This document shows positions 1-40,561 of a stretch of 40,561 bases of DNA, piece by piece (positions within the stretch are counted from its first letter, which is position 1; each line of letters starts with the position of its first letter). The notes beneath the pieces are model-generated. The model saw only the letters and a program-made list of their open reading frames with translations. It did not search any database and was not told the origin of the DNA. Source of the stretch: a virus; IMG/VR virus record IMGVR_UViG_3300045741_000179, positions 1 through 40,561 of that record. One strand, written 5' to 3'. A program made the translations under genes and the position numbers.

Positions 1-116
1 ATTTTAAGTTTGTCATATTTTTAAAGTCATTTATCATATTCGTTGATTTTATCTGTAACAATAAAAATCGAGTCCATTCGAGAACCTAAAGCTTTTATCT
101 TCTCTATTTTTCTAAT
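1..116. repeat. Terminal direct repeat, left copy
   Basis: These 116 bases recur at 40446..40561 with a single difference: a at 17, g at 40462. This is what an assembled circular or terminally redundant molecule looks like, so the unit genome would be about 40,445 bp. The variant base lies immediately upstream of an ATG, giving a leader of aaaaatATG here and aaaaacATG in the right copy. Confidence 0.9.
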
Positions 117-128
117 GTTTGTTGGCAT
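27..128 (-). CDS. 33-aa small protein spanning the circular junction
   Basis: A short ORF (MPTNIRKIEKIKALGSRMDS...) starts at the ATG at 128, a few bases after the stop of the gene at 133..333 (TAATAACATG), and ends with TGA at 27. It is basic and helical-looking with no recognisable domain. The next leftward gene begins about 10 bases after its stop, at 40461 in the right-hand copy, so it fills an otherwise empty gap in a tightly packed operon. The same bases occur in the right terminal repeat. No function is assigned, and it could be non-coding. Confidence 0.4.
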   Translation of the reverse strand: MPTNIRKIEKIKALGSRMDSIFIVTDKINEYDK

Positions 129-132
129 GTTA

Positions 133-333
133 TTAAGGTTTAATTGAAGCTACTAAAGCTTTGAATCTAAGTCTCCAAACTTTCTTGGTAAATTTGTCGG
201 TATCAGGTCGAAGGGTACGAGGATATAAGTCTTTACCTAAATGCCTTTTGTCATCTTCAAATTGGACTAATTTTTTGAGATAGGCTTTTGGATTGTAGCC
301 ATCCCATATTGATTTGTTATTATCTATTCTCAT
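133..333 (-). CDS. Hypothetical basic 66-aa protein
   Basis: The product (MRIDNNKSIWDGYNPKAYLK...) is small, basic and of unknown function. I chose the ATG at 333, next to the TAA of the upstream gene (TAAAATG), over a longer reading from 369 that would overlap that gene by 35 bases. No motif is recognised. It is co-transcribed with the recombination genes to its right. Confidence 0.6.
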   Translation of the reverse strand: MRIDNNKSIWDGYNPKAYLKKLVQFEDDKRHLGKDLYPRTLRPDTDKFTKKVWRLRFKALVASIKP

Positions 334-334
334 T

Positions 335-805
335 TTAGTGATAAGGTTTATCGTTGCTAATATACCCAAGTTCTTCCATTGTAGGAACGTGAATATTCAG
401 TTTTTTACATAACTCCAAGTCATATTGAATCAATTCGACCATCCAATATTTCGGAAACAATGCCTTGTCTGAAACTGACTGTCTAACCTCTTCTACAATG
501 TCTCCAATTTTTACCTTCTTAACTCCATATTTAGCTCTCATCACAGCATCGTGGGCTTCTTCTGGGGTACATCCGCTATATTCGCTTATATAGCCCATTA
601 GGACCATGTGATATGAAAGTTGGGCCTGACTGCGTGAAGGTACTTTTGCGTAGAATCTGGCTACGAATTTCTTGTCTAGGGGCATTTTAGAACATCGGTC
701 TCTGTAATACTCAGGAGAACTCGGTATAAACTTTTTACCTTGTTCAGTCTGTCTAAATTGACCGAGAATTGAAAATATTTCTTTTTCAGTTGTGCCTTTT
801 GCCAT
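335..805 (-). CDS. NinB/Orf-like recombination protein (tentative)
   Basis: The 156-aa product has a central segment at about residues 57-95 (SRSQAQLSYHMVLMGYISEY, then SGCTPEEAHDAVMRAKYG). This resembles the phage NinB/Orf family, whose members carry an R-S-xx-Q-N-xx-Y-W helix followed by a G-Y-T-P-E-E-xH-E segment. Lambda NinB/Orf binds single-stranded DNA and helps phage recombination, which would fit the neighbouring RecT, exonuclease and SSB-tail genes. The assignment rests on motif resemblance only. The gene overlaps the next upstream gene by 20 bases, as in a coupled operon. Confidence 0.45.
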   Translation of the reverse strand: MAKGTTEKEIFSILGQFRQTEQGKKFIPSSPEYYRDRCSKMPLDKKFVARFYAKVPSRSQAQLSYHMVLMGYISEYSGCTPEEAHDAVMRAKYGVKKVKIGDIVEEVRQSVSDKALFPKYWMVELIQYDLELCKKLNIHVPTMEELGYISNDKPYH

Positions 806-1013
806 CTGATTGCTTTTTTAATGCCTCTCTTTTTTTATTGTATCCTTGTACTCTTGCTACGAAGATGTAGAACTTGTCAGGAAATAGAACTTTCTTCCAA
901 TAATATCTAACTGTAGAATAACTGTAGCCTAATTTTTTTATTTCACATTGAAGCTGTCCGTTCTCAATAAGTTTGATTATTTCCTTTGATTTTTTGCTAA
1001 TTGGTTTGCTCAT
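786..1013 (-). CDS. Small helix-turn-helix-like protein
   Basis: A 75-aa basic product. Residues 10-42 (ending in GYSYSTVRYYWKKV) look like a homeodomain-type helix-turn-helix: a helix, a turn at LGYS, and a recognition helix with ST-V-YYW-KK. It could bind DNA as a regulator or recombination accessory. It overlaps the next upstream gene by 4 bases (ATGA-type coupling) and its own 3' end overlaps the NinB-like gene. No named family is assigned. Confidence 0.5.
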   Translation of the reverse strand: MSKPISKKSKEIIKLIENGQLQCEIKKLGYSYSTVRYYWKKVLFPDKFYIFVARVQGYNKKREALKKQSDGKRHN

Positions 1014-1303
1014 AATAGTTTTTGATTAGTAGGCGGTCTTGATGTTTCGACCATGACATTCCTAGTCTTGTCATAGGTGTATATTGGCTCGTAGGGCTTA
1101 TTGATTACTTTGTAAACATAATCCTTGCCACTGGTAGTCTTCACAAACTTACCTTCTACTTTCCAGTTAGGTTTTTTGTTGATGTCGCAAATAATAGCAC
1201 CAAGTCTTGTAATGTAATTCTGGAGACAAAAGTTTCTGCTTATTTCTCCTTTTTCTTTAAGAATTTTAGTAACGATTTGTAGTTGTGTTTTATACTCTGC
1301 CAT
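1010..1303 (-). CDS. Winged-helix (HTH_39-like) protein
   Basis: The 97-aa protein begins MAEYKTQLQIVTKILKEKGE, followed by ISRNFCLQNYITRLGAIICD. This matches the helix-turn-helix pattern of many phage proteins in which Q-xx-I/V-L-xxL-xxxG-xI-(T/S)-R is followed by ITRL-xA-xI-xxL. That is a short winged-helix DNA-binding fold, N-terminal here, with an unassigned tail. In phages such proteins sit in early operons, as here between recombination genes. The start is preceded by an A/T-rich leader without a Shine-Dalgarno site. Confidence 0.5.
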   Translation of the reverse strand: MAEYKTQLQIVTKILKEKGEISRNFCLQNYITRLGAIICDINKKPNWKVEGKFVKTTSGKDYVYKVINKPYEPIYTYDKTRNVMVETSRPPTNQKLL

Positions 1304-1313
1304 TGATTTTTAA

Positions 1314-1631
1314 TTAAAATGGAATATCTTCAGGATTGATTTCTTCGGTAGGATATTCGATGGTTTCTATGTTGTTTAATTCAGCTTGATTCTTTTCTTC
1401 CTCTACGACCTTTGGAGTTTGTTGTTGACCTTTCACATAAGTATTTAACTCAGCGTAATATTTTCCACCATTCGAAAGCTTTACATCTACATTCAACCAA
1501 CCATTTACTTGATTCTTCATAATGTAATCAGTAAATTCTTCAGTCTTAAATGATAGGGCACAGACTACAAACGAAGGTGCTTTTTCGTGTCGCTTGACTA
1601 TGAGTCCGTTTACAAAGTTTTTTTCTGCCAT
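1314..1631 (-). CDS. Single-strand DNA-binding-like protein with SSB C-terminal tip
   Basis: The 105-aa protein has a compact N-terminal domain at about 1-68 (VVCALSFKTEEFTDYI, WLNVDVKLSNGGKYYAELNTY), a linker rich in Q and E, and an acidic tail ending EEINPEDIPF. The D-I-P-F end is the hallmark of bacterial and phage SSB proteins, whose tip recruits partner proteins. The domain is small and I cannot confirm an OB fold. Position next to a YqaJ-type exonuclease and RecT supports a role in single-strand handling. The inference is context plus tail motif. Confidence 0.6.
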   Translation of the reverse strand: MAEKNFVNGLIVKRHEKAPSFVVCALSFKTEEFTDYIMKNQVNGWLNVDVKLSNGGKYYAELNTYVKGQQQTPKVVEEEKNQAELNNIETIEYPTEEINPEDIPF

Positions 1632-1635
1632 GATT

Positions 1636-2247
1636 TTAAAAGGTTAATTCATTAGTAAACTCCTCAACTTTTGCCAGTATCTCTCTTTGAGATTCCAACT
1701 GCTCTTTAATCTTATCTTCAATGTCCTTTCTATTGACAGTGAAATAAAAGAAGTCTTTTGCAGGTATGCGTGGGTCATAAAATGCGAAATATAGTTTCTT
1801 TAATTTATCATTAACAACGAAGTATTGAACATACTGTTCTTCGTATTCACTAGGAATAGCCTTTTTAATCCAAGCTTCCAAATGACTAGCAGATGCTAAA
1901 GACTTACATTCAATTACTTCAGTTTTGCCAATTACTCCGTCTGGAGAAACAGCAATATTTTCATTATCCTCTCTGGCCCAAATGACCAAATCAGTGTTTA
2001 CTTTTTTACCAGTTTCCTTAGTAAATCTTTCGATAGCAATTGGTTCTAGATAGTGTCCTCTTTCTAGAGGATTTGCAGGAACTCCGTCTGCATCTGGGAT
2101 AGCAACTCTTTCAGCAATAAGTTCATAAAAACCCTTCTTGTAATCACCATTTTTCTTTAGAGTAACATCGCCAGCTCTTGAGCCAGTAACCTTACCAATT
2201 CGTCCTCTCATCCATTCCTCACGACTATTGAATTTTAGGGTTTTCAT
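1636..2247 (-). CDS. YqaJ-family phage recombination exonuclease
   Basis: The 203-aa product shows the lambda-exonuclease/YqaJ nuclease pattern: WMRGRIGKVTGSRAGDV near the N-terminus, RGHYLEPIAIERF at about 65-77, the D of VSPDGVIG, and the E-C-K of EVIECKSLAS (E-x-K catalytic pair). Such enzymes degrade one strand of duplex DNA to make 3' overhangs that the partner annealase coats. The RecT gene ends 23 bases inside its 5' end, so the two are probably translationally coupled. Length is typical of the family. Confidence 0.88.
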   Translation of the reverse strand: MKTLKFNSREEWMRGRIGKVTGSRAGDVTLKKNGDYKKGFYELIAERVAIPDADGVPANPLERGHYLEPIAIERFTKETGKKVNTDLVIWAREDNENIAVSPDGVIGKTEVIECKSLASASHLEAWIKKAIPSEYEEQYVQYFVVNDKLKKLYFAFYDPRIPAKDFFYFTVNRKDIEDKIKEQLESQREILAKVEEFTNELTF

Positions 2248-2929
2248 TGAATTTATTCTTTAATTCATCTTTAAAAGCTTTTAGCTCGACCTTAGCTTGT
2301 GCTGGAATAGATACCCAGACTTTCTTCAATTCTTCTGCATCCTTAGACTCTTGCAATTGCTTTTTAAGTGCTTCCACATCTAATGGTGGAACAATCTCTT
2401 TTACTTCTTTCTCCATTTCATCTTCAGAATAAGCTTGTGATAGTTGTTCTGGACAAGCCATTCTCAAAGCGTGCATTTCAGCTACCTTTGCAATCATTGT
2501 GCGAGGCTTGGTGCTCCATTGATTCTTTGAGGTATTGTATTCGTTAAAGAAAACAGTGGCAGTATATTCTCCAATGGTATTACCAACACTAGCCTTCTTT
2601 ATTGTAATCGTACAAGAAACAATTTTGCCGTCTTTATCGTCTTGATAGATAGGAGCAGACTTTCCTACAACTCCACTTCGCATACCAATCTTACGAGCGT
2701 AATCAATTGAAGTTACTAAACTATATCCTGATTTACCAAAAGGAATTGCGTATACGTTCTTCTCTAGAAAATCTTTAAATTCAAATCCTCTCATCATACC
2801 CTCCATGATTGCTCTTTTAACTAAACCTTGCTCTAAACCTTTGAATGTTGTGTTTACTAAAGCGGTAAAGACTTCTTTGTTTGCTAATTGTTCAGTTATT
2901 TCTTTTTGTATTTTTATTATATCTGTCAT
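2225..2929 (-). CDS. recT: RecT-family single-strand annealing protein
   Basis: The 234-aa product carries the RecT core: KRAIMEGMMRGFEFKDF, YALVTSIDYARKIG-like YSLVTSIDYARKIGMRSG, then TATVFFNEYNT and the highly characteristic WSTKPRTMIAKVAEMHALRM with ACPE. RecT anneals complementary strands and pairs with the neighbouring exonuclease. I placed the start at the ATG at 2929 (cgcaataatATG). A longer frame from 3043 adds 38 residues unlike RecT and overlaps the preceding gene. The C-terminal 60 residues are charged, as usual for RecT tails. Confidence 0.92.
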   Translation of the reverse strand: MTDIIKIQKEITEQLANKEVFTALVNTTFKGLEQGLVKRAIMEGMMRGFEFKDFLEKNVYAIPFGKSGYSLVTSIDYARKIGMRSGVVGKSAPIYQDDKDGKIVSCTITIKKASVGNTIGEYTATVFFNEYNTSKNQWSTKPRTMIAKVAEMHALRMACPEQLSQAYSEDEMEKEVKEIVPPLDVEALKKQLQESKDAEELKKVWVSIPAQAKVELKAFKDELKNKFNENPKIQ

Positions 2930-2940
2930 ATTATTGCGTG

Positions 2941-3096
2941 TTAATATACGATACCGACACATGAGGACCAAGCTATCCATAAGATACCGAGGAGACAAAG
3001 AAAGAAGAATAGAGGGACTAAGATTGGACCAAATACCTTCCAAAACTTTGCTCTAGCTCTTTGTCCTGATATTGAGTTGTTTATTAAATATTTCAT
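2941..3096 (-). CDS. 51-aa single-pass membrane peptide
   Basis: The peptide has a basic N-terminal half (SGQRARAKFWK) followed by one strong hydrophobic segment at about 22-45 (FGPILVPLFFFLCLLGILWI). This predicts an inner-membrane protein with a cytoplasmic basic N-terminus. The start at 3096 follows the previous stop by 7 bases (TAATAAAAACATG). A longer frame from 3174 is less likely because it overlaps the acidic peptide gene. Function unknown. It lies in the early recombination operon rather than the lysis region, so a holin role is not implied. Confidence 0.6.
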   Translation of the reverse strand: MKYLINNSISGQRARAKFWKVFGPILVPLFFFLCLLGILWIAWSSCVGIVY

Positions 3097-3103
3097 GTTT
3101 TTA

Positions 3104-3238
3104 TTATCTATCGCCCTCACTTGCTCCTGACATATCTGGCTCTTCTTTTTCTTCTTTATCCTCATCATGCTCACCTGCCATTAAATCTAGATTGCGTTGC
3201 TCTTCTTTATGTAGCCAGTTTTGATTATTATTTTCCAT
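3104..3238 (-). CDS. 44-aa acidic peptide
   Basis: A short ORF (MENNNQNWLHKEEQRNLDLM...) with a highly acidic middle (EHDEDKEEKEEPD). Its ATG overlaps the end of the ribbon-helix-helix gene by 11 bases, and its TAA is 7 bases before the next start. The tight packing supports translation. Function is not recognisable; acidity alone would fit a DNA-mimic or a small regulator, but that is speculation. Confidence 0.5.
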   Translation of the reverse strand: MENNNQNWLHKEEQRNLDLMAGEHDEDKEEKEEPDMSGASEGDR

Positions 3239-3332
3239 TTGCTAAGTCTTCGATATAATCTTTGATTGTTCGACCTTTAAGTGCTGCTTGAACCTTTAAC
3301 TTTGCTCTAGTACTTCTTGAAATCGTAATCAT
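3228..3332 (-). CDS. Short ribbon-helix-helix (CopG/Arc-like) protein
   Basis: The 34 residues (MITISRSTRAKLKVQAALKG, then RTIKDYIEDLANGK) read as a minimal ribbon-helix-helix: beta strand ITIS, helix A STRAKLKVQAALKG, helix B IKDYIEDLA. Such dimers bind operators. I chose the ATG at 3332. A TTG start at 3446 would add 38 residues but would lie within the predicted -10 of the promoter. As the first gene after that promoter it may autoregulate the recombination operon. Confidence 0.55.
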   Translation of the reverse strand: MITISRSTRAKLKVQAALKGRTIKDYIEDLANGK

Positions 3333-3436
3333 TGTGTCTTCTTTCCAACGATTGATTTTGTTAACCACTAACTTCTTTTGTGTTTTTGCTTTCACTGTTT
3401 TTTCAATTAAGTTATTAATATTACGACCTTGTGTAT

Positions 3437-3465
3437 ATATTATCAATATTAGAAAGGTTATGCAA
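3437..3465 (-). promoter_or_regulatory. Candidate leftward sigma70 promoter of the recombination operon
   Basis: On the minus strand TTGCAT (3460..3465) and TAATAT (3437..3442) are separated by 17 bases. It lies in the divergent gap between the leftward operon and rusA and would drive the ribbon-helix-helix, RecT and exonuclease genes. The -10 is weaker than at the other promoters, so the exact register is uncertain. Confidence 0.45.
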
Positions 3466-3494
3466 GTAGATTTATCATTATCTTTAATTTCATC

Positions 3495-3503
3495 TGTGGA
3501 AAA
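3495..3503 (-). promoter_or_regulatory. DnaA-box-like motif TTTTCCACA
   Basis: The minus strand reads GTTTTCCACAG, matching the relaxed DnaA-box TTWTNCACA. It shares GTTWTCCACAG with motifs upstream of the promoters at 28.0 and 38.95 kb, but here it is 29 bases upstream of the -35. It also lies between the divergent rusA gene and the leftward operon, so it could influence both. Confidence 0.4.
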
Positions 3504-3549
3504 CTCATAATATGGTGTAAATTAAGGTTAATTGTGGTATCATTTAAAA

Positions 3550-3873
3550 ATGATTAGAATTGACTTAAAACCACTAAGCCTGAACCATGCCTACATTGGT
3601 CGTAGATGGTCTACTCCTACTCTTAGATTGTATAAGGAATCAATCCATTATTTAGCTCCCACTTTGACTGTTCCAACAGGTAAATTAAAAGCATCTTATC
3701 GTTTTGGAGTATCTTCTAAGGGAGCAGATGTTGATAATTTGGTTAAGTGCCTTCAAGATGCTTTAGCCAATAAATACAAGTTTAATGACAGAAAGATTTA
3801 TAAAATAAATATTGAAAAAGTTGATGTAAAGAAAGGAGAAGAATTTATTGAGTTTGAAATCTTGCCTCTATAG
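3550..3873 (+). CDS. rusA: RusA-like Holliday junction resolvase
   Basis: The only well-supported rightward gene. The 107-aa product has the RusA layout: PLSLNHAYIGRR near the start, then KGADVDNLVKCLQDAL followed by FNDRKIYKINIEKVDVKKGE. The two D residues of ADVDN and the D of NDRKI correspond to the metal-binding aspartates of RusA. The enzyme cuts four-way junctions made by RecT-dependent recombination. I use the ATG at 3550 (tttaaaaATG). The 3' end overlaps a converging glycosyltransferase gene by 29 bases, with no visible terminator. Confidence 0.85.
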   Translation: MIRIDLKPLSLNHAYIGRRWSTPTLRLYKESIHYLAPTLTVPTGKLKASYRFGVSSKGADVDNLVKCLQDALANKYKFNDRKIYKINIEKVDVKKGEEFIEFEILPL

Positions 3874-4249
3874 CCTTAACTACCTCCTCAGGCAATACCC
3901 AAATATCAGTCTCTGGCTTCGTATCTTTCCACCACTTAAATTGTTCCTTTCTTAAATACTTTCTGTCCTTTATAAGGTTAATACTGTCCTTGTAACCAAA
4001 TATCTCAGGGTCAGACATGCCCCAGAGGACTATTCCTGTCTTTAGCTTGTGATATTGAGCTAAGTGGGGGATAAAAGAATCAATGCTTATCCAAATATCA
4101 CAGTCATTTATCATCTCCTTAATTTTGTCTAAAGGAAGATTTGTCTCTATCTTTATGAGTTCGTGTCCTTTAAGAAGTTCGAATAATTCGGACCAGAAAG
4201 GATAGGACTTAGCGTTTTTTACTTGTCCCTCAAATATTAATATCTTCAT
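3845..4249 (-). CDS. GT9-like glycosyltransferase C-terminal half (heptosyltransferase fold)
   Basis: The 134-aa product begins MKILIFEGQV and contains DCDIWISIDSFIPHLAQYHK and KTGIVLWGMSDPEIFGY. These recall the nucleotide-sugar-binding half of ADP-heptose transferases (C-D-xxI-xxDS-xxxHLA...GxxxVxLFGxT-P). Half a GT-B enzyme would not act alone. The preceding fusion gene ends with what looks like the N-terminal Rossmann half (VVNNGGIGDNYMMLQAIK), and the two genes overlap by 20 bases. The pair may therefore reconstitute one GT9-type enzyme. The start at 4249 is chosen over 4309 to limit overlap. Confidence 0.5.
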   Translation of the reverse strand: MKILIFEGQVKNAKSYPFWSELFELLKGHELIKIETNLPLDKIKEMINDCDIWISIDSFIPHLAQYHKLKTGIVLWGMSDPEIFGYKDSINLIKDRKYLRKEQFKWWKDTKPETDIWVLPEEVVKAIEARFQTQ

Positions 4250-5702
4250 ATAATTTTTTATAAGCCTCAATGAGTGTGCCTTTCCATTTCTTGTGAGCAC
4301 ACCAAGCATATATATTGTGATGTTCGACGTCGCATATCTTCATCGCTTCGGCTATGCTAATAATTTCTACATCCACGTCTTTGTAGACTTCAGGATAAGT
4401 GGTGGCTACAACACATTTTGGAGGTAATTTAATGGCTTGTAGCATCATATAGTTATCTCCAATGCCTCCATTGTTTACTACCAATTTTTTACCAGTTTTC
4501 TGGAAGTCCAGTGTAGCTTTATAGACATCCTCATCATGGTCAAACATCTCAGCTCCTTGGCCACTTCTTATGCCTCCAGAAGCTCTAAAATGCCATGTAA
4601 TAGCCTTTGGGGTTACAACTAGGTCATATCCCTTATCTTTGAGCATTTTAGTGAACATGGTCTCTTCTCGATGGGCCACAGGGCTTAGTCTGAGGTCATA
4701 GTGAGCCACATTTGGCCTATATAAGAATGAAGAATATAAATCTTCTACCTTTTTAGACTCTCCATCCCATTTGTACCATTGTAAATTACCCTCACTGCTT
4801 AATTGAGGTTGAATAACTAATCCTGCTACAGCTCCGACTTTAGGACCCATTTCTTTCAAAAGATTCTCTAAGCAGGTAGCTTCTGGTATTTCATCATCAT
4901 CTACACGCCAACATAAATCATGGTCTAGAGTATTGGCATATTCATGATTGTGGTGTTGTCCTTTTTTTGCACTCCACATAACTTCCCAGCTAATTCCTTT
5001 TTCTTCAAAAAGCTTAAAAATGTACTGGTATGTTTCACTATCTCTTAAATCTCTTGGACTATCATTATCATCAAATAAAATAAATCTTTCAGGTTTAACT
5101 GTTTGCATCGCAATAGCGGTCATGGCCAAAGGGAGGGTAGAGTCATAACGATTCTTTGTAGAAATGTAGGCCAAGATACTGACCATCTTTCTAGACCAGA
5201 TATCACTGACTACTCGTGGTTTAAAATGTTCATCAACAGCCTTAATCACACCTGGCCAATTCGGACTGTAATCATGTCCAGCAATAGTTCCTTTAACTAA
5301 AGGCAACCAATCTTCAATATCTTCTTTGACATCTTCGTAAGTGTGGCCAGCGTCTATAAATAACAAATCAATATCTTGTTGAATACACTTACTAGCTTCG
5401 TGAGTGGTCATCTCATAAGTCATTACATCTAAACCAAATCTTTCTACATTCGCCTGAAAAACTTTATACAAATCATTTTGCTTTGCAAATTTGTGAGCAT
5501 CTCCTTCTGCATCAGTCCCCTTAAAAGTATCTACAGCAATAACTTTTATTTTCTTTTTTAAAATTAAATCGGCCACAGAACAAAGAGAACGGCCTTGCCA
5601 AACACCGAGTTCACATAGAGTACCACCATCAGGAATCTCACTGACTAATCTTCGGTACTCTTTAATATTTTCTTCGGTAAACCAACCGTCTGGCAAAATC
5701 AT
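4230..5702 (-). CDS. Methyltransferase - GT2 glycosyltransferase - GT9-like fusion
   Basis: The 490-aa product seems to join three parts (numbered from the ATG at 5702). Residues about 1-190 are a class I SAM methyltransferase (GTLCELGVWQGRSLCS, IAVDTFKGTDAEG, LLFIDAGHTYEDVKEDIEDW, IAGHDYSPNWPGV), like Methyltransf_24. Residues about 195-395 are a GT2/GT-A transferase (NRYDSTLPLAMTAIAMQT, ILFDDNDSPRD, WRVDDDEIPEATCLENLL with the D-x-D motif). The last 75 residues resemble the N-terminus of GT9 heptosyltransferases. It could modify virion or host surface glycans. A TTG at 5771, overlapping the previous stop with AAGGA upstream, is an alternative start adding 23 residues. Confidence 0.7.
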   Translation of the reverse strand: MILPDGWFTEENIKEYRRLVSEIPDGGTLCELGVWQGRSLCSVADLILKKKIKVIAVDTFKGTDAEGDAHKFAKQNDLYKVFQANVERFGLDVMTYEMTTHEASKCIQQDIDLLFIDAGHTYEDVKEDIEDWLPLVKGTIAGHDYSPNWPGVIKAVDEHFKPRVVSDIWSRKMVSILAYISTKNRYDSTLPLAMTAIAMQTVKPERFILFDDNDSPRDLRDSETYQYIFKLFEEKGISWEVMWSAKKGQHHNHEYANTLDHDLCWRVDDDEIPEATCLENLLKEMGPKVGAVAGLVIQPQLSSEGNLQWYKWDGESKKVEDLYSSFLYRPNVAHYDLRLSPVAHREETMFTKMLKDKGYDLVVTPKAITWHFRASGGIRSGQGAEMFDHDEDVYKATLDFQKTGKKLVVNNGGIGDNYMMLQAIKLPPKCVVATTYPEVYKDVDVEIISIAEAMKICDVEHHNIYAWCAHKKWKGTLIEAYKKLYEDINI

Positions 5703-5767
5703 TAAATAATTGTAACATAAAACAGAGAGGGCGTTCAAGACGTGTCCTCTCCATTCGCTAACAAGGT

Positions 5768-5938
5768 TCAATCTTCATCCTTTTGTTCGTGTAGTTTCTT
5801 GGTCGGTTGTTTATCGTGGAGAAGATAGTAGGTCTTCGCCATGAGTTTACCTGCTTGTGGCAGGTTGAGTTGTTTGCGTACGAACGCAATATACTCATCG
5901 GACTCGATTAGGTCGAGTTCCCACTGTTGGAGTTCCAT
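5768..5938 (-). CDS. 56-aa protein with strong Shine-Dalgarno
   Basis: The ORF (MELQQWELDLIESDEYIAFV...) starts one base after the TGA of the HNH-like gene and is preceded by AAAGGAG-5 nt-ATG. This is a textbook ribosome-binding site, unlike almost every other gene here. Its base use (CTC, GTC, CGC codons) is visibly GC-richer than the flanking genes. The product is helical, with no known domain. Together with 5940..6348 it looks like a recently acquired cassette. Confidence 0.6.
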   Translation of the reverse strand: MELQQWELDLIESDEYIAFVRKQLNLPQAGKLMAKTYYLLHDKQPTKKLHEQKDED

Positions 5939-5939
5939 G

Positions 5940-6224
5940 TCATCTCCTTTGTATGACTAATCGGAACCTAGGGTCTATGTAGACATTGTTTAACTCAACG
6001 ACAACCCTTTCAAGCGGCCACGAATCGAACAATGTATGCCACGCTTGATGTTTACTTCGGCAAACTTCAATCGTATTCCCTCGGGGGAACGTGTCTGAAC
6101 CGCCCCTTGAAATAGGTAAGCGGTGATGAATCGTTTTTTCACGATTAGACGCTCGGTGTGCTTCTTTGGCTTCACGAAGCTGTCTGGCTACTTCTCGCCG
6201 TATCTTTTGCGTGTGCTTGCTCAT
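5940..6224 (-). CDS. Small HNH-like endonuclease
   Basis: The 94-aa protein has a basic N-terminal helix (KHTQKIRREVARQLREAKEA) and then IHHRLPISRGG, GNTIEVCRSKHQAWHTLF. The H-H, N and H-xx-W-H pattern is that of small phage HNH-type proteins, though no zinc-binding cysteine pairs are present, so it is only HNH-like. Start at 6224 is backed by AAGGAG 7 bases upstream. Homing-type nucleases are often mobile, which agrees with the foreign-looking base composition and Shine-Dalgarno use of this segment. It is embedded between lysis and glycosyltransferase genes. Confidence 0.6.
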   Translation of the reverse strand: MSKHTQKIRREVARQLREAKEAHRASNREKTIHHRLPISRGGSDTFPRGNTIEVCRSKHQAWHTLFDSWPLERVVVELNNVYIDPRFRLVIQRR

Positions 6225-6348
6225 CTTTCTTCTCCTTGTGGTTTTGGACATCACTTCGCATTGGACAGATTTTCCAGTGTTCTTCATCAACACATTGTGG
6301 AAAAGTTTTGTTGTAGAAACGACACCTTTTATGTAAATCGCATTTCAT
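6172..6348 (-). CDS. 58-aa cysteine-containing small protein
   Basis: The ORF begins MKCDLHKRCRFYNKTFPQCV and continues with WKICPMRSDV. Its four cysteines (about 3, 9, 19 and 28) could bind zinc. It has a GAGG ribosome-binding site 5 bases before the ATG. Its last 53 bases overlap the HNH-like gene in another frame, and the HNH ribosome-binding site lies inside it, so the hydrophilic C-terminus may be dictated by the overlap. First gene of the Shine-Dalgarno-bearing cassette. Confidence 0.55.
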   Translation of the reverse strand: MKCDLHKRCRFYNKTFPQCVDEEHWKICPMRSDVQNHKEKKDEQAHAKDTARSSQTAS

Positions 6349-6389
6349 TTGAACCTCACTTCTTACTTCAAAGAACTGTTGGCTTTCCC

Positions 6390-6428
6390 CTAGGCAGGAG
6401 TTCTACACTTTGTAAAACTCCGACCTAG
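6390..6428. repeat. Long imperfect hairpin downstream of the lysis genes
   Basis: Two 18-base arms (6390..6407 and 6411..6428) are separated by only 3 bases. CTAGG pairs with CCTAG, then a 2+2 internal loop, then GGAGTTTTACA pairs with TGTAGAACTCC through 10 Watson-Crick pairs and one GU. No U-run follows on either strand, so it is not a standard intrinsic terminator. It could be an RNA-processing or stability element, or a protein-binding site. Confidence 0.65.
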
Positions 6429-6430
6429 AG

Positions 6431-6446
6431 GGAGGATATATCCTCC
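6431..6446. repeat. Perfect 16-bp palindrome
   Basis: GGAGGATATATCCTCC is fully self-complementary and sits 2 bases from the long hairpin and 8 bases from the end of the holin candidate. A perfect palindrome without loop fits a dimeric protein operator better than an RNA hairpin. It is just upstream of the Shine-Dalgarno cassette at 5768..6348. Confidence 0.6.
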
Positions 6447-6454
6447 ACTCTAAA

Positions 6455-6634
6455 CTAGCCTAAAGGTGCAGATTGAACATCTAGACCTTTTTTTTGAAGA
6501 ATAGCGACTAGGATATTTAGAATCACGCCTACTCCAATTAGGATAAGACCAGTATTCAAATTACCCTGAATCATAACAAGACCAGCTCCCATGAGTGCTG
6601 AACCTGTTCCTGAGATTGTTTGATTATTTTGCAT
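6455..6634 (-). CDS. Holin candidate, 59-aa membrane protein
   Basis: The 59-aa product (MQNNQTISGTGSALMGAGLV then MIQGNLNTGLILIGVGVILN and ILVAILQKK) has two hydrophobic segments, about 9-24 and 28-47, separated by a short polar turn. A charged C-terminus follows. This is the size and topology of class II holins, which open the inner membrane so the endolysin can reach the wall. Its ATG lies inside the last codons of the peptidase/endolysin gene (11-base overlap). Assignment rests on topology and position only. Confidence 0.55.
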   Translation of the reverse strand: MQNNQTISGTGSALMGAGLVMIQGNLNTGLILIGVGVILNILVAILQKKGLDVQSAPLG

Positions 6635-7706
6635 AAATATTATTTAAAACTTTTAATGTCTTTGGACCAACTTTCGACCCTTTCAATACATATCGTTCAT
6701 AAGCTGATAAACTAATATTGTATTTAAGTTGAAAAGCTAAAACTGCGGCTTGGGTAACTGGACCATAGTAACCAGTGATTTGATAGTTATACACTCCTTC
6801 CATTTTCAAGGCTTTCTGTAATGCTTCAACTTCGCTATTTTGGTCTCCAAATTGCATATTGTTTATAAATTCGTACTTGAATACGGCTGGAGTGTTGTGA
6901 GCTTGTTCAAGTAGAGTATTCGGAATATCAGTAAAAGTAATCATCTCGACAATACATTTCTTGTATTGAGAGTATAGGAAGTAACCGTTACCTCTGTCGG
7001 CCCACTTATCCGACCAATGGTTACGGAAAAAGATTTTAGTATCTGTTCCAGTATCTTGATAACCATAGACATATATCTCATGGCCAGATACAACACTAAC
7101 TGGTGGTTGAACTGGTAGAAGTCTATTCTTGTCCCAAGTACTTCCGTTGGAATCAGTCCACCATTCCTTTCCCACTTGAACCAACATTATTAAACCGTTA
7201 CAGTTGAAAATTGCCTGTTTAATTGAATCAATATCATTATTTACAAAGGCGTAACCAGATATTTTAGCTCTAAAAGCTTCGTCCTTTGCACTCTGGGGAA
7301 TATTTGCTTCATTTCTTTGATAAACAAAGTCTTCATGACTTAAAAGAGTATTGTCAGGACAAGTATCAGTTGTTGAACAACCGATATCTTTCAATATCTT
7401 TCCAACTAAACGAGGATAAGTCCCTTGGTCTGGATTTCCGTCCTGACATTTAGCCAAAGAATAGAGGAAGCGATAAGACCAAGGCATCACCATTGTTGAA
7501 TCTACAAAATCAAGTCTTTGTTTATATTTTGCGGCGGCACAACCAACACAGCAACCAATTTGGTTCTGCATCTCTACTGGAAGATTTTCAATATCAATAA
7601 AGAAAGAAGAGGGAACTGCGGTAGGTAATCCCAATTGGCCAATGTAAATATCTCGATGGTCTGGTGGAGATTGTATAGCACCTAGCGTTGGGATTATATT
7701 TTCCAT
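6624..7706 (-). CDS. Papain-like (C1) peptidase with C-terminal peptidoglycan-binding domain; candidate endolysin
   Basis: The 360-aa product has a papain-type catalytic domain at about 1-265. QNQIGCCVGCAAAK near residue 50 supplies the oxyanion Q and nucleophile Cys, VSGHEIYVYGYQ carries the His, and RNHWSDKWADRGNGYF is the Asn-box (usual form N-S-W-G-xx-WG-xx-GY). Residues about 285-355 form a PG_binding_1 module (MQFGDQNSEVEALQKALKM, ITGYYGPVTQAAVLAFQLKY). No signal peptide is seen. Between a small membrane/coiled-coil protein and a holin candidate, it is the best lysin in the genome. A C1 peptidase instead of an amidase or muramidase is unusual; a virion-processing protease is the alternative. 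Confidence 0.75.
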   Translation of the reverse strand: MENIIPTLGAIQSPPDHRDIYIGQLGLPTAVPSSFFIDIENLPVEMQNQIGCCVGCAAAKYKQRLDFVDSTMVMPWSYRFLYSLAKCQDGNPDQGTYPRLVGKILKDIGCSTTDTCPDNTLLSHEDFVYQRNEANIPQSAKDEAFRAKISGYAFVNNDIDSIKQAIFNCNGLIMLVQVGKEWWTDSNGSTWDKNRLLPVQPPVSVVSGHEIYVYGYQDTGTDTKIFFRNHWSDKWADRGNGYFLYSQYKKCIVEMITFTDIPNTLLEQAHNTPAVFKYEFINNMQFGDQNSEVEALQKALKMEGVYNYQITGYYGPVTQAAVLAFQLKYNISLSAYERYVLKGSKVGPKTLKVLNNIYAK

Positions 7707-7707
7707 G

Positions 7708-8007
7708 TTATTTTTTGCTTAAAATAGTTATTAATTGTTTCTGTAGCTCGATTATTTGACTTTCTTGATTCACTTGCTCTACTTTGATGTCTTTTATTCC
7801 CTGAGTTAAATCTTGAATATGTACCTCGTGATTTGTGTTTATATTTGAAATTGACTGTTGAATCAAAGCGATATCGGTTTTCAATCCATTGATAGGTGAA
7901 AAGACTACGCTAATCATCCACATAATTATTCCAGTTCCAGCAATGAAAGATGAAATAGCTAGTTTTGACATTCCTAATATTTTTGTTTCTTCATTTTGAT
8001 TTTCCAT
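7708..8007 (-). CDS. Membrane-anchored coiled-coil protein, XhlA/spanin-like
   Basis: The 99-aa product has a short cytoplasmic N-terminus, one hydrophobic segment at about 17-38 (AISSFIAGTGIIMWMISVVF) and a C-terminal coiled coil with many Q, I and E residues up to ILSKK. This is the architecture of hemolysin XhlA-like or i-spanin-like lysis accessory proteins. It is directly upstream of the peptidase/endolysin gene, 1 base apart. The function is inferred from topology and location. Confidence 0.5.
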   Translation of the reverse strand: MENQNEETKILGMSKLAISSFIAGTGIIMWMISVVFSPINGLKTDIALIQQSISNINTNHEVHIQDLTQGIKDIKVEQVNQESQIIELQKQLITILSKK

Positions 8008-8033
8008 TTTTAAATTGTTAATTTGTTTTTTTA

Positions 8034-8085
8034 TAATCTCTAATTCCAGTTATTAAGAAAGCCTTAATAACTGAGTCAGAGATTA
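8034..8085. repeat. Strong hairpin between virion genes and lysis genes
   Basis: TAATCTCT (8034..8041) pairs with AGAGATTA (8078..8085), and CAGTTATTAAG (8047..8057) pairs with CTTAATAACTG (8063..8073), around a 5-base loop. The stem totals 19 pairs with a 5/4 internal loop. The TAA stop of the 62-aa gene is in the outer stem. On the leftward transcript an A-run follows rather than a U-run, so it may be a partial terminator or an RNA stability/processing element. Confidence 0.65.
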
Positions 8086-8271
8086 TTCTACGAAAGCGTC
8101 AATCTTGGCAATAGAGTCTTGAATATCGGCTACGCTTGCGGTACCATTATCTAATAGCCTTTGCAATTGTGCCTTAGTCAAAACCTGACCACCAACGGTT
8201 TTTCCGTTAGTATCTATAGTAGCAATAGCAATAGAATCATTACTTAATGCTTTCTTGATTTTTGTGGGCAT
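8083..8271 (-). CDS. Hypothetical 62-aa protein
   Basis: The product (MPTKIKKALSNDSIAIATID...) has an N-terminal beta-like half and a helical C-terminus ending DSIAKIDAFVE. No domain is recognised. It lies between tail-associated genes and the lysis cassette with its own A/T-rich leader, and its stop codon is buried in the hairpin described at 8034..8085. Confidence 0.55.
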   Translation of the reverse strand: MPTKIKKALSNDSIAIATIDTNGKTVGGQVLTKAQLQRLLDNGTASVADIQDSIAKIDAFVE

Positions 8272-8329
8272 ATTTTTAATTATTGTTTTGATAAATATTC
8301 GACCTTGGGCTTATTGACATCGCCAAAAA

Positions 8330-8545
8330 TTATTTTAATAAATCTAGCTCTTCTTGAAGGTCTTTTGCTTTTGATTCGAAATCGGCTTTTAAACTAACCA
8401 TACTCTTTTCTATTTCATCCTTAGTACGGCAAATTATTTTAGGTGGTATGTCTATATTTGTTGGATGCGATAGGGTAATCTGGACCCAATTCCCTTGTCC
8501 TTTTTCTACTTTTCTAACTGGCTTTATTTGATTTTGTGGAGGCAT
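8330..8545 (-). CDS. Hypothetical 71-aa protein with C-terminal helix
   Basis: The product begins MPPQNQIKPVRKVEKGQGNW, continues with VQITLSHPTNIDIPPKIICR and ends in a charged coiled-coil-like helix (LKADFESKAKDLQEELDLLK). No family is recognised. It follows the GT2 glycosyltransferase gene by 4 bases, so it is part of the late operon. Confidence 0.55.
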   Translation of the reverse strand: MPPQNQIKPVRKVEKGQGNWVQITLSHPTNIDIPPKIICRTKDEIEKSMVSLKADFESKAKDLQEELDLLK

Positions 8546-8549
8546 ATTT

Positions 8550-9146
8550 TTAAAAATGTTTATAATGATAAGCTAATAATTTCGGATGCTGACTTACTTT
8601 CAAACCGAGCTTCTCGACCTCTCGTTTTGCAAAGTTACAATCGCAACCATCTTTTCCGTCCCATGTACCTAGTTTGTTAAACACTTCAGTCCTCCAAAGT
8701 GTTGCACCCAGCATTACATGTCCTGCATCTGGTTCATATTGAATACCAATAAAACCAGCTTCAGGTGTATTTTGAAAGTGCTCTATCATTTCAGGGATAG
8801 CGTTTGGTGGAAGTATTACGTCTGGGTCTAGAAAGAAAATATATTCTGTACTTACTAGCTTTCCTATTTTTTGTCGAGTGTCCATTCCATTTTGATACGC
8901 ACTCATTCTGTCGTTGTGAGAACCTGAAAAGAAAGAAATATCAATCCCATATTTATCTAGAGCTGGTTTAGCGGAATAATATTTCGTACCAGCAAGTTCA
9001 CTGACCATTCCAATAGTTCCATCGTGAGAACCATTGTCATAGACAAAAACTTTAAGATTTGGAACTCTTTGGAGTTGAAGTCTATCTAAACAGACTCTCA
9101 TTGTTTGGGCGGCGTTGTATGTTGGAATGGCAATGGTTACATTCAT
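8550..9146 (-). CDS. GT2-family glycosyltransferase
   Basis: The 198-aa product starts MNVTIAIPTYNAAQTMRVCL, then VFVYDNGSHDGTIGMV and later YIFFLDPDVILPPNAIPEM. These are the nucleotide-binding strand, the D-N-G-S motif and the D-x-D metal site of GT-A family 2 enzymes. The acceptor half is short, with CDCNFAKREVEKLGLK near the end. It is a soluble enzyme, and its place directly after the cysteine-rich fibre gene suggests it decorates a virion or surface glycan. It is distinct from the GT2 part of the fusion at 4230..5702. Confidence 0.85.
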   Translation of the reverse strand: MNVTIAIPTYNAAQTMRVCLDRLQLQRVPNLKVFVYDNGSHDGTIGMVSELAGTKYYSAKPALDKYGIDISFFSGSHNDRMSAYQNGMDTRQKIGKLVSTEYIFFLDPDVILPPNAIPEMIEHFQNTPEAGFIGIQYEPDAGHVMLGATLWRTEVFNKLGTWDGKDGCDCNFAKREVEKLGLKVSQHPKLLAYHYKHF

Positions 9147-9150
9147 GGTT

Positions 9151-11883
9151 TTAGCTTATAGCAGTAATAATACCACATTGAATGGTGATTGAGGTAGGGA
9201 GTGTGTAAGTTCCATCTACTGCTGGTGCAGTTCCGCCCACACAAAGACCACCAGCAAAGTTCCACAATCCTAGTGTTTGGGTATAGCCGTAACTACCATC
9301 TAAGAATACACAGTCGTTCGTTGCAAGTTTTAGAGAACAACTTATATTGCTGTTTATTACTCCACCACAGCCCAGACCACAGAAATCAAATTGAGTATAG
9401 CCGTAGCTACAACCATTTGTAATGCTAAAGATTAAGTCACAGGAGCTTCCACTTAATCCACATTGATAATCTTGCCATGTTATTTGGTCGCCATAAATAC
9501 CGTTATAAATATCAACTCTTGGACAAGAACCGCAACCGAAGTTTATGAATGGAGCACAGCAATCGCTTACTCCGAAGAAAGCACCACAATTAGATATTCC
9601 CCATTCTGAGGTTTGAGAATAAATATTTGTTAGCACAGCTTTCCCATCATTTTGCTTAAAGTCAAAGTTTGAACAGGCATTACCCATTTTGAATGTGCTA
9701 CCATAGCCATAACCAACTTCAAAATTGAAACCACCTCCACAACTACCACCACAGGTATCAGTTGAGTTGAATGTCCAAGCATAACGGTCAGTATATTGGT
9801 CGTTGATTTGTAATTTTTGATTAAATCCACCGAAATCACAACCCAAAAGATTCAAATTTTTACATCCGTCATACTCAAAATAATTCACACTATTGCATTG
9901 GCCACCATCACAGAAACCACCAAAACCATCAGAGTATTGAATAGAATATTGACAACCAGAAGCTGTGCCAGAACCACCACCACCTGTATCCCAAATAGCA
10001 ACACCTGATGTTGCATCGTATTTAATAACTTGGCCGTCAGAAGTTGGGGCACACGCAGGCAAATAATAAGCATGGTTTATTCTGACGTTGTCTGGATGGT
10101 CTGAACACCAATCAATCGCCCATTGGTAGTATGAATTAGCAATACTAAAACTACAACCAAAGCCCATGTTTATACCATCATTATTGTCATCTACTGTTAT
10201 ACAAGAACCACAAGAAGAAATCGTAGCAGAAGAACATGTCATATACATGCACATGTTCGAACCGTAACCCATAGCCCAAACTGCCTGTGGGTTTTCTTGG
10301 TCCCACCATCCAAAGTAAACACGCTCACATGAACAAGAATCACAGAAAGCTAATTGATGTCCGTCAGTATTGTAATCAAGATGTGTAATACATGTGGTGA
10401 GTGGAACACCTAATTCCATAGCAGCACAATAATAGTTGAAATCTAAGCAAGCTCCGAAAGCTCCAGTACCATCTAGATTGAATTGAATATTGTTGCATAC
10501 TCCTGCCGCACTTGCACCACCACCACCAGCCGCCTTTGGATAATAAGTGTTGGTCGAAGAACAGAAAGTTAAAACGTCTCCATCTTGTCGTGGATTATCT
10601 CCTGGTACAGACGTATCAGGTCTTGCCCAAAAATCTATACATACTTGAGGATTAGTACATGTACTATTGTAATAGCTATCACAAGTGCTAAAGAATCCTG
10701 TACAAACATCATCTTGACCCCAACAAGTTAATGTGCAGTATGTATTGTTATATAATTCGTAAGAAACGTCATTACAATTTTGAATTAAACGGACACTTCT
10801 ATCGTGAATAACTTCTCCATCATTGAAGACCTTTGGCGAAAGATATGGTAGACAGTCTGACGGTGTATCACAATTGTCCCAGAAATTAGAGCCAGAAGTG
10901 TTTGGTGCGGCATAATAATTACCAAAAGAATCACGAACTAAAACGTCTCCAGCAGAAGGACCTGTTCCATCAGAATGATACCCAGGATATAAACAAGAAG
11001 GAACATTATTACAACCATCCAAAATTTCTAAACCGTATTTACCATTAGAGTCAAATGCCGAGCAAAGTTGAGTAACGCAGTTTGAACCTAGTCCTAAGGT
11101 TGTAAGACACTCCAAGCAGTATAGGCAAGCATCCTCTGTAGCTGTCCAAGGAGTCTGTCCTGTTATATCAGATAACATCGCAAAAGTTCCATCCTTGTCT
11201 GGGAAAGAAAAAAATCTAGCTGTTGTGATTAGAGAGTTGTCAAATAATGCTGGGTTATCATGATTAGCGGTATAGATACCAACATGGCCATCTAAACCAC
11301 TTCCATTACCTTTACCTGGGGCTAATTGTACATAACCTCCGTCCGTATCAACAGTCGAAGAATCACAAGCAAAAATATCAATATATCCAGCATCTCCAGT
11401 TGATTCGATTGTCAAGGTTCCGTCAGTGGTTATAGTGGGAGAATTAACTTCTATTGCTGAAATAGTTCCTACGTTGTCAATATCTTGAGCTGTGGCATCA
11501 TTTCCAATTGTCAGAACTTGAGATAGATTTTGAGTACCAGAACCATTAATTCCAGAGAATCCACTAAAACCTGAGTAGCCTGAGATGCCGTCTTGTCCTG
11601 AATAGCCAGAGTAACCAGAGACACCATCAGTACCGCTATAACCAGAATAACCAGATGCTCCGTTGGAACCATTTGTACCTGAATAACCACTGTAGCCACT
11701 GTAGCCAGAATAGCCTGAGTAGCCACTAATGCCACTACCACCACTACCTCCTCCTCCAGTAACTAAAAGTCTGTGTGTAATAGGGTCAGCATAAACCAAA
11801 GTAGGAGTTACACCATCACCTGATGAAACCGCTATTAAGGTTGATACTCCATTTTCGTCTTTTTTTGCATTTTCCGTTGCCAT
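9151..11883 (-). CDS. Cysteine-rich collagen-like fibre protein
   Basis: The 910-aa protein starts with an adaptor module (ENGVSTLIAVSSGDGVTPTL...DPITHRLLV). About 70 residues of GYSG/GFSG collagen-like repeats follow (roughly 45-115), then typical fibre segments (FPDKDGTFAMLSDITG, NNIQFNLDGTGAFGA). The rest is packed with about 54 cysteines, an exceptional content, often spaced 3-20 residues apart (CGGSCGGG, CGSC, DCC). The C-terminus (APAVDGTYTLPTSITIQCG) resembles phage tail-fibre ends. It is likely a receptor-binding or surface fibre; the cysteines may form disulfides outside the cell. The paralogue at 19490..20881 has none. Confidence 0.7.
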   Translation of the reverse strand: MATENAKKDENGVSTLIAVSSGDGVTPTLVYADPITHRLLVTGGGGSGGSGISGYSGYSGYSGYSGYSGTNGSNGASGYSGYSGTDGVSGYSGYSGQDGISGYSGFSGFSGINGSGTQNLSQVLTIGNDATAQDIDNVGTISAIEVNSPTITTDGTLTIESTGDAGYIDIFACDSSTVDTDGGYVQLAPGKGNGSGLDGHVGIYTANHDNPALFDNSLITTARFFSFPDKDGTFAMLSDITGQTPWTATEDACLYCLECLTTLGLGSNCVTQLCSAFDSNGKYGLEILDGCNNVPSCLYPGYHSDGTGPSAGDVLVRDSFGNYYAAPNTSGSNFWDNCDTPSDCLPYLSPKVFNDGEVIHDRSVRLIQNCNDVSYELYNNTYCTLTCWGQDDVCTGFFSTCDSYYNSTCTNPQVCIDFWARPDTSVPGDNPRQDGDVLTFCSSTNTYYPKAAGGGGASAAGVCNNIQFNLDGTGAFGACLDFNYYCAAMELGVPLTTCITHLDYNTDGHQLAFCDSCSCERVYFGWWDQENPQAVWAMGYGSNMCMYMTCSSATISSCGSCITVDDNNDGINMGFGCSFSIANSYYQWAIDWCSDHPDNVRINHAYYLPACAPTSDGQVIKYDATSGVAIWDTGGGGSGTASGCQYSIQYSDGFGGFCDGGQCNSVNYFEYDGCKNLNLLGCDFGGFNQKLQINDQYTDRYAWTFNSTDTCGGSCGGGFNFEVGYGYGSTFKMGNACSNFDFKQNDGKAVLTNIYSQTSEWGISNCGAFFGVSDCCAPFINFGCGSCPRVDIYNGIYGDQITWQDYQCGLSGSSCDLIFSITNGCSYGYTQFDFCGLGCGGVINSNISCSLKLATNDCVFLDGSYGYTQTLGLWNFAGGLCVGGTAPAVDGTYTLPTSITIQCGIITAIS

Positions 11884-11892
11884 ATTTTTATG

Positions 11893-12168
11893 TTATGAAT
11901 TTTGAACTAATAAATTACCTGAATTGTCGGCGTACACTGCGACTGGTGTAATGCCATCAACACTTGAAACTGCCATCAAACATGGGACACTGTTTTCATC
12001 TCTCTTTGCAATCGTTGAACCATAATCTGTTCCTGTTGTACCATCTGAAACTGACAATCTATGAGTCGAAGGGTCCACTGAAACACGTTGAATTGTTACA
12101 CCATCAGTATTTAGCACGCTGATTAGTGTTGAAACATCATTTTGGTCTTTTTTTGCATTGTTTGACAT
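11893..12168 (-). CDS. Two-module adaptor protein preceding the cysteine-rich fibre
   Basis: The 91-aa product is two copies of a module of about 40 residues: AKKDQNDVSTLISVLNTDGV...DPSTHRLSV and AKRDENSVPCLMAVSSVDGI...YADNSGNLLV. The same module begins the 910-aa fibre encoded 10 bases downstream, and recurs in 20884..21162 and the N-terminus of 19490..20881. A repeated module in small and large partners suggests virion assembly or docking. The start context is aaaaacATG, without Shine-Dalgarno. Confidence 0.65.
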   Translation of the reverse strand: MSNNAKKDQNDVSTLISVLNTDGVTIQRVSVDPSTHRLSVSDGTTGTDYGSTIAKRDENSVPCLMAVSSVDGITPVAVYADNSGNLLVQNS

Positions 12169-12190
12169 GTTTTTATGTTGATTATATACT
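12162..12190 (+). promoter_or_regulatory. Possible rightward sigma70-like promoter (weakly supported)
   Basis: TTGACA (12162..12167), 17 bases, TATACT (12185..12190) on the plus strand is close to consensus. It faces against all neighbouring genes, overlaps the start of the adaptor gene, and would begin transcription at about the ATG at 12197 of a 36-aa membrane-type ORF. It could make antisense RNA over the end of 12298..14076 or be chance in AT-rich DNA. Confidence 0.3.
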
Positions 12191-12298
12191 TATACTATGA
12201 CTATTCTTATCGGCTTCGTGATTATCTATCTCATCTTTTCCTACCTCTGTAAACTTTTTTTTGGTGAGCATTTTAGTCATTCTGAAATTGATAACCAT
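12182..12298 (-). CDS. Possible 38-aa peptide
   Basis: The ATG at 12298 overlaps the stop of the upstream gene (TAATG), a classic reinitiation arrangement. It encodes MVINFRMTKMLTKKKFTEVG followed by an acidic/His tail, and its TAA lies just before the adaptor gene leader. No homology is recognised. A rightward 36-aa hydrophobic ORF (12197..12307) covers the same bases; the coupled leftward frame is favoured. Confidence 0.4.
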   Translation of the reverse strand: MVINFRMTKMLTKKKFTEVGKDEIDNHEADKNSHSISI

Positions 12299-14076
12299 TA
12301 TTTCTGATTAGCTTTTTGAGCCAATGCTCCAATTGCTCCTTTAACCACTCTCTTTCCTGTACCTTTTAGTGGTTTTTTTCCTACTTCCTTGCTTGTTCTA
12401 TCTAAAATACCTTTCGAGACTCCTGCCAATTTTTTACCTACAAACCCACCGCCTTCTCGACCTATATAAGCTCCAGCCAGAGGAATACCAGTTGCGTTTC
12501 CAAGCATTTCACCTCCAACTGTGGCTGTATCTTTTATCAATCCACCAACTAGACCTGTTTTAACTGGTTTTCCTTCGATATGGTCCAGCATGTCCTGAGC
12601 CTTGATAAGTCTGGCCATTTTTGCGTTTATAGCGTTGACATCAGGCAATCCCAAGGCCTTTGCTCCTTCTTCAACACTCTTCTGTAGGGCACTTCGAACA
12701 ACTTTATCTGTACTATAAGTAGGAGAATTAAATCCAGCCTCACTAATGTTCCGAGAAACAATTCTTTTGGCTTCATTCATCTGTTTAAGAGATGGATAAT
12801 CACCATATTTAGCTTTTAACCTTTCGAAATATTTTTCTATTGGTGCTGGGTCTTTTAATTGTTCTATCGCATCACTAACTGCTTGCTTTTTATAATCTTC
12901 AAGAGGTATTCTATCTGCAATTCTAGAAGTATTGGCCTTGTCCAAAGCTGGCTGTAATTCGTTATCTTCTATATGAGAAATTTGTTCGCTAAGTTTAGAT
13001 GAGGCCTCTTTGGTTGTATATTTACCACCTTCGATATCAGGGATGGCACGTTCGTCAATCAAAGTTTTTATTTCATCAGCTCCACCTCTTTCTAGAGCCT
13101 TTCTACCTCCAACTGTTCTAGAAACAGTGGCCGTTAAGTCTTTTGTAGCCGCTTTTTCCGCAACATTTTTTAGAGCTAAACTAGCACCGTCAAGAGCCAA
13201 GTTTTTAACCACGCCTAGACCTTTTAGAATAGGAATTGCTGTAATAATATTAAATCCAGCCTCAATATCTTTTGATAATTCAGGGTGGTCCTGTCCAAAT
13301 TTTTGTAATGAACTAATAATAGATTTTCCTGTGTCAGTTTGAGCTAAAGAGCTTATTCCACTACCAATTACTCCTTCTATAGCCTTCACGCCTGGGATTA
13401 GTTCAAGTCCTTTGTTAACAACATCCCCTATACCACCAGCGATAGCACCAGCAGTTTGAAGTACTCCAGAAACAGGGTTTATTTTGCCTGAAATGGTGTC
13501 TGAAATAGCGGTTGAGGCATCATTCACTCTTCCACCCAATTGACCCCCCAAGCTCGAATCTGGGGCTTTTGTAGTGTCTGTAGCACCTGAAGTATTTATA
13601 GTGAATGGACTACCTCCTCCAGTTGGTTGAGAAAAAGGTTTTGGATTATAAGTTGGACTCTGTGAACTTCCTTGTTGTTTCATTTGTTGATATTGAGTAG
13701 CAACATTTCTCGCATAGGTGGCTGTATCATAAGAAACACCATGTTCATTGATTCCCTTATTACCTTCGATATATGCATTTGGTTTGCCTTGGCCTGCGTT
13801 CCACATAGAGGCAATTTCGCCTATATTATGGCCAGAGTCCTTCCATTTTTTAATTCTGGTGTAGGCAACTTGATTCTGTTCTTCAGGTGTAGCCTCGGAC
13901 AAAGATTTATTGACTCCTGCTTCTTTAGCGTAATTATTCCAAGTTGGTTCTGTAAATTGGTATGCACCATACTCACCAGATTTTCCTTTCGCTTGAAAAT
14001 TACCACCACTCTCTGTTTGGCGAATGGCCTTAGCTAAGTTTACTGCATCAGGGTCTAATTGTGTTTGGTCTTGCAT
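12298..14076 (-). CDS. Virion protein with N-terminal lytic transglycosylase-like domain
   Basis: The 592-aa product opens with a lysozyme/transglycosylase-like domain at about 8-135: IRQTESGGNFQAKGKSGEYG places the catalytic Glu, then AYQFTEPTWNNYAKEAG and IASMWNAGQGKPNAY. A proline/glycine-rich linker follows, then a hydrophobic region (VLQTAGAIAGGIGDVVNKGL, NIITAIPILKGLGVVKNLAL), a helical part and a basic end with glycine-rich stretches. This is typical of internal or ejection proteins of short-tailed phages that open the wall during DNA entry. It lies among tail genes, not with the lysis cassette. Confidence 0.72.
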   Translation of the reverse strand: MQDQTQLDPDAVNLAKAIRQTESGGNFQAKGKSGEYGAYQFTEPTWNNYAKEAGVNKSLSEATPEEQNQVAYTRIKKWKDSGHNIGEIASMWNAGQGKPNAYIEGNKGINEHGVSYDTATYARNVATQYQQMKQQGSSQSPTYNPKPFSQPTGGGSPFTINTSGATDTTKAPDSSLGGQLGGRVNDASTAISDTISGKINPVSGVLQTAGAIAGGIGDVVNKGLELIPGVKAIEGVIGSGISSLAQTDTGKSIISSLQKFGQDHPELSKDIEAGFNIITAIPILKGLGVVKNLALDGASLALKNVAEKAATKDLTATVSRTVGGRKALERGGADEIKTLIDERAIPDIEGGKYTTKEASSKLSEQISHIEDNELQPALDKANTSRIADRIPLEDYKKQAVSDAIEQLKDPAPIEKYFERLKAKYGDYPSLKQMNEAKRIVSRNISEAGFNSPTYSTDKVVRSALQKSVEEGAKALGLPDVNAINAKMARLIKAQDMLDHIEGKPVKTGLVGGLIKDTATVGGEMLGNATGIPLAGAYIGREGGGFVGKKLAGVSKGILDRTSKEVGKKPLKGTGKRVVKGAIGALAQKANQK

Positions 14077-14088
14077 GTTATTTTTTAT

Positions 14089-15672
14089 TTACCAAGAAAA
14101 TAGTCCTCCAGTCGAACCTGAAGTATTTCCTGTTCCAATTGTCTGTGTACCTGCGATTTTGGCTTCGGCGGCAGAGTCTAAAGACCTCATGACATCCATG
14201 ATTGTTGTACCTTTAGCTGTAGCGTCTAACATACTTGCAGCAATACCTCTAGTTGTGTCAGTTGCTGAACCACCTGGAGGTGTCAAGATTTGGGAATAAG
14301 TATTAGCGATATCGTTAACGTAGTTAGAAAGAATCTTGTAACCAGGGCTACTTACATTCGCTGCTATCTTTTGGATACCAATGTTTGCTAAATTCAAATC
14401 ACTTGGGTTAAGACCTAATTGAGTGATTAAATCGTTTAGTTGAGACTGTAGATTTTTACCTTGTTGTAGAGCTGATTTGTAACCCTCTACTTGAGTTGCT
14501 TGAGCACCCTGTACACCAGCTTGAGCTTCTAGAGTAGTAGGATTACCACCTTGAGCGATAATCGCACTGTTTAGATAGTTATTAGCAGAAGAACCAGCAT
14601 AACTCATGGCACTTCGAGCGTCAGCCAAAGAGATTTGATGATTGATAACAGCCTTTGCATAATTTGTTGCATCAGTTTGTGGGTTAAAGGTGGGAGCAAA
14701 GGAGGAATTTGTTGTACCAGCACCACCAGCAACACCAGGAGCTGTGAATGATTTGGTGGTAGGGTCGAATACGAATGGAAAGTTACTTGAAGGTTGAGTC
14801 AAGGAACCAGCAGTACCAAGAGCACCAATGTTTTGACCTTGCTGTGTTGTACCTAAACTACCAGCATTTGTCGCTGCCGTTATCTGTTGACCTTGACCAG
14901 TAAGAGCAAGAGTACCTGCTTCATTACCTGCCGTTATTTGTTGACCTTGTTGATTTAAAGCATTAGTTACGCCAGTCGCAAGAGCTTGTTCCTCTTTACC
15001 AAATGTTTGTCCCAATAGTCCAGCTCGTCCAGAGGCGACATCGGCGGCCACGTTTGGATTAAACTGTGCGGCAATCATGTAAGGATTATCTTTTTGAAAC
15101 TTTAATAGGTTTGCATTAGCATCATTTACAGCTTGAGTTCCCTTATCAGCGATATTTTGTAATCCTGTACCTGCGGCAGTTGCAGCAGGATTTGGATTCA
15201 TAACAATTCCACCAAGTCTTCTAGATGACTCTTCAACTATAGGATTATTGTTTCCTCCTTGTCCTGTGGTTATTAAACCAGAAGTTACTTGGCCAAAAGG
15301 TGTTTTTGGAGTTGTATCACTAGGCACAGTTGGAGTGGTTTCCTTTACAGGAGCATGATATACAGCAGTATGAGTGCCGTCAGGAGCAGTCGTGATTGAT
15401 TTTAGAGGAGTAGAAGGATTGCTGAACATCGCCAATGTTTTCTCGTATTGAGATTGTTGAGATGGTGTAAATCCACCAGAATTTGACACTCCTGAAGGAA
15501 CGACTGATGCTTTTGGAGCATTAGGGTCGGTTGCAATTGTATTTAATGCTTTTCCATAAGGTGAACCAGCCTTGTTTAAAGAAGAACGATAATCAATATT
15601 ACCACCCAAAAAAGATGGAATCTTCATTGGATTGTTTGGTGTAGCTCCTTGTAATGTAAATGCGTTTGCCAT
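14089..15672 (-). CDS. Internal virion / ejection-like structural protein
   Basis: The 527-aa product is low in cysteine and rich in A, G, Q, N and T, with helical repeats (GQQITAGNEAGTLALTGQGQ and similar). Part of the sequence is repeated in tandem: QQGQQITA, GQGQQITA, QQGQNIGA around residues 240-275. This looks like an elongated structural protein. It sits directly upstream of the transglycosylase-domain protein, a position often held by a second internal/ejection protein in podoviruses. No family name is assigned. Confidence 0.55.
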   Translation of the reverse strand: MANAFTLQGATPNNPMKIPSFLGGNIDYRSSLNKAGSPYGKALNTIATDPNAPKASVVPSGVSNSGGFTPSQQSQYEKTLAMFSNPSTPLKSITTAPDGTHTAVYHAPVKETTPTVPSDTTPKTPFGQVTSGLITTGQGGNNNPIVEESSRRLGGIVMNPNPAATAAGTGLQNIADKGTQAVNDANANLLKFQKDNPYMIAAQFNPNVAADVASGRAGLLGQTFGKEEQALATGVTNALNQQGQQITAGNEAGTLALTGQGQQITAATNAGSLGTTQQGQNIGALGTAGSLTQPSSNFPFVFDPTTKSFTAPGVAGGAGTTNSSFAPTFNPQTDATNYAKAVINHQISLADARSAMSYAGSSANNYLNSAIIAQGGNPTTLEAQAGVQGAQATQVEGYKSALQQGKNLQSQLNDLITQLGLNPSDLNLANIGIQKIAANVSSPGYKILSNYVNDIANTYSQILTPPGGSATDTTRGIAASMLDATAKGTTIMDVMRSLDSAAEAKIAGTQTIGTGNTSGSTGGLFSW

Positions 15673-15699
15673 AATGTTTTGTTTATAAAAATTAATAAA

Positions 15700-16596
15700 T
15701 TAACCTTGCCAAAATAAATTGGGATTTAAGTAACTTGCTTTCCTTGCTAAATTGACACTCGTTGTCTTACTACCTGCGTAATCGGCCAACATCTCTAACT
15801 TCGCATCGTAATTCCTTTGGTACTCATCTCTCTTTCCACGATTGTCTACAATAGAAGTGTAGTAATAAACCAGAGCTTTCCAGAGCAACATATCGTGAAA
15901 ATCTTCCATAATAATCGGCATCTGACCCATGATGTAGTTTCCACCGACAATGGTAGAACCTTGATATGGACTATATAGGGTAATGCCAGTTGTGGAGTTT
16001 ACACTTGCTACTTGATACCAAAGATTATCCCCTGTAGGTTGTGTAAATTGAATCCAGCGACTTTCATTTTGAGAGTTAACTGTCGGTGTAAATGTCGTTC
16101 CAGAACCAGTAACGGCTGTAGCTCCATTAGCTATGCTTACAGTACCAGTTGAATAGTCAGCGAGACTTAAATCTGGAATACGGAATTTATAGTTAAACTT
16201 AATCGTGTTTCCAGTCGTTGAGGGAATCGGCCAGATACCAATTTGGCCATTATGGTCTCCTCCTGGGTAAATAAAGAAGTTAGCTGGAATATCAGCGTAG
16301 TATGGGAAGACATTTAATTTATCCCACTCTTCACGAGTTAGAATCTCGGTAGGAGTCCATTGTAAATTTCCGACAGTGATGGTCAAAGTCTTTAATTTAG
16401 AATAGTTTGGTGGCATTTTATAGAATTGTTGTTGGGCCACAGTGGTTTGACTATATGTTCCTTCATTACTGAAATATTTCTGTAACAAATATCTTTGCTC
16501 AATATTCATTAACTGAGCACCCAAGGTCAAGTTATCTGCTGTTGAGTTTAGAGCTAGTTTTCCGAAAGTGGTTTGTAATTGTGTGAATGAAATCAT
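15700..16596 (-). CDS. Probable head-tail connector/adaptor protein
   Basis: The 298-aa product has an N-terminal helical part (NIEQRYLLQKYFSNEGTYSQ), then a beta-rich core (FYKMPPNYSKLKTLTITVGN, IPANFFIYPGGDHNGQIGIW). An inserted glycine/threonine-rich beta domain at about 145-220 follows. The helical C-terminus (DFHDMLLWKALVYYY, YQRNYDAKLEMLADYA) resembles phage adaptor proteins that bridge portal and tail. Placement between tail and virion genes supports this. The call is by pattern and position. Confidence 0.5.
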   Translation of the reverse strand: MISFTQLQTTFGKLALNSTADNLTLGAQLMNIEQRYLLQKYFSNEGTYSQTTVAQQQFYKMPPNYSKLKTLTITVGNLQWTPTEILTREEWDKLNVFPYYADIPANFFIYPGGDHNGQIGIWPIPSTTGNTIKFNYKFRIPDLSLADYSTGTVSIANGATAVTGSGTTFTPTVNSQNESRWIQFTQPTGDNLWYQVASVNSTTGITLYSPYQGSTIVGGNYIMGQMPIIMEDFHDMLLWKALVYYYTSIVDNRGKRDEYQRNYDAKLEMLADYAGSKTTSVNLARKASYLNPNLFWQG

Positions 16597-16605
16597 ATAT
16601 TTTTA

Positions 16606-17175
16606 TTAAATTACTAAATAATTACCAGTTATTTCCCAACCTGAGGCTAAAGTTGTTTGAAAAGTTACCGACTTACTATCAAAAGATACAATGGTTACGC
16701 TCACTATTGTTGTACCTGAAGAATCCTGAACTAAGGCGATAGCAGCATCTGAAGTTGTTACTCTATTATTTCCTAAACTTCCTGAATCTACATACATCGC
16801 ATTTGAAACTTGGACTAGAGATTGTCTTGCTCCTGGAGAAAAAGTCGAACCAGAACCAGTAAACAAATAACTTGCTCCCAATTGAGCATTACCATTAATT
16901 ATTGCTCTTTTATTAGCTGAACCACCGCTTGCATTATTGGCTGCATACCCTACAAAAATTACACTGGTAGGAGAGGCAGTAACACTAAGAGTAAAAGTTT
17001 CACTCACAATAGACTCTATAAAAGCATTTCCTTTGACACTAGAAACTATATTTGATTGAGGAATTCTTAGATTATCGTTTCCATTATGGGTATGAGGAGG
17101 TATCAAAGGAGCACCAGAACGATAATTCCTTACCATTTCTTCTCTTACTATTTGTCTGATTTGTTCTTCATTCAT
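16606..17175 (-). CDS. Virion protein with HTHNG motif
   Basis: The 189-aa product begins with a helical N-terminus (MNEEQIRQIVREEMVRNYRS) and then GAPLIPPHTHNGNDNLRI. This short P-P-H-x-H-x-G motif is seen in many tail and baseplate-associated proteins. The remainder is beta-rich with S and T. It is 9 bases from the connector gene and 4 bases from the large tail gene, so it is probably a tail accessory. Confidence 0.5.
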   Translation of the reverse strand: MNEEQIRQIVREEMVRNYRSGAPLIPPHTHNGNDNLRIPQSNIVSSVKGNAFIESIVSETFTLSVTASPTSVIFVGYAANNASGGSANKRAIINGNAQLGASYLFTGSGSTFSPGARQSLVQVSNAMYVDSGSLGNNRVTTSDAAIALVQDSSGTTIVSVTIVSFDSKSVTFQTTLASGWEITGNYLVI

Positions 17176-17179
17176 GGCT

Positions 17180-19480
17180 TTATTTTGCTACGATATGTAA
17201 TCTAATTTCTCTCAATGGTATAAAGGAACTTCCTGATGCAGCACATTTGAATTCGACCAAGAACTGAACCCACTGTGAATTTGTAATGTCTGATTGGAAA
17301 TAATTTGAAAGCACCTCAGTTGCAGTAGTGCCTATGGTCTTGTAATTAGCCGTTAAGCTTAGACGATACGAAAGTCTTATTTGGTCGCCTGAAGCCATTG
17401 GCCTATCAAGTTTAAATTCAATGTTTCCAAAGGTTTCATTTTCTAGGAATGTACCAGTTGGAATTATGTCGGTTTCAATAACTGGCTCAAAGTTTTGCCA
17501 CAAAGTAGTATTGTTGTAGTCAATTCCACCAGTCGCACTGGTTCCTGAACCCCATGCACTGTAATAACTATCAGCTCCAGTTGCTGAAGGTTCGTTATCA
17601 ATCAATAAACCAGTTGAAACAGAAGTAGTTGGAGCTAAACCGAAGGAATTTTGAGCTTCCATAACTAAACCTGTTGCACTCTCTTGTTGTAAGAAAGTTG
17701 AGGAAACCGCTAAACTAAACACTCCTGACAGTATTTTTGTACCAGAAGTTGAAGTCGCTACAGCTTGAAAATATAAGCGTGAACGATGAAACATTAATCC
17801 ACCCCAAGACCAAACAGGGTCAATAATCCCTGCGATAAAATCAGGCATCTTATACAAAAGTTGAGCTGAGTAACCGTTCGAAACATAAATGTTTCCTTTC
17901 TGACCAGCGAGAATATAGATATTATTTAAAATGTTTATGATAGATGAAATTGTTTCTCCGACAGGAGCAGGAGCTTGAGGAGTGGCTGAAACATAGTCCC
18001 AAACATAAATGTCTTTCTGGCCAGCAATAATTTGACTACTCTTTAAGTCAGTTATATCTACCACAGTGTCATTTGGTTGGAGCAATTCAGTTACAGCGTA
18101 ATCTAAGATGAAGGTATTTACATCAGCAGGATTAAATACATTATTTAAGTTTTGAGCAAGAATTCTACCAACAGCTCTCCCATTAGCAAAATATAAGTTT
18201 CCGTCCACCTTCGATACCCAAGTTTTGTAGGTGGTAGCGGTCGGATTTAATAATTGTATTAACCAACCAGTTGTTTGGTATGTTGGTACTATGACTGGAG
18301 AAAGTAACGAAACTGCGGCAGAACCGTTTGTGAACGAAGCAAGAATATTGTTTCCTGCTACTCCTGAAATATTATAAGTACCATTTGGACCTTGCCAAGT
18401 ATTACTGATACTTCTGCCTGCTGGGTCTGTGTAAGACTGGAGATAAATAGTCGTTGCTCCCAAATTTAAACCAGTAGCACTATTACTTATAAAAGAAAAA
18501 TTGGTGCAGTTTCCATAGGGGACTGGAGTTGAAGTATCAACTATGGTGTGAGTACCAGTACCAGCAGATGTGATACTAATAGCAACAGTAACTGTACTTG
18601 AAGCATTACTTGATAATCCTCCAGTCCAGCTTACTGCCGAACTTCCATTCGTCAGTGTTACAAGACGAACATCTCCATTACTAAAAATAATGTCATACGA
18701 ACCAGTCGCCTCTCCCCAAGCGAAGGCTAAATTAGTTGATGTGGCACCAGATGAAACGGTTCCAAGTAAAGGTAAGGATAAATCCCCATAAGAAATAGAA
18801 ACTAGAAAATAACCATTGTTAGGACTACCAATTGGATAAAGAGAAGCCACATAATAGGTGGTACTAGTTGCTAGACCAGCAGGTAAGGTACCAGTTGTGG
18901 TAAAAGTAACAGGGTCTCCAATTTTCAGTTGCACAGGATATTGGACACTTGTATTACTCAATCTTAAATAAGAAGGATTTGTTCCACCACCAGTAACGCC
19001 AGTAATCTCTTGGCTTCGTGTAGCACTACCATTTGTAATATTCCAATTAGTCGAGATGATGCCAGCATCACCAGTACCATCACCACAAATTTCAACCAGG
19101 CCACCACCAAATACAAATAAATAGTTATTCCAATACGCCAATCCTCCACTACCAGAGCCTATACGTCCTGAACCATTAGCTAATTTAGCAAAGGTTGTAC
19201 TATTAACTGCACTTTGCTTAAAAATCTGACCTGTGTGGTCGAGTATGTAAATCAATCCTGTTGGTGAAATAGCACTGTAGAGAGGTTCTCCTAAAGTACC
19301 ACCAGTAATAGTTGAAGCTTGGCGAGCATAGTTTACATAAGCAACGCCTGGGTAATACGCAGTACAAAGATTGCGAATATTGGCAATTCCTTGATATGGA
19401 GAAACAGCAATACCCTTCTCCCATCCGTCTATGACGAGGTCTCGGTTTCCACTTGCTGTTTTTTCATATCTATATGCCAT
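17180..19480 (-). CDS. Tail nozzle/stabilisation-type protein (beta-propeller-like)
   Basis: The 766-aa product starts DLVIDGWEKGIAVSPYQGIA, then NIRNLCTAYYPGVAYVNYAR, with later repeated blade-like strands (GLIYILDHTGQIFKQS, GLAYWNNYLFVFGGG, GNLYFANGRAVG, DIYVWDYVSATPQ, GNIYVSNGYSAQLLYKMPDF). This matches the large beta-propeller tail proteins of podoviruses, equivalent in role to T7 gp12 or P22 gp10. The C-terminal 80 residues (ENETFGNIEFKLDRPMASGD) form a separate beta domain. It would build the short tail tube or nozzle. Confidence 0.6.
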   Translation of the reverse strand: MAYRYEKTASGNRDLVIDGWEKGIAVSPYQGIANIRNLCTAYYPGVAYVNYARQASTITGGTLGEPLYSAISPTGLIYILDHTGQIFKQSAVNSTTFAKLANGSGRIGSGSGGLAYWNNYLFVFGGGLVEICGDGTGDAGIISTNWNITNGSATRSQEITGVTGGGTNPSYLRLSNTSVQYPVQLKIGDPVTFTTTGTLPAGLATSTTYYVASLYPIGSPNNGYFLVSISYGDLSLPLLGTVSSGATSTNLAFAWGEATGSYDIIFSNGDVRLVTLTNGSSAVSWTGGLSSNASSTVTVAISITSAGTGTHTIVDTSTPVPYGNCTNFSFISNSATGLNLGATTIYLQSYTDPAGRSISNTWQGPNGTYNISGVAGNNILASFTNGSAAVSLLSPVIVPTYQTTGWLIQLLNPTATTYKTWVSKVDGNLYFANGRAVGRILAQNLNNVFNPADVNTFILDYAVTELLQPNDTVVDITDLKSSQIIAGQKDIYVWDYVSATPQAPAPVGETISSIINILNNIYILAGQKGNIYVSNGYSAQLLYKMPDFIAGIIDPVWSWGGLMFHRSRLYFQAVATSTSGTKILSGVFSLAVSSTFLQQESATGLVMEAQNSFGLAPTTSVSTGLLIDNEPSATGADSYYSAWGSGTSATGGIDYNNTTLWQNFEPVIETDIIPTGTFLENETFGNIEFKLDRPMASGDQIRLSYRLSLTANYKTIGTTATEVLSNYFQSDITNSQWVQFLVEFKCAASGSSFIPLREIRLHIVAK

Positions 19481-19489
19481 ATTTTAATT

Positions 19490-20881
19490 TTAAGCTGTTG
19501 CCTCCCATAATATTTGAGCTGTTGTATCAGAAGATAAGCTACCTGTCTTTGTCCAAACTAAAGTAATATTTGTAGCGTCAAAAGTAGCAACTGCAACTTG
19601 ACTTCCTCCAGCATCGGCAAAGACTATTGCATTTGTTGTGTCAGAATTAGTCGTATGGCTTGTACCAGATGTAGAGCCATAATAATAAACGGTGTTAGTA
19701 TTTGTTCCATTGTATGTGCCAGTAGAACCACCGATAATGTTTGTGGAAGAGTTCACTAAAGTAAACTTCGCTAATTTTGGCGTTTTACCTAGGCCATGAG
19801 CAATAGTTACAGTGTTACTTGCAGTACCTGGATTACGACTGGTAATACCTTGTGTAAATGAATTCAAATCACTTGTCAAAGCCAGAGTTCCAGTTGTGTT
19901 TGGAAAAGTAAAAGTTTTATTAGAAGAAGCAATTTGGTTTAGTTCGAGTGAAGCGTAATAAGTCGCTGAATTTGATTTCTTTAGTATTAAAGAACCTTCT
20001 GACCCAGAACCAGTTTTGTCTCCAGGAGATAAGATTACAGAACCTCCATTAGAGTTTCCAGATGTAGCATTTCCACCATAGACTACTGCACCACCACCAG
20101 CACCACTTGTTGCACCGCCAGGACCACCATATACTCCTGCCGCACCTCCTATTCCTGTTGCTCCTGCCGCACCTCCAGCCACATAAGCCTGACCTCCGTT
20201 ACCTGAACCTAAGCCAGCACCACCATAATTATAAGCATCTCCACCGTTAGCATTGTTAGAAGAAGTATTTCCACCTTTTAGTTGGATACTGGTAGAAGTT
20301 GAAGCTGATGGAGTGGTAATAACAACGGCATTACCTGAAATATCACCTACTGTAATTGCACTATCCTGAATTATTTTACCAGTTGTATTATCATATCTTG
20401 CTATAGCATTGTCAGTTGCACTAGCAGGTCCTGTAACATCACCTGTACCGCTAGAGCCTGAGAATCCAGAGATACCAGAGTAACCTGAGTAACCAGAGAA
20501 TCCACTTGTACCTATAGAACCTACAGCACCAGAATAGCCTGAGAATCCAGAGATACCACTAAAGCCACTGTAGCCTGAAAAGCCAGAAGCTCCTGGGTTA
20601 GCACCTGAATAACCAGATGTACCTGAATAACCACTGATACCTGAATAGCCACTAAAACCTGAAATACCTTGTGGACCAGTTCCAGAATAACCAGAAAAGC
20701 CACTATAACCACTAATGCCACTAAAACCTGAGTAGCCTGAGATGCCTGATGCTCCTGGGGCACTGTCAGTAATTAAACGGTGTGTAATAGGGTCAGCATA
20801 TAAAGTAACTATTGTGCCATCGCCTGTGTTAGATAAGGCGGTAAGGGAGGCTCTCGAATTTTGGTCTATTCCTGCGTTCAT
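19490..20881 (-). CDS. Collagen-like fibre protein (cysteine-free paralogue)
   Basis: The 463-aa product has the adaptor module at its N-terminus (DQNSRASLTALSNTGDGTIV...DPITHRLITD). About 110 residues of GYSG/GFSG collagen-like repeats follow, then a fibre segment (AIARYDNTTGKIIQDSAITV), a glycine-rich stretch (GGDAYNYGGAGLGSGNGGQA) and a C-terminal beta domain (FTFPNTTGTLALTSDLN, IAHGLGKTPKLAKFTLVN). It contains no cysteine. Collagen-like trimers are common in environmental phage fibres. Paired with 20884..21162, it repeats the layout of the 9.15-12.17 kb cassette. Confidence 0.7.
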   Translation of the reverse strand: MNAGIDQNSRASLTALSNTGDGTIVTLYADPITHRLITDSAPGASGISGYSGFSGISGYSGFSGYSGTGPQGISGFSGYSGISGYSGTSGYSGANPGASGFSGYSGFSGISGFSGYSGAVGSIGTSGFSGYSGYSGISGFSGSSGTGDVTGPASATDNAIARYDNTTGKIIQDSAITVGDISGNAVVITTPSASTSTSIQLKGGNTSSNNANGGDAYNYGGAGLGSGNGGQAYVAGGAAGATGIGGAAGVYGGPGGATSGAGGGAVVYGGNATSGNSNGGSVILSPGDKTGSGSEGSLILKKSNSATYYASLELNQIASSNKTFTFPNTTGTLALTSDLNSFTQGITSRNPGTASNTVTIAHGLGKTPKLAKFTLVNSSTNIIGGSTGTYNGTNTNTVYYYGSTSGTSHTTNSDTTNAIVFADAGGSQVAVATFDATNITLVWTKTGSLSSDTTAQILWEATA

Positions 20882-20883
20882 AT

Positions 20884-21162
20884 TTAATTTGAATTAACTA
20901 ATAATTTTCCATCGCTGGTTGCATAAACTTCGACTAAGTCTCCTGAACCATCTGATGATTCTGCTAAAAATACTGGGACTGAATTTTCGTCTAGGTAAGC
21001 GATACCACCATTGTTTCCATTGTCCGAACCTGTCGTATTATCGTCCACACAAATACCGTTATTTACAGGATTGGCCACAATAGGAATAATCGTAGAACCG
21101 TCATCTTGTGAGATGCCAATTAAAGTTGTTCTATTATTTTCGTCTCTTGATGCGTTGCTCAT
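20884..21162 (-). CDS. Two-module adaptor protein preceding the collagen-like fibre
   Basis: The 92-aa product holds two divergent copies of the adaptor module (SRDENNRTTLIGISQDDGST, and YLDENSVPVFLAESSDGSGD ending in YATSDGKLLV). It begins 29 bases inside the end of the coiled-coil gene and stops 2 bases before the fibre gene. It is the paralogue of 11893..12168. Confidence 0.65.
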   Translation of the reverse strand: MSNASRDENNRTTLIGISQDDGSTIIPIVANPVNNGICVDDNTTGSDNGNNGGIAYLDENSVPVFLAESSDGSGDLVEVYATSDGKLLVNSN

Positions 21163-21844
21163 TTCTTTCTTGAGTATTAATTCTATCTTCTAGTTGTTTA
21201 GTTGCTTTCTCTAAGTTCTTCTTATAATTTTCAAGTCTGTCTTTTTCGATTGAGTTCTCTCTTTCAGCTACGGCCACTTCAGCTTCTCGCTTTAATAGAG
21301 CATCATTTTGTTCTTCCGCATACTTATCTAGTCTAGCCTTGTCTTCAAGAGCCTTAACCTTGATTTTCTCAGTTTCTTCCGCATCAAGTTCAGCTCTATC
21401 GTAGACCTTAATAAGTTCACGCTCTCTCGCATTTATTCTAGCTAAGGTAGTTTTAGAGGCTTGGTATTTTTCCTCGGCCTTTGCTTCTTTTTCAGCAATC
21501 TTTTCTAAACCTTTCTTAACTAACTCTTTGTCGAATAGCACACCCTTTTTAGCTTGTTCGAGTTGACTCCATTCAGCATCTAAAGGTACAAGTAATTTCT
21601 TTCGTCTGTCCTCTAAGGTGATGACGATTCTTTCTCTATCAGCTATTTCATCCAGAAGGAACTTAGTTCTCTTCTGTAGTTCAGCTTCCATACCATTGAG
21701 AAAGTCGGCCTGTTGTTTTTCTAAACTAGCAAGCGTTTGGCGTAGAATATCTACTTTTCGAGCAATCGCCATCCCCTCGTCTATTTGGGATTTTCTTTGC
21801 TCTGCAAGTTCATTAACTAAGACCGATTTCTTCAACAGTTTCAT
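21134..21844 (-). CDS. Long coiled-coil protein
   Basis: The 236-aa product is almost wholly charged helix (KAEEKYQASKTTLARINARE, EREAEVAVAERENSIEKDRL-like heptads) with no hydrophobic domain. It could be a tail-fibre chaperone, a structural rod, or an assembly factor. It lies between a capsid-proximal gene and the first fibre cassette. No family is assigned. Confidence 0.55.
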   Translation of the reverse strand: MKLLKKSVLVNELAEQRKSQIDEGMAIARKVDILRQTLASLEKQQADFLNGMEAELQKRTKFLLDEIADRERIVITLEDRRKKLLVPLDAEWSQLEQAKKGVLFDKELVKKGLEKIAEKEAKAEEKYQASKTTLARINARERELIKVYDRAELDAEETEKIKVKALEDKARLDKYAEEQNDALLKREAEVAVAERENSIEKDRLENYKKNLEKATKQLEDRINTQERNEQRIKRRK

Positions 21845-21852
21845 AATTTATT

Positions 21853-22386
21853 TTATATTGCGGAATCTGGCATTTTTCCTCTGGTCTCTACAGGTTCGTC
21901 CTTGAAGACCTCTGCTAGATTCTCATTATCTTTAACCGCCTTTGAAGCTTTATAGCGAGTATTGTCTTTCTTACCCTCTCTCACAGTCGCTCTCGACTCT
22001 GGTAGTGGTTTTAGACATTCCTCAATCATTGGCTCAAGAATCTTTTCATCAAAGATTGGTGGCATACCGCCAGCAGATTTATTTCCTTGTTTAACCAAGT
22101 CTTTATAAATCTTACCTTTGTAGAACTCACGAGATGCAAGCTTGTAAGCAAACATCTTTCTTATTTCCTGAACATTCAATGCACTTTCATCAGGGATAAT
22201 TAAAGGAACTGTTTTACCTGCTGGGAATGTATATTCTTTATTGTTCCAGAAGGCTACGAAATCTTCGTCTGTTACGTTAGTGAATCTGAATACTCCGTCA
22301 AAATCTTTTGCTAATATTTCCATATTTTTGTCAGTTTCAGGCACTGATGGGCCGATTAATTTATAATCTTTATCGGACCATGTCAT
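21853..22386 (-). CDS. Hypothetical 177-aa virion-operon protein
   Basis: The product has a beta-like N-terminal region (FRFTNVTDEDFVAFWNNKEY, TFPAGKTVPLIIPDE) and then basic helices (IRKMFAYKLASREFYKGKIY). The phrase EDFVAFWNNKEYTFPAGK occurs in capsid-region proteins of environmental phages, but I cannot name a function. Its ATG is within the 3' arm of a perfect 9-bp stem (see 22382..22423), which should limit translation unless the preceding gene is being translated. Confidence 0.55.
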   Translation of the reverse strand: MTWSDKDYKLIGPSVPETDKNMEILAKDFDGVFRFTNVTDEDFVAFWNNKEYTFPAGKTVPLIIPDESALNVQEIRKMFAYKLASREFYKGKIYKDLVKQGNKSAGGMPPIFDEKILEPMIEECLKPLPESRATVREGKKDNTRYKASKAVKDNENLAEVFKDEPVETRGKMPDSAI

Positions 22387-22423
22387 CCCTCATAAAAGGG
22401 ATGACTGGACCGACAAAGTCGGT
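22382..22423 (-). promoter_or_regulatory. Tandem hairpins over a start codon
   Basis: On the leftward RNA, ACCGAC-TTT-GTCGGT is followed at once by GTCATCCCT-TTTATG-AGGGATGAC. The start ATG of the 177-aa gene is inside the last arm. Both stems are perfect (6 and 9 bp). The arrangement suggests that initiation is masked, or that the stems end or process the decoration-protein message. Confidence 0.6.
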
Positions 22424-22431
22424 TAAATCTA

Positions 22432-23220
22432 CTAGAGTTGCAGAGTAATTATCTGAGCTTTAGTAGTTTCACCAGCGACAGTAGATGTACCCACACGATT
22501 ACGAGTAGCGGCAACGTAGGTAACAACGGCACCTGCGACAGAAGAAGATGGCATAACATCTAATCCGATAGCAGTACCACTATCATTCAAGACAGCAACT
22601 GGACCCTTTGTTTGGATATATCCGTAAGAAAGGACAGTAGTTGATGTTGCAGGAATAGGATAGATGGTTGCACCGATGGTAGCACCAGTAGCAGTTGTAG
22701 GTGATACAACGACTCCGCTTGTAGCGTAGGTTGCACCATTTGAACTACCATAAGGATTCAAAGTCAAAGAAACTTTAGAATCAGCAACGGCAGTAGCAAC
22801 TGATAGAGCATCTTCAAGAGTCAAGACAACAGTACCAGAGGTAGTTGCTTGAGCAGGATGAGAAGCGATGCGTAGAGTTTGGCCTTTACCAGTACCTGCT
22901 GAAACAACAGCATAACCACCAGCGTATTGGTTTGCAGTAACCGCAGTACCACCTAGGGTAACAGTGATTTGAGTTGCACCAATAGCAGCAGTAGCACAAG
23001 TAAGACCTGTGTGGTTAGCACCGATTGAAGCAGGGCTTTGTACAAGCACACCTGAAACAAGAGCAGTACCACCGTTTTGAACAATAACAAATTCTCGGCC
23101 ATCAGCAGCTAAGAACTTTGCTCCGACTAAGGTTGCAAGAGAAGCATCAGTTGAAGTGTTGCCGCCATTGATACCGAAGAGAGCGAACGGAGAACTTTTA
23201 AAATCTGAAAGATAGGACAT
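22432..23220 (-). CDS. Capsid decoration-like protein
   Basis: The 262-aa product is beta-rich and poor in charge (GAKFLAADGREFVIVQNGGT, GGYAVVSAGTGKGQTLRIAS, TSGTVVLTLEDALSVATAVA). The G-K-G-xx-x-R-I-xx-(N/H)-xA pattern is frequent in phage proteins encoded next to the major capsid protein and interpreted as decoration or head-fibre proteins. High expression is suggested by its codon regularity. The gene order MCP, 66-aa protein, this gene fits. Confidence 0.6.
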   Translation of the reverse strand: MSYLSDFKSSPFALFGINGGNTSTDASLATLVGAKFLAADGREFVIVQNGGTALVSGVLVQSPASIGANHTGLTCATAAIGATQITVTLGGTAVTANQYAGGYAVVSAGTGKGQTLRIASHPAQATTSGTVVLTLEDALSVATAVADSKVSLTLNPYGSSNGATYATSGVVVSPTTATGATIGATIYPIPATSTTVLSYGYIQTKGPVAVLNDSGTAIGLDVMPSSSVAGAVVTYVAATRNRVGTSTVAGETTKAQIITLQL

Positions 23221-23245
23221 TATTTTTATTGATTAGGTTAATAAA

Positions 23246-23446
23246 TTAAGCCGCAGTGGTAAAGTTTGTCCATGTAGTACTACCGTCAGTATTTATATAC
23301 ATTCTGGTAGTAGTAGTGGTCGCAGTAGTGTTAATGTACAACGAACCCTTGGTTGCTTGTATTCCAGTTGGAGCACCAGAACCAGTGATGATTGTAATTC
23401 CTAAAGCGATTGGAATGGGAGAATAGGTTTTTAAATCTTGAGCCAT
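23246..23446 (-). CDS. Small head protein, 66 aa
   Basis: The product (ITGSGAPTGIQATKGSLYIN, TTATTTTTRMYINTDGSTTW) is a threonine-rich beta peptide. The phrase GAPT-xx-A-xxGSLYINT...R-x-Y-INTDG-x-TW is common in capsid-associated proteins and phage collar domains. It is directly downstream of the major capsid gene (26 bases), consistent with a minor capsid or decoration role. Confidence 0.6.
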   Translation of the reverse strand: MAQDLKTYSPIPIALGITIITGSGAPTGIQATKGSLYINTTATTTTTRMYINTDGSTTWTNFTTAA

Positions 23447-23472
23447 TTTATTTTAAGGTTAGGCTGATAAGA

Positions 23473-24498
23473 CTAGATTCCAGTTACTCCAGTTAATTTA
23501 CCGTTACGGAATGGGTCAGTACAGATTAATTGACCACCCATAATCATGAAGCCGTTTACTGCTCCTTGGTTATAAGCCTTAATCCAATTTGTCCATGTGA
23601 AGGCCTTAGTAGCGTTAGCTGGGTTGTAAGCGTAGATGTTACCCTTGATTTGCTTGTCTTCAAGAGAAACAGCTTCACCTTCCCACCAGTTAAGACCGTA
23701 GAATTTTAAGTAATCTAGATTCAAAAGATAGAATACACCAGTGGTACATTTCTTATCTTTGTAAACTGTTAGACCATCCCAAATCATACCCTTTGATTTG
23801 TAACCAGTACCAGCATCCATGTTTTGGAAGTCTGAGTAGGTGTTTCTTTGGAAAGGTTGTAGCAATTGTTCGAAGTAAGCCCAAGTGGTGTAATCAGTGT
23901 AAGCAAAGGTTGGAGCTACACGACCATCAGTGATGGAGTTAGCTAATTGACGAACCTTTAACAAAGAGATAGTACCACCTGATGCGGTAACAGTAGCGTT
24001 CAAACCTGAGTAGGTAGCTCGTGAAAGTCCACCGTAAGTTGAAGCAACAGAACCGTCATCAACGATGTTTCCTAGACCTGCTGGGGCTTTACCACCGAAG
24101 GCAGTACCGTCAGCTTGGAAGAAGTTACCGATGTCATCAGCACCGTCTTGTGCACGAGACTTCATCATAGTTTTCATAAGATTTAGTCTTTGCATAGGGG
24201 TCTTGTTGACTGACAAATCTGAACCTGCAAGAGCTACGTTAGTAGCAGTGAATGTAGGGTAGAAAGTCATGTTAACAGTAACTGGTTGTTGTGAAGTTGG
24301 AAGTTGGTCGAAACCATTAAACGCAACAGTCGCAACACCCTTTTGATATTTGATAGGGAACAACATTTGTGAACCGTCCCATTTCTCAGTGTTTCCCAAG
24401 ATTTCACCGAAGAAGAAGTTATCACGCAATACTTGGTCAACCCAAGCTGGTGCGAGATATTGGTTCGTAGTTGTCTGAATATTTATTGATGGAGGCAT
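23473..24498 (-). CDS. Major capsid protein
   Basis: The 341-aa product has an HK97-type layout: N-terminal arm (NQYLAPAWVDQVLRDNFFFG), an E-loop-like segment (KYQKGVATVAFNGFDQLP), spine helix region (QRLNLMKTMMKSRAQDGADD), and A-domain strands near FAYTDYTTWAYFEQLL and GLTVYKDKKCTTGVFYLLN. It directly follows a scaffold-like gene and precedes two beta-rich head proteins, the standard head-gene order. The leader is ataATG without a Shine-Dalgarno site, though it should be among the most expressed genes. Confidence 0.8.
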   Translation of the reverse strand: MPPSINIQTTTNQYLAPAWVDQVLRDNFFFGEILGNTEKWDGSQMLFPIKYQKGVATVAFNGFDQLPTSQQPVTVNMTFYPTFTATNVALAGSDLSVNKTPMQRLNLMKTMMKSRAQDGADDIGNFFQADGTAFGGKAPAGLGNIVDDGSVASTYGGLSRATYSGLNATVTASGGTISLLKVRQLANSITDGRVAPTFAYTDYTTWAYFEQLLQPFQRNTYSDFQNMDAGTGYKSKGMIWDGLTVYKDKKCTTGVFYLLNLDYLKFYGLNWWEGEAVSLEDKQIKGNIYAYNPANATKAFTWTNWIKAYNQGAVNGFMIMGGQLICTDPFRNGKLTGVTGI

Positions 24499-24541
24499 TA
24501 TTTTATAAAGTTATCTAATAAATTAAGTGAATAAATTCTTC

Positions 24542-25342
24542 TTACCCAAGCTTTGAAAAAAGCTTGTCAACCGCTTTCCAAGACCTATCGCCTGTAGGTG
24601 TTACATTTGATGCGTCTCCTGAACGTGCCATAGAGCGAGAAGATAACTCTTTAGCTCGGTTGTTGGTCTCTGGTTTCTGTCTATCCTTGAATACCTTGTA
24701 GGTCTCCTGAAGGTCTGGAAACTGAGTAACCTGTCCGTCCTCATCCTTTGGGGAAACTCGCTTGATGAAATCTATGAACTCGCCTCTTTCTTTCTTGGCT
24801 TGTGGTGTGTTTGATGTTAAGTCAACATCGAACTCATCCTCAATACTTTCGAATCCATTGGCTAATTCTTTCTGAGCTTGTACTTCAGCTTGTCTTTCCT
24901 CGTCAGCCTGAGCTTGGAGTTGAGCAAGGGCTTTTTGAGCACCTTTCTCTTCTAGACCGCTAAAGACTTTAACACCATCCTTAATCGCAGCGACTTTCTC
25001 AGGTGTATCATTACCGATGATTCTTGTTAGAAAACCAGTAACCTCGTCTACTTCATCACTCTTTGTCTCCTTTACGAATGTTTGTGTTTCAGTTGGTTTT
25101 ATCTCGCCGATACGTTTTTCAACCTCTCGCTTGATAAACTTCTGAATTTTAGGGTCTTCATGGAAAGGAACTTTTTCATCCTTCTTATCCTTGTCTTCCC
25201 CTACAACTGTTACCTCTTCTTTTTTAAAAGGGTCAGTTGGTTCAGCAGTAAATGGGTCGTCTTTCGATTCACCACTAATGCTCTTTAAAAACTCGTCTAC
25301 TTCGTTTGCCATAAAATTTTTTGCAAGTTGTTTCAGGGACAA
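24542..25342 (-). CDS. Scaffolding-like protein
   Basis: The 266-aa product is acidic and helical: N-terminal FLKSISGESKDDPFTAEPTD, a long charged middle (KFIKREVEKRIGEIKPTETQ), and a basic C-terminal helix WKAVDKLFSKLG. Internal scaffolds of tailed phages have this composition, with a C-terminal coat-binding helix. Its location one gene before the major capsid protein supports the call. There is no recognisable protease. Confidence 0.65.
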   Translation of the reverse strand: MSLKQLAKNFMANEVDEFLKSISGESKDDPFTAEPTDPFKKEEVTVVGEDKDKKDEKVPFHEDPKIQKFIKREVEKRIGEIKPTETQTFVKETKSDEVDEVTGFLTRIIGNDTPEKVAAIKDGVKVFSGLEEKGAQKALAQLQAQADEERQAEVQAQKELANGFESIEDEFDVDLTSNTPQAKKERGEFIDFIKRVSPKDEDGQVTQFPDLQETYKVFKDRQKPETNNRAKELSSRSMARSGDASNVTPTGDRSWKAVDKLFSKLG

Positions 25343-25421
25343 TCAGGAAACCCTTTGATATGATTAAACGATACCATCTGATTTTCCTTACGGAGGGTTC
25401 AAACAGTGAGACCCATAACTA

Positions 25422-25616
25422 CTATTTCATTTTGTCTAGAGCCTTAGACTTAGGACCAGGGTATCTGTCTCCCTTATCTTTATAGGCTTGTCCTATTTTT
25501 ACTTGATGTCTTTTAAAAGATTTAACGGAAGGGTCTTTTTTTAGTCTTTTTGCCTCTTCAAAAATGTTGTGTAACTTGTCGTTATATCTCTGTGCACCAG
25601 TCTTATAGTTTGCCAT
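25422..25616 (-). CDS. Small basic protein, 64 aa
   Basis: The product (MANYKTGAQRYNDKLHNIFE, AKRLKKDPSVKSFKRHQVKI, then KDKGDRYPGPKSKALDKMK) is strongly basic. It follows another small basic gene at 1-base spacing, and similar K-S-K-A-L ends occur in all three small genes here (25422..26101), which may bind DNA or the portal region. The following 79 bases (25343..25421) hold no gene, only a possible short hairpin with AATCAG/CTGATT arms. Confidence 0.55.
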   Translation of the reverse strand: MANYKTGAQRYNDKLHNIFEEAKRLKKDPSVKSFKRHQVKIGQAYKDKGDRYPGPKSKALDKMK

Positions 25617-25617
25617 T

Positions 25618-25788
25618 TTATTTCTTTGCTTTCTCTAATGCTTTTTCTATGCTTCGACCTTTTTTTGTTTCCTTTGAACCTTTCATAGCTCCAATTTTAT
25701 TCATTGTCCCAAAGACGGCATGTTCTCGTTTCTTCTTTGGTAATTTTGCGTATTCCTTTTCTAATTTCTCTTCTAGTATCTTTGGCAT
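25618..25788 (-). CDS. Small basic protein, 56 aa
   Basis: The ORF (MPKILEEKLEKEYAKLPKKK...) is short, basic and helical, ending SIEKALEKAKK. Its stop (TAA) is followed after one base by the next ATG, and its own ATG is close behind the 103-aa gene. Packing and composition match the two flanking basic genes. Confidence 0.6.
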   Translation of the reverse strand: MPKILEEKLEKEYAKLPKKKREHAVFGTMNKIGAMKGSKETKKGRSIEKALEKAKK

Positions 25789-25789
25789 G

Positions 25790-26101
25790 TTATTTATTGT
25801 AGTTACTTGTTCCTTGTTCTCTCATTATTTTTGAATGTTGCTTCGATGTAACTGTTTTTCTTGGTAAGTTATCTTTCATTCCCTCTAAGGCTTTGGATTT
25901 AGCAGTTAATTTCTTAATACCTGCTTTACTTCCATGATAAGAAGTTTTTTTGCTTCCCACATCTTCAACACTGTAAGCAAAATCTTTGTGAGCTTTTTTT
26001 CCTAATTGTACTTTTAACATTTTATTTGGTATTTTAATTTTATAATCTCTTTCTATTTTTTCCTTTCGTAATCTAGGATATTCTTTTGCAAAGTCTTTCA
26101 T
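25790..26101 (-). CDS. Small basic protein, 103 aa
   Basis: The product (MKDFAKEYPRLRKEKIERDY, KIKIPNKMLKVQLGKKAHKD) is highly basic, with GSKAGIKKLTAKSKALEGMK toward the C-terminus. It shares one base with the end of the portal gene (TAATG arrangement at 26101). Function unknown. With its two neighbours it forms a run of lysine-rich small proteins between portal and scaffold genes, possibly capsid DNA-binding or portal-associated. Confidence 0.6.
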   Translation of the reverse strand: MKDFAKEYPRLRKEKIERDYKIKIPNKMLKVQLGKKAHKDFAYSVEDVGSKKTSYHGSKAGIKKLTAKSKALEGMKDNLPRKTVTSKQHSKIMREQGTSNYNK

Positions 26102-27912
26102 TATTTTGGTAGAGGTACTTGGCTAAGTGATGCGTTCGCTGGTCCTGCTCCTAAACTTGGTGGTGGACTTCCTGGTAATTCTCCTGGCTGTCCTCCGACC
26201 TGTGGATTAGCACTATCAGGAGCTGGTTGAGATTCTGGGAAGAATGTTTGCATATAAAGTTGTGGATTAGTTACCCACATAGCTACTTGTTTAGCTGTCT
26301 CCATTGGGTCTGCATAATTCAATTTTTTAAATAGAGTGATTGGGTCCAAAGCTTTCTGTTGCCATAATTCAATAGCCATGTTCTGCTCTGTAATCTCGTC
26401 CTTTGGTTGCATTGAGTTAGGAGAGACAGAGACAACGAAACGGCGAGTCAAATCGCTATTAACGATTGAGACATATTCAACGGCTCGGCCACTTCCCATG
26501 ACTGCACCGTAGTGAGGGACATCATAGAACACACAGTAAAGTTGTAACCACCAGTTAAAGATGTTATCAGCGACTTGTTCAAGAGCATCACCAATACCAC
26601 CACCGATACGGCTAGAGTCATGGCTTTGATTCAAAATCATGCCACGAGCAGTAGTATCTTCATTCTGAGGTTGAGCAGTTAGGCCTTGAGTACCAAAGAC
26701 AGTTCGAAGAGTGTCTTTATCAATTTGTTGTGCATCCAAGATTCCAGCAGGTAGTGGAGAAGCAGGTAGTCTTTGAATACCAGCATTGATGTCCGCAGGA
26801 GCTAGAATAGGGTCGCCATCTTCAACGGCTTGTGCGGCCTCACGAGCATTTTCAGAAGTCCAACCATGCAATTGAGACAACACCAAAGAGTTATTGGCAG
26901 TCTTCAAGTTACGGCTAATCTGGTCATCTCGGTCAGTAATACGGTCCTGATTTGGAATACTTTGTTCGATTAAGTTAGTAACGTCATGTGGTCTTTCTTG
27001 TAGGGAGAATACAGATAGGAAAGTATAAGGCATCTTTGGTGTAGCAAAGTGGTTAATGCCTGGGGTCGCTGTCTCGCCTTCTACTGGCTTAGCTTCGTAG
27101 TTGAAGTATTCATTCTTGTGTTTATCTAAAACAACATCAGCAAAAGTAGTGAAACAATAATCATCATTCCACCATTCAGTGCGGACACAATTTGTACCTA
27201 GTTTGCCATCAACTTTAATGAAGATGTAATCTTTATGTTTAGGAAATAGTTCGATAAGTTTCTCGGCTGAACACTCGATTCTTTCACCTAAGAATTGACC
27301 AACGAAATCTCCGTACTCATTAACATATCCATCTGGGTCAAAGACAAAGTTTTGTGGCTTGCGTAAATCAAGAGTAATATCTTTAATCTTTTCATTCCAA
27401 CCATGCTTAATGACACCAGTAAAATAAATAGACCAGTGGCGAACCATCACTCCTAATTTCTTTCTTAGACACAAAACATCAGCATGGTACTGAAGCATTG
27501 TCTTAATATCATTTGAGGCTGACTTACCTTCATCAGTATTGTCGCTCCACACAACTGGTTCAGGATTCTTTGAAAGAGCTTGAGGGATAAATGTTTCCTC
27601 TGCTTCGAAGATTAAGTTAGAAGCAATTACCGCTTCTCCATTCCCTGGTGTATTGCGTTGCTTACCGACATAGTAGAGTTTGTTTTTTTCTTGGCGTGGT
27701 TTTATCTTTGGATAGTAACCATTGTGTTTAGATTCATATTCCTCTTTGAGGTTTAACAATTCCTCATCATTCATCGGAAGGTCAAGAACATCTATCTCTT
27801 CACCTTCTGGACCTTCTTGCATTGTAGCGTTCTCATTGGTTTTGTTTATACCACTGGAAATAAGATTCTCAACACCTAAAATATTTACTGCAAATGGGTC
27901 TTGGTCTGGCAT
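26101..27912 (-). CDS. Portal protein
   Basis: The 603-aa product has portal features: N-terminal VIASNLIFEAEETFIPQALS, wing region (VMVRHWSIYFTGVIKHGWNE, DLRKPQNFVFDPDGYVNEYG), SIPNQDRITDRDDQISRNLK, and a C-terminal helical crown with IELWQQKALDPITLFKKLNY before a proline-rich tail. Portals form the dodecameric DNA gate. It is the first gene after a strong promoter and precedes the head genes. The tail PPPSLGAGPANASLSQVPLPK is low-complexity and may be disordered. Confidence 0.8.
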   Translation of the reverse strand: MPDQDPFAVNILGVENLISSGINKTNENATMQEGPEGEEIDVLDLPMNDEELLNLKEEYESKHNGYYPKIKPRQEKNKLYYVGKQRNTPGNGEAVIASNLIFEAEETFIPQALSKNPEPVVWSDNTDEGKSASNDIKTMLQYHADVLCLRKKLGVMVRHWSIYFTGVIKHGWNEKIKDITLDLRKPQNFVFDPDGYVNEYGDFVGQFLGERIECSAEKLIELFPKHKDYIFIKVDGKLGTNCVRTEWWNDDYCFTTFADVVLDKHKNEYFNYEAKPVEGETATPGINHFATPKMPYTFLSVFSLQERPHDVTNLIEQSIPNQDRITDRDDQISRNLKTANNSLVLSQLHGWTSENAREAAQAVEDGDPILAPADINAGIQRLPASPLPAGILDAQQIDKDTLRTVFGTQGLTAQPQNEDTTARGMILNQSHDSSRIGGGIGDALEQVADNIFNWWLQLYCVFYDVPHYGAVMGSGRAVEYVSIVNSDLTRRFVVSVSPNSMQPKDEITEQNMAIELWQQKALDPITLFKKLNYADPMETAKQVAMWVTNPQLYMQTFFPESQPAPDSANPQVGGQPGELPGSPPPSLGAGPANASLSQVPLPK

Positions 27913-27932
27913 TATTTTTTTATATAAAAATT

Positions 27933-27961
27933 GGCGGGTGCAAAAAATATTTGCACTCGCC
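27933..27961. terminator. Hairpin in the portal operon leader (attenuator or terminator)
   Basis: GGCGGGTGCAAA (27933..27944) and TTTGCACTCGCC (27950..27961) pair with a 5-base loop. On the leftward RNA there is one A-C mismatch and the stem is followed by AATTTTTATAT, close to an intrinsic terminator. It lies between the consensus promoter and the portal ATG, so it may attenuate late transcription or stop read-through from the terminase/tRNA unit. Confidence 0.5.
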
Positions 27962-28000
27962 TGATGTACAGGTTATGAGTTTATTAAAACTAACTTAGAT

Positions 28001-28029
28001 ATTATACGCCTACTAAAAAATAGTGTCAA
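28001..28029 (-). promoter_or_regulatory. Perfect-consensus sigma70 promoter for the structural operon
   Basis: On the minus strand TTGACA (28024..28029), exactly 17 bases, TATAAT (28001..28006). Transcription would start near 27994 and run into the portal gene at 27912. A full consensus with optimal spacing is rare by chance and argues that the host uses E. coli-like sigma factors. Confidence 0.85.
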
Positions 28030-28040
28030 ATAGATTAACC

Positions 28041-28049
28041 TGTGGATAA
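28041..28049 (-). promoter_or_regulatory. DnaA-box (TTATCCACA) upstream of the structural promoter
   Basis: The minus strand reads AAAAGTTATCCACAGGT (28038..28054), 11 bases between the box and the -35. The identical 17 bases are found upstream of the promoter at 38.95 kb, and a near match at 3.5 kb. It may bind DnaA or a phage activator/repressor. Confidence 0.6.
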
Positions 28050-28059
28050 CTTTTTGTTG

Positions 28060-28127
28060 CGAATTGCAAAGGAATCGAACCTTTCAAATCAGCTTTTGGA
28101 GAGCCAATCGTTCCCAGAACGCAACTC
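28060..28127 (-). tRNA. tRNA-Trp (CCA), shortened D arm
   Basis: Acceptor GAGTTGC pairs with GCAATTC (one GU). The anticodon loop is CTCCAAA with anticodon CCA, and the TTCGATT loop is on a perfect AAAGG/CCTTT stem. The D region is only 14 bases between acceptor and anticodon stems and folds, if at all, as GTTC/GAAC with a 3-base loop. The anticodon stem has two GU pairs. No CCA is encoded. It could be a functional minimal tRNA or a decaying copy. Confidence 0.7.
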
Positions 28128-28133
28128 ATCTTG

Positions 28134-28204
28134 TTTCAGAGCAAGGATTCGAACCTCAATTCCTCGCTTCAAAGGCGAGTATCCTACCATTAGATGACTC
28201 TGAA
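28134..28204 (-). tRNA. tRNA-Gln (TTG)
   Basis: Acceptor TTCAGAG pairs with CTCTGAA. The anticodon stem CTCGC/GCGAG is perfect and its loop CTTTGAA has anticodon TTG. The T arm carries TTCGAAT, and a D arm with the GG pair (AATGGTA) is present. The discriminator is A and CCA is not encoded, so host CCA-adding activity is needed. It is only 6 bases from the Trp tRNA and is presumably read with the terminase operon. Confidence 0.9.
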
Positions 28205-28208
28205 ATAT

Positions 28209-28400
28209 TTATCTTTTAAATATCATCTCTTCTTTAATCACATTCTGTAACTCCCCATGAGCGAAGTTTAAGGTCGCCTTACCAAATTGCATATTGAACA
28301 CTCCATTCTTATCAAGCGAATCAAAGACGGCATAGTACTTCTGGAAAAGAAGGAACTTCTTGGCATCTAGTGGTGTTAAAAATACTGTTGTGTTCTCCAT
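28209..28400 (-). CDS. Hypothetical 63-aa protein
   Basis: The product (MENTTVFLTPLDAKKFLLFQ, KYYAVFDSLDKNGVFNMQFG) ends GELQNVIKEEMIFKR. It has alpha-beta character with no recognised domain. It lies between the terminase large subunit gene (2 bases away) and the tRNAs. Similar small ORFs often accompany terminase genes. Confidence 0.6.
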   Translation of the reverse strand: MENTTVFLTPLDAKKFLLFQKYYAVFDSLDKNGVFNMQFGKATLNFAHGELQNVIKEEMIFKR

Positions 28401-28402
28401 AT

Positions 28403-30055
28403 TTAGAAATCTACCTTAACTCCGAGCCTCCTTCCAGTTATTGTACCATCTTTCATTGTGCCTGTCTGGACTCCTCGCATTGAGTTATCATTCTTGACCA
28501 CAATAGCCAAGTCATTACCGAACTTGTCCATACCAATCAAGGCATAGATACCAGAGAAGAAGAAGTGGTCTGGTCCTTTACGCATCCATACCCATCGCCA
28601 ACCGTATGTCGGTTCATTCTCGTCAGTCAACTCCCTGACACGATAGATATTCAAAGCATGGTTGAACCAAGGTTGCCAATCCTCTACTGAGCCGTTAATC
28701 GTGAAACGTCCCTCGTTTAATTGGTCTACGGCAAGTTGGACCACTCTATTTCTATCCACCATAACCTTGCCCATCTCTTCATTCTCTCCCCATCGAATAA
28801 GCTGTTGAGTCCTAGTCTCTTTGGTAAACCAACACAGAAAGACTCGGCCAACATACTTAGCTTGAAGCTTTCGAACACCAATCAAATCTCCTCCTTGGTC
28901 GGCTATCAGGACTGAATTAGGATATTCCTTGAGCCTAGCCTCTATCTCGTCATAAGGGTCGTAATTAGGCGTTGCTCCACCATCCTCAAGTACTGACTTG
29001 CAGTAGCCATGATAGAACATGCCTTGCTTGTTCATCATTGTATAGTGAAGGTTATGGCCAGTATCTAGACCGATAACAACTCGGCCTTCTTGCGTATTCA
29101 CTAAGCTAGTTAGGTTCTTCAGTAGGATAGATTGTGAAAGCATGTTGTTAGCGTTCACATAAGGTAGACCAGCCACGAAGTTAGCGAAGTACTCAGGAGT
29201 CTTGTTTCGCTTATAGACGGCAATCTTCTTAGCCGAGAACATAGGGTTTATCCACAATGGAATCCAATAGCCTGACCATTTCTCATCGCCTTCAGGGATA
29301 ACACGAGTAGGCATCCACTCGCCCATTCTACGCTCCTCATCCATTACCTCACCTTGACAATGAGGACATTTATATATCTCATTCGTGTAATCAATACAGG
29401 ACTCATCGAATAGAAAGGTCTTGCCACAAGCGTGTTTCACATGCCACTTCTTCTGGTCGCTTATCTTGTAGAACTTATCTATGCCCACATCAGGAAAGGA
29501 TGGGTTGCTGAAATAGGCCTTACGAGGATGTAAAGCGTGCTGTAGACGAGAATCATACTGCTCAACGATAGAAGGCTTGCATCTATCATACTCATCCACA
29601 ATTAGCTTACTGGCCGAAATCATCAAGGCTGTTCTCTCGGTCCATGAACCTTTGTAGTAAATGGTTGCCTTACCCACTCGCTTCTGCTCAATGCTATCTT
29701 TATCCTCCACCCATTTTTGTAGGCATGGGTTGTTATCAATCATACGGTTCACCTTACCGCCTGAGAACTGCTTTACGTCATCTGCTGTGGGTAGAACGTA
29801 AATGATGTCTATAGAGTCATTTTTAGCCTCGTGGAGAGACTTTATAATTTCGTATGTCGTGAATCCAATCTGTGCGGCCTTCATCGAGCACATGAAAGCA
29901 GAGTCATCAGCATAGATAGCTTCAAGAAACCTATGGGTATGGAAATCCAATGGTTGTCCTGATTCAGTTTTGATTTGATGTTTCTCAATCCAGTCTAAAA
30001 CATTCAGCTCTCTAGCTAAATCAATCTCTTCTGCTGTGTATTCCTCTAAGTTCAT
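28403..30055 (-). CDS. Terminase large subunit
   Basis: The 550-aa product carries an ATPase domain with a deviant Walker A (MKAAQIGFTTYEI), the Walker B region LIVDEYDRCKPS, and a zinc ribbon with CxxC (HACGKTFLFDESC, YKCPHCQGEV). A nuclease domain holds aspartates in VVIGLDTGHN and VLIADQGGDLIG. The layout and the zinc ribbon match lambda gpA-type terminases. It packs concatemeric DNA into heads through the portal. Its start overlaps the small-subunit gene by 35 bases. Confidence 0.88.
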   Translation of the reverse strand: MNLEEYTAEEIDLARELNVLDWIEKHQIKTESGQPLDFHTHRFLEAIYADDSAFMCSMKAAQIGFTTYEIIKSLHEAKNDSIDIIYVLPTADDVKQFSGGKVNRMIDNNPCLQKWVEDKDSIEQKRVGKATIYYKGSWTERTALMISASKLIVDEYDRCKPSIVEQYDSRLQHALHPRKAYFSNPSFPDVGIDKFYKISDQKKWHVKHACGKTFLFDESCIDYTNEIYKCPHCQGEVMDEERRMGEWMPTRVIPEGDEKWSGYWIPLWINPMFSAKKIAVYKRNKTPEYFANFVAGLPYVNANNMLSQSILLKNLTSLVNTQEGRVVIGLDTGHNLHYTMMNKQGMFYHGYCKSVLEDGGATPNYDPYDEIEARLKEYPNSVLIADQGGDLIGVRKLQAKYVGRVFLCWFTKETRTQQLIRWGENEEMGKVMVDRNRVVQLAVDQLNEGRFTINGSVEDWQPWFNHALNIYRVRELTDENEPTYGWRWVWMRKGPDHFFFSGIYALIGMDKFGNDLAIVVKNDNSMRGVQTGTMKDGTITGRRLGVKVDF

Positions 30056-30494
30056 TTAGTTTTTTAGCAATATCTTTAAGTCTAGCCATTTGCTCAGGGC
30101 TATCAGAGTTGATATTTAAGTTAACAGACTTCTCTGGGGCAAAAGAACCTTTGAGTTTATAAGCAGTTTCAAGGTACTTATGGCGTGTAGGATAGTCAGG
30201 CTCATCTCCAACCAATTCCACTTCTCCACTCTCGTTATTGTTTTTAAATATTTTCTTACTCGCTTGTAATCCTTCTTTGTGAACCTTTATAAGCTCTTTA
30301 TCAGTGAAGGCTTCACTCAATGACTTGACAACCTTAGCAATACTAGGTTTAGCTAAGTTTTCTGCACTGACTACTCCTGCTACCTTTCTATCTTTTACTT
30401 TGTAACCAGCATCAATAACTGCCTGAGTACCATTACCCCCATTCTTTATATATTCCTTAACGAATTTCTTTTGTTTAGGCTTGAGTTCATCCAT
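30021..30494 (-). CDS. Terminase small subunit
   Basis: The 157-aa product begins MDELKPKQKKFVKEYIKNGG and NGTQAVIDAGYKVKDRKVAG. This is the Terminase_2 pattern: K-Q-xxF-xx-EY, then A-xxxAGY as a helix-turn-helix, with S-xxNL-xKP-xI-xxx. It binds the packaging site and regulates the large subunit. A basic C-terminal end (LNELRGIHSRRD) probably contacts its partner. It lies immediately before the large-subunit gene. Confidence 0.85.
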   Translation of the reverse strand: MDELKPKQKKFVKEYIKNGGNGTQAVIDAGYKVKDRKVAGVVSAENLAKPSIAKVVKSLSEAFTDKELIKVHKEGLQASKKIFKNNNESGEVELVGDEPDYPTRHKYLETAYKLKGSFAPEKSVNLNINSDSPEQMARLKDIAKKLNELRGIHSRRD

Positions 30495-30716
30495 TTACTT
30501 TTTAGATAAAGCAAGATTAAAGAACTCACAAACTTTGCTATATACATCGTTTATATCCTCAATCTCTTGTCCTTTCCACTTAAACTTCTTATCACTAGTA
30601 ATAACCATAATTGGGTCTCCGTCTACATAGAAGGAAACATCGTTAGTCTCATGCTTATCAATTTGTAAGTCTGTTTCCATATTATACTTGGTACAGAACC
30701 CCATCAAAGAGTCCAA
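30495..30716 (-). CDS. Hypothetical 73-aa protein
   Basis: The product (MDSLMGFCTKYNMETDLQID...) contains beta strands (VSFYVDGDPIMVITSDKKFK) then a helix (INDVYSKVCEFFNLALSKK). No family is recognised. Its stop adjoins the start of the small terminase gene. An internal ATG (METDLQIDKHET) is an alternative start that would remove the overlap with the preceding gene. Confidence 0.55.
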   Translation of the reverse strand: MDSLMGFCTKYNMETDLQIDKHETNDVSFYVDGDPIMVITSDKKFKWKGQEIEDINDVYSKVCEFFNLALSKK

Positions 30717-30912
30717 TTAATTGCTTATTGTCCTTATCATCAAATGGCACAGCATCTAGAGTAAACTTGTAATCCTTATCCTTACCTTCAAATCGTAAGT
30801 TCAAGCACAAATCCCCTTTGTCCGTATGAGCAATCACATGCTTAATCTCACTGACCTTGAGAGCACTCATGATTGTATTATCCAACTTTGCTTTCTCTTT
30901 TAGGGTTATCAT
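30682..30912 (-). CDS. Hypothetical 76-aa protein
   Basis: The product (MITLKEKAKLDNTIMSALKV, SEIKHVIAHTDKGDLCLNLR) looks alpha/beta. Its 3' end overlaps the next gene by 35 bases, and the ATG follows the stop of the 33-aa membrane peptide (TAACATG). Function unknown. Confidence 0.55.
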   Translation of the reverse strand: MITLKEKAKLDNTIMSALKVSEIKHVIAHTDKGDLCLNLRFEGKDKDYKFTLDAVPFDDKDNKQLIGLFDGVLYQV

Positions 30913-30913
30913 G

Positions 30914-31015
30914 TTATCTGCTGATTAAGGCTATTACTAATAAAACAGCGAAAGCTACACGAGGGCTAATGATTCCGACTATACTAACTGCGATAATTTC
31001 ATTTATGGTAATCAT
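30914..31015 (-). CDS. 33-aa single-pass membrane peptide
   Basis: The ORF encodes MITINEIIAVSIVGIISPRV then AFAVLLVIALISR, almost entirely hydrophobic, with a C-terminal Arg. The ATG is 4 bases after the next gene's stop and the TAA is one base before the following ATG. Very small membrane peptides are often missed, and the tight packing supports translation. No function assigned. Confidence 0.5.
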   Translation of the reverse strand: MITINEIIAVSIVGIISPRVAFAVLLVIALISR

Positions 31016-31019
31016 ATAT

Positions 31020-31310
31020 TTATATTTCTGACCTATTAATCAAACTGACGGTAATATCTGATAGATTATTTACTCTTTGAGCTATACAAAATATTTCATG
31101 AGCTATTTCAGTCTTTCCAAGATTTATGGCCTCTTTAGGTGCTTCGTCAATCTTTTCAGATGCTCTTAATATTGGCGATAACTTACTATGCAATTGGTCT
31201 ATAGAGACTTCCAATATGCTCAAAGATTGCTTAAGTTCATCTAGAGCAGATGTAACTTCTGGCTTCTTTGATGGAGTTGCAAGTGGCATGTTTGTTTTAT
31301 TTTCGTACAT
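31020..31310 (-). CDS. Hypothetical helical 96-aa protein
   Basis: The product begins MYENKTNMPLATPSKKPEVT and has heptad-like helices (LDELKQSLSILEVSIDQLHS) and a second helix toward ISLINRSEI. It is likely a small coiled-coil protein. The leader is aaaaatATG. It sits between the chaperonin and terminase genes, and no function is assigned. Confidence 0.55.
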   Translation of the reverse strand: MYENKTNMPLATPSKKPEVTSALDELKQSLSILEVSIDQLHSKLSPILRASEKIDEAPKEAINLGKTEIAHEIFCIAQRVNNLSDITVSLINRSEI

Positions 31311-31319
31311 ATTTTTATT

Positions 31320-31478
31320 TTATTTAACTAATTTTTTAATTCTCTTGAAACAATTGCCACAGAGTATGCCAGTAGAAGTAATCGGTGTGTTGATAGTCTT
31401 ACAGTTATAAGACCTCTTCTTCACAAAGAACTTCCACTTTCTACATGTAACACACTGTTTTTTAAATAGATTTTTCAT
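31320..31478 (-). CDS. 52-aa basic protein with CxxC pairs
   Basis: The ORF (MKNLFKKQCVTCRKWKFFVK, with LCGNCFKRIKKLVK at the end) has CVTC and CGNC pairs typical of a small zinc ribbon, in a very basic context. It starts just after the GroEL gene (ATG at 31478 and chaperonin stop at 31480, arranged TAATATG) and would be translated with it. It may bind nucleic acid. Confidence 0.6.
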   Translation of the reverse strand: MKNLFKKQCVTCRKWKFFVKKRSYNCKTINTPITSTGILCGNCFKRIKKLVK

Positions 31479-31479
31479 A

Positions 31480-32994
31480 TTAGAATCTCATTTTACTTTT
31501 TACTAAGGCTTCTTGGGCTAATTGCTCTGGAGTCTTTGGTGGTAGAGTGATGACAATACCAGTGGTAAGGACAGTTGAGGCTAGAGAGACAGCATTTCTA
31601 ACGGCATTTTTGATAACAGTGGTAGCATCTATAACCTCTTCTCCCCAAGGAACGGCGGCAAATTCTGGTAAGTTCATGTTTTTAAGGTTCTGGATTATCG
31701 GAGCAAGAATAGATTCTTTTAGAATATTGGCTACTTGCGTATCAGGTAATACTTTACTAGCCTTCACTAGGGCCAATCCTCCCCCCTCTACAACTCCATC
31801 TTTAAGAGCTAGACGTGAAGAATTGATAGCGTCATAACACTTTAAGCGTAAATGACTTAATTCACTCTCGTTGTTTGCTCCTAACTTTAGGATTGCTGTC
31901 TTTGTTGTCAACCAACTTAACCTAAGCTTACTGTCATTGGTTCCCTCGGCTTTTAGAGAGGCGATGTGTTCAGAAATGTCTTGTCCCCCAATGATAATTG
32001 TCTCGTCTTTATCTACTGTAATTTTATCACAAGTACCTAGGTGAGCCAATTGCAAATTCTTGTAGTTTATACCAGACGCATCCTCTACAATTGTTGCTCC
32101 AGTTATCTTAGCAAAGTCTTCAAATACATAGTTCTTCCATAGCACAGGTGCTCGAATGATAAGGATTTTAGTAACCTTTGCCTGATGAGTAGCTACCATT
32201 CTAGAGGCAACACCTGAATCCATATCATCTGTGAAGATAACTAATGGCTTATTGTTAGCGGTTGCTATATCCATCAAAGCCTCCAAATCTTTATCCTTCT
32301 CAATCTTACGCTTAGTAACTAGAATTAGTGGTTTTTCGTAGACCGCTTTCGTCTCTTTTTTACCATCTTTGACTGCTTGTTCGTCATAGACCATGTAAGG
32401 AGAGAGATACCCTGCGTCAGAGAATCTAGTTCCTTCAATAACTGTGAACGAAGTTGTATATGTTCCGCTAGCCTCTGGGATAATAATGCCATCAGGGCCG
32501 ATGAGCCGATAGATTTCCCCAAGAGTTTTTCCAAGACTTTTTGATTCTCCTGCAATTGAAGCAACTTTTTCGATTTCCTCAACTGTGATTGTTTTCTTTT
32601 GTTCATCTAAGTTTTTTTCGATTAGAGGGATAAGACTATCTAGTTCTTCCTTGAATTGGTTGCCAGACAGATTCGCCTCGTAAGCTCTTGTAAGTAGCTC
32701 TTCAGCTATGATACAGGTAGTTTTACGGCCATCTCCTGAATCATTATTAGCCTTTTCAGATAGTTCTTTCAAAAAAGAAAGGCCCTGTTTTTCAACAGCA
32801 CCTTCTACTTGAATAGCTTGAATAATAGTCTGAGCGTCATTAGCAACCTCATGAAAAGGCGTAGACTCATTTTCTACCACAGCATTTAACCCTTTTGGTC
32901 CGTAACATAGACGAATAGCCTGAGTAGCTACCTTGATGCCATCAAGCATCCTACCAAATGATTCTTTTCCGATTGTTGTATTACTTATTGGCAT
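31480..32994 (-). CDS. groEL: Divergent GroEL-like chaperonin
   Basis: The 504-aa product shows chaperonin hallmarks: IRLCYGPKGLNAV (nucleotide loop), GDGRKTTCIIAEELL (group I form is DGTTT), YDAINSSRLALKDGVVEGGG with the conserved Asp and GGG, and an apical region (GTRFSDAGYLSPYMVYDE, PLILVTKRKI). It is about 45 residues shorter than E. coli GroEL, mainly near the C-terminal equatorial part, and lacks a GGM tail. The residue at the E. coli D52 position appears to be Glu. It forms a presumed ring with the phage GroES-like protein to fold capsid or other phage proteins. Confidence 0.85.
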   Translation of the reverse strand: MPISNTTIGKESFGRMLDGIKVATQAIRLCYGPKGLNAVVENESTPFHEVANDAQTIIQAIQVEGAVEKQGLSFLKELSEKANNDSGDGRKTTCIIAEELLTRAYEANLSGNQFKEELDSLIPLIEKNLDEQKKTITVEEIEKVASIAGESKSLGKTLGEIYRLIGPDGIIIPEASGTYTTSFTVIEGTRFSDAGYLSPYMVYDEQAVKDGKKETKAVYEKPLILVTKRKIEKDKDLEALMDIATANNKPLVIFTDDMDSGVASRMVATHQAKVTKILIIRAPVLWKNYVFEDFAKITGATIVEDASGINYKNLQLAHLGTCDKITVDKDETIIIGGQDISEHIASLKAEGTNDSKLRLSWLTTKTAILKLGANNESELSHLRLKCYDAINSSRLALKDGVVEGGGLALVKASKVLPDTQVANILKESILAPIIQNLKNMNLPEFAAVPWGEEVIDATTVIKNAVRNAVSLASTVLTTGIVITLPPKTPEQLAQEALVKSKMRF

Positions 32995-33253
32995 ATTTAA
33001 AATTTGGATATTCGTGTTGAAACAGAGGATGTTGTGGCATTAACGCTTGTCTGGCATGAGAGGCTAAATACGAGTGATTATTTATTCTTCCTTCAACTAC
33101 TTTGATAAACTTTCTTTTTCCACAGATTACGCAACATTCCATTTGTCCTTCTTCAAATCCTTCTTGTATTTCGAAGCGATGAAGATAGCCGTTACGACAG
33201 TAGGACTCCGAGAATAAACTCTCCGCTTTCTGGGATGAAGTAGTGCTTTTCAT
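32981..33253 (-). CDS. Small CxxC protein overlapping groES
   Basis: The 90-aa product has NGYLHRFEIQEGFEEGQMEC then CVICGKRKFIKVVEGRIN, with a pair of CxxC-like cysteines followed by K-F. The pattern E-xF-xxGQ-xxxC-x-xCG-xRKF is recurrent in environmental phages and may be a zinc ribbon. Its 5' end overlaps groES by 62 bases, and it ends overlapping the chaperonin start by 14 bases. The overlap is unusually long, and the Met at about residue 38 (MECCVICGKRK) is an alternative start. Confidence 0.6.
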   Translation of the reverse strand: MKSTTSSQKAESLFSESYCRNGYLHRFEIQEGFEEGQMECCVICGKRKFIKVVEGRINNHSYLASHARQALMPQHPLFQHEYPNFKYANK

Positions 33254-33443
33254 TTTCTATTTCTAAACTATTTACTCCCCAAACGGTGTAACCGATGGTG
33301 TCGCCGACCTTTATTTTTGTAACTTCATCACCGATAGCAATAACAGTACCGTACTCACATAAACTTGGTTGTGATGAAACCAAGATTTGCTTCTTCTCTA
33401 TTGGTTTAACCAATATATTTTTTCCGAAAGGTTTAATCTCCAT
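33192..33443 (-). CDS. groES: GroES-like co-chaperonin
   Basis: The 83-aa product (MEIKPFGKNILVKPIEKKQI, then LVSSQPSLCEYGTVIAIGDE, VTKIKVGDTIGYTVWGVNSL) matches the GroES barrel: P-xxxxIL-VKP, G-xVIAIG, VGD-x-I. The mobile loop that contacts GroEL is short but retains an I-L-V triplet where GroES has IVL. It ends with GEFILGVLLS. Its gene precedes groEL with one small gene between. Length is close to the usual 95 residues. Confidence 0.85.
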   Translation of the reverse strand: MEIKPFGKNILVKPIEKKQILVSSQPSLCEYGTVIAIGDEVTKIKVGDTIGYTVWGVNSLEIENEKHYFIPESGEFILGVLLS

Positions 33444-33612
33444 TTATTTCGTCTATTACGTCTTTAGGTTGTCTTTTAATAATTTGAGGTTTAGGTTTTT
33501 GAGTTATCATCGAATATTTCTGACCAAAGAGTTCTTTTGCTTTCTCTCCGTCAGATGATGGCTCCCATTCACTTAACTTCCACAGGTTTTTCAATCTCTT
33601 TAGCAGGTTCAT
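33433..33612 (-). CDS. 59-aa protein overlapping both neighbours
   Basis: The ORF encodes MNLLKRLKNLWKLSEWEPSS followed by DGEKAKELFGQKYSMITQKP, from the ATG at 33612. Its 5' end lies in the 74-aa gene (44-base overlap) and its stop is 8 bases inside groES. The L-W-K-L-xEWEP motif is seen in small phage proteins. Without it there would be a 125-base gap in an otherwise packed operon. Confidence 0.55.
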   Translation of the reverse strand: MNLLKRLKNLWKLSEWEPSSDGEKAKELFGQKYSMITQKPKPQIIKRQPKDVIDEINGD

Positions 33613-33793
33613 CTTTTTTAGAATATTTAGTGTCTTGTAAGTAAGCTATTACCTTATCTACGAATATACCCTCTCCAATATTCTCTTTTTGAACTACGGC
33701 TGATGGAACTAAATCCAACTCTTTCAAATAAGCTTGAGCCTTTGTAGTTCTCTCCTTAATCTCTGTAATTTGTTCTTGAGTTAATTTATTCAT
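33569..33793 (-). CDS. Hypothetical 74-aa protein
   Basis: The product (MNKLTQEQITEIKERTTKAQ, AYLKELDLVPSAVVQKENIG) is helical, with a charged tail (KKDEPAKEIEKPVEVK). No family known. It is the first conventional-size gene after the promoter at 33.98 kb and lies upstream of the chaperonin pair. A/T-rich leader with no Shine-Dalgarno site. Confidence 0.6.
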   Translation of the reverse strand: MNKLTQEQITEIKERTTKAQAYLKELDLVPSAVVQKENIGEGIFVDKVIAYLQDTKYSKKDEPAKEIEKPVEVK

Positions 33794-33823
33794 TACAATA
33801 TTTTTTAATTAATAAAACGACCT

Positions 33824-33967
33824 TTAGGCAGATGCACTGCAATCCTGATTGATATGGTTTATATTCCAATAAATCTGAATGGAATAATGAGGATTCTTAA
33901 TTGGCGTACAAACAATTGAACTTGGAGTAAGGTGTATGCTTGCTAGAAGTAAAAATGTTAACATCAT
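33824..33967 (-). CDS. Possible 47-aa secreted peptide at a transcription start
   Basis: The ORF encodes MMLTFLLLASIHLTPSSIVC followed by TPIKNPHYSIQIYWNINHIN and QDCSASA. Residues 1-19 resemble a signal peptide with a hydrophobic core and small residues near 16-19. The lipobox fit around Cys20 is poor. Its ATG lies 10 bases downstream of the predicted -10, so it would be almost leaderless. It occupies what would otherwise be a 200-base gap. It may be a secreted or lysis-associated peptide, or a leader ORF. Confidence 0.4.
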   Translation of the reverse strand: MMLTFLLLASIHLTPSSIVCTPIKNPHYSIQIYWNINHINQDCSASA

Positions 33968-33976
33968 ATTGGTTTA

Positions 33977-34005
33977 ATTATACTACAATTAATAAATGCA
34001 AGCAA
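33977..34005 (-). promoter_or_regulatory. Leftward sigma70 promoter for the chaperonin/terminase unit
   Basis: On the minus strand TTGCTT (34000..34005), 17 bases, TATAAT (33977..33982). It begins right after the stop of the phosphoesterase gene and would drive groES, groEL and onward to terminase. No DnaA-box-like motif precedes it, in contrast to the promoters at 28.0 and 38.95 kb. Confidence 0.75.
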
Positions 34006-34009
34006 GTTT

Positions 34010-34498
34010 TCAGATGACTTGGTTTCCTAATTTTGCAGGCACATAACCAATAACTTCTGGTGTAACTTCTTTATGATACTTTTCATCATAAAAATCAGGA
34101 AAACCTCGACTCTTACCGTCATGCAAGTGTCCATGAATATTCATGTCAACTCCCTCTCTTTTTGGTACTGGCATGTGAGTAAAAAGAATGTGTCTACCGA
34201 ACATCTTAATCAGCACTTCATGAGCGACAAAATCCCAACCATTAGTTATATACCAACTTATCGAATGATTGTCATGATTACCCAAAACAAGCCACTTCTT
34301 GAATTTATACTTTGATAATTTTAGGTGAGTGATGGCATCATGTCCAATTGTTAAATCACCACAATGTATTAGAATAGAATCATCAGGTAAAGAGTCAAAG
34401 CCTTTCCAAAGCTTTTCATCATTATCATAAGGCCTAATTCCTCCTTGTTGGAGCTTTACATGACCAAAATGTGTATCGCTGATGGTATATATATTCAT
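34010..34498 (-). CDS. Calcineurin-like metallophosphoesterase
   Basis: The 162-aa product contains the five metal motifs: SDTHFGH (D-x-H), HCGDLTIG (GD), VLGNHDNH (GNHD), FTHMPVP (H), and NIHGHLHDG (GHxH). It is a small single-domain enzyme of the YfcE/MJ0936-like size class; phosphodiesterase activity on nucleic acid or cyclic nucleotides is likely but the substrate is unknown. Directly downstream of rtcB (2 bases), it may handle phosphate ends of RNA. AAAGGAG lies 7 bases before the ATG, although it is also the end of rtcB coding. Confidence 0.88.
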   Translation of the reverse strand: MNIYTISDTHFGHVKLQQGGIRPYDNDEKLWKGFDSLPDDSILIHCGDLTIGHDAITHLKLSKYKFKKWLVLGNHDNHSISWYITNGWDFVAHEVLIKMFGRHILFTHMPVPKREGVDMNIHGHLHDGKSRGFPDFYDEKYHKEVTPEVIGYVPAKLGNQVI

Positions 34499-34500
34499 AT

Positions 34501-35688
34501 TTAATCTCCTTTTACATTTAGAACCTGTTTCAGCACAGCAATAATTTCCACTAAGTCCTTTGCGTTTTCCATGACTCTATCTATATCCTTATAGGCACTT
34601 GGAATCTCATCAAGTAATATGTCCGTTCGTCTGTGTTCGATTCCCACCATCGCTTTATCAAAGTCATCCATCGTAAAAGACTGGCGAGCTTTTCCTCTCG
34701 ACATTCTACGTCCAGCACCATGAGGAGCAGAATTGAAAGACATGATATTTCCTTTCCCTTTGACAATGTAACTTCGAGTCCCCATTGAACCTGGAATCAT
34801 GGCATAAGAGTCCACAGAAGCCTTAACTGCCCCTTTTCTAGTAACCCAAATATTGTGGCCAAAATGATTTTCTAGTTGGGTAAAGTTGTGGTGAGAGTTA
34901 ATTCGACTGACTTCCAATTCATTGGCACGAGTGTGGTCTTTTAGTACCACTGTAGATAGCTCGGCCATGAATCTATCCATCATTTCTTGACGATTTTCAA
35001 ATGCAAAATGTTGTGCCCATCTCATGTACTTGATGTAATCATCAAAGTCTTTAGACCCTTCTGGCAGATATGCTAAATCTTCATCTGGAAGTTTCACAAA
35101 CATTGATTTGCATAACTTTTGTGCCTTTTCAATATAGTAACAACCGATTTTATTTCCCACTCCACGAGAGCCAGAATGTAAAGTTGCCCAAACTTTATTA
35201 TTTTCATCTAAACAGAGTTCAATGAAGTGGTTTCCTCCACCAAGAGTTCCTAATTGTTCACGCCAATTGCTAGACAATTTATCTATGAAAGATATTTCCA
35301 TGTCAGCCATAGATTCCAAATCGTGGATTCTCTTTTGTGCTGATTCAGTAATTTTAGAGTTAAACTTTCCAGCACTCATTGGTATCCTTCGCTCAAGACC
35401 TAATCTGATTTCGTGTAGTTTATCCTTCACATCTTCCCATTTGATATTAGTCTCTACAGCAATCATTCCACAGCCAATATCAACGCCAACTGCCGCAGGA
35501 ATAATAGCTCCCTTTGTTGGTAGGACTGTACCGACAGTCGAACCTTTGCCAAAGTGAGTATCAGGCATAACAGCAACATGCCTAAAAAGAAAAGGTACTT
35601 CTGAAGTATTCTTAATCTGCTGAAGGGCTTCTGGCTCTATTTCTTCTGGCGGAATGAAAGCTATTATTTTTTCTCCTATTTTGTTCAT
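34501..35688 (-). CDS. rtcB: RtcB RNA ligase
   Basis: The 395-aa product is a complete RtcB: AVMPDTHFGKGSTVGTV, GVDIGCGM with the metal-binding Cys, LGTLGGGNHFIE, HSGSRGVG, INSHHNFTQLE, IPGSMGTRSYIV, the guanylylation His in SAPHGAGRRMSRGKA, and YKDIDRVMENAKDLV near the end. RtcB joins 3'-phosphate or 2',3'-cyclic phosphate to 5'-OH RNA ends using GTP and Mn2+. In a phage it could reverse tRNA cleavage by host defence nucleases. It is adjacent to a phosphoesterase in the same operon. All expected catalytic residues seem present. Confidence 0.95.
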   Translation of the reverse strand: MNKIGEKIIAFIPPEEIEPEALQQIKNTSEVPFLFRHVAVMPDTHFGKGSTVGTVLPTKGAIIPAAVGVDIGCGMIAVETNIKWEDVKDKLHEIRLGLERRIPMSAGKFNSKITESAQKRIHDLESMADMEISFIDKLSSNWREQLGTLGGGNHFIELCLDENNKVWATLHSGSRGVGNKIGCYYIEKAQKLCKSMFVKLPDEDLAYLPEGSKDFDDYIKYMRWAQHFAFENRQEMMDRFMAELSTVVLKDHTRANELEVSRINSHHNFTQLENHFGHNIWVTRKGAVKASVDSYAMIPGSMGTRSYIVKGKGNIMSFNSAPHGAGRRMSRGKARQSFTMDDFDKAMVGIEHRRTDILLDEIPSAYKDIDRVMENAKDLVEIIAVLKQVLNVKGD

Positions 35689-35689
35689 T

Positions 35690-36112
35690 TTAGTTGATGT
35701 AGTCTTCTACCATATCGCTTATGTCTATTTTTATTTCTACTCCGTCATAAGACAACTGTAATTCAAGATTGTCAGAATAATAACCGTTTTGATAGTTGTA
35801 GCATGGGACAAAAACCTTTGAGTAGTTGTCTATGGTGTCCCTCCATTTCTCTTTCAAGCCTAAGCAAACAAGGAATCCCATATCTTCTACTCCTTTGATT
35901 ACTATGTTGCTAATCTGTTTTCCAATCAAATCTTTTATAAGATACTTGAAAATAGAAAAGTCCGCATAAACATTTTCGCAACAATCATCTCTGTGGTAAC
36001 AATTTATTTTAAGTTCTTTCCCATTTTCGAACTTAAAAACAATCTCATCTCCAACCAACACATCAGTTATTTTAGTTAACTCTATTTCTTTGGCTAATAA
36101 TTCTTTGTTCAT
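35690..36112 (-). CDS. Hypothetical 140-aa protein, DUF7448-like
   Basis: The product contains INCYHRDDCCENVYADFSIF and later KVFVPCYNYQNGYYSDNLEL. The H-xDCCE-xVY segment and Y-Y-x-DNL-xL end resemble a phage domain of unknown function, which I name as DUF7448 tentatively. It is acidic and soluble, and is translated just before rtcB (1 base apart). Function is unknown. Confidence 0.55.
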   Translation of the reverse strand: MNKELLAKEIELTKITDVLVGDEIVFKFENGKELKINCYHRDDCCENVYADFSIFKYLIKDLIGKQISNIVIKGVEDMGFLVCLGLKEKWRDTIDNYSKVFVPCYNYQNGYYSDNLELQLSYDGVEIKIDISDMVEDYIN

Positions 36113-36122
36113 GTTTTTATGA

Positions 36123-36362
36123 TTATAGACTGTAGTGAATTTTCAACATTTCAAGGTAACTTTTGATGATTGAGATTTTCTCGTTTGCGAAAGGCTTAAA
36201 ATCTTTGCCTATTTTGATTTTCTTATCTTTTTTTATTTCTTTAATAACTTCGTCAAACACAGTATTATTTTGAGCAAAACTCATAACCATCAATTGTTTA
36301 TCAATGAATTCTGAAACTGCTTCTTTCTTTATTCTTTTAATTGTATTTTTTGTTACAAACAT
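36123..36362 (-). CDS. Hypothetical 79-aa protein
   Basis: The product (MFVTKNTIKRIKKEAVSEFI, DKQLMVMSFAQNNTVFDEVI) is basic and helical with many Lys and Ile residues (IKEIKKDKKIKIGKDFKPFA). No domain. It is separated by one base from the preceding gene, in a run of small operon proteins before rtcB. Confidence 0.55.
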   Translation of the reverse strand: MFVTKNTIKRIKKEAVSEFIDKQLMVMSFAQNNTVFDEVIKEIKKDKKIKIGKDFKPFANEKISIIKSYLEMLKIHYSL

Positions 36363-36363
36363 T

Positions 36364-36657
36364 TTATTTTCTATTATAATAGTAAGCTATAAGTCCTCGA
36401 ACGTCTCTTTTGGGTTTAAGTCTTTGTGGTTCAAAGTCTAGTTTGGGATAACAGTCAATTGCCTCAATTTGACCTGGACCGTTTAAGGTTAAAATTCCAG
36501 TTTGATTATTGTCAAATGGGCTTCCGTTATACCTTAGACTTCCGCCATATTGAGAAGGATTAGTCCATGTACCACCTACAGTACCAGTATTACAAGACAG
36601 AGCTGGTTGCTGAGTAGCATATCCTATATCTCCCCAAGTGTAATTACCGTTAGACAT
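36364..36657 (-). CDS. Hypothetical 97-aa glycine/asparagine-rich protein
   Basis: The product begins MSNGNYTWGDIGYATQQPAL then SCNTGTVGGTWTNPSQYGGS, with many G, N, T and W residues. It looks beta-rich and unstructured, similar in style to small tail or head-decoration proteins but encoded in an early-type operon. The C-terminus (FEPQRLKPKRDVRGLIAYYY) is basic. No known family. Confidence 0.5.
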   Translation of the reverse strand: MSNGNYTWGDIGYATQQPALSCNTGTVGGTWTNPSQYGGSLRYNGSPFDNNQTGILTLNGPGQIEAIDCYPKLDFEPQRLKPKRDVRGLIAYYYNRK

Positions 36658-36658
36658 A

Positions 36659-37027
36659 TTATTTAACTAAGTGAATAGTATTCTTACCCACAATTCCATC
36701 AACCAATTTATCTAGAATTGATTTCATATCCTTGACATCAAATCCTAGATTTTCAAATGCCTTGGTTAGGATTGATACTTCCTTGGTTAAGTTTTGATTT
36801 TCTACTCGCAACTTATCGTTTTGGCCTCGCAATTCTGAAGTAGCAGTATAAATTTTATTGTCTAATTCTTTATCCTTACGCTCCAAAACAATTTTATTAT
36901 CCTTTTCAATATTGGATAAGTCTTTTTTCAAATCACCAACTTTTTCTTCTAAATCTTTGACGGTTTGCTTAGACTCTTCTCTTACTTCGTTTTTAATTTG
37001 CTCAATTCTTTCTTGTGATATAAACAT
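36659..37027 (-). CDS. Coiled-coil protein
   Basis: The 122-aa product is mostly charged coiled coil (EQIKNEVREESKQTVKDLEE, KVGDLKKDLSNIEKDNKIVL) ending in a globular tip (DMKSILDKLVDGIVGKNTIH). It lies one base from the upstream stop and 33 bases downstream of the SPFH gene. Coiled-coil partners are common beside SPFH proteins, but no interaction can be shown. Function unknown. Confidence 0.55.
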   Translation of the reverse strand: MFISQERIEQIKNEVREESKQTVKDLEEKVGDLKKDLSNIEKDNKIVLERKDKELDNKIYTATSELRGQNDKLRVENQNLTKEVSILTKAFENLGFDVKDMKSILDKLVDGIVGKNTIHLVK

Positions 37028-37060
37028 ATTTTTATATTATTAATTTATAATTACTTCCAA

Positions 37061-37849
37061 TTATTTTGTGATAAACATAGCCTCTAGACCACAGTAGGAA
37101 ACGCACGCATGGCCATCCCACGCCTTTATTTTCTGTAATGCGACATAATCCGCACCTCCCTGTGAATTAATCGCCTGAGCCTGAATTTTGATTGCTTCAG
37201 CCTGTGCCTGAGCAGTGGCGACTGTCTGTTCTGCCTCAAATTTCACTTGTTCAAGCTTATTCTTTGCGGCGAGAGCATTTTGTTCAGCCGTAACCTTTGC
37301 TTCAATTGCTGTGTTGAATGATTGGGAGAAATCAAAGTTGATAATTGAAACCGAGCTAACTGTAATATCATTCAAAGCTAATTTCTCGCTTAAAGAAGTT
37401 TGAATCTTGTCTGTTACCTCTGGTCTCTTGGTAATCAATTGCTCTGCGGTATATTGGGCCGTAATTGCCTTAACTACCTCCTGAATTGCTGGGTCAATGA
37501 TACGAGCTTTGTATTCTGTACCAACTCTTGTAAACAAATCTGAAGCCTTGTTTGCATCAATGTTGTAATTGATAGCTACTTTAGCCTGAACTGTCTGTAA
37601 GTCGTTTGAGGCTGCGGTAGCGTCAGTTTGCTCCTTTTGAGTTTGGACATCCATGCTTTCTACATGTTGAAAGAAAGGCATTTTGAAGTAAAAGCCTGGT
37701 TGAACTGTACCAGTAACCTTACTCAAGGTTGTCTTAATACCAACTTCGCCAGTTGAAACTGTACCCATTGAACCGCCCAAAAGAATAAGAACTACTAAAA
37801 CTACAATGCACCATCCGATTATTTTGAACCAATTAGTTTGCTTTTCCAT
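37061..37849 (-). CDS. SPFH/prohibitin-family membrane protein
   Basis: The 262-aa product has a signal-anchor at about 8-28 (KIIGWCIVVLVVLILLGGSM), then STGEVGIKTTLSKVTGTVQP and GFYFKMPFFQHVESMDVQTQ, and the PHB-domain core (VAINYNIDANKASDLFTRVG, IDPAIQEVVKAITAQYTAEQ). A coiled-coil stretch with AAKNKLEQVKFEAEQTVATA follows. SPFH proteins form ring-like scaffolds on membranes and regulate FtsH-type proteases. In a phage this could protect phage proteins or organise infection at the membrane. The size is close to cellular prohibitin (about 280 aa). Confidence 0.85.
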   Translation of the reverse strand: MEKQTNWFKIIGWCIVVLVVLILLGGSMGTVSTGEVGIKTTLSKVTGTVQPGFYFKMPFFQHVESMDVQTQKEQTDATAASNDLQTVQAKVAINYNIDANKASDLFTRVGTEYKARIIDPAIQEVVKAITAQYTAEQLITKRPEVTDKIQTSLSEKLALNDITVSSVSIINFDFSQSFNTAIEAKVTAEQNALAAKNKLEQVKFEAEQTVATAQAQAEAIKIQAQAINSQGGADYVALQKIKAWDGHACVSYCGLEAMFITK

Positions 37850-38117
37850 TTAATTTTAATTTGTTATCATTTATAAATGCTAATAAATCTACTTTCATGT
37901 CTTGTGCTTTGACTCCCTCTGCTCCTGTTAACTGGTAGTGATAGTTCAGTCCTTTTTCAGCATGGAAATCTCTAACTATGCCATTGATGGATTTTCCACT
38001 AAATACTCCGCAAGATAGGACGACCACCGAGTTATCCGCCATACCCTGCACGACCTTTTTTATTTCTTCTTCAATGATTGGGTATCTATTCATTCCCACT
38101 AAGATGCAATATTTCAT
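37833..38117 (-). CDS. Hypothetical 94-aa protein
   Basis: The product (MKYCILVGMNRYPIIEEEIK, KVVQGMADNSVVVLSCGVFS, GKSINGIVRDFHAEKGLNYH) is a small alpha/beta protein. The GVFSGKSINGIVRDF stretch resembles a Ser/Lys loop but not a canonical P-loop. It starts by ATGA overlap with the replication initiator stop and ends 17 bases inside the SPFH gene. It is co-translated with both, so a role in replication or membrane attachment is possible. Confidence 0.5.
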   Translation of the reverse strand: MKYCILVGMNRYPIIEEEIKKVVQGMADNSVVVLSCGVFSGKSINGIVRDFHAEKGLNYHYQLTGAEGVKAQDMKVDLLAFINDNKLKLNGKAN

Positions 38118-38833
38118 ATAATTTTTCTCCCCTTACCCAGTTCTCCGACCTTTCTACGCCACCATCCTAACAATGTTGCATAGTGAGAACTGTAACGCTT
38201 ATTTGTTGAGGCTATGTATCCGCCCAACTCTTCAATCAGTAATCCTGTATTCTTATCTCCAATTTTATCTATTAACTTTTGATGCTCTTCATCTGTGAGT
38301 TTTACATTATTGAATTCTGAATAAGTTTTTTTAAGTACGACCTCTATCTTCTCTTCTTCTCTATTCTTCTCTATTCTTATCTTATCTATTCTAGCGTTAT
38401 CATTTGCGTTATCACCGATGTTATCATTTGTTATCACGTCTTTTTTAATTGTAGCCTTATTTATAGGCTTATTTTTTTTATCCCTGTATCTCTTGACTCT
38501 TTCATATCCAGACAGATTTGAGCCTTGTCTTTTGTTAAAATTATTAATTGTAACGGAGCCATCGTTATTAAGTGTTATCATTTTGTTATCATGTAATCTC
38601 TGTAAAACTCCTACAGCTTTTGAATACGAATCTTCTTGACTATTATAAACGTCTACCTCTAGGCCAGTTAATCTTAAAACAATTTCTTCTTTACAGTTTT
38701 TAATCTTTCCTCCTTCTTCATTTGCCGAGGCCAAACACAGTAAGGTAATAAAACATTGTTTGTCTTCCAAACTAAGTTGAAGTATTTTTGTATCTGTTAG
38801 CCAATCTTGGCCATAGAATTTAAACCATTTCAT
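38114..38833 (-). CDS. Replisome organiser-like replication initiator
   Basis: The 239-aa product begins MKWFKFYGQDWLTDTKILQL and SLEDKQCFITLLCLASANEE, a winged-helix N-terminal domain of phage replisome organisers. A basic linker (ERVKRYRDKKNKPINKATIK) and an iteron-encoded asparagine-rich stretch (TNDNIGDNANDN) follow. The C-terminal helical domain (EFNNVKLTDEEHQKLIDKIG, TNKRYSSHYATLLGWWRRKV) resembles DnaD-family loaders. It would bind origin DNA and recruit the host helicase loader. The gene contains tandem GTTATCA repeats, so it likely carries its own origin, as lambda O does. Confidence 0.7.
   Translation of the reverse strand: MKWFKFYGQDWLTDTKILQLSLEDKQCFITLLCLASANEEGGKIKNCKEEIVLRLTGLEVDVYNSQEDSYSKAVGVLQRLHDNKMITLNNDGSVTINNFNKRQGSNLSGYERVKRYRDKKNKPINKATIKKDVITNDNIGDNANDNARIDKIRIEKNREEEKIEVVLKKTYSEFNNVKLTDEEHQKLIDKIGDKNTGLLIEELGGYIASTNKRYSSHYATLLGWWRRKVGELGKGRKII
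38396..38436. repeat. Iteron-like array (four GTTATCA repeats), candidate origin
   Basis: GTTATCA occurs at 38396, 38408, 38420 and 38430 in the same orientation with 12, 12 and 10 bp spacing, close to a helical turn. The repeats are inside the initiator gene. Flanking bases are AT-rich on one side and pyrimidine-rich (repeated TCTATTCT) on the other. This is how iteron origins are built. Confidence 0.6.
38564..38591. repeat. Second iteron-like cluster
   Basis: GTTATTA (38564), GTTATCA (38574) and GTTATCA (38585) are spaced 10 and 11 bp in the same orientation as the first array, about 130 bp away. Two helically phased clusters in one gene strengthen the origin prediction. Confidence 0.5.
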
Positions 38834-38844
38834 ATTTTTACAAA

Positions 38845-38934
38845 CTAAAAGTAGTCAGTGAAATGAAAACCACGCAAATAGTTAATTCTTTCCCTGACTA
38901 CTTTCAATTTATAATTTGATTGCGTGATTTCCAT
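38845..38934 (-). CDS. Possible 29-aa leader peptide
   Basis: An ORF starting ATG at 38934 encodes MEITQSNYKLKVVRERINYL and RGFHFTDYF. The ATG is 7 bases from the last base of the TATAAT (38941), i.e. at the predicted transcription start, so it would be leaderless. Both arms of an 11-bp inverted repeat lie inside it, and it ends 12 bases before the initiator gene at 38833. It may couple to or attenuate initiator translation, or be untranslated. Confidence 0.35.
   Translation of the reverse strand: MEITQSNYKLKVVRERINYLRGFHFTDYF
38848..38904. repeat. Inverted repeat in the initiator leader
   Basis: AAAGTAGTCAG (38848..38858) and CTGACTACTTT (38894..38904) are perfectly complementary over 11 bases with 35 bases between. 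It lies in the 5' leader of the replication gene, so it could fold in RNA or serve as a dimeric operator. CACGCAA/TTGCGTG (38871..38877 and near 38920) is a shorter second pair. Confidence 0.6.
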
Positions 38935-38940
38935 GTGATT

Positions 38941-38969
38941 ATTATAATACTAATAAATTTTAGTGCAAA
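38941..38969 (-). promoter_or_regulatory. Leftward sigma70 promoter of the replication operon
   Basis: On the minus strand TTTGCA (38964..38969) or TTGCAC one base over, then 17 or 16 bases, TATAAT (38941..38946). It would drive the initiator and then the SPFH, RtcB and phosphoesterase genes. It has the same DnaA-box-containing 17 bases upstream as the structural promoter. Confidence 0.7.
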
Positions 38970-38978
38970 CATCTGACC

Positions 38979-38987
38979 TGTGGATAA
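38979..38987 (-). promoter_or_regulatory. DnaA-box (TTATCCACA) upstream of the replication promoter
   Basis: The minus strand reads AAAAGTTATCCACAGGT (38976..38992), identical over 17 bases to the site at 28038..28054. The box is 9 bases from the -35. Its position just before the replication operon would suit DnaA-linked control or host-dependent origin function. Confidence 0.6.
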
Positions 38988-38990
38988 CTT

Positions 38991-39074
38991 TTAATAATGT
39001 GGACTTCCACTGATTAAAGCACAGAACATAAAGACTAGATAGAAGATGATGATGAATAAGAGGAGGTATTTCAT
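38991..39074 (-). CDS. 27-aa hydrophobic peptide
   Basis: The ATG at 39074 overlaps the TGA of the 92-aa gene (ATGA), and the ORF encodes MKYLLLFIIIFYLVFMFCAL followed by ISGSPHY, one membrane-spanning helix. It is the last gene of the wrap-around recombination operon and ends 2 bases before the DnaA-box. The ATGA coupling supports translation. Function unknown. Confidence 0.5.
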   Translation of the reverse strand: MKYLLLFIIIFYLVFMFCALISGSPHY

Positions 39075-39349
39075 TTCCTTTTCTTAGTTATCGTTGGTAA
39101 GGGGGTGATAAGAACTGGGATAATTTCGTATGGGGCTTTAAATACATCATATAGACTACTTATGTCGAAAACTATGGCTTGTCGACCTACTATATATTTC
39201 TTAGCTTCGTCTGTTGTGCCAAAGATTAGTAAAGGTTCATTCAAGACATCCAAGTCCTTACCTTCCCAAACTACCTTATATCCTCTTATCCCCTTCTGTT
39301 TGTTTTGTTTAAGACTAACGCTCTCGTGTTTACTCGTTTGTTTAGACAT
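39071..39349 (-). CDS. Hypothetical 92-aa protein
   Basis: The product (MSKQTSKHESVSLKQNKQKG, GYKVVWEGKDLDVLNEPLLI) is basic at both ends with a mixed alpha/beta middle (IFGTTDEAKKYIVGRQAIVF). No family is recognised. It is expressed in the early wrap-around operon, ahead of the 27-aa peptide. Confidence 0.55.
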   Translation of the reverse strand: MSKQTSKHESVSLKQNKQKGIRGYKVVWEGKDLDVLNEPLLIFGTTDEAKKYIVGRQAIVFDISSLYDVFKAPYEIIPVLITPLPTITKKRK

Positions 39350-39365
39350 TTTATTTGGTGGGGGT

Positions 39366-39569
39366 TTAAAAACTACAATCTCTTGGGGATAGAGCTTTAA
39401 ATACTGCTAATAAATTTTCTTTATCAACCATTGCTGTCATTTTCTCTTCTTTTCCTTTAGATTCAATTTTTAGAATAATAAAAACAAATTCATTATTCTC
39501 TTGAAAGGTAACAGAACCATTATCGGTAAAATATTCAGAACTCTGACTGTCTATTGTTAATTTTTTCAT
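39366..39569 (-). CDS. Hypothetical 67-aa protein
   Basis: The product (MKKLTIDSQSSEYFTDNGSV, TFQENNEFVFIILKIESKGK) is beta-rich, followed by a helix (KENLLAVFKALSPRDCSF). No domain is known. It adjoins the 70-aa CxxC protein (5 bases), so it is part of the same transcript. Confidence 0.55.
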   Translation of the reverse strand: MKKLTIDSQSSEYFTDNGSVTFQENNEFVFIILKIESKGKEEKMTAMVDKENLLAVFKALSPRDCSF

Positions 39570-39574
39570 TCTCT

Positions 39575-39787
39575 TTAGGCGTTGTCGCCGATTAGGTTAG
39601 TAAATTTACCCTTACAACATTTGCAGATAATAAAGTCATCTTTAAATTGTTCCTTATTTATTGCGACTTTTTGTGTAATATCTAACACCAACTTGTCTAC
39701 ACTATCGAAACTATGACCAAAAGTTTTACAAAACAATCTTGCCACGTTTGGTTTTAGTTTACTCCAGTTTGCGTGTGCGTTCTTCAT
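39575..39787 (-). CDS. Hypothetical 70-aa protein with CKCC motif
   Basis: The product begins MKNAHANWSKLKPNVARLFC and ends DDFIICKCCKGKFTNLIGDN. The C-x-CC and K/F context could be part of a zinc site, though a second pair is missing unless Cys20 contributes. It is located between a zinc-rich protein gene and small unknowns. Confidence 0.5.
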   Translation of the reverse strand: MKNAHANWSKLKPNVARLFCKTFGHSFDSVDKLVLDITQKVAINKEQFKDDFIICKCCKGKFTNLIGDNA

Positions 39788-39804
39788 TTTATTTATCGCT
39801 AAGG

Positions 39805-40461
39805 TTAGTTAATAAGTCGTCTAAAATCTTCCAGTGCTTTGTTGTATCCGACCTTGAACCATTTATCACTTGGGTCTTTGCCGTCCTCCAACGCATCATC
39901 AGAATATTCTTCACCTCTTGTAAGTTCCCTTACTCGCTTTCGCTCATCTTGGCGAGCTTGGGTTAGAACGGTGCGGATAAATTTCTTACAGTCGTAATGA
40001 TTATCAATAGTCCCATCAATCTTTACACCATTTCTTTTTATAAGTTTCTCAAATTCTAACTCCCACTTTGATTCCTCATTGGAGGGGGCGTTACCTTTTT
40101 CTTTTGCAATATTAAGCACTTCTTTTACGGTTTGTCCGTCTGACGTATCATTTGCCTTAGCTTTCTTATAAATATCAAAAGAGTTTTTCTTAGTGGAGGG
40201 GGAAGAATGACACTTACAACAACACTTACAACCAAATTTTTCCTCTATACTTTTACAATCTTCAAATTCATCGGGAAAACAGTTGCCACATTTCACTGTT
40301 TGTCCGATTTGCATATAGTTTATTTTCTCCCCAGCGGACAGTTTAGAGTCGGCGAGTTCACAATATCTCCCACATCCACCTAGTCCAGCACAAAAGTATT
40401 TACCTTTAGGTTCATCCCATACGACTTCTTTGCTACAACATTTTGATTTTAAGTTTGTCAT
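39805..40461 (-). CDS. Cysteine-rich zinc-ribbon protein, 218 aa
   Basis: The N-terminal region MTNLKSKCCSKEVVWDEPKG then KYFCAGLGGCGRYCELADSK has paired cysteines typical of a zinc ribbon. A second cluster follows (VKCGNCFPDEFEDC, KFGCKCCCKCHSS), and then a helical charged part (TVLTQARQDERKRVRELTRG). I use the ATG at 40461. A longer frame from 40506 adds 15 residues overlapping the 33-aa gene. This ATG lies within the terminal repeat, one base from the variant site. Function unknown; nucleic-acid binding is possible. Confidence 0.6.
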   Translation of the reverse strand: MTNLKSKCCSKEVVWDEPKGKYFCAGLGGCGRYCELADSKLSAGEKINYMQIGQTVKCGNCFPDEFEDCKSIEEKFGCKCCCKCHSSPSTKKNSFDIYKKAKANDTSDGQTVKEVLNIAKEKGNAPSNEESKWELEFEKLIKRNGVKIDGTIDNHYDCKKFIRTVLTQARQDERKRVRELTRGEEYSDDALEDGKDPSDKWFKVGYNKALEDFRRLIN

Positions 40462-40561
40462 GTTTTTAAAGTCATTTATCATATTCGTTGATTTTATCTG
40501 TAACAATAAAAATCGAGTCCATTCGAGAACCTAAAGCTTTTATCTTCTCTATTTTTCTAAT
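40446..40561. repeat. Terminal direct repeat, right copy
   Basis: Same sequence as 1..116 apart from g at 40462. It includes the start region of the zinc-ribbon gene and the 33-aa ORF. Taken with the left copy it supports a circular genome of about 40,445 bp. Confidence 0.9.

Follow-up and report, generated by a model that had tools for sequence, protein, structure and literature searches.

NlpC/P60, CHAP and C71 are papain-superfamily lineages that cut wall peptides (PMC10318531). In the C1A family, Cwp84 of Clostridioides difficile is a peptidase with cell-wall-binding modules that processes the S-layer protein (PMC5842191). A related C1 domain is found in a phage lysis module, that of the Thermoanaerobacterium phage THSA-485A, where the C1 gene Tsac_2838 lies directly after Tsac_2839, the gene for a GH25 and peptidoglycan-binding endolysin. 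None of the papers in the literature searched describes a C1A peptidase as a phage lysis enzyme, and the papain-like amidase of Bacillus tyroviruses was set aside as a precedent, being a permuted, tail-module enzyme. To our knowledge, no C1A peptidase has been shown to cut peptidoglycan, and viral exit from Patescibacteria, a very large and mostly uncultured bacterial group, is poorly described. Here we describe a virus gene whose product joins a predicted C1A domain to a peptidoglycan-binding domain, and weigh what that protein may do.

The gene and its neighbours

The DNA that we analysed, hereafter the window, comprises the 40,561 bases of a virus record, whose minus strand carries terminase, portal-type, capsid-type, tail and fibre genes (Table 1). 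The C1 gene comes after the fibre genes, with its ATG start at 7706 and its TAA stop at 6626-6624. An earlier sequence-only reading had given its coordinates, strand and length exactly, and the three motifs quoted there were found in the protein, starting at residues 47, 206 and 228.

Table 1. Positions of the window features discussed in the text
Feature	Position	Strand	Basis or remark
Terminase	28403-30055	-	
Portal-type gene	26101-27912	-	
Protein of 592 aa with N-terminal transglycosylase (SLT) domain	12298..14076	-	Pfam 5.5e-8 / 6.9e-7
ORF of 99 aa, N-terminal TM segment and coiled-coil-like tail	7708..8007	-	Hydropathy
C1A papain-type peptidase with PG_binding_1, probable lysis-cassette enzyme	6624..7706	-	360 aa; Pfam, fold
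Papain-type domain, residues ~9-262	6921..7682	-	Predicted fold and invariant residues
Gln47	7566-7568	-	Papain-type active-site position
Cys53	7548-7550	-	Papain-type active-site position
His209	7080-7082	-	Papain-type active-site position
Asn229	7020-7022	-	Papain-type active-site position
PG_binding_1 region, residues ~285-360	6627..6854	-	Pfam and alignment
ORF of 59 aa with strong TM segment, holin candidate	6455..6634	-	Hydropathy; 11-nt overlap with the C1 stop

The gene is closely flanked by two small ORFs. Upstream, the 99-aa TM/coil ORF ends one base before the C1 start codon, and downstream the 59-aa TM ORF overlaps the C1 stop, which is the placement between a membrane/coiled-coil protein and a holin candidate that had been read from the letters. 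The small TM ORFs, among them the 59-aa ORF of the window, match no curated holin family, and the term holin is therefore inferred for them. No convincing family was found for the 99-aa ORF either; on hydropathy it is a possible holin- or spanin-like partner. Strong TM segments are uncommon among such genes: of 81 small ORFs across five related phage stretches, only 7 passed the TM threshold. Neither a signal nor a hydrophobic segment is present in the C1 protein itself (best 19-residue mean hydropathy of 1.0), as expected for a holin-dependent enzyme and in keeping with a canonical cytosolic endolysin.

No lysin family was recognised among 39 other ORFs of the window, in agreement with the lysin position previously ascribed to the C1 gene. 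The only other wall-enzyme domain recognised was the SLT domain of the 592-aa protein, a structural-type ORF outside the lysis cassette that is probably virion-associated.

The window encodes several further recognisable proteins on the minus strand. Fibre-like proteins with SGYSG collagen-type repeats are found at 9151-11883 and 19490-20881, the C-terminal part of the former being strikingly Cys-rich. A single ORF at 4230-5771 combines a methyltransferase (Methyltransf_24, 1.6e-15) with a weak glycosyltransferase-2-like region. An SPFH/Band_7 membrane protein is encoded at 37061-37849 (E 1.4e-31), and an RtcB-type RNA ligase, possibly for the repair of cut tRNA, at 34501-35688 (Pfam E 1.3e-120).

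A papain-type domain joined to a wall-binding domain

Searching the 360-aa protein against Pfam at E values up to 10 returned only Peptidase_C1 and PG_binding_1, and no CHAP, NlpC, Amidase or C71 match. Peptidase_C1 (PF00112) covered residues 116-255 with an E value of 1.2e-4 and 22.6 bits (curated cut-off, 20.7 bits), and PG_binding_1 (PF01471) covered residues 290-331 with an E value of 2.6e-8 and 34.4 bits (curated cut-off, 23 bits). The C1 peptidase and the PG_binding_1 domain following it, both proposed from the sequence, are thus matched above their cut-offs. The PG_binding_1 region of the window protein aligns with those of four homologues (G1056, G213, G229 and G976) up to residue 355.

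The full-length AlphaFold model of the protein was poor (pLDDT 51), and a model of the C1 domain alone, built from an eight-row alignment, was used in its place. This model had a pLDDT of 86 and a pTM of 0.87, with a central helix (residues 53-70) that begins at Cys53. Its best match in the PDB was xylellain (3OIS; Foldseek E 4.7e-14), on which it superposed with a Z-score of 28.2 and an rmsd of 2.8 over 246 residues at 20% identity. The next matches were cathepsins, papain precursors and the mite protein Der p 1, and comparison with Cwp84 gave a Z-score of 20.3. The predicted two-domain papain fold, with the oxyanion Gln47 and the catalytic Cys53, His209 and Asn229 in place, indicates that the ORF holds a papain-type C1A domain; a comparison of the predicted structure with papain was the check that had been proposed, and it returned a C1 fold with a papain active site.

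Gln47, Cys53, His209, Asn229, Trp231, Trp235 and Gly239 are invariant in five C1 domains, the window's and four others that are 26-40% identical to it. When this set was extended to eight with two distant phage-type copies and one copy lacking a wall module, the Gln, Cys and His were invariant in all eight, and the catalytic Cys is therefore taken to be the second Cys of the GCC pair, Cys53. The catalytic Asn is replaced by Gly in G976 and by Ser in G118; the window, G1056, G213, G169, G229 and G157 retain all three triad residues. A tree of the C1 domains grouped the window with G213 and G229 (95/91) and gave no resolved grouping for the rest.

An amidase in the corresponding slot of a relative

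The 39.7 kb relative G001 resembles the window in its terminase (51%) and portal (43%), and the two share capsid, GroEL-like and GroES-like genes as well as the SLT protein. In the region of G001 that corresponds to the C1 gene, downstream of the SLT gene, an Amidase_2 enzyme is encoded (E 1e-19), with a 74-aa TM ORF lying no more than a few hundred bases further on; the SLT homologue adjoins this amidase cassette. With Amidase_2 in G001 and C1A in the window, the lysis slot thus seems to be filled by unrelated enzymes in related phages. Neither C1 nor PG_binding_1 turned up when the terminase relatives were searched for these families.

The GroEL-like (Cpn60, 2.2e-29) and GroES-like (Cpn10, 1.1e-6) genes of the window lie near its terminase (31480-33443, minus strand). 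Both are kept in G001 and G005, and the GroEL-like gene also in G004.

Homologues in lysis-like cassettes

Single-sequence scans of IMG/VR and of a GTDB genome set with the window protein gave no useful relatives, nor did A1 and A2, two-row alignments used as queries. On the genomes, A2 gave only L015, a match in a small-genome MAG that provided the phylum for the genome search. The matched protein (L015, 2789-4783) is a 664-aa solute-binding-type protein with PG_binding_1 in its middle. Two of the three contigs from a pattern scan of IMG/VR were chance matches. A homologue that spans the full length with both domains is encoded on the virus contig G1056, at 54% identity and with a Peptidase_C1 score of 25.0 bits in Pfam; no clear small TM gene adjoins this copy.

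Of 380 genomes from a single bacterial phylum, 4 contained long C1 homologues. Two more, G976 and G905, came from a larger sample of one class; G905 has neither a wall module nor phage neighbours, and a further, more diverged copy was found in G118 of the same phylum. Phage terminase, portal or tape-measure genes are present in G213, G169, G229 and G157. The G169 contig runs on into an integrase gene and then transketolase and PfkB genes, and the G157 contig into genes for an M1 peptidase, SecD and an MraY-type protein, so both look like integrated prophages.

The homologues in G213, G169, G229, G157 and G118 are found in lysis-like cassettes where the tail module ends, each with a small TM/coil ORF directly before the C1 gene; that of G976 sits in a similar small cassette. 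Small TM ORFs follow the C1 gene in G213, G169, G229 and G976, and one gene further on in G118. The C-terminal module varies: it is PG_binding_1 in G213, G229 and G976, DUF5675 in G169 and Peptidase_M23 in G157, and none was recognised in G118. The recurrence of the same C1A arrangement in viruses of apparent Patescibacteria points to a type of exit enzyme not yet described.

Candidates for a second wall hydrolase were found downstream of the C1 gene in several cassettes. The CHAP candidate of G118 is above the cut-off (2.1e-7), while the CHAP-like candidate of G157 (1.5e-4) and the glucosaminidase-like candidate of G169 (0.0019) are below it. In G213 and G976 the downstream membrane-anchored ORFs look lysozyme-like by eye only and have no family match. 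Near the C1 gene of the window and of G229, no second wall hydrolase was recognised.

A prophage ORF in a lysis position (L021, 1501-2952) fuses two peptidase classes, C1A (7.5e-10) and M23 (2.6e-16). Phage ctPCi537 (L003 1-2419, MW202577) shows the same gene layout, with a TM/coil ORF, a PG_binding_1-ended protein, a TM ORF and an anchored lysozyme-like ORF; the N-terminal half of its PG_binding_1-ended protein had no Pfam C1 match, and profile comparison with C1 gave a probability of 2%. Four other candidates were rejected. The best-scored named phage, AmM-1, has only the PG_binding_1 part in common with the window protein, its own protein being a muramidase, and MT835836 likewise matched through the wall-binding domain only. 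The gut match MT835662 is a 1239-aa surface-type protein and not a lysin, and the C1 gene of FLC9 stands without recognisable lysis neighbours.

Host

Genomes of the phylum that holds the C1 homologues measure 0.5-2.0 Mb, and the T4SS_pilin family, which we take to be common in Patescibacteria, is present in 26 of the 29 sampled. From these two properties we infer that the phylum is Patescibacteria. The G213 phage contig also holds relatives of the window's RecT (53%) and YqaJ (46%). A Shine-Dalgarno-like start motif precedes 2 of 43 window genes (5%), and the start regions are A-rich; relatives and the prophage contigs are alike in this. Shine-Dalgarno-like starts make up 2-15% in G213, G169, G157 and G229, and 69% in THSA-485A. 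Start sites with few Shine-Dalgarno motifs also fit other groups, for example Bacteroidota. The window portal was not found in the 380 genomes, in a search run without a positive control, so the link to the host draws on the lysis gene, the RecT and YqaJ relatives and the style of the start sites. As sequence evidence, the nearest C1-PG_binding_1 genes, RecT/YqaJ and the start sites would fit a patescibacterial host. This link is indirect, and the unusual host envelope that had been proposed is speculation.

Proposed role and alternatives

We consider it likely that the C1A-PG_binding_1 protein is a modular lysis-cassette enzyme. In the timing, export and docking that we propose, the signal-less protein would wait in the cytosol until late in infection and exit through a holin-made lesion, the candidate holin being the 59-aa ORF, perhaps together with the 99-aa TM/coil protein. 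It would then dock on peptidoglycan through PG_binding_1, and its Cys53-His209-Asn229 papain centre would hydrolyse envelope peptide bonds, allowing progeny to escape. The fold, the active-site residues, the wall-binding domain, the gene position and the conservation with exchangeable C-terminal modules were all computed here. We favour a role in lysis because the gene is tightly packed with two small TM ORFs of a kind rare among small ORFs, because Amidase_2 fills the corresponding region of G001 and the window has no other recognised lysin family, because the homologues sit in lysis-like cassettes with swapped wall modules, and because the related C1 gene of THSA-485A comes after an annotated endolysin. 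Against it count the hydropathy-based assignment of the holin and TM/coil roles, the second wall-hydrolase candidates, the G1056 copy with no clear TM gene beside it, and the Asn lost in two relatives. The suggestion that this phage may lyse its host with a C1-type peptidase is strengthened by the papain fold, the wall-binding domain, the lysis position and the amidase in the relative's slot, and it keeps its "may".

Within the lysis role, two targets have to be weighed. The C1A domain could have replaced an amidase and cut the stem or cross-link peptides of peptidoglycan: no cassette lysin besides it was recognised in the window, it sits where G001 has Amidase_2, it is fused to PG_binding_1, and the papain-superfamily NlpC/P60, CHAP and C71 enzymes do cut wall peptides (PMC10318531). 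We find this version doubtful, as the fold is a full-size C1A fold and not of the compact wall-peptidase type, and a peptidoglycan-cutting C1A domain would be redundant in relatives fused to M23 or beside CHAP or GH25 enzymes. These same features speak for a protease that is docked on the wall and, at exit, cleaves proteins of the surface layer or attached to the wall, with the peptidoglycan being opened by a different enzyme such as the SLT protein or a lysin that went unrecognised; this we regard as a serious contender, if short of probable. Wall hydrolases stand beside C1 in THSA-485A (GH25) and G118 (CHAP), weaker candidates in G157 and G169, and M23 is fused to C1 in G157; with such a candidate next to C1 in several cassettes, C1 could be a helper protease. 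Cwp84, which matches the predicted fold, offers a precedent in S-layer processing (PMC5842191), and SLH proteins are known from a patescibacterium (PMC13059738). The cassettes of the window and G229, in which no second hydrolase was recognised, argue the other way. For the family as a whole we lean slightly towards protein over stem peptides as the target; judged on the window genome by itself, the two targets come out roughly level, since its lysis cassette has no other recognised wall hydrolase.

A role outside lysis, either intracellular processing of phage or host proteins or virion-borne action at entry, would be in keeping with the use of proteases by phages in head maturation, with C1 genes outside lysis modules such as that of FLC9, and with the position of the window gene after the fibre genes. 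We judge it unlikely given the wall-binding domain, the coupling to a TM ORF and the repeated placement in lysis-like cassettes with swapped wall modules. The loss of the third catalytic residue in G976 and G118 could also point to a catalytically dead papain fold serving in binding or regulation only, but the Gln, Cys and His invariant in 8 of 8 C1 domains and the full triad of the window and five homologues make this highly improbable.

Taking the lysis role as the preferred reading, we tentatively raise the possibility that viruses of Patescibacteria use an undescribed lysis strategy in which the core enzyme, a papain-type protease docked on the wall and fitted with exchangeable wall modules at its C terminus, acts on a protein-based outer envelope or on the wall peptides themselves. 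If true, a recurrent cassette based on a protease, and not on a glycosidase or amidase, would show what limits exit, for example a protein surface layer, and would extend the known lysis enzymes by one catalytic family. At only 360 residues, the window enzyme is directly testable.

Comparison with known systems

The window protein resembles xylellain, a C1A peptidase of Xylella fastidiosa, in fold over nearly the whole domain. Xylellain, however, is a cellular protease, and the 3OIS entry has no wall-binding domain or lysis context. Cwp84 shares the combination of a C1A peptidase with cell-wall-binding modules, but it is cellular, carries a propeptide and CWB2-type wall domains, and acts in S-layer biogenesis. 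CHAP and NlpC/P60 endolysins and the C71 pseudomurein endoisopeptidases PeiW and PeiP have papain-superfamily catalysis and a wall-targeting role in common with the window protein, although they belong to different families.

Among phages, the lysis module of THSA-485A encodes a C1 domain related to the window's (profile E 7.7e-18). There, in contrast to the window, the protease and the wall-binding lysin are separate genes, and GH25 is presumably what cuts the wall. In a comparison with predicted viral structures, A0A6J5MXS7 of an uncultured Caudovirales phage ranked first, with 29% identity over 361 columns spanning the whole query; it differs in its length of 484 aa and is annotated solely by its wall-binding domain, as "Peptidoglycan binding-like". 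Since it matches along the whole query, the architecture is already in public databases, unexplained. The C1A lysis-cassette arrangement is apparently not described in the literature searched, and we regard the window enzyme as a variant within the modular lysis enzymes of phages and not as a new type of system.
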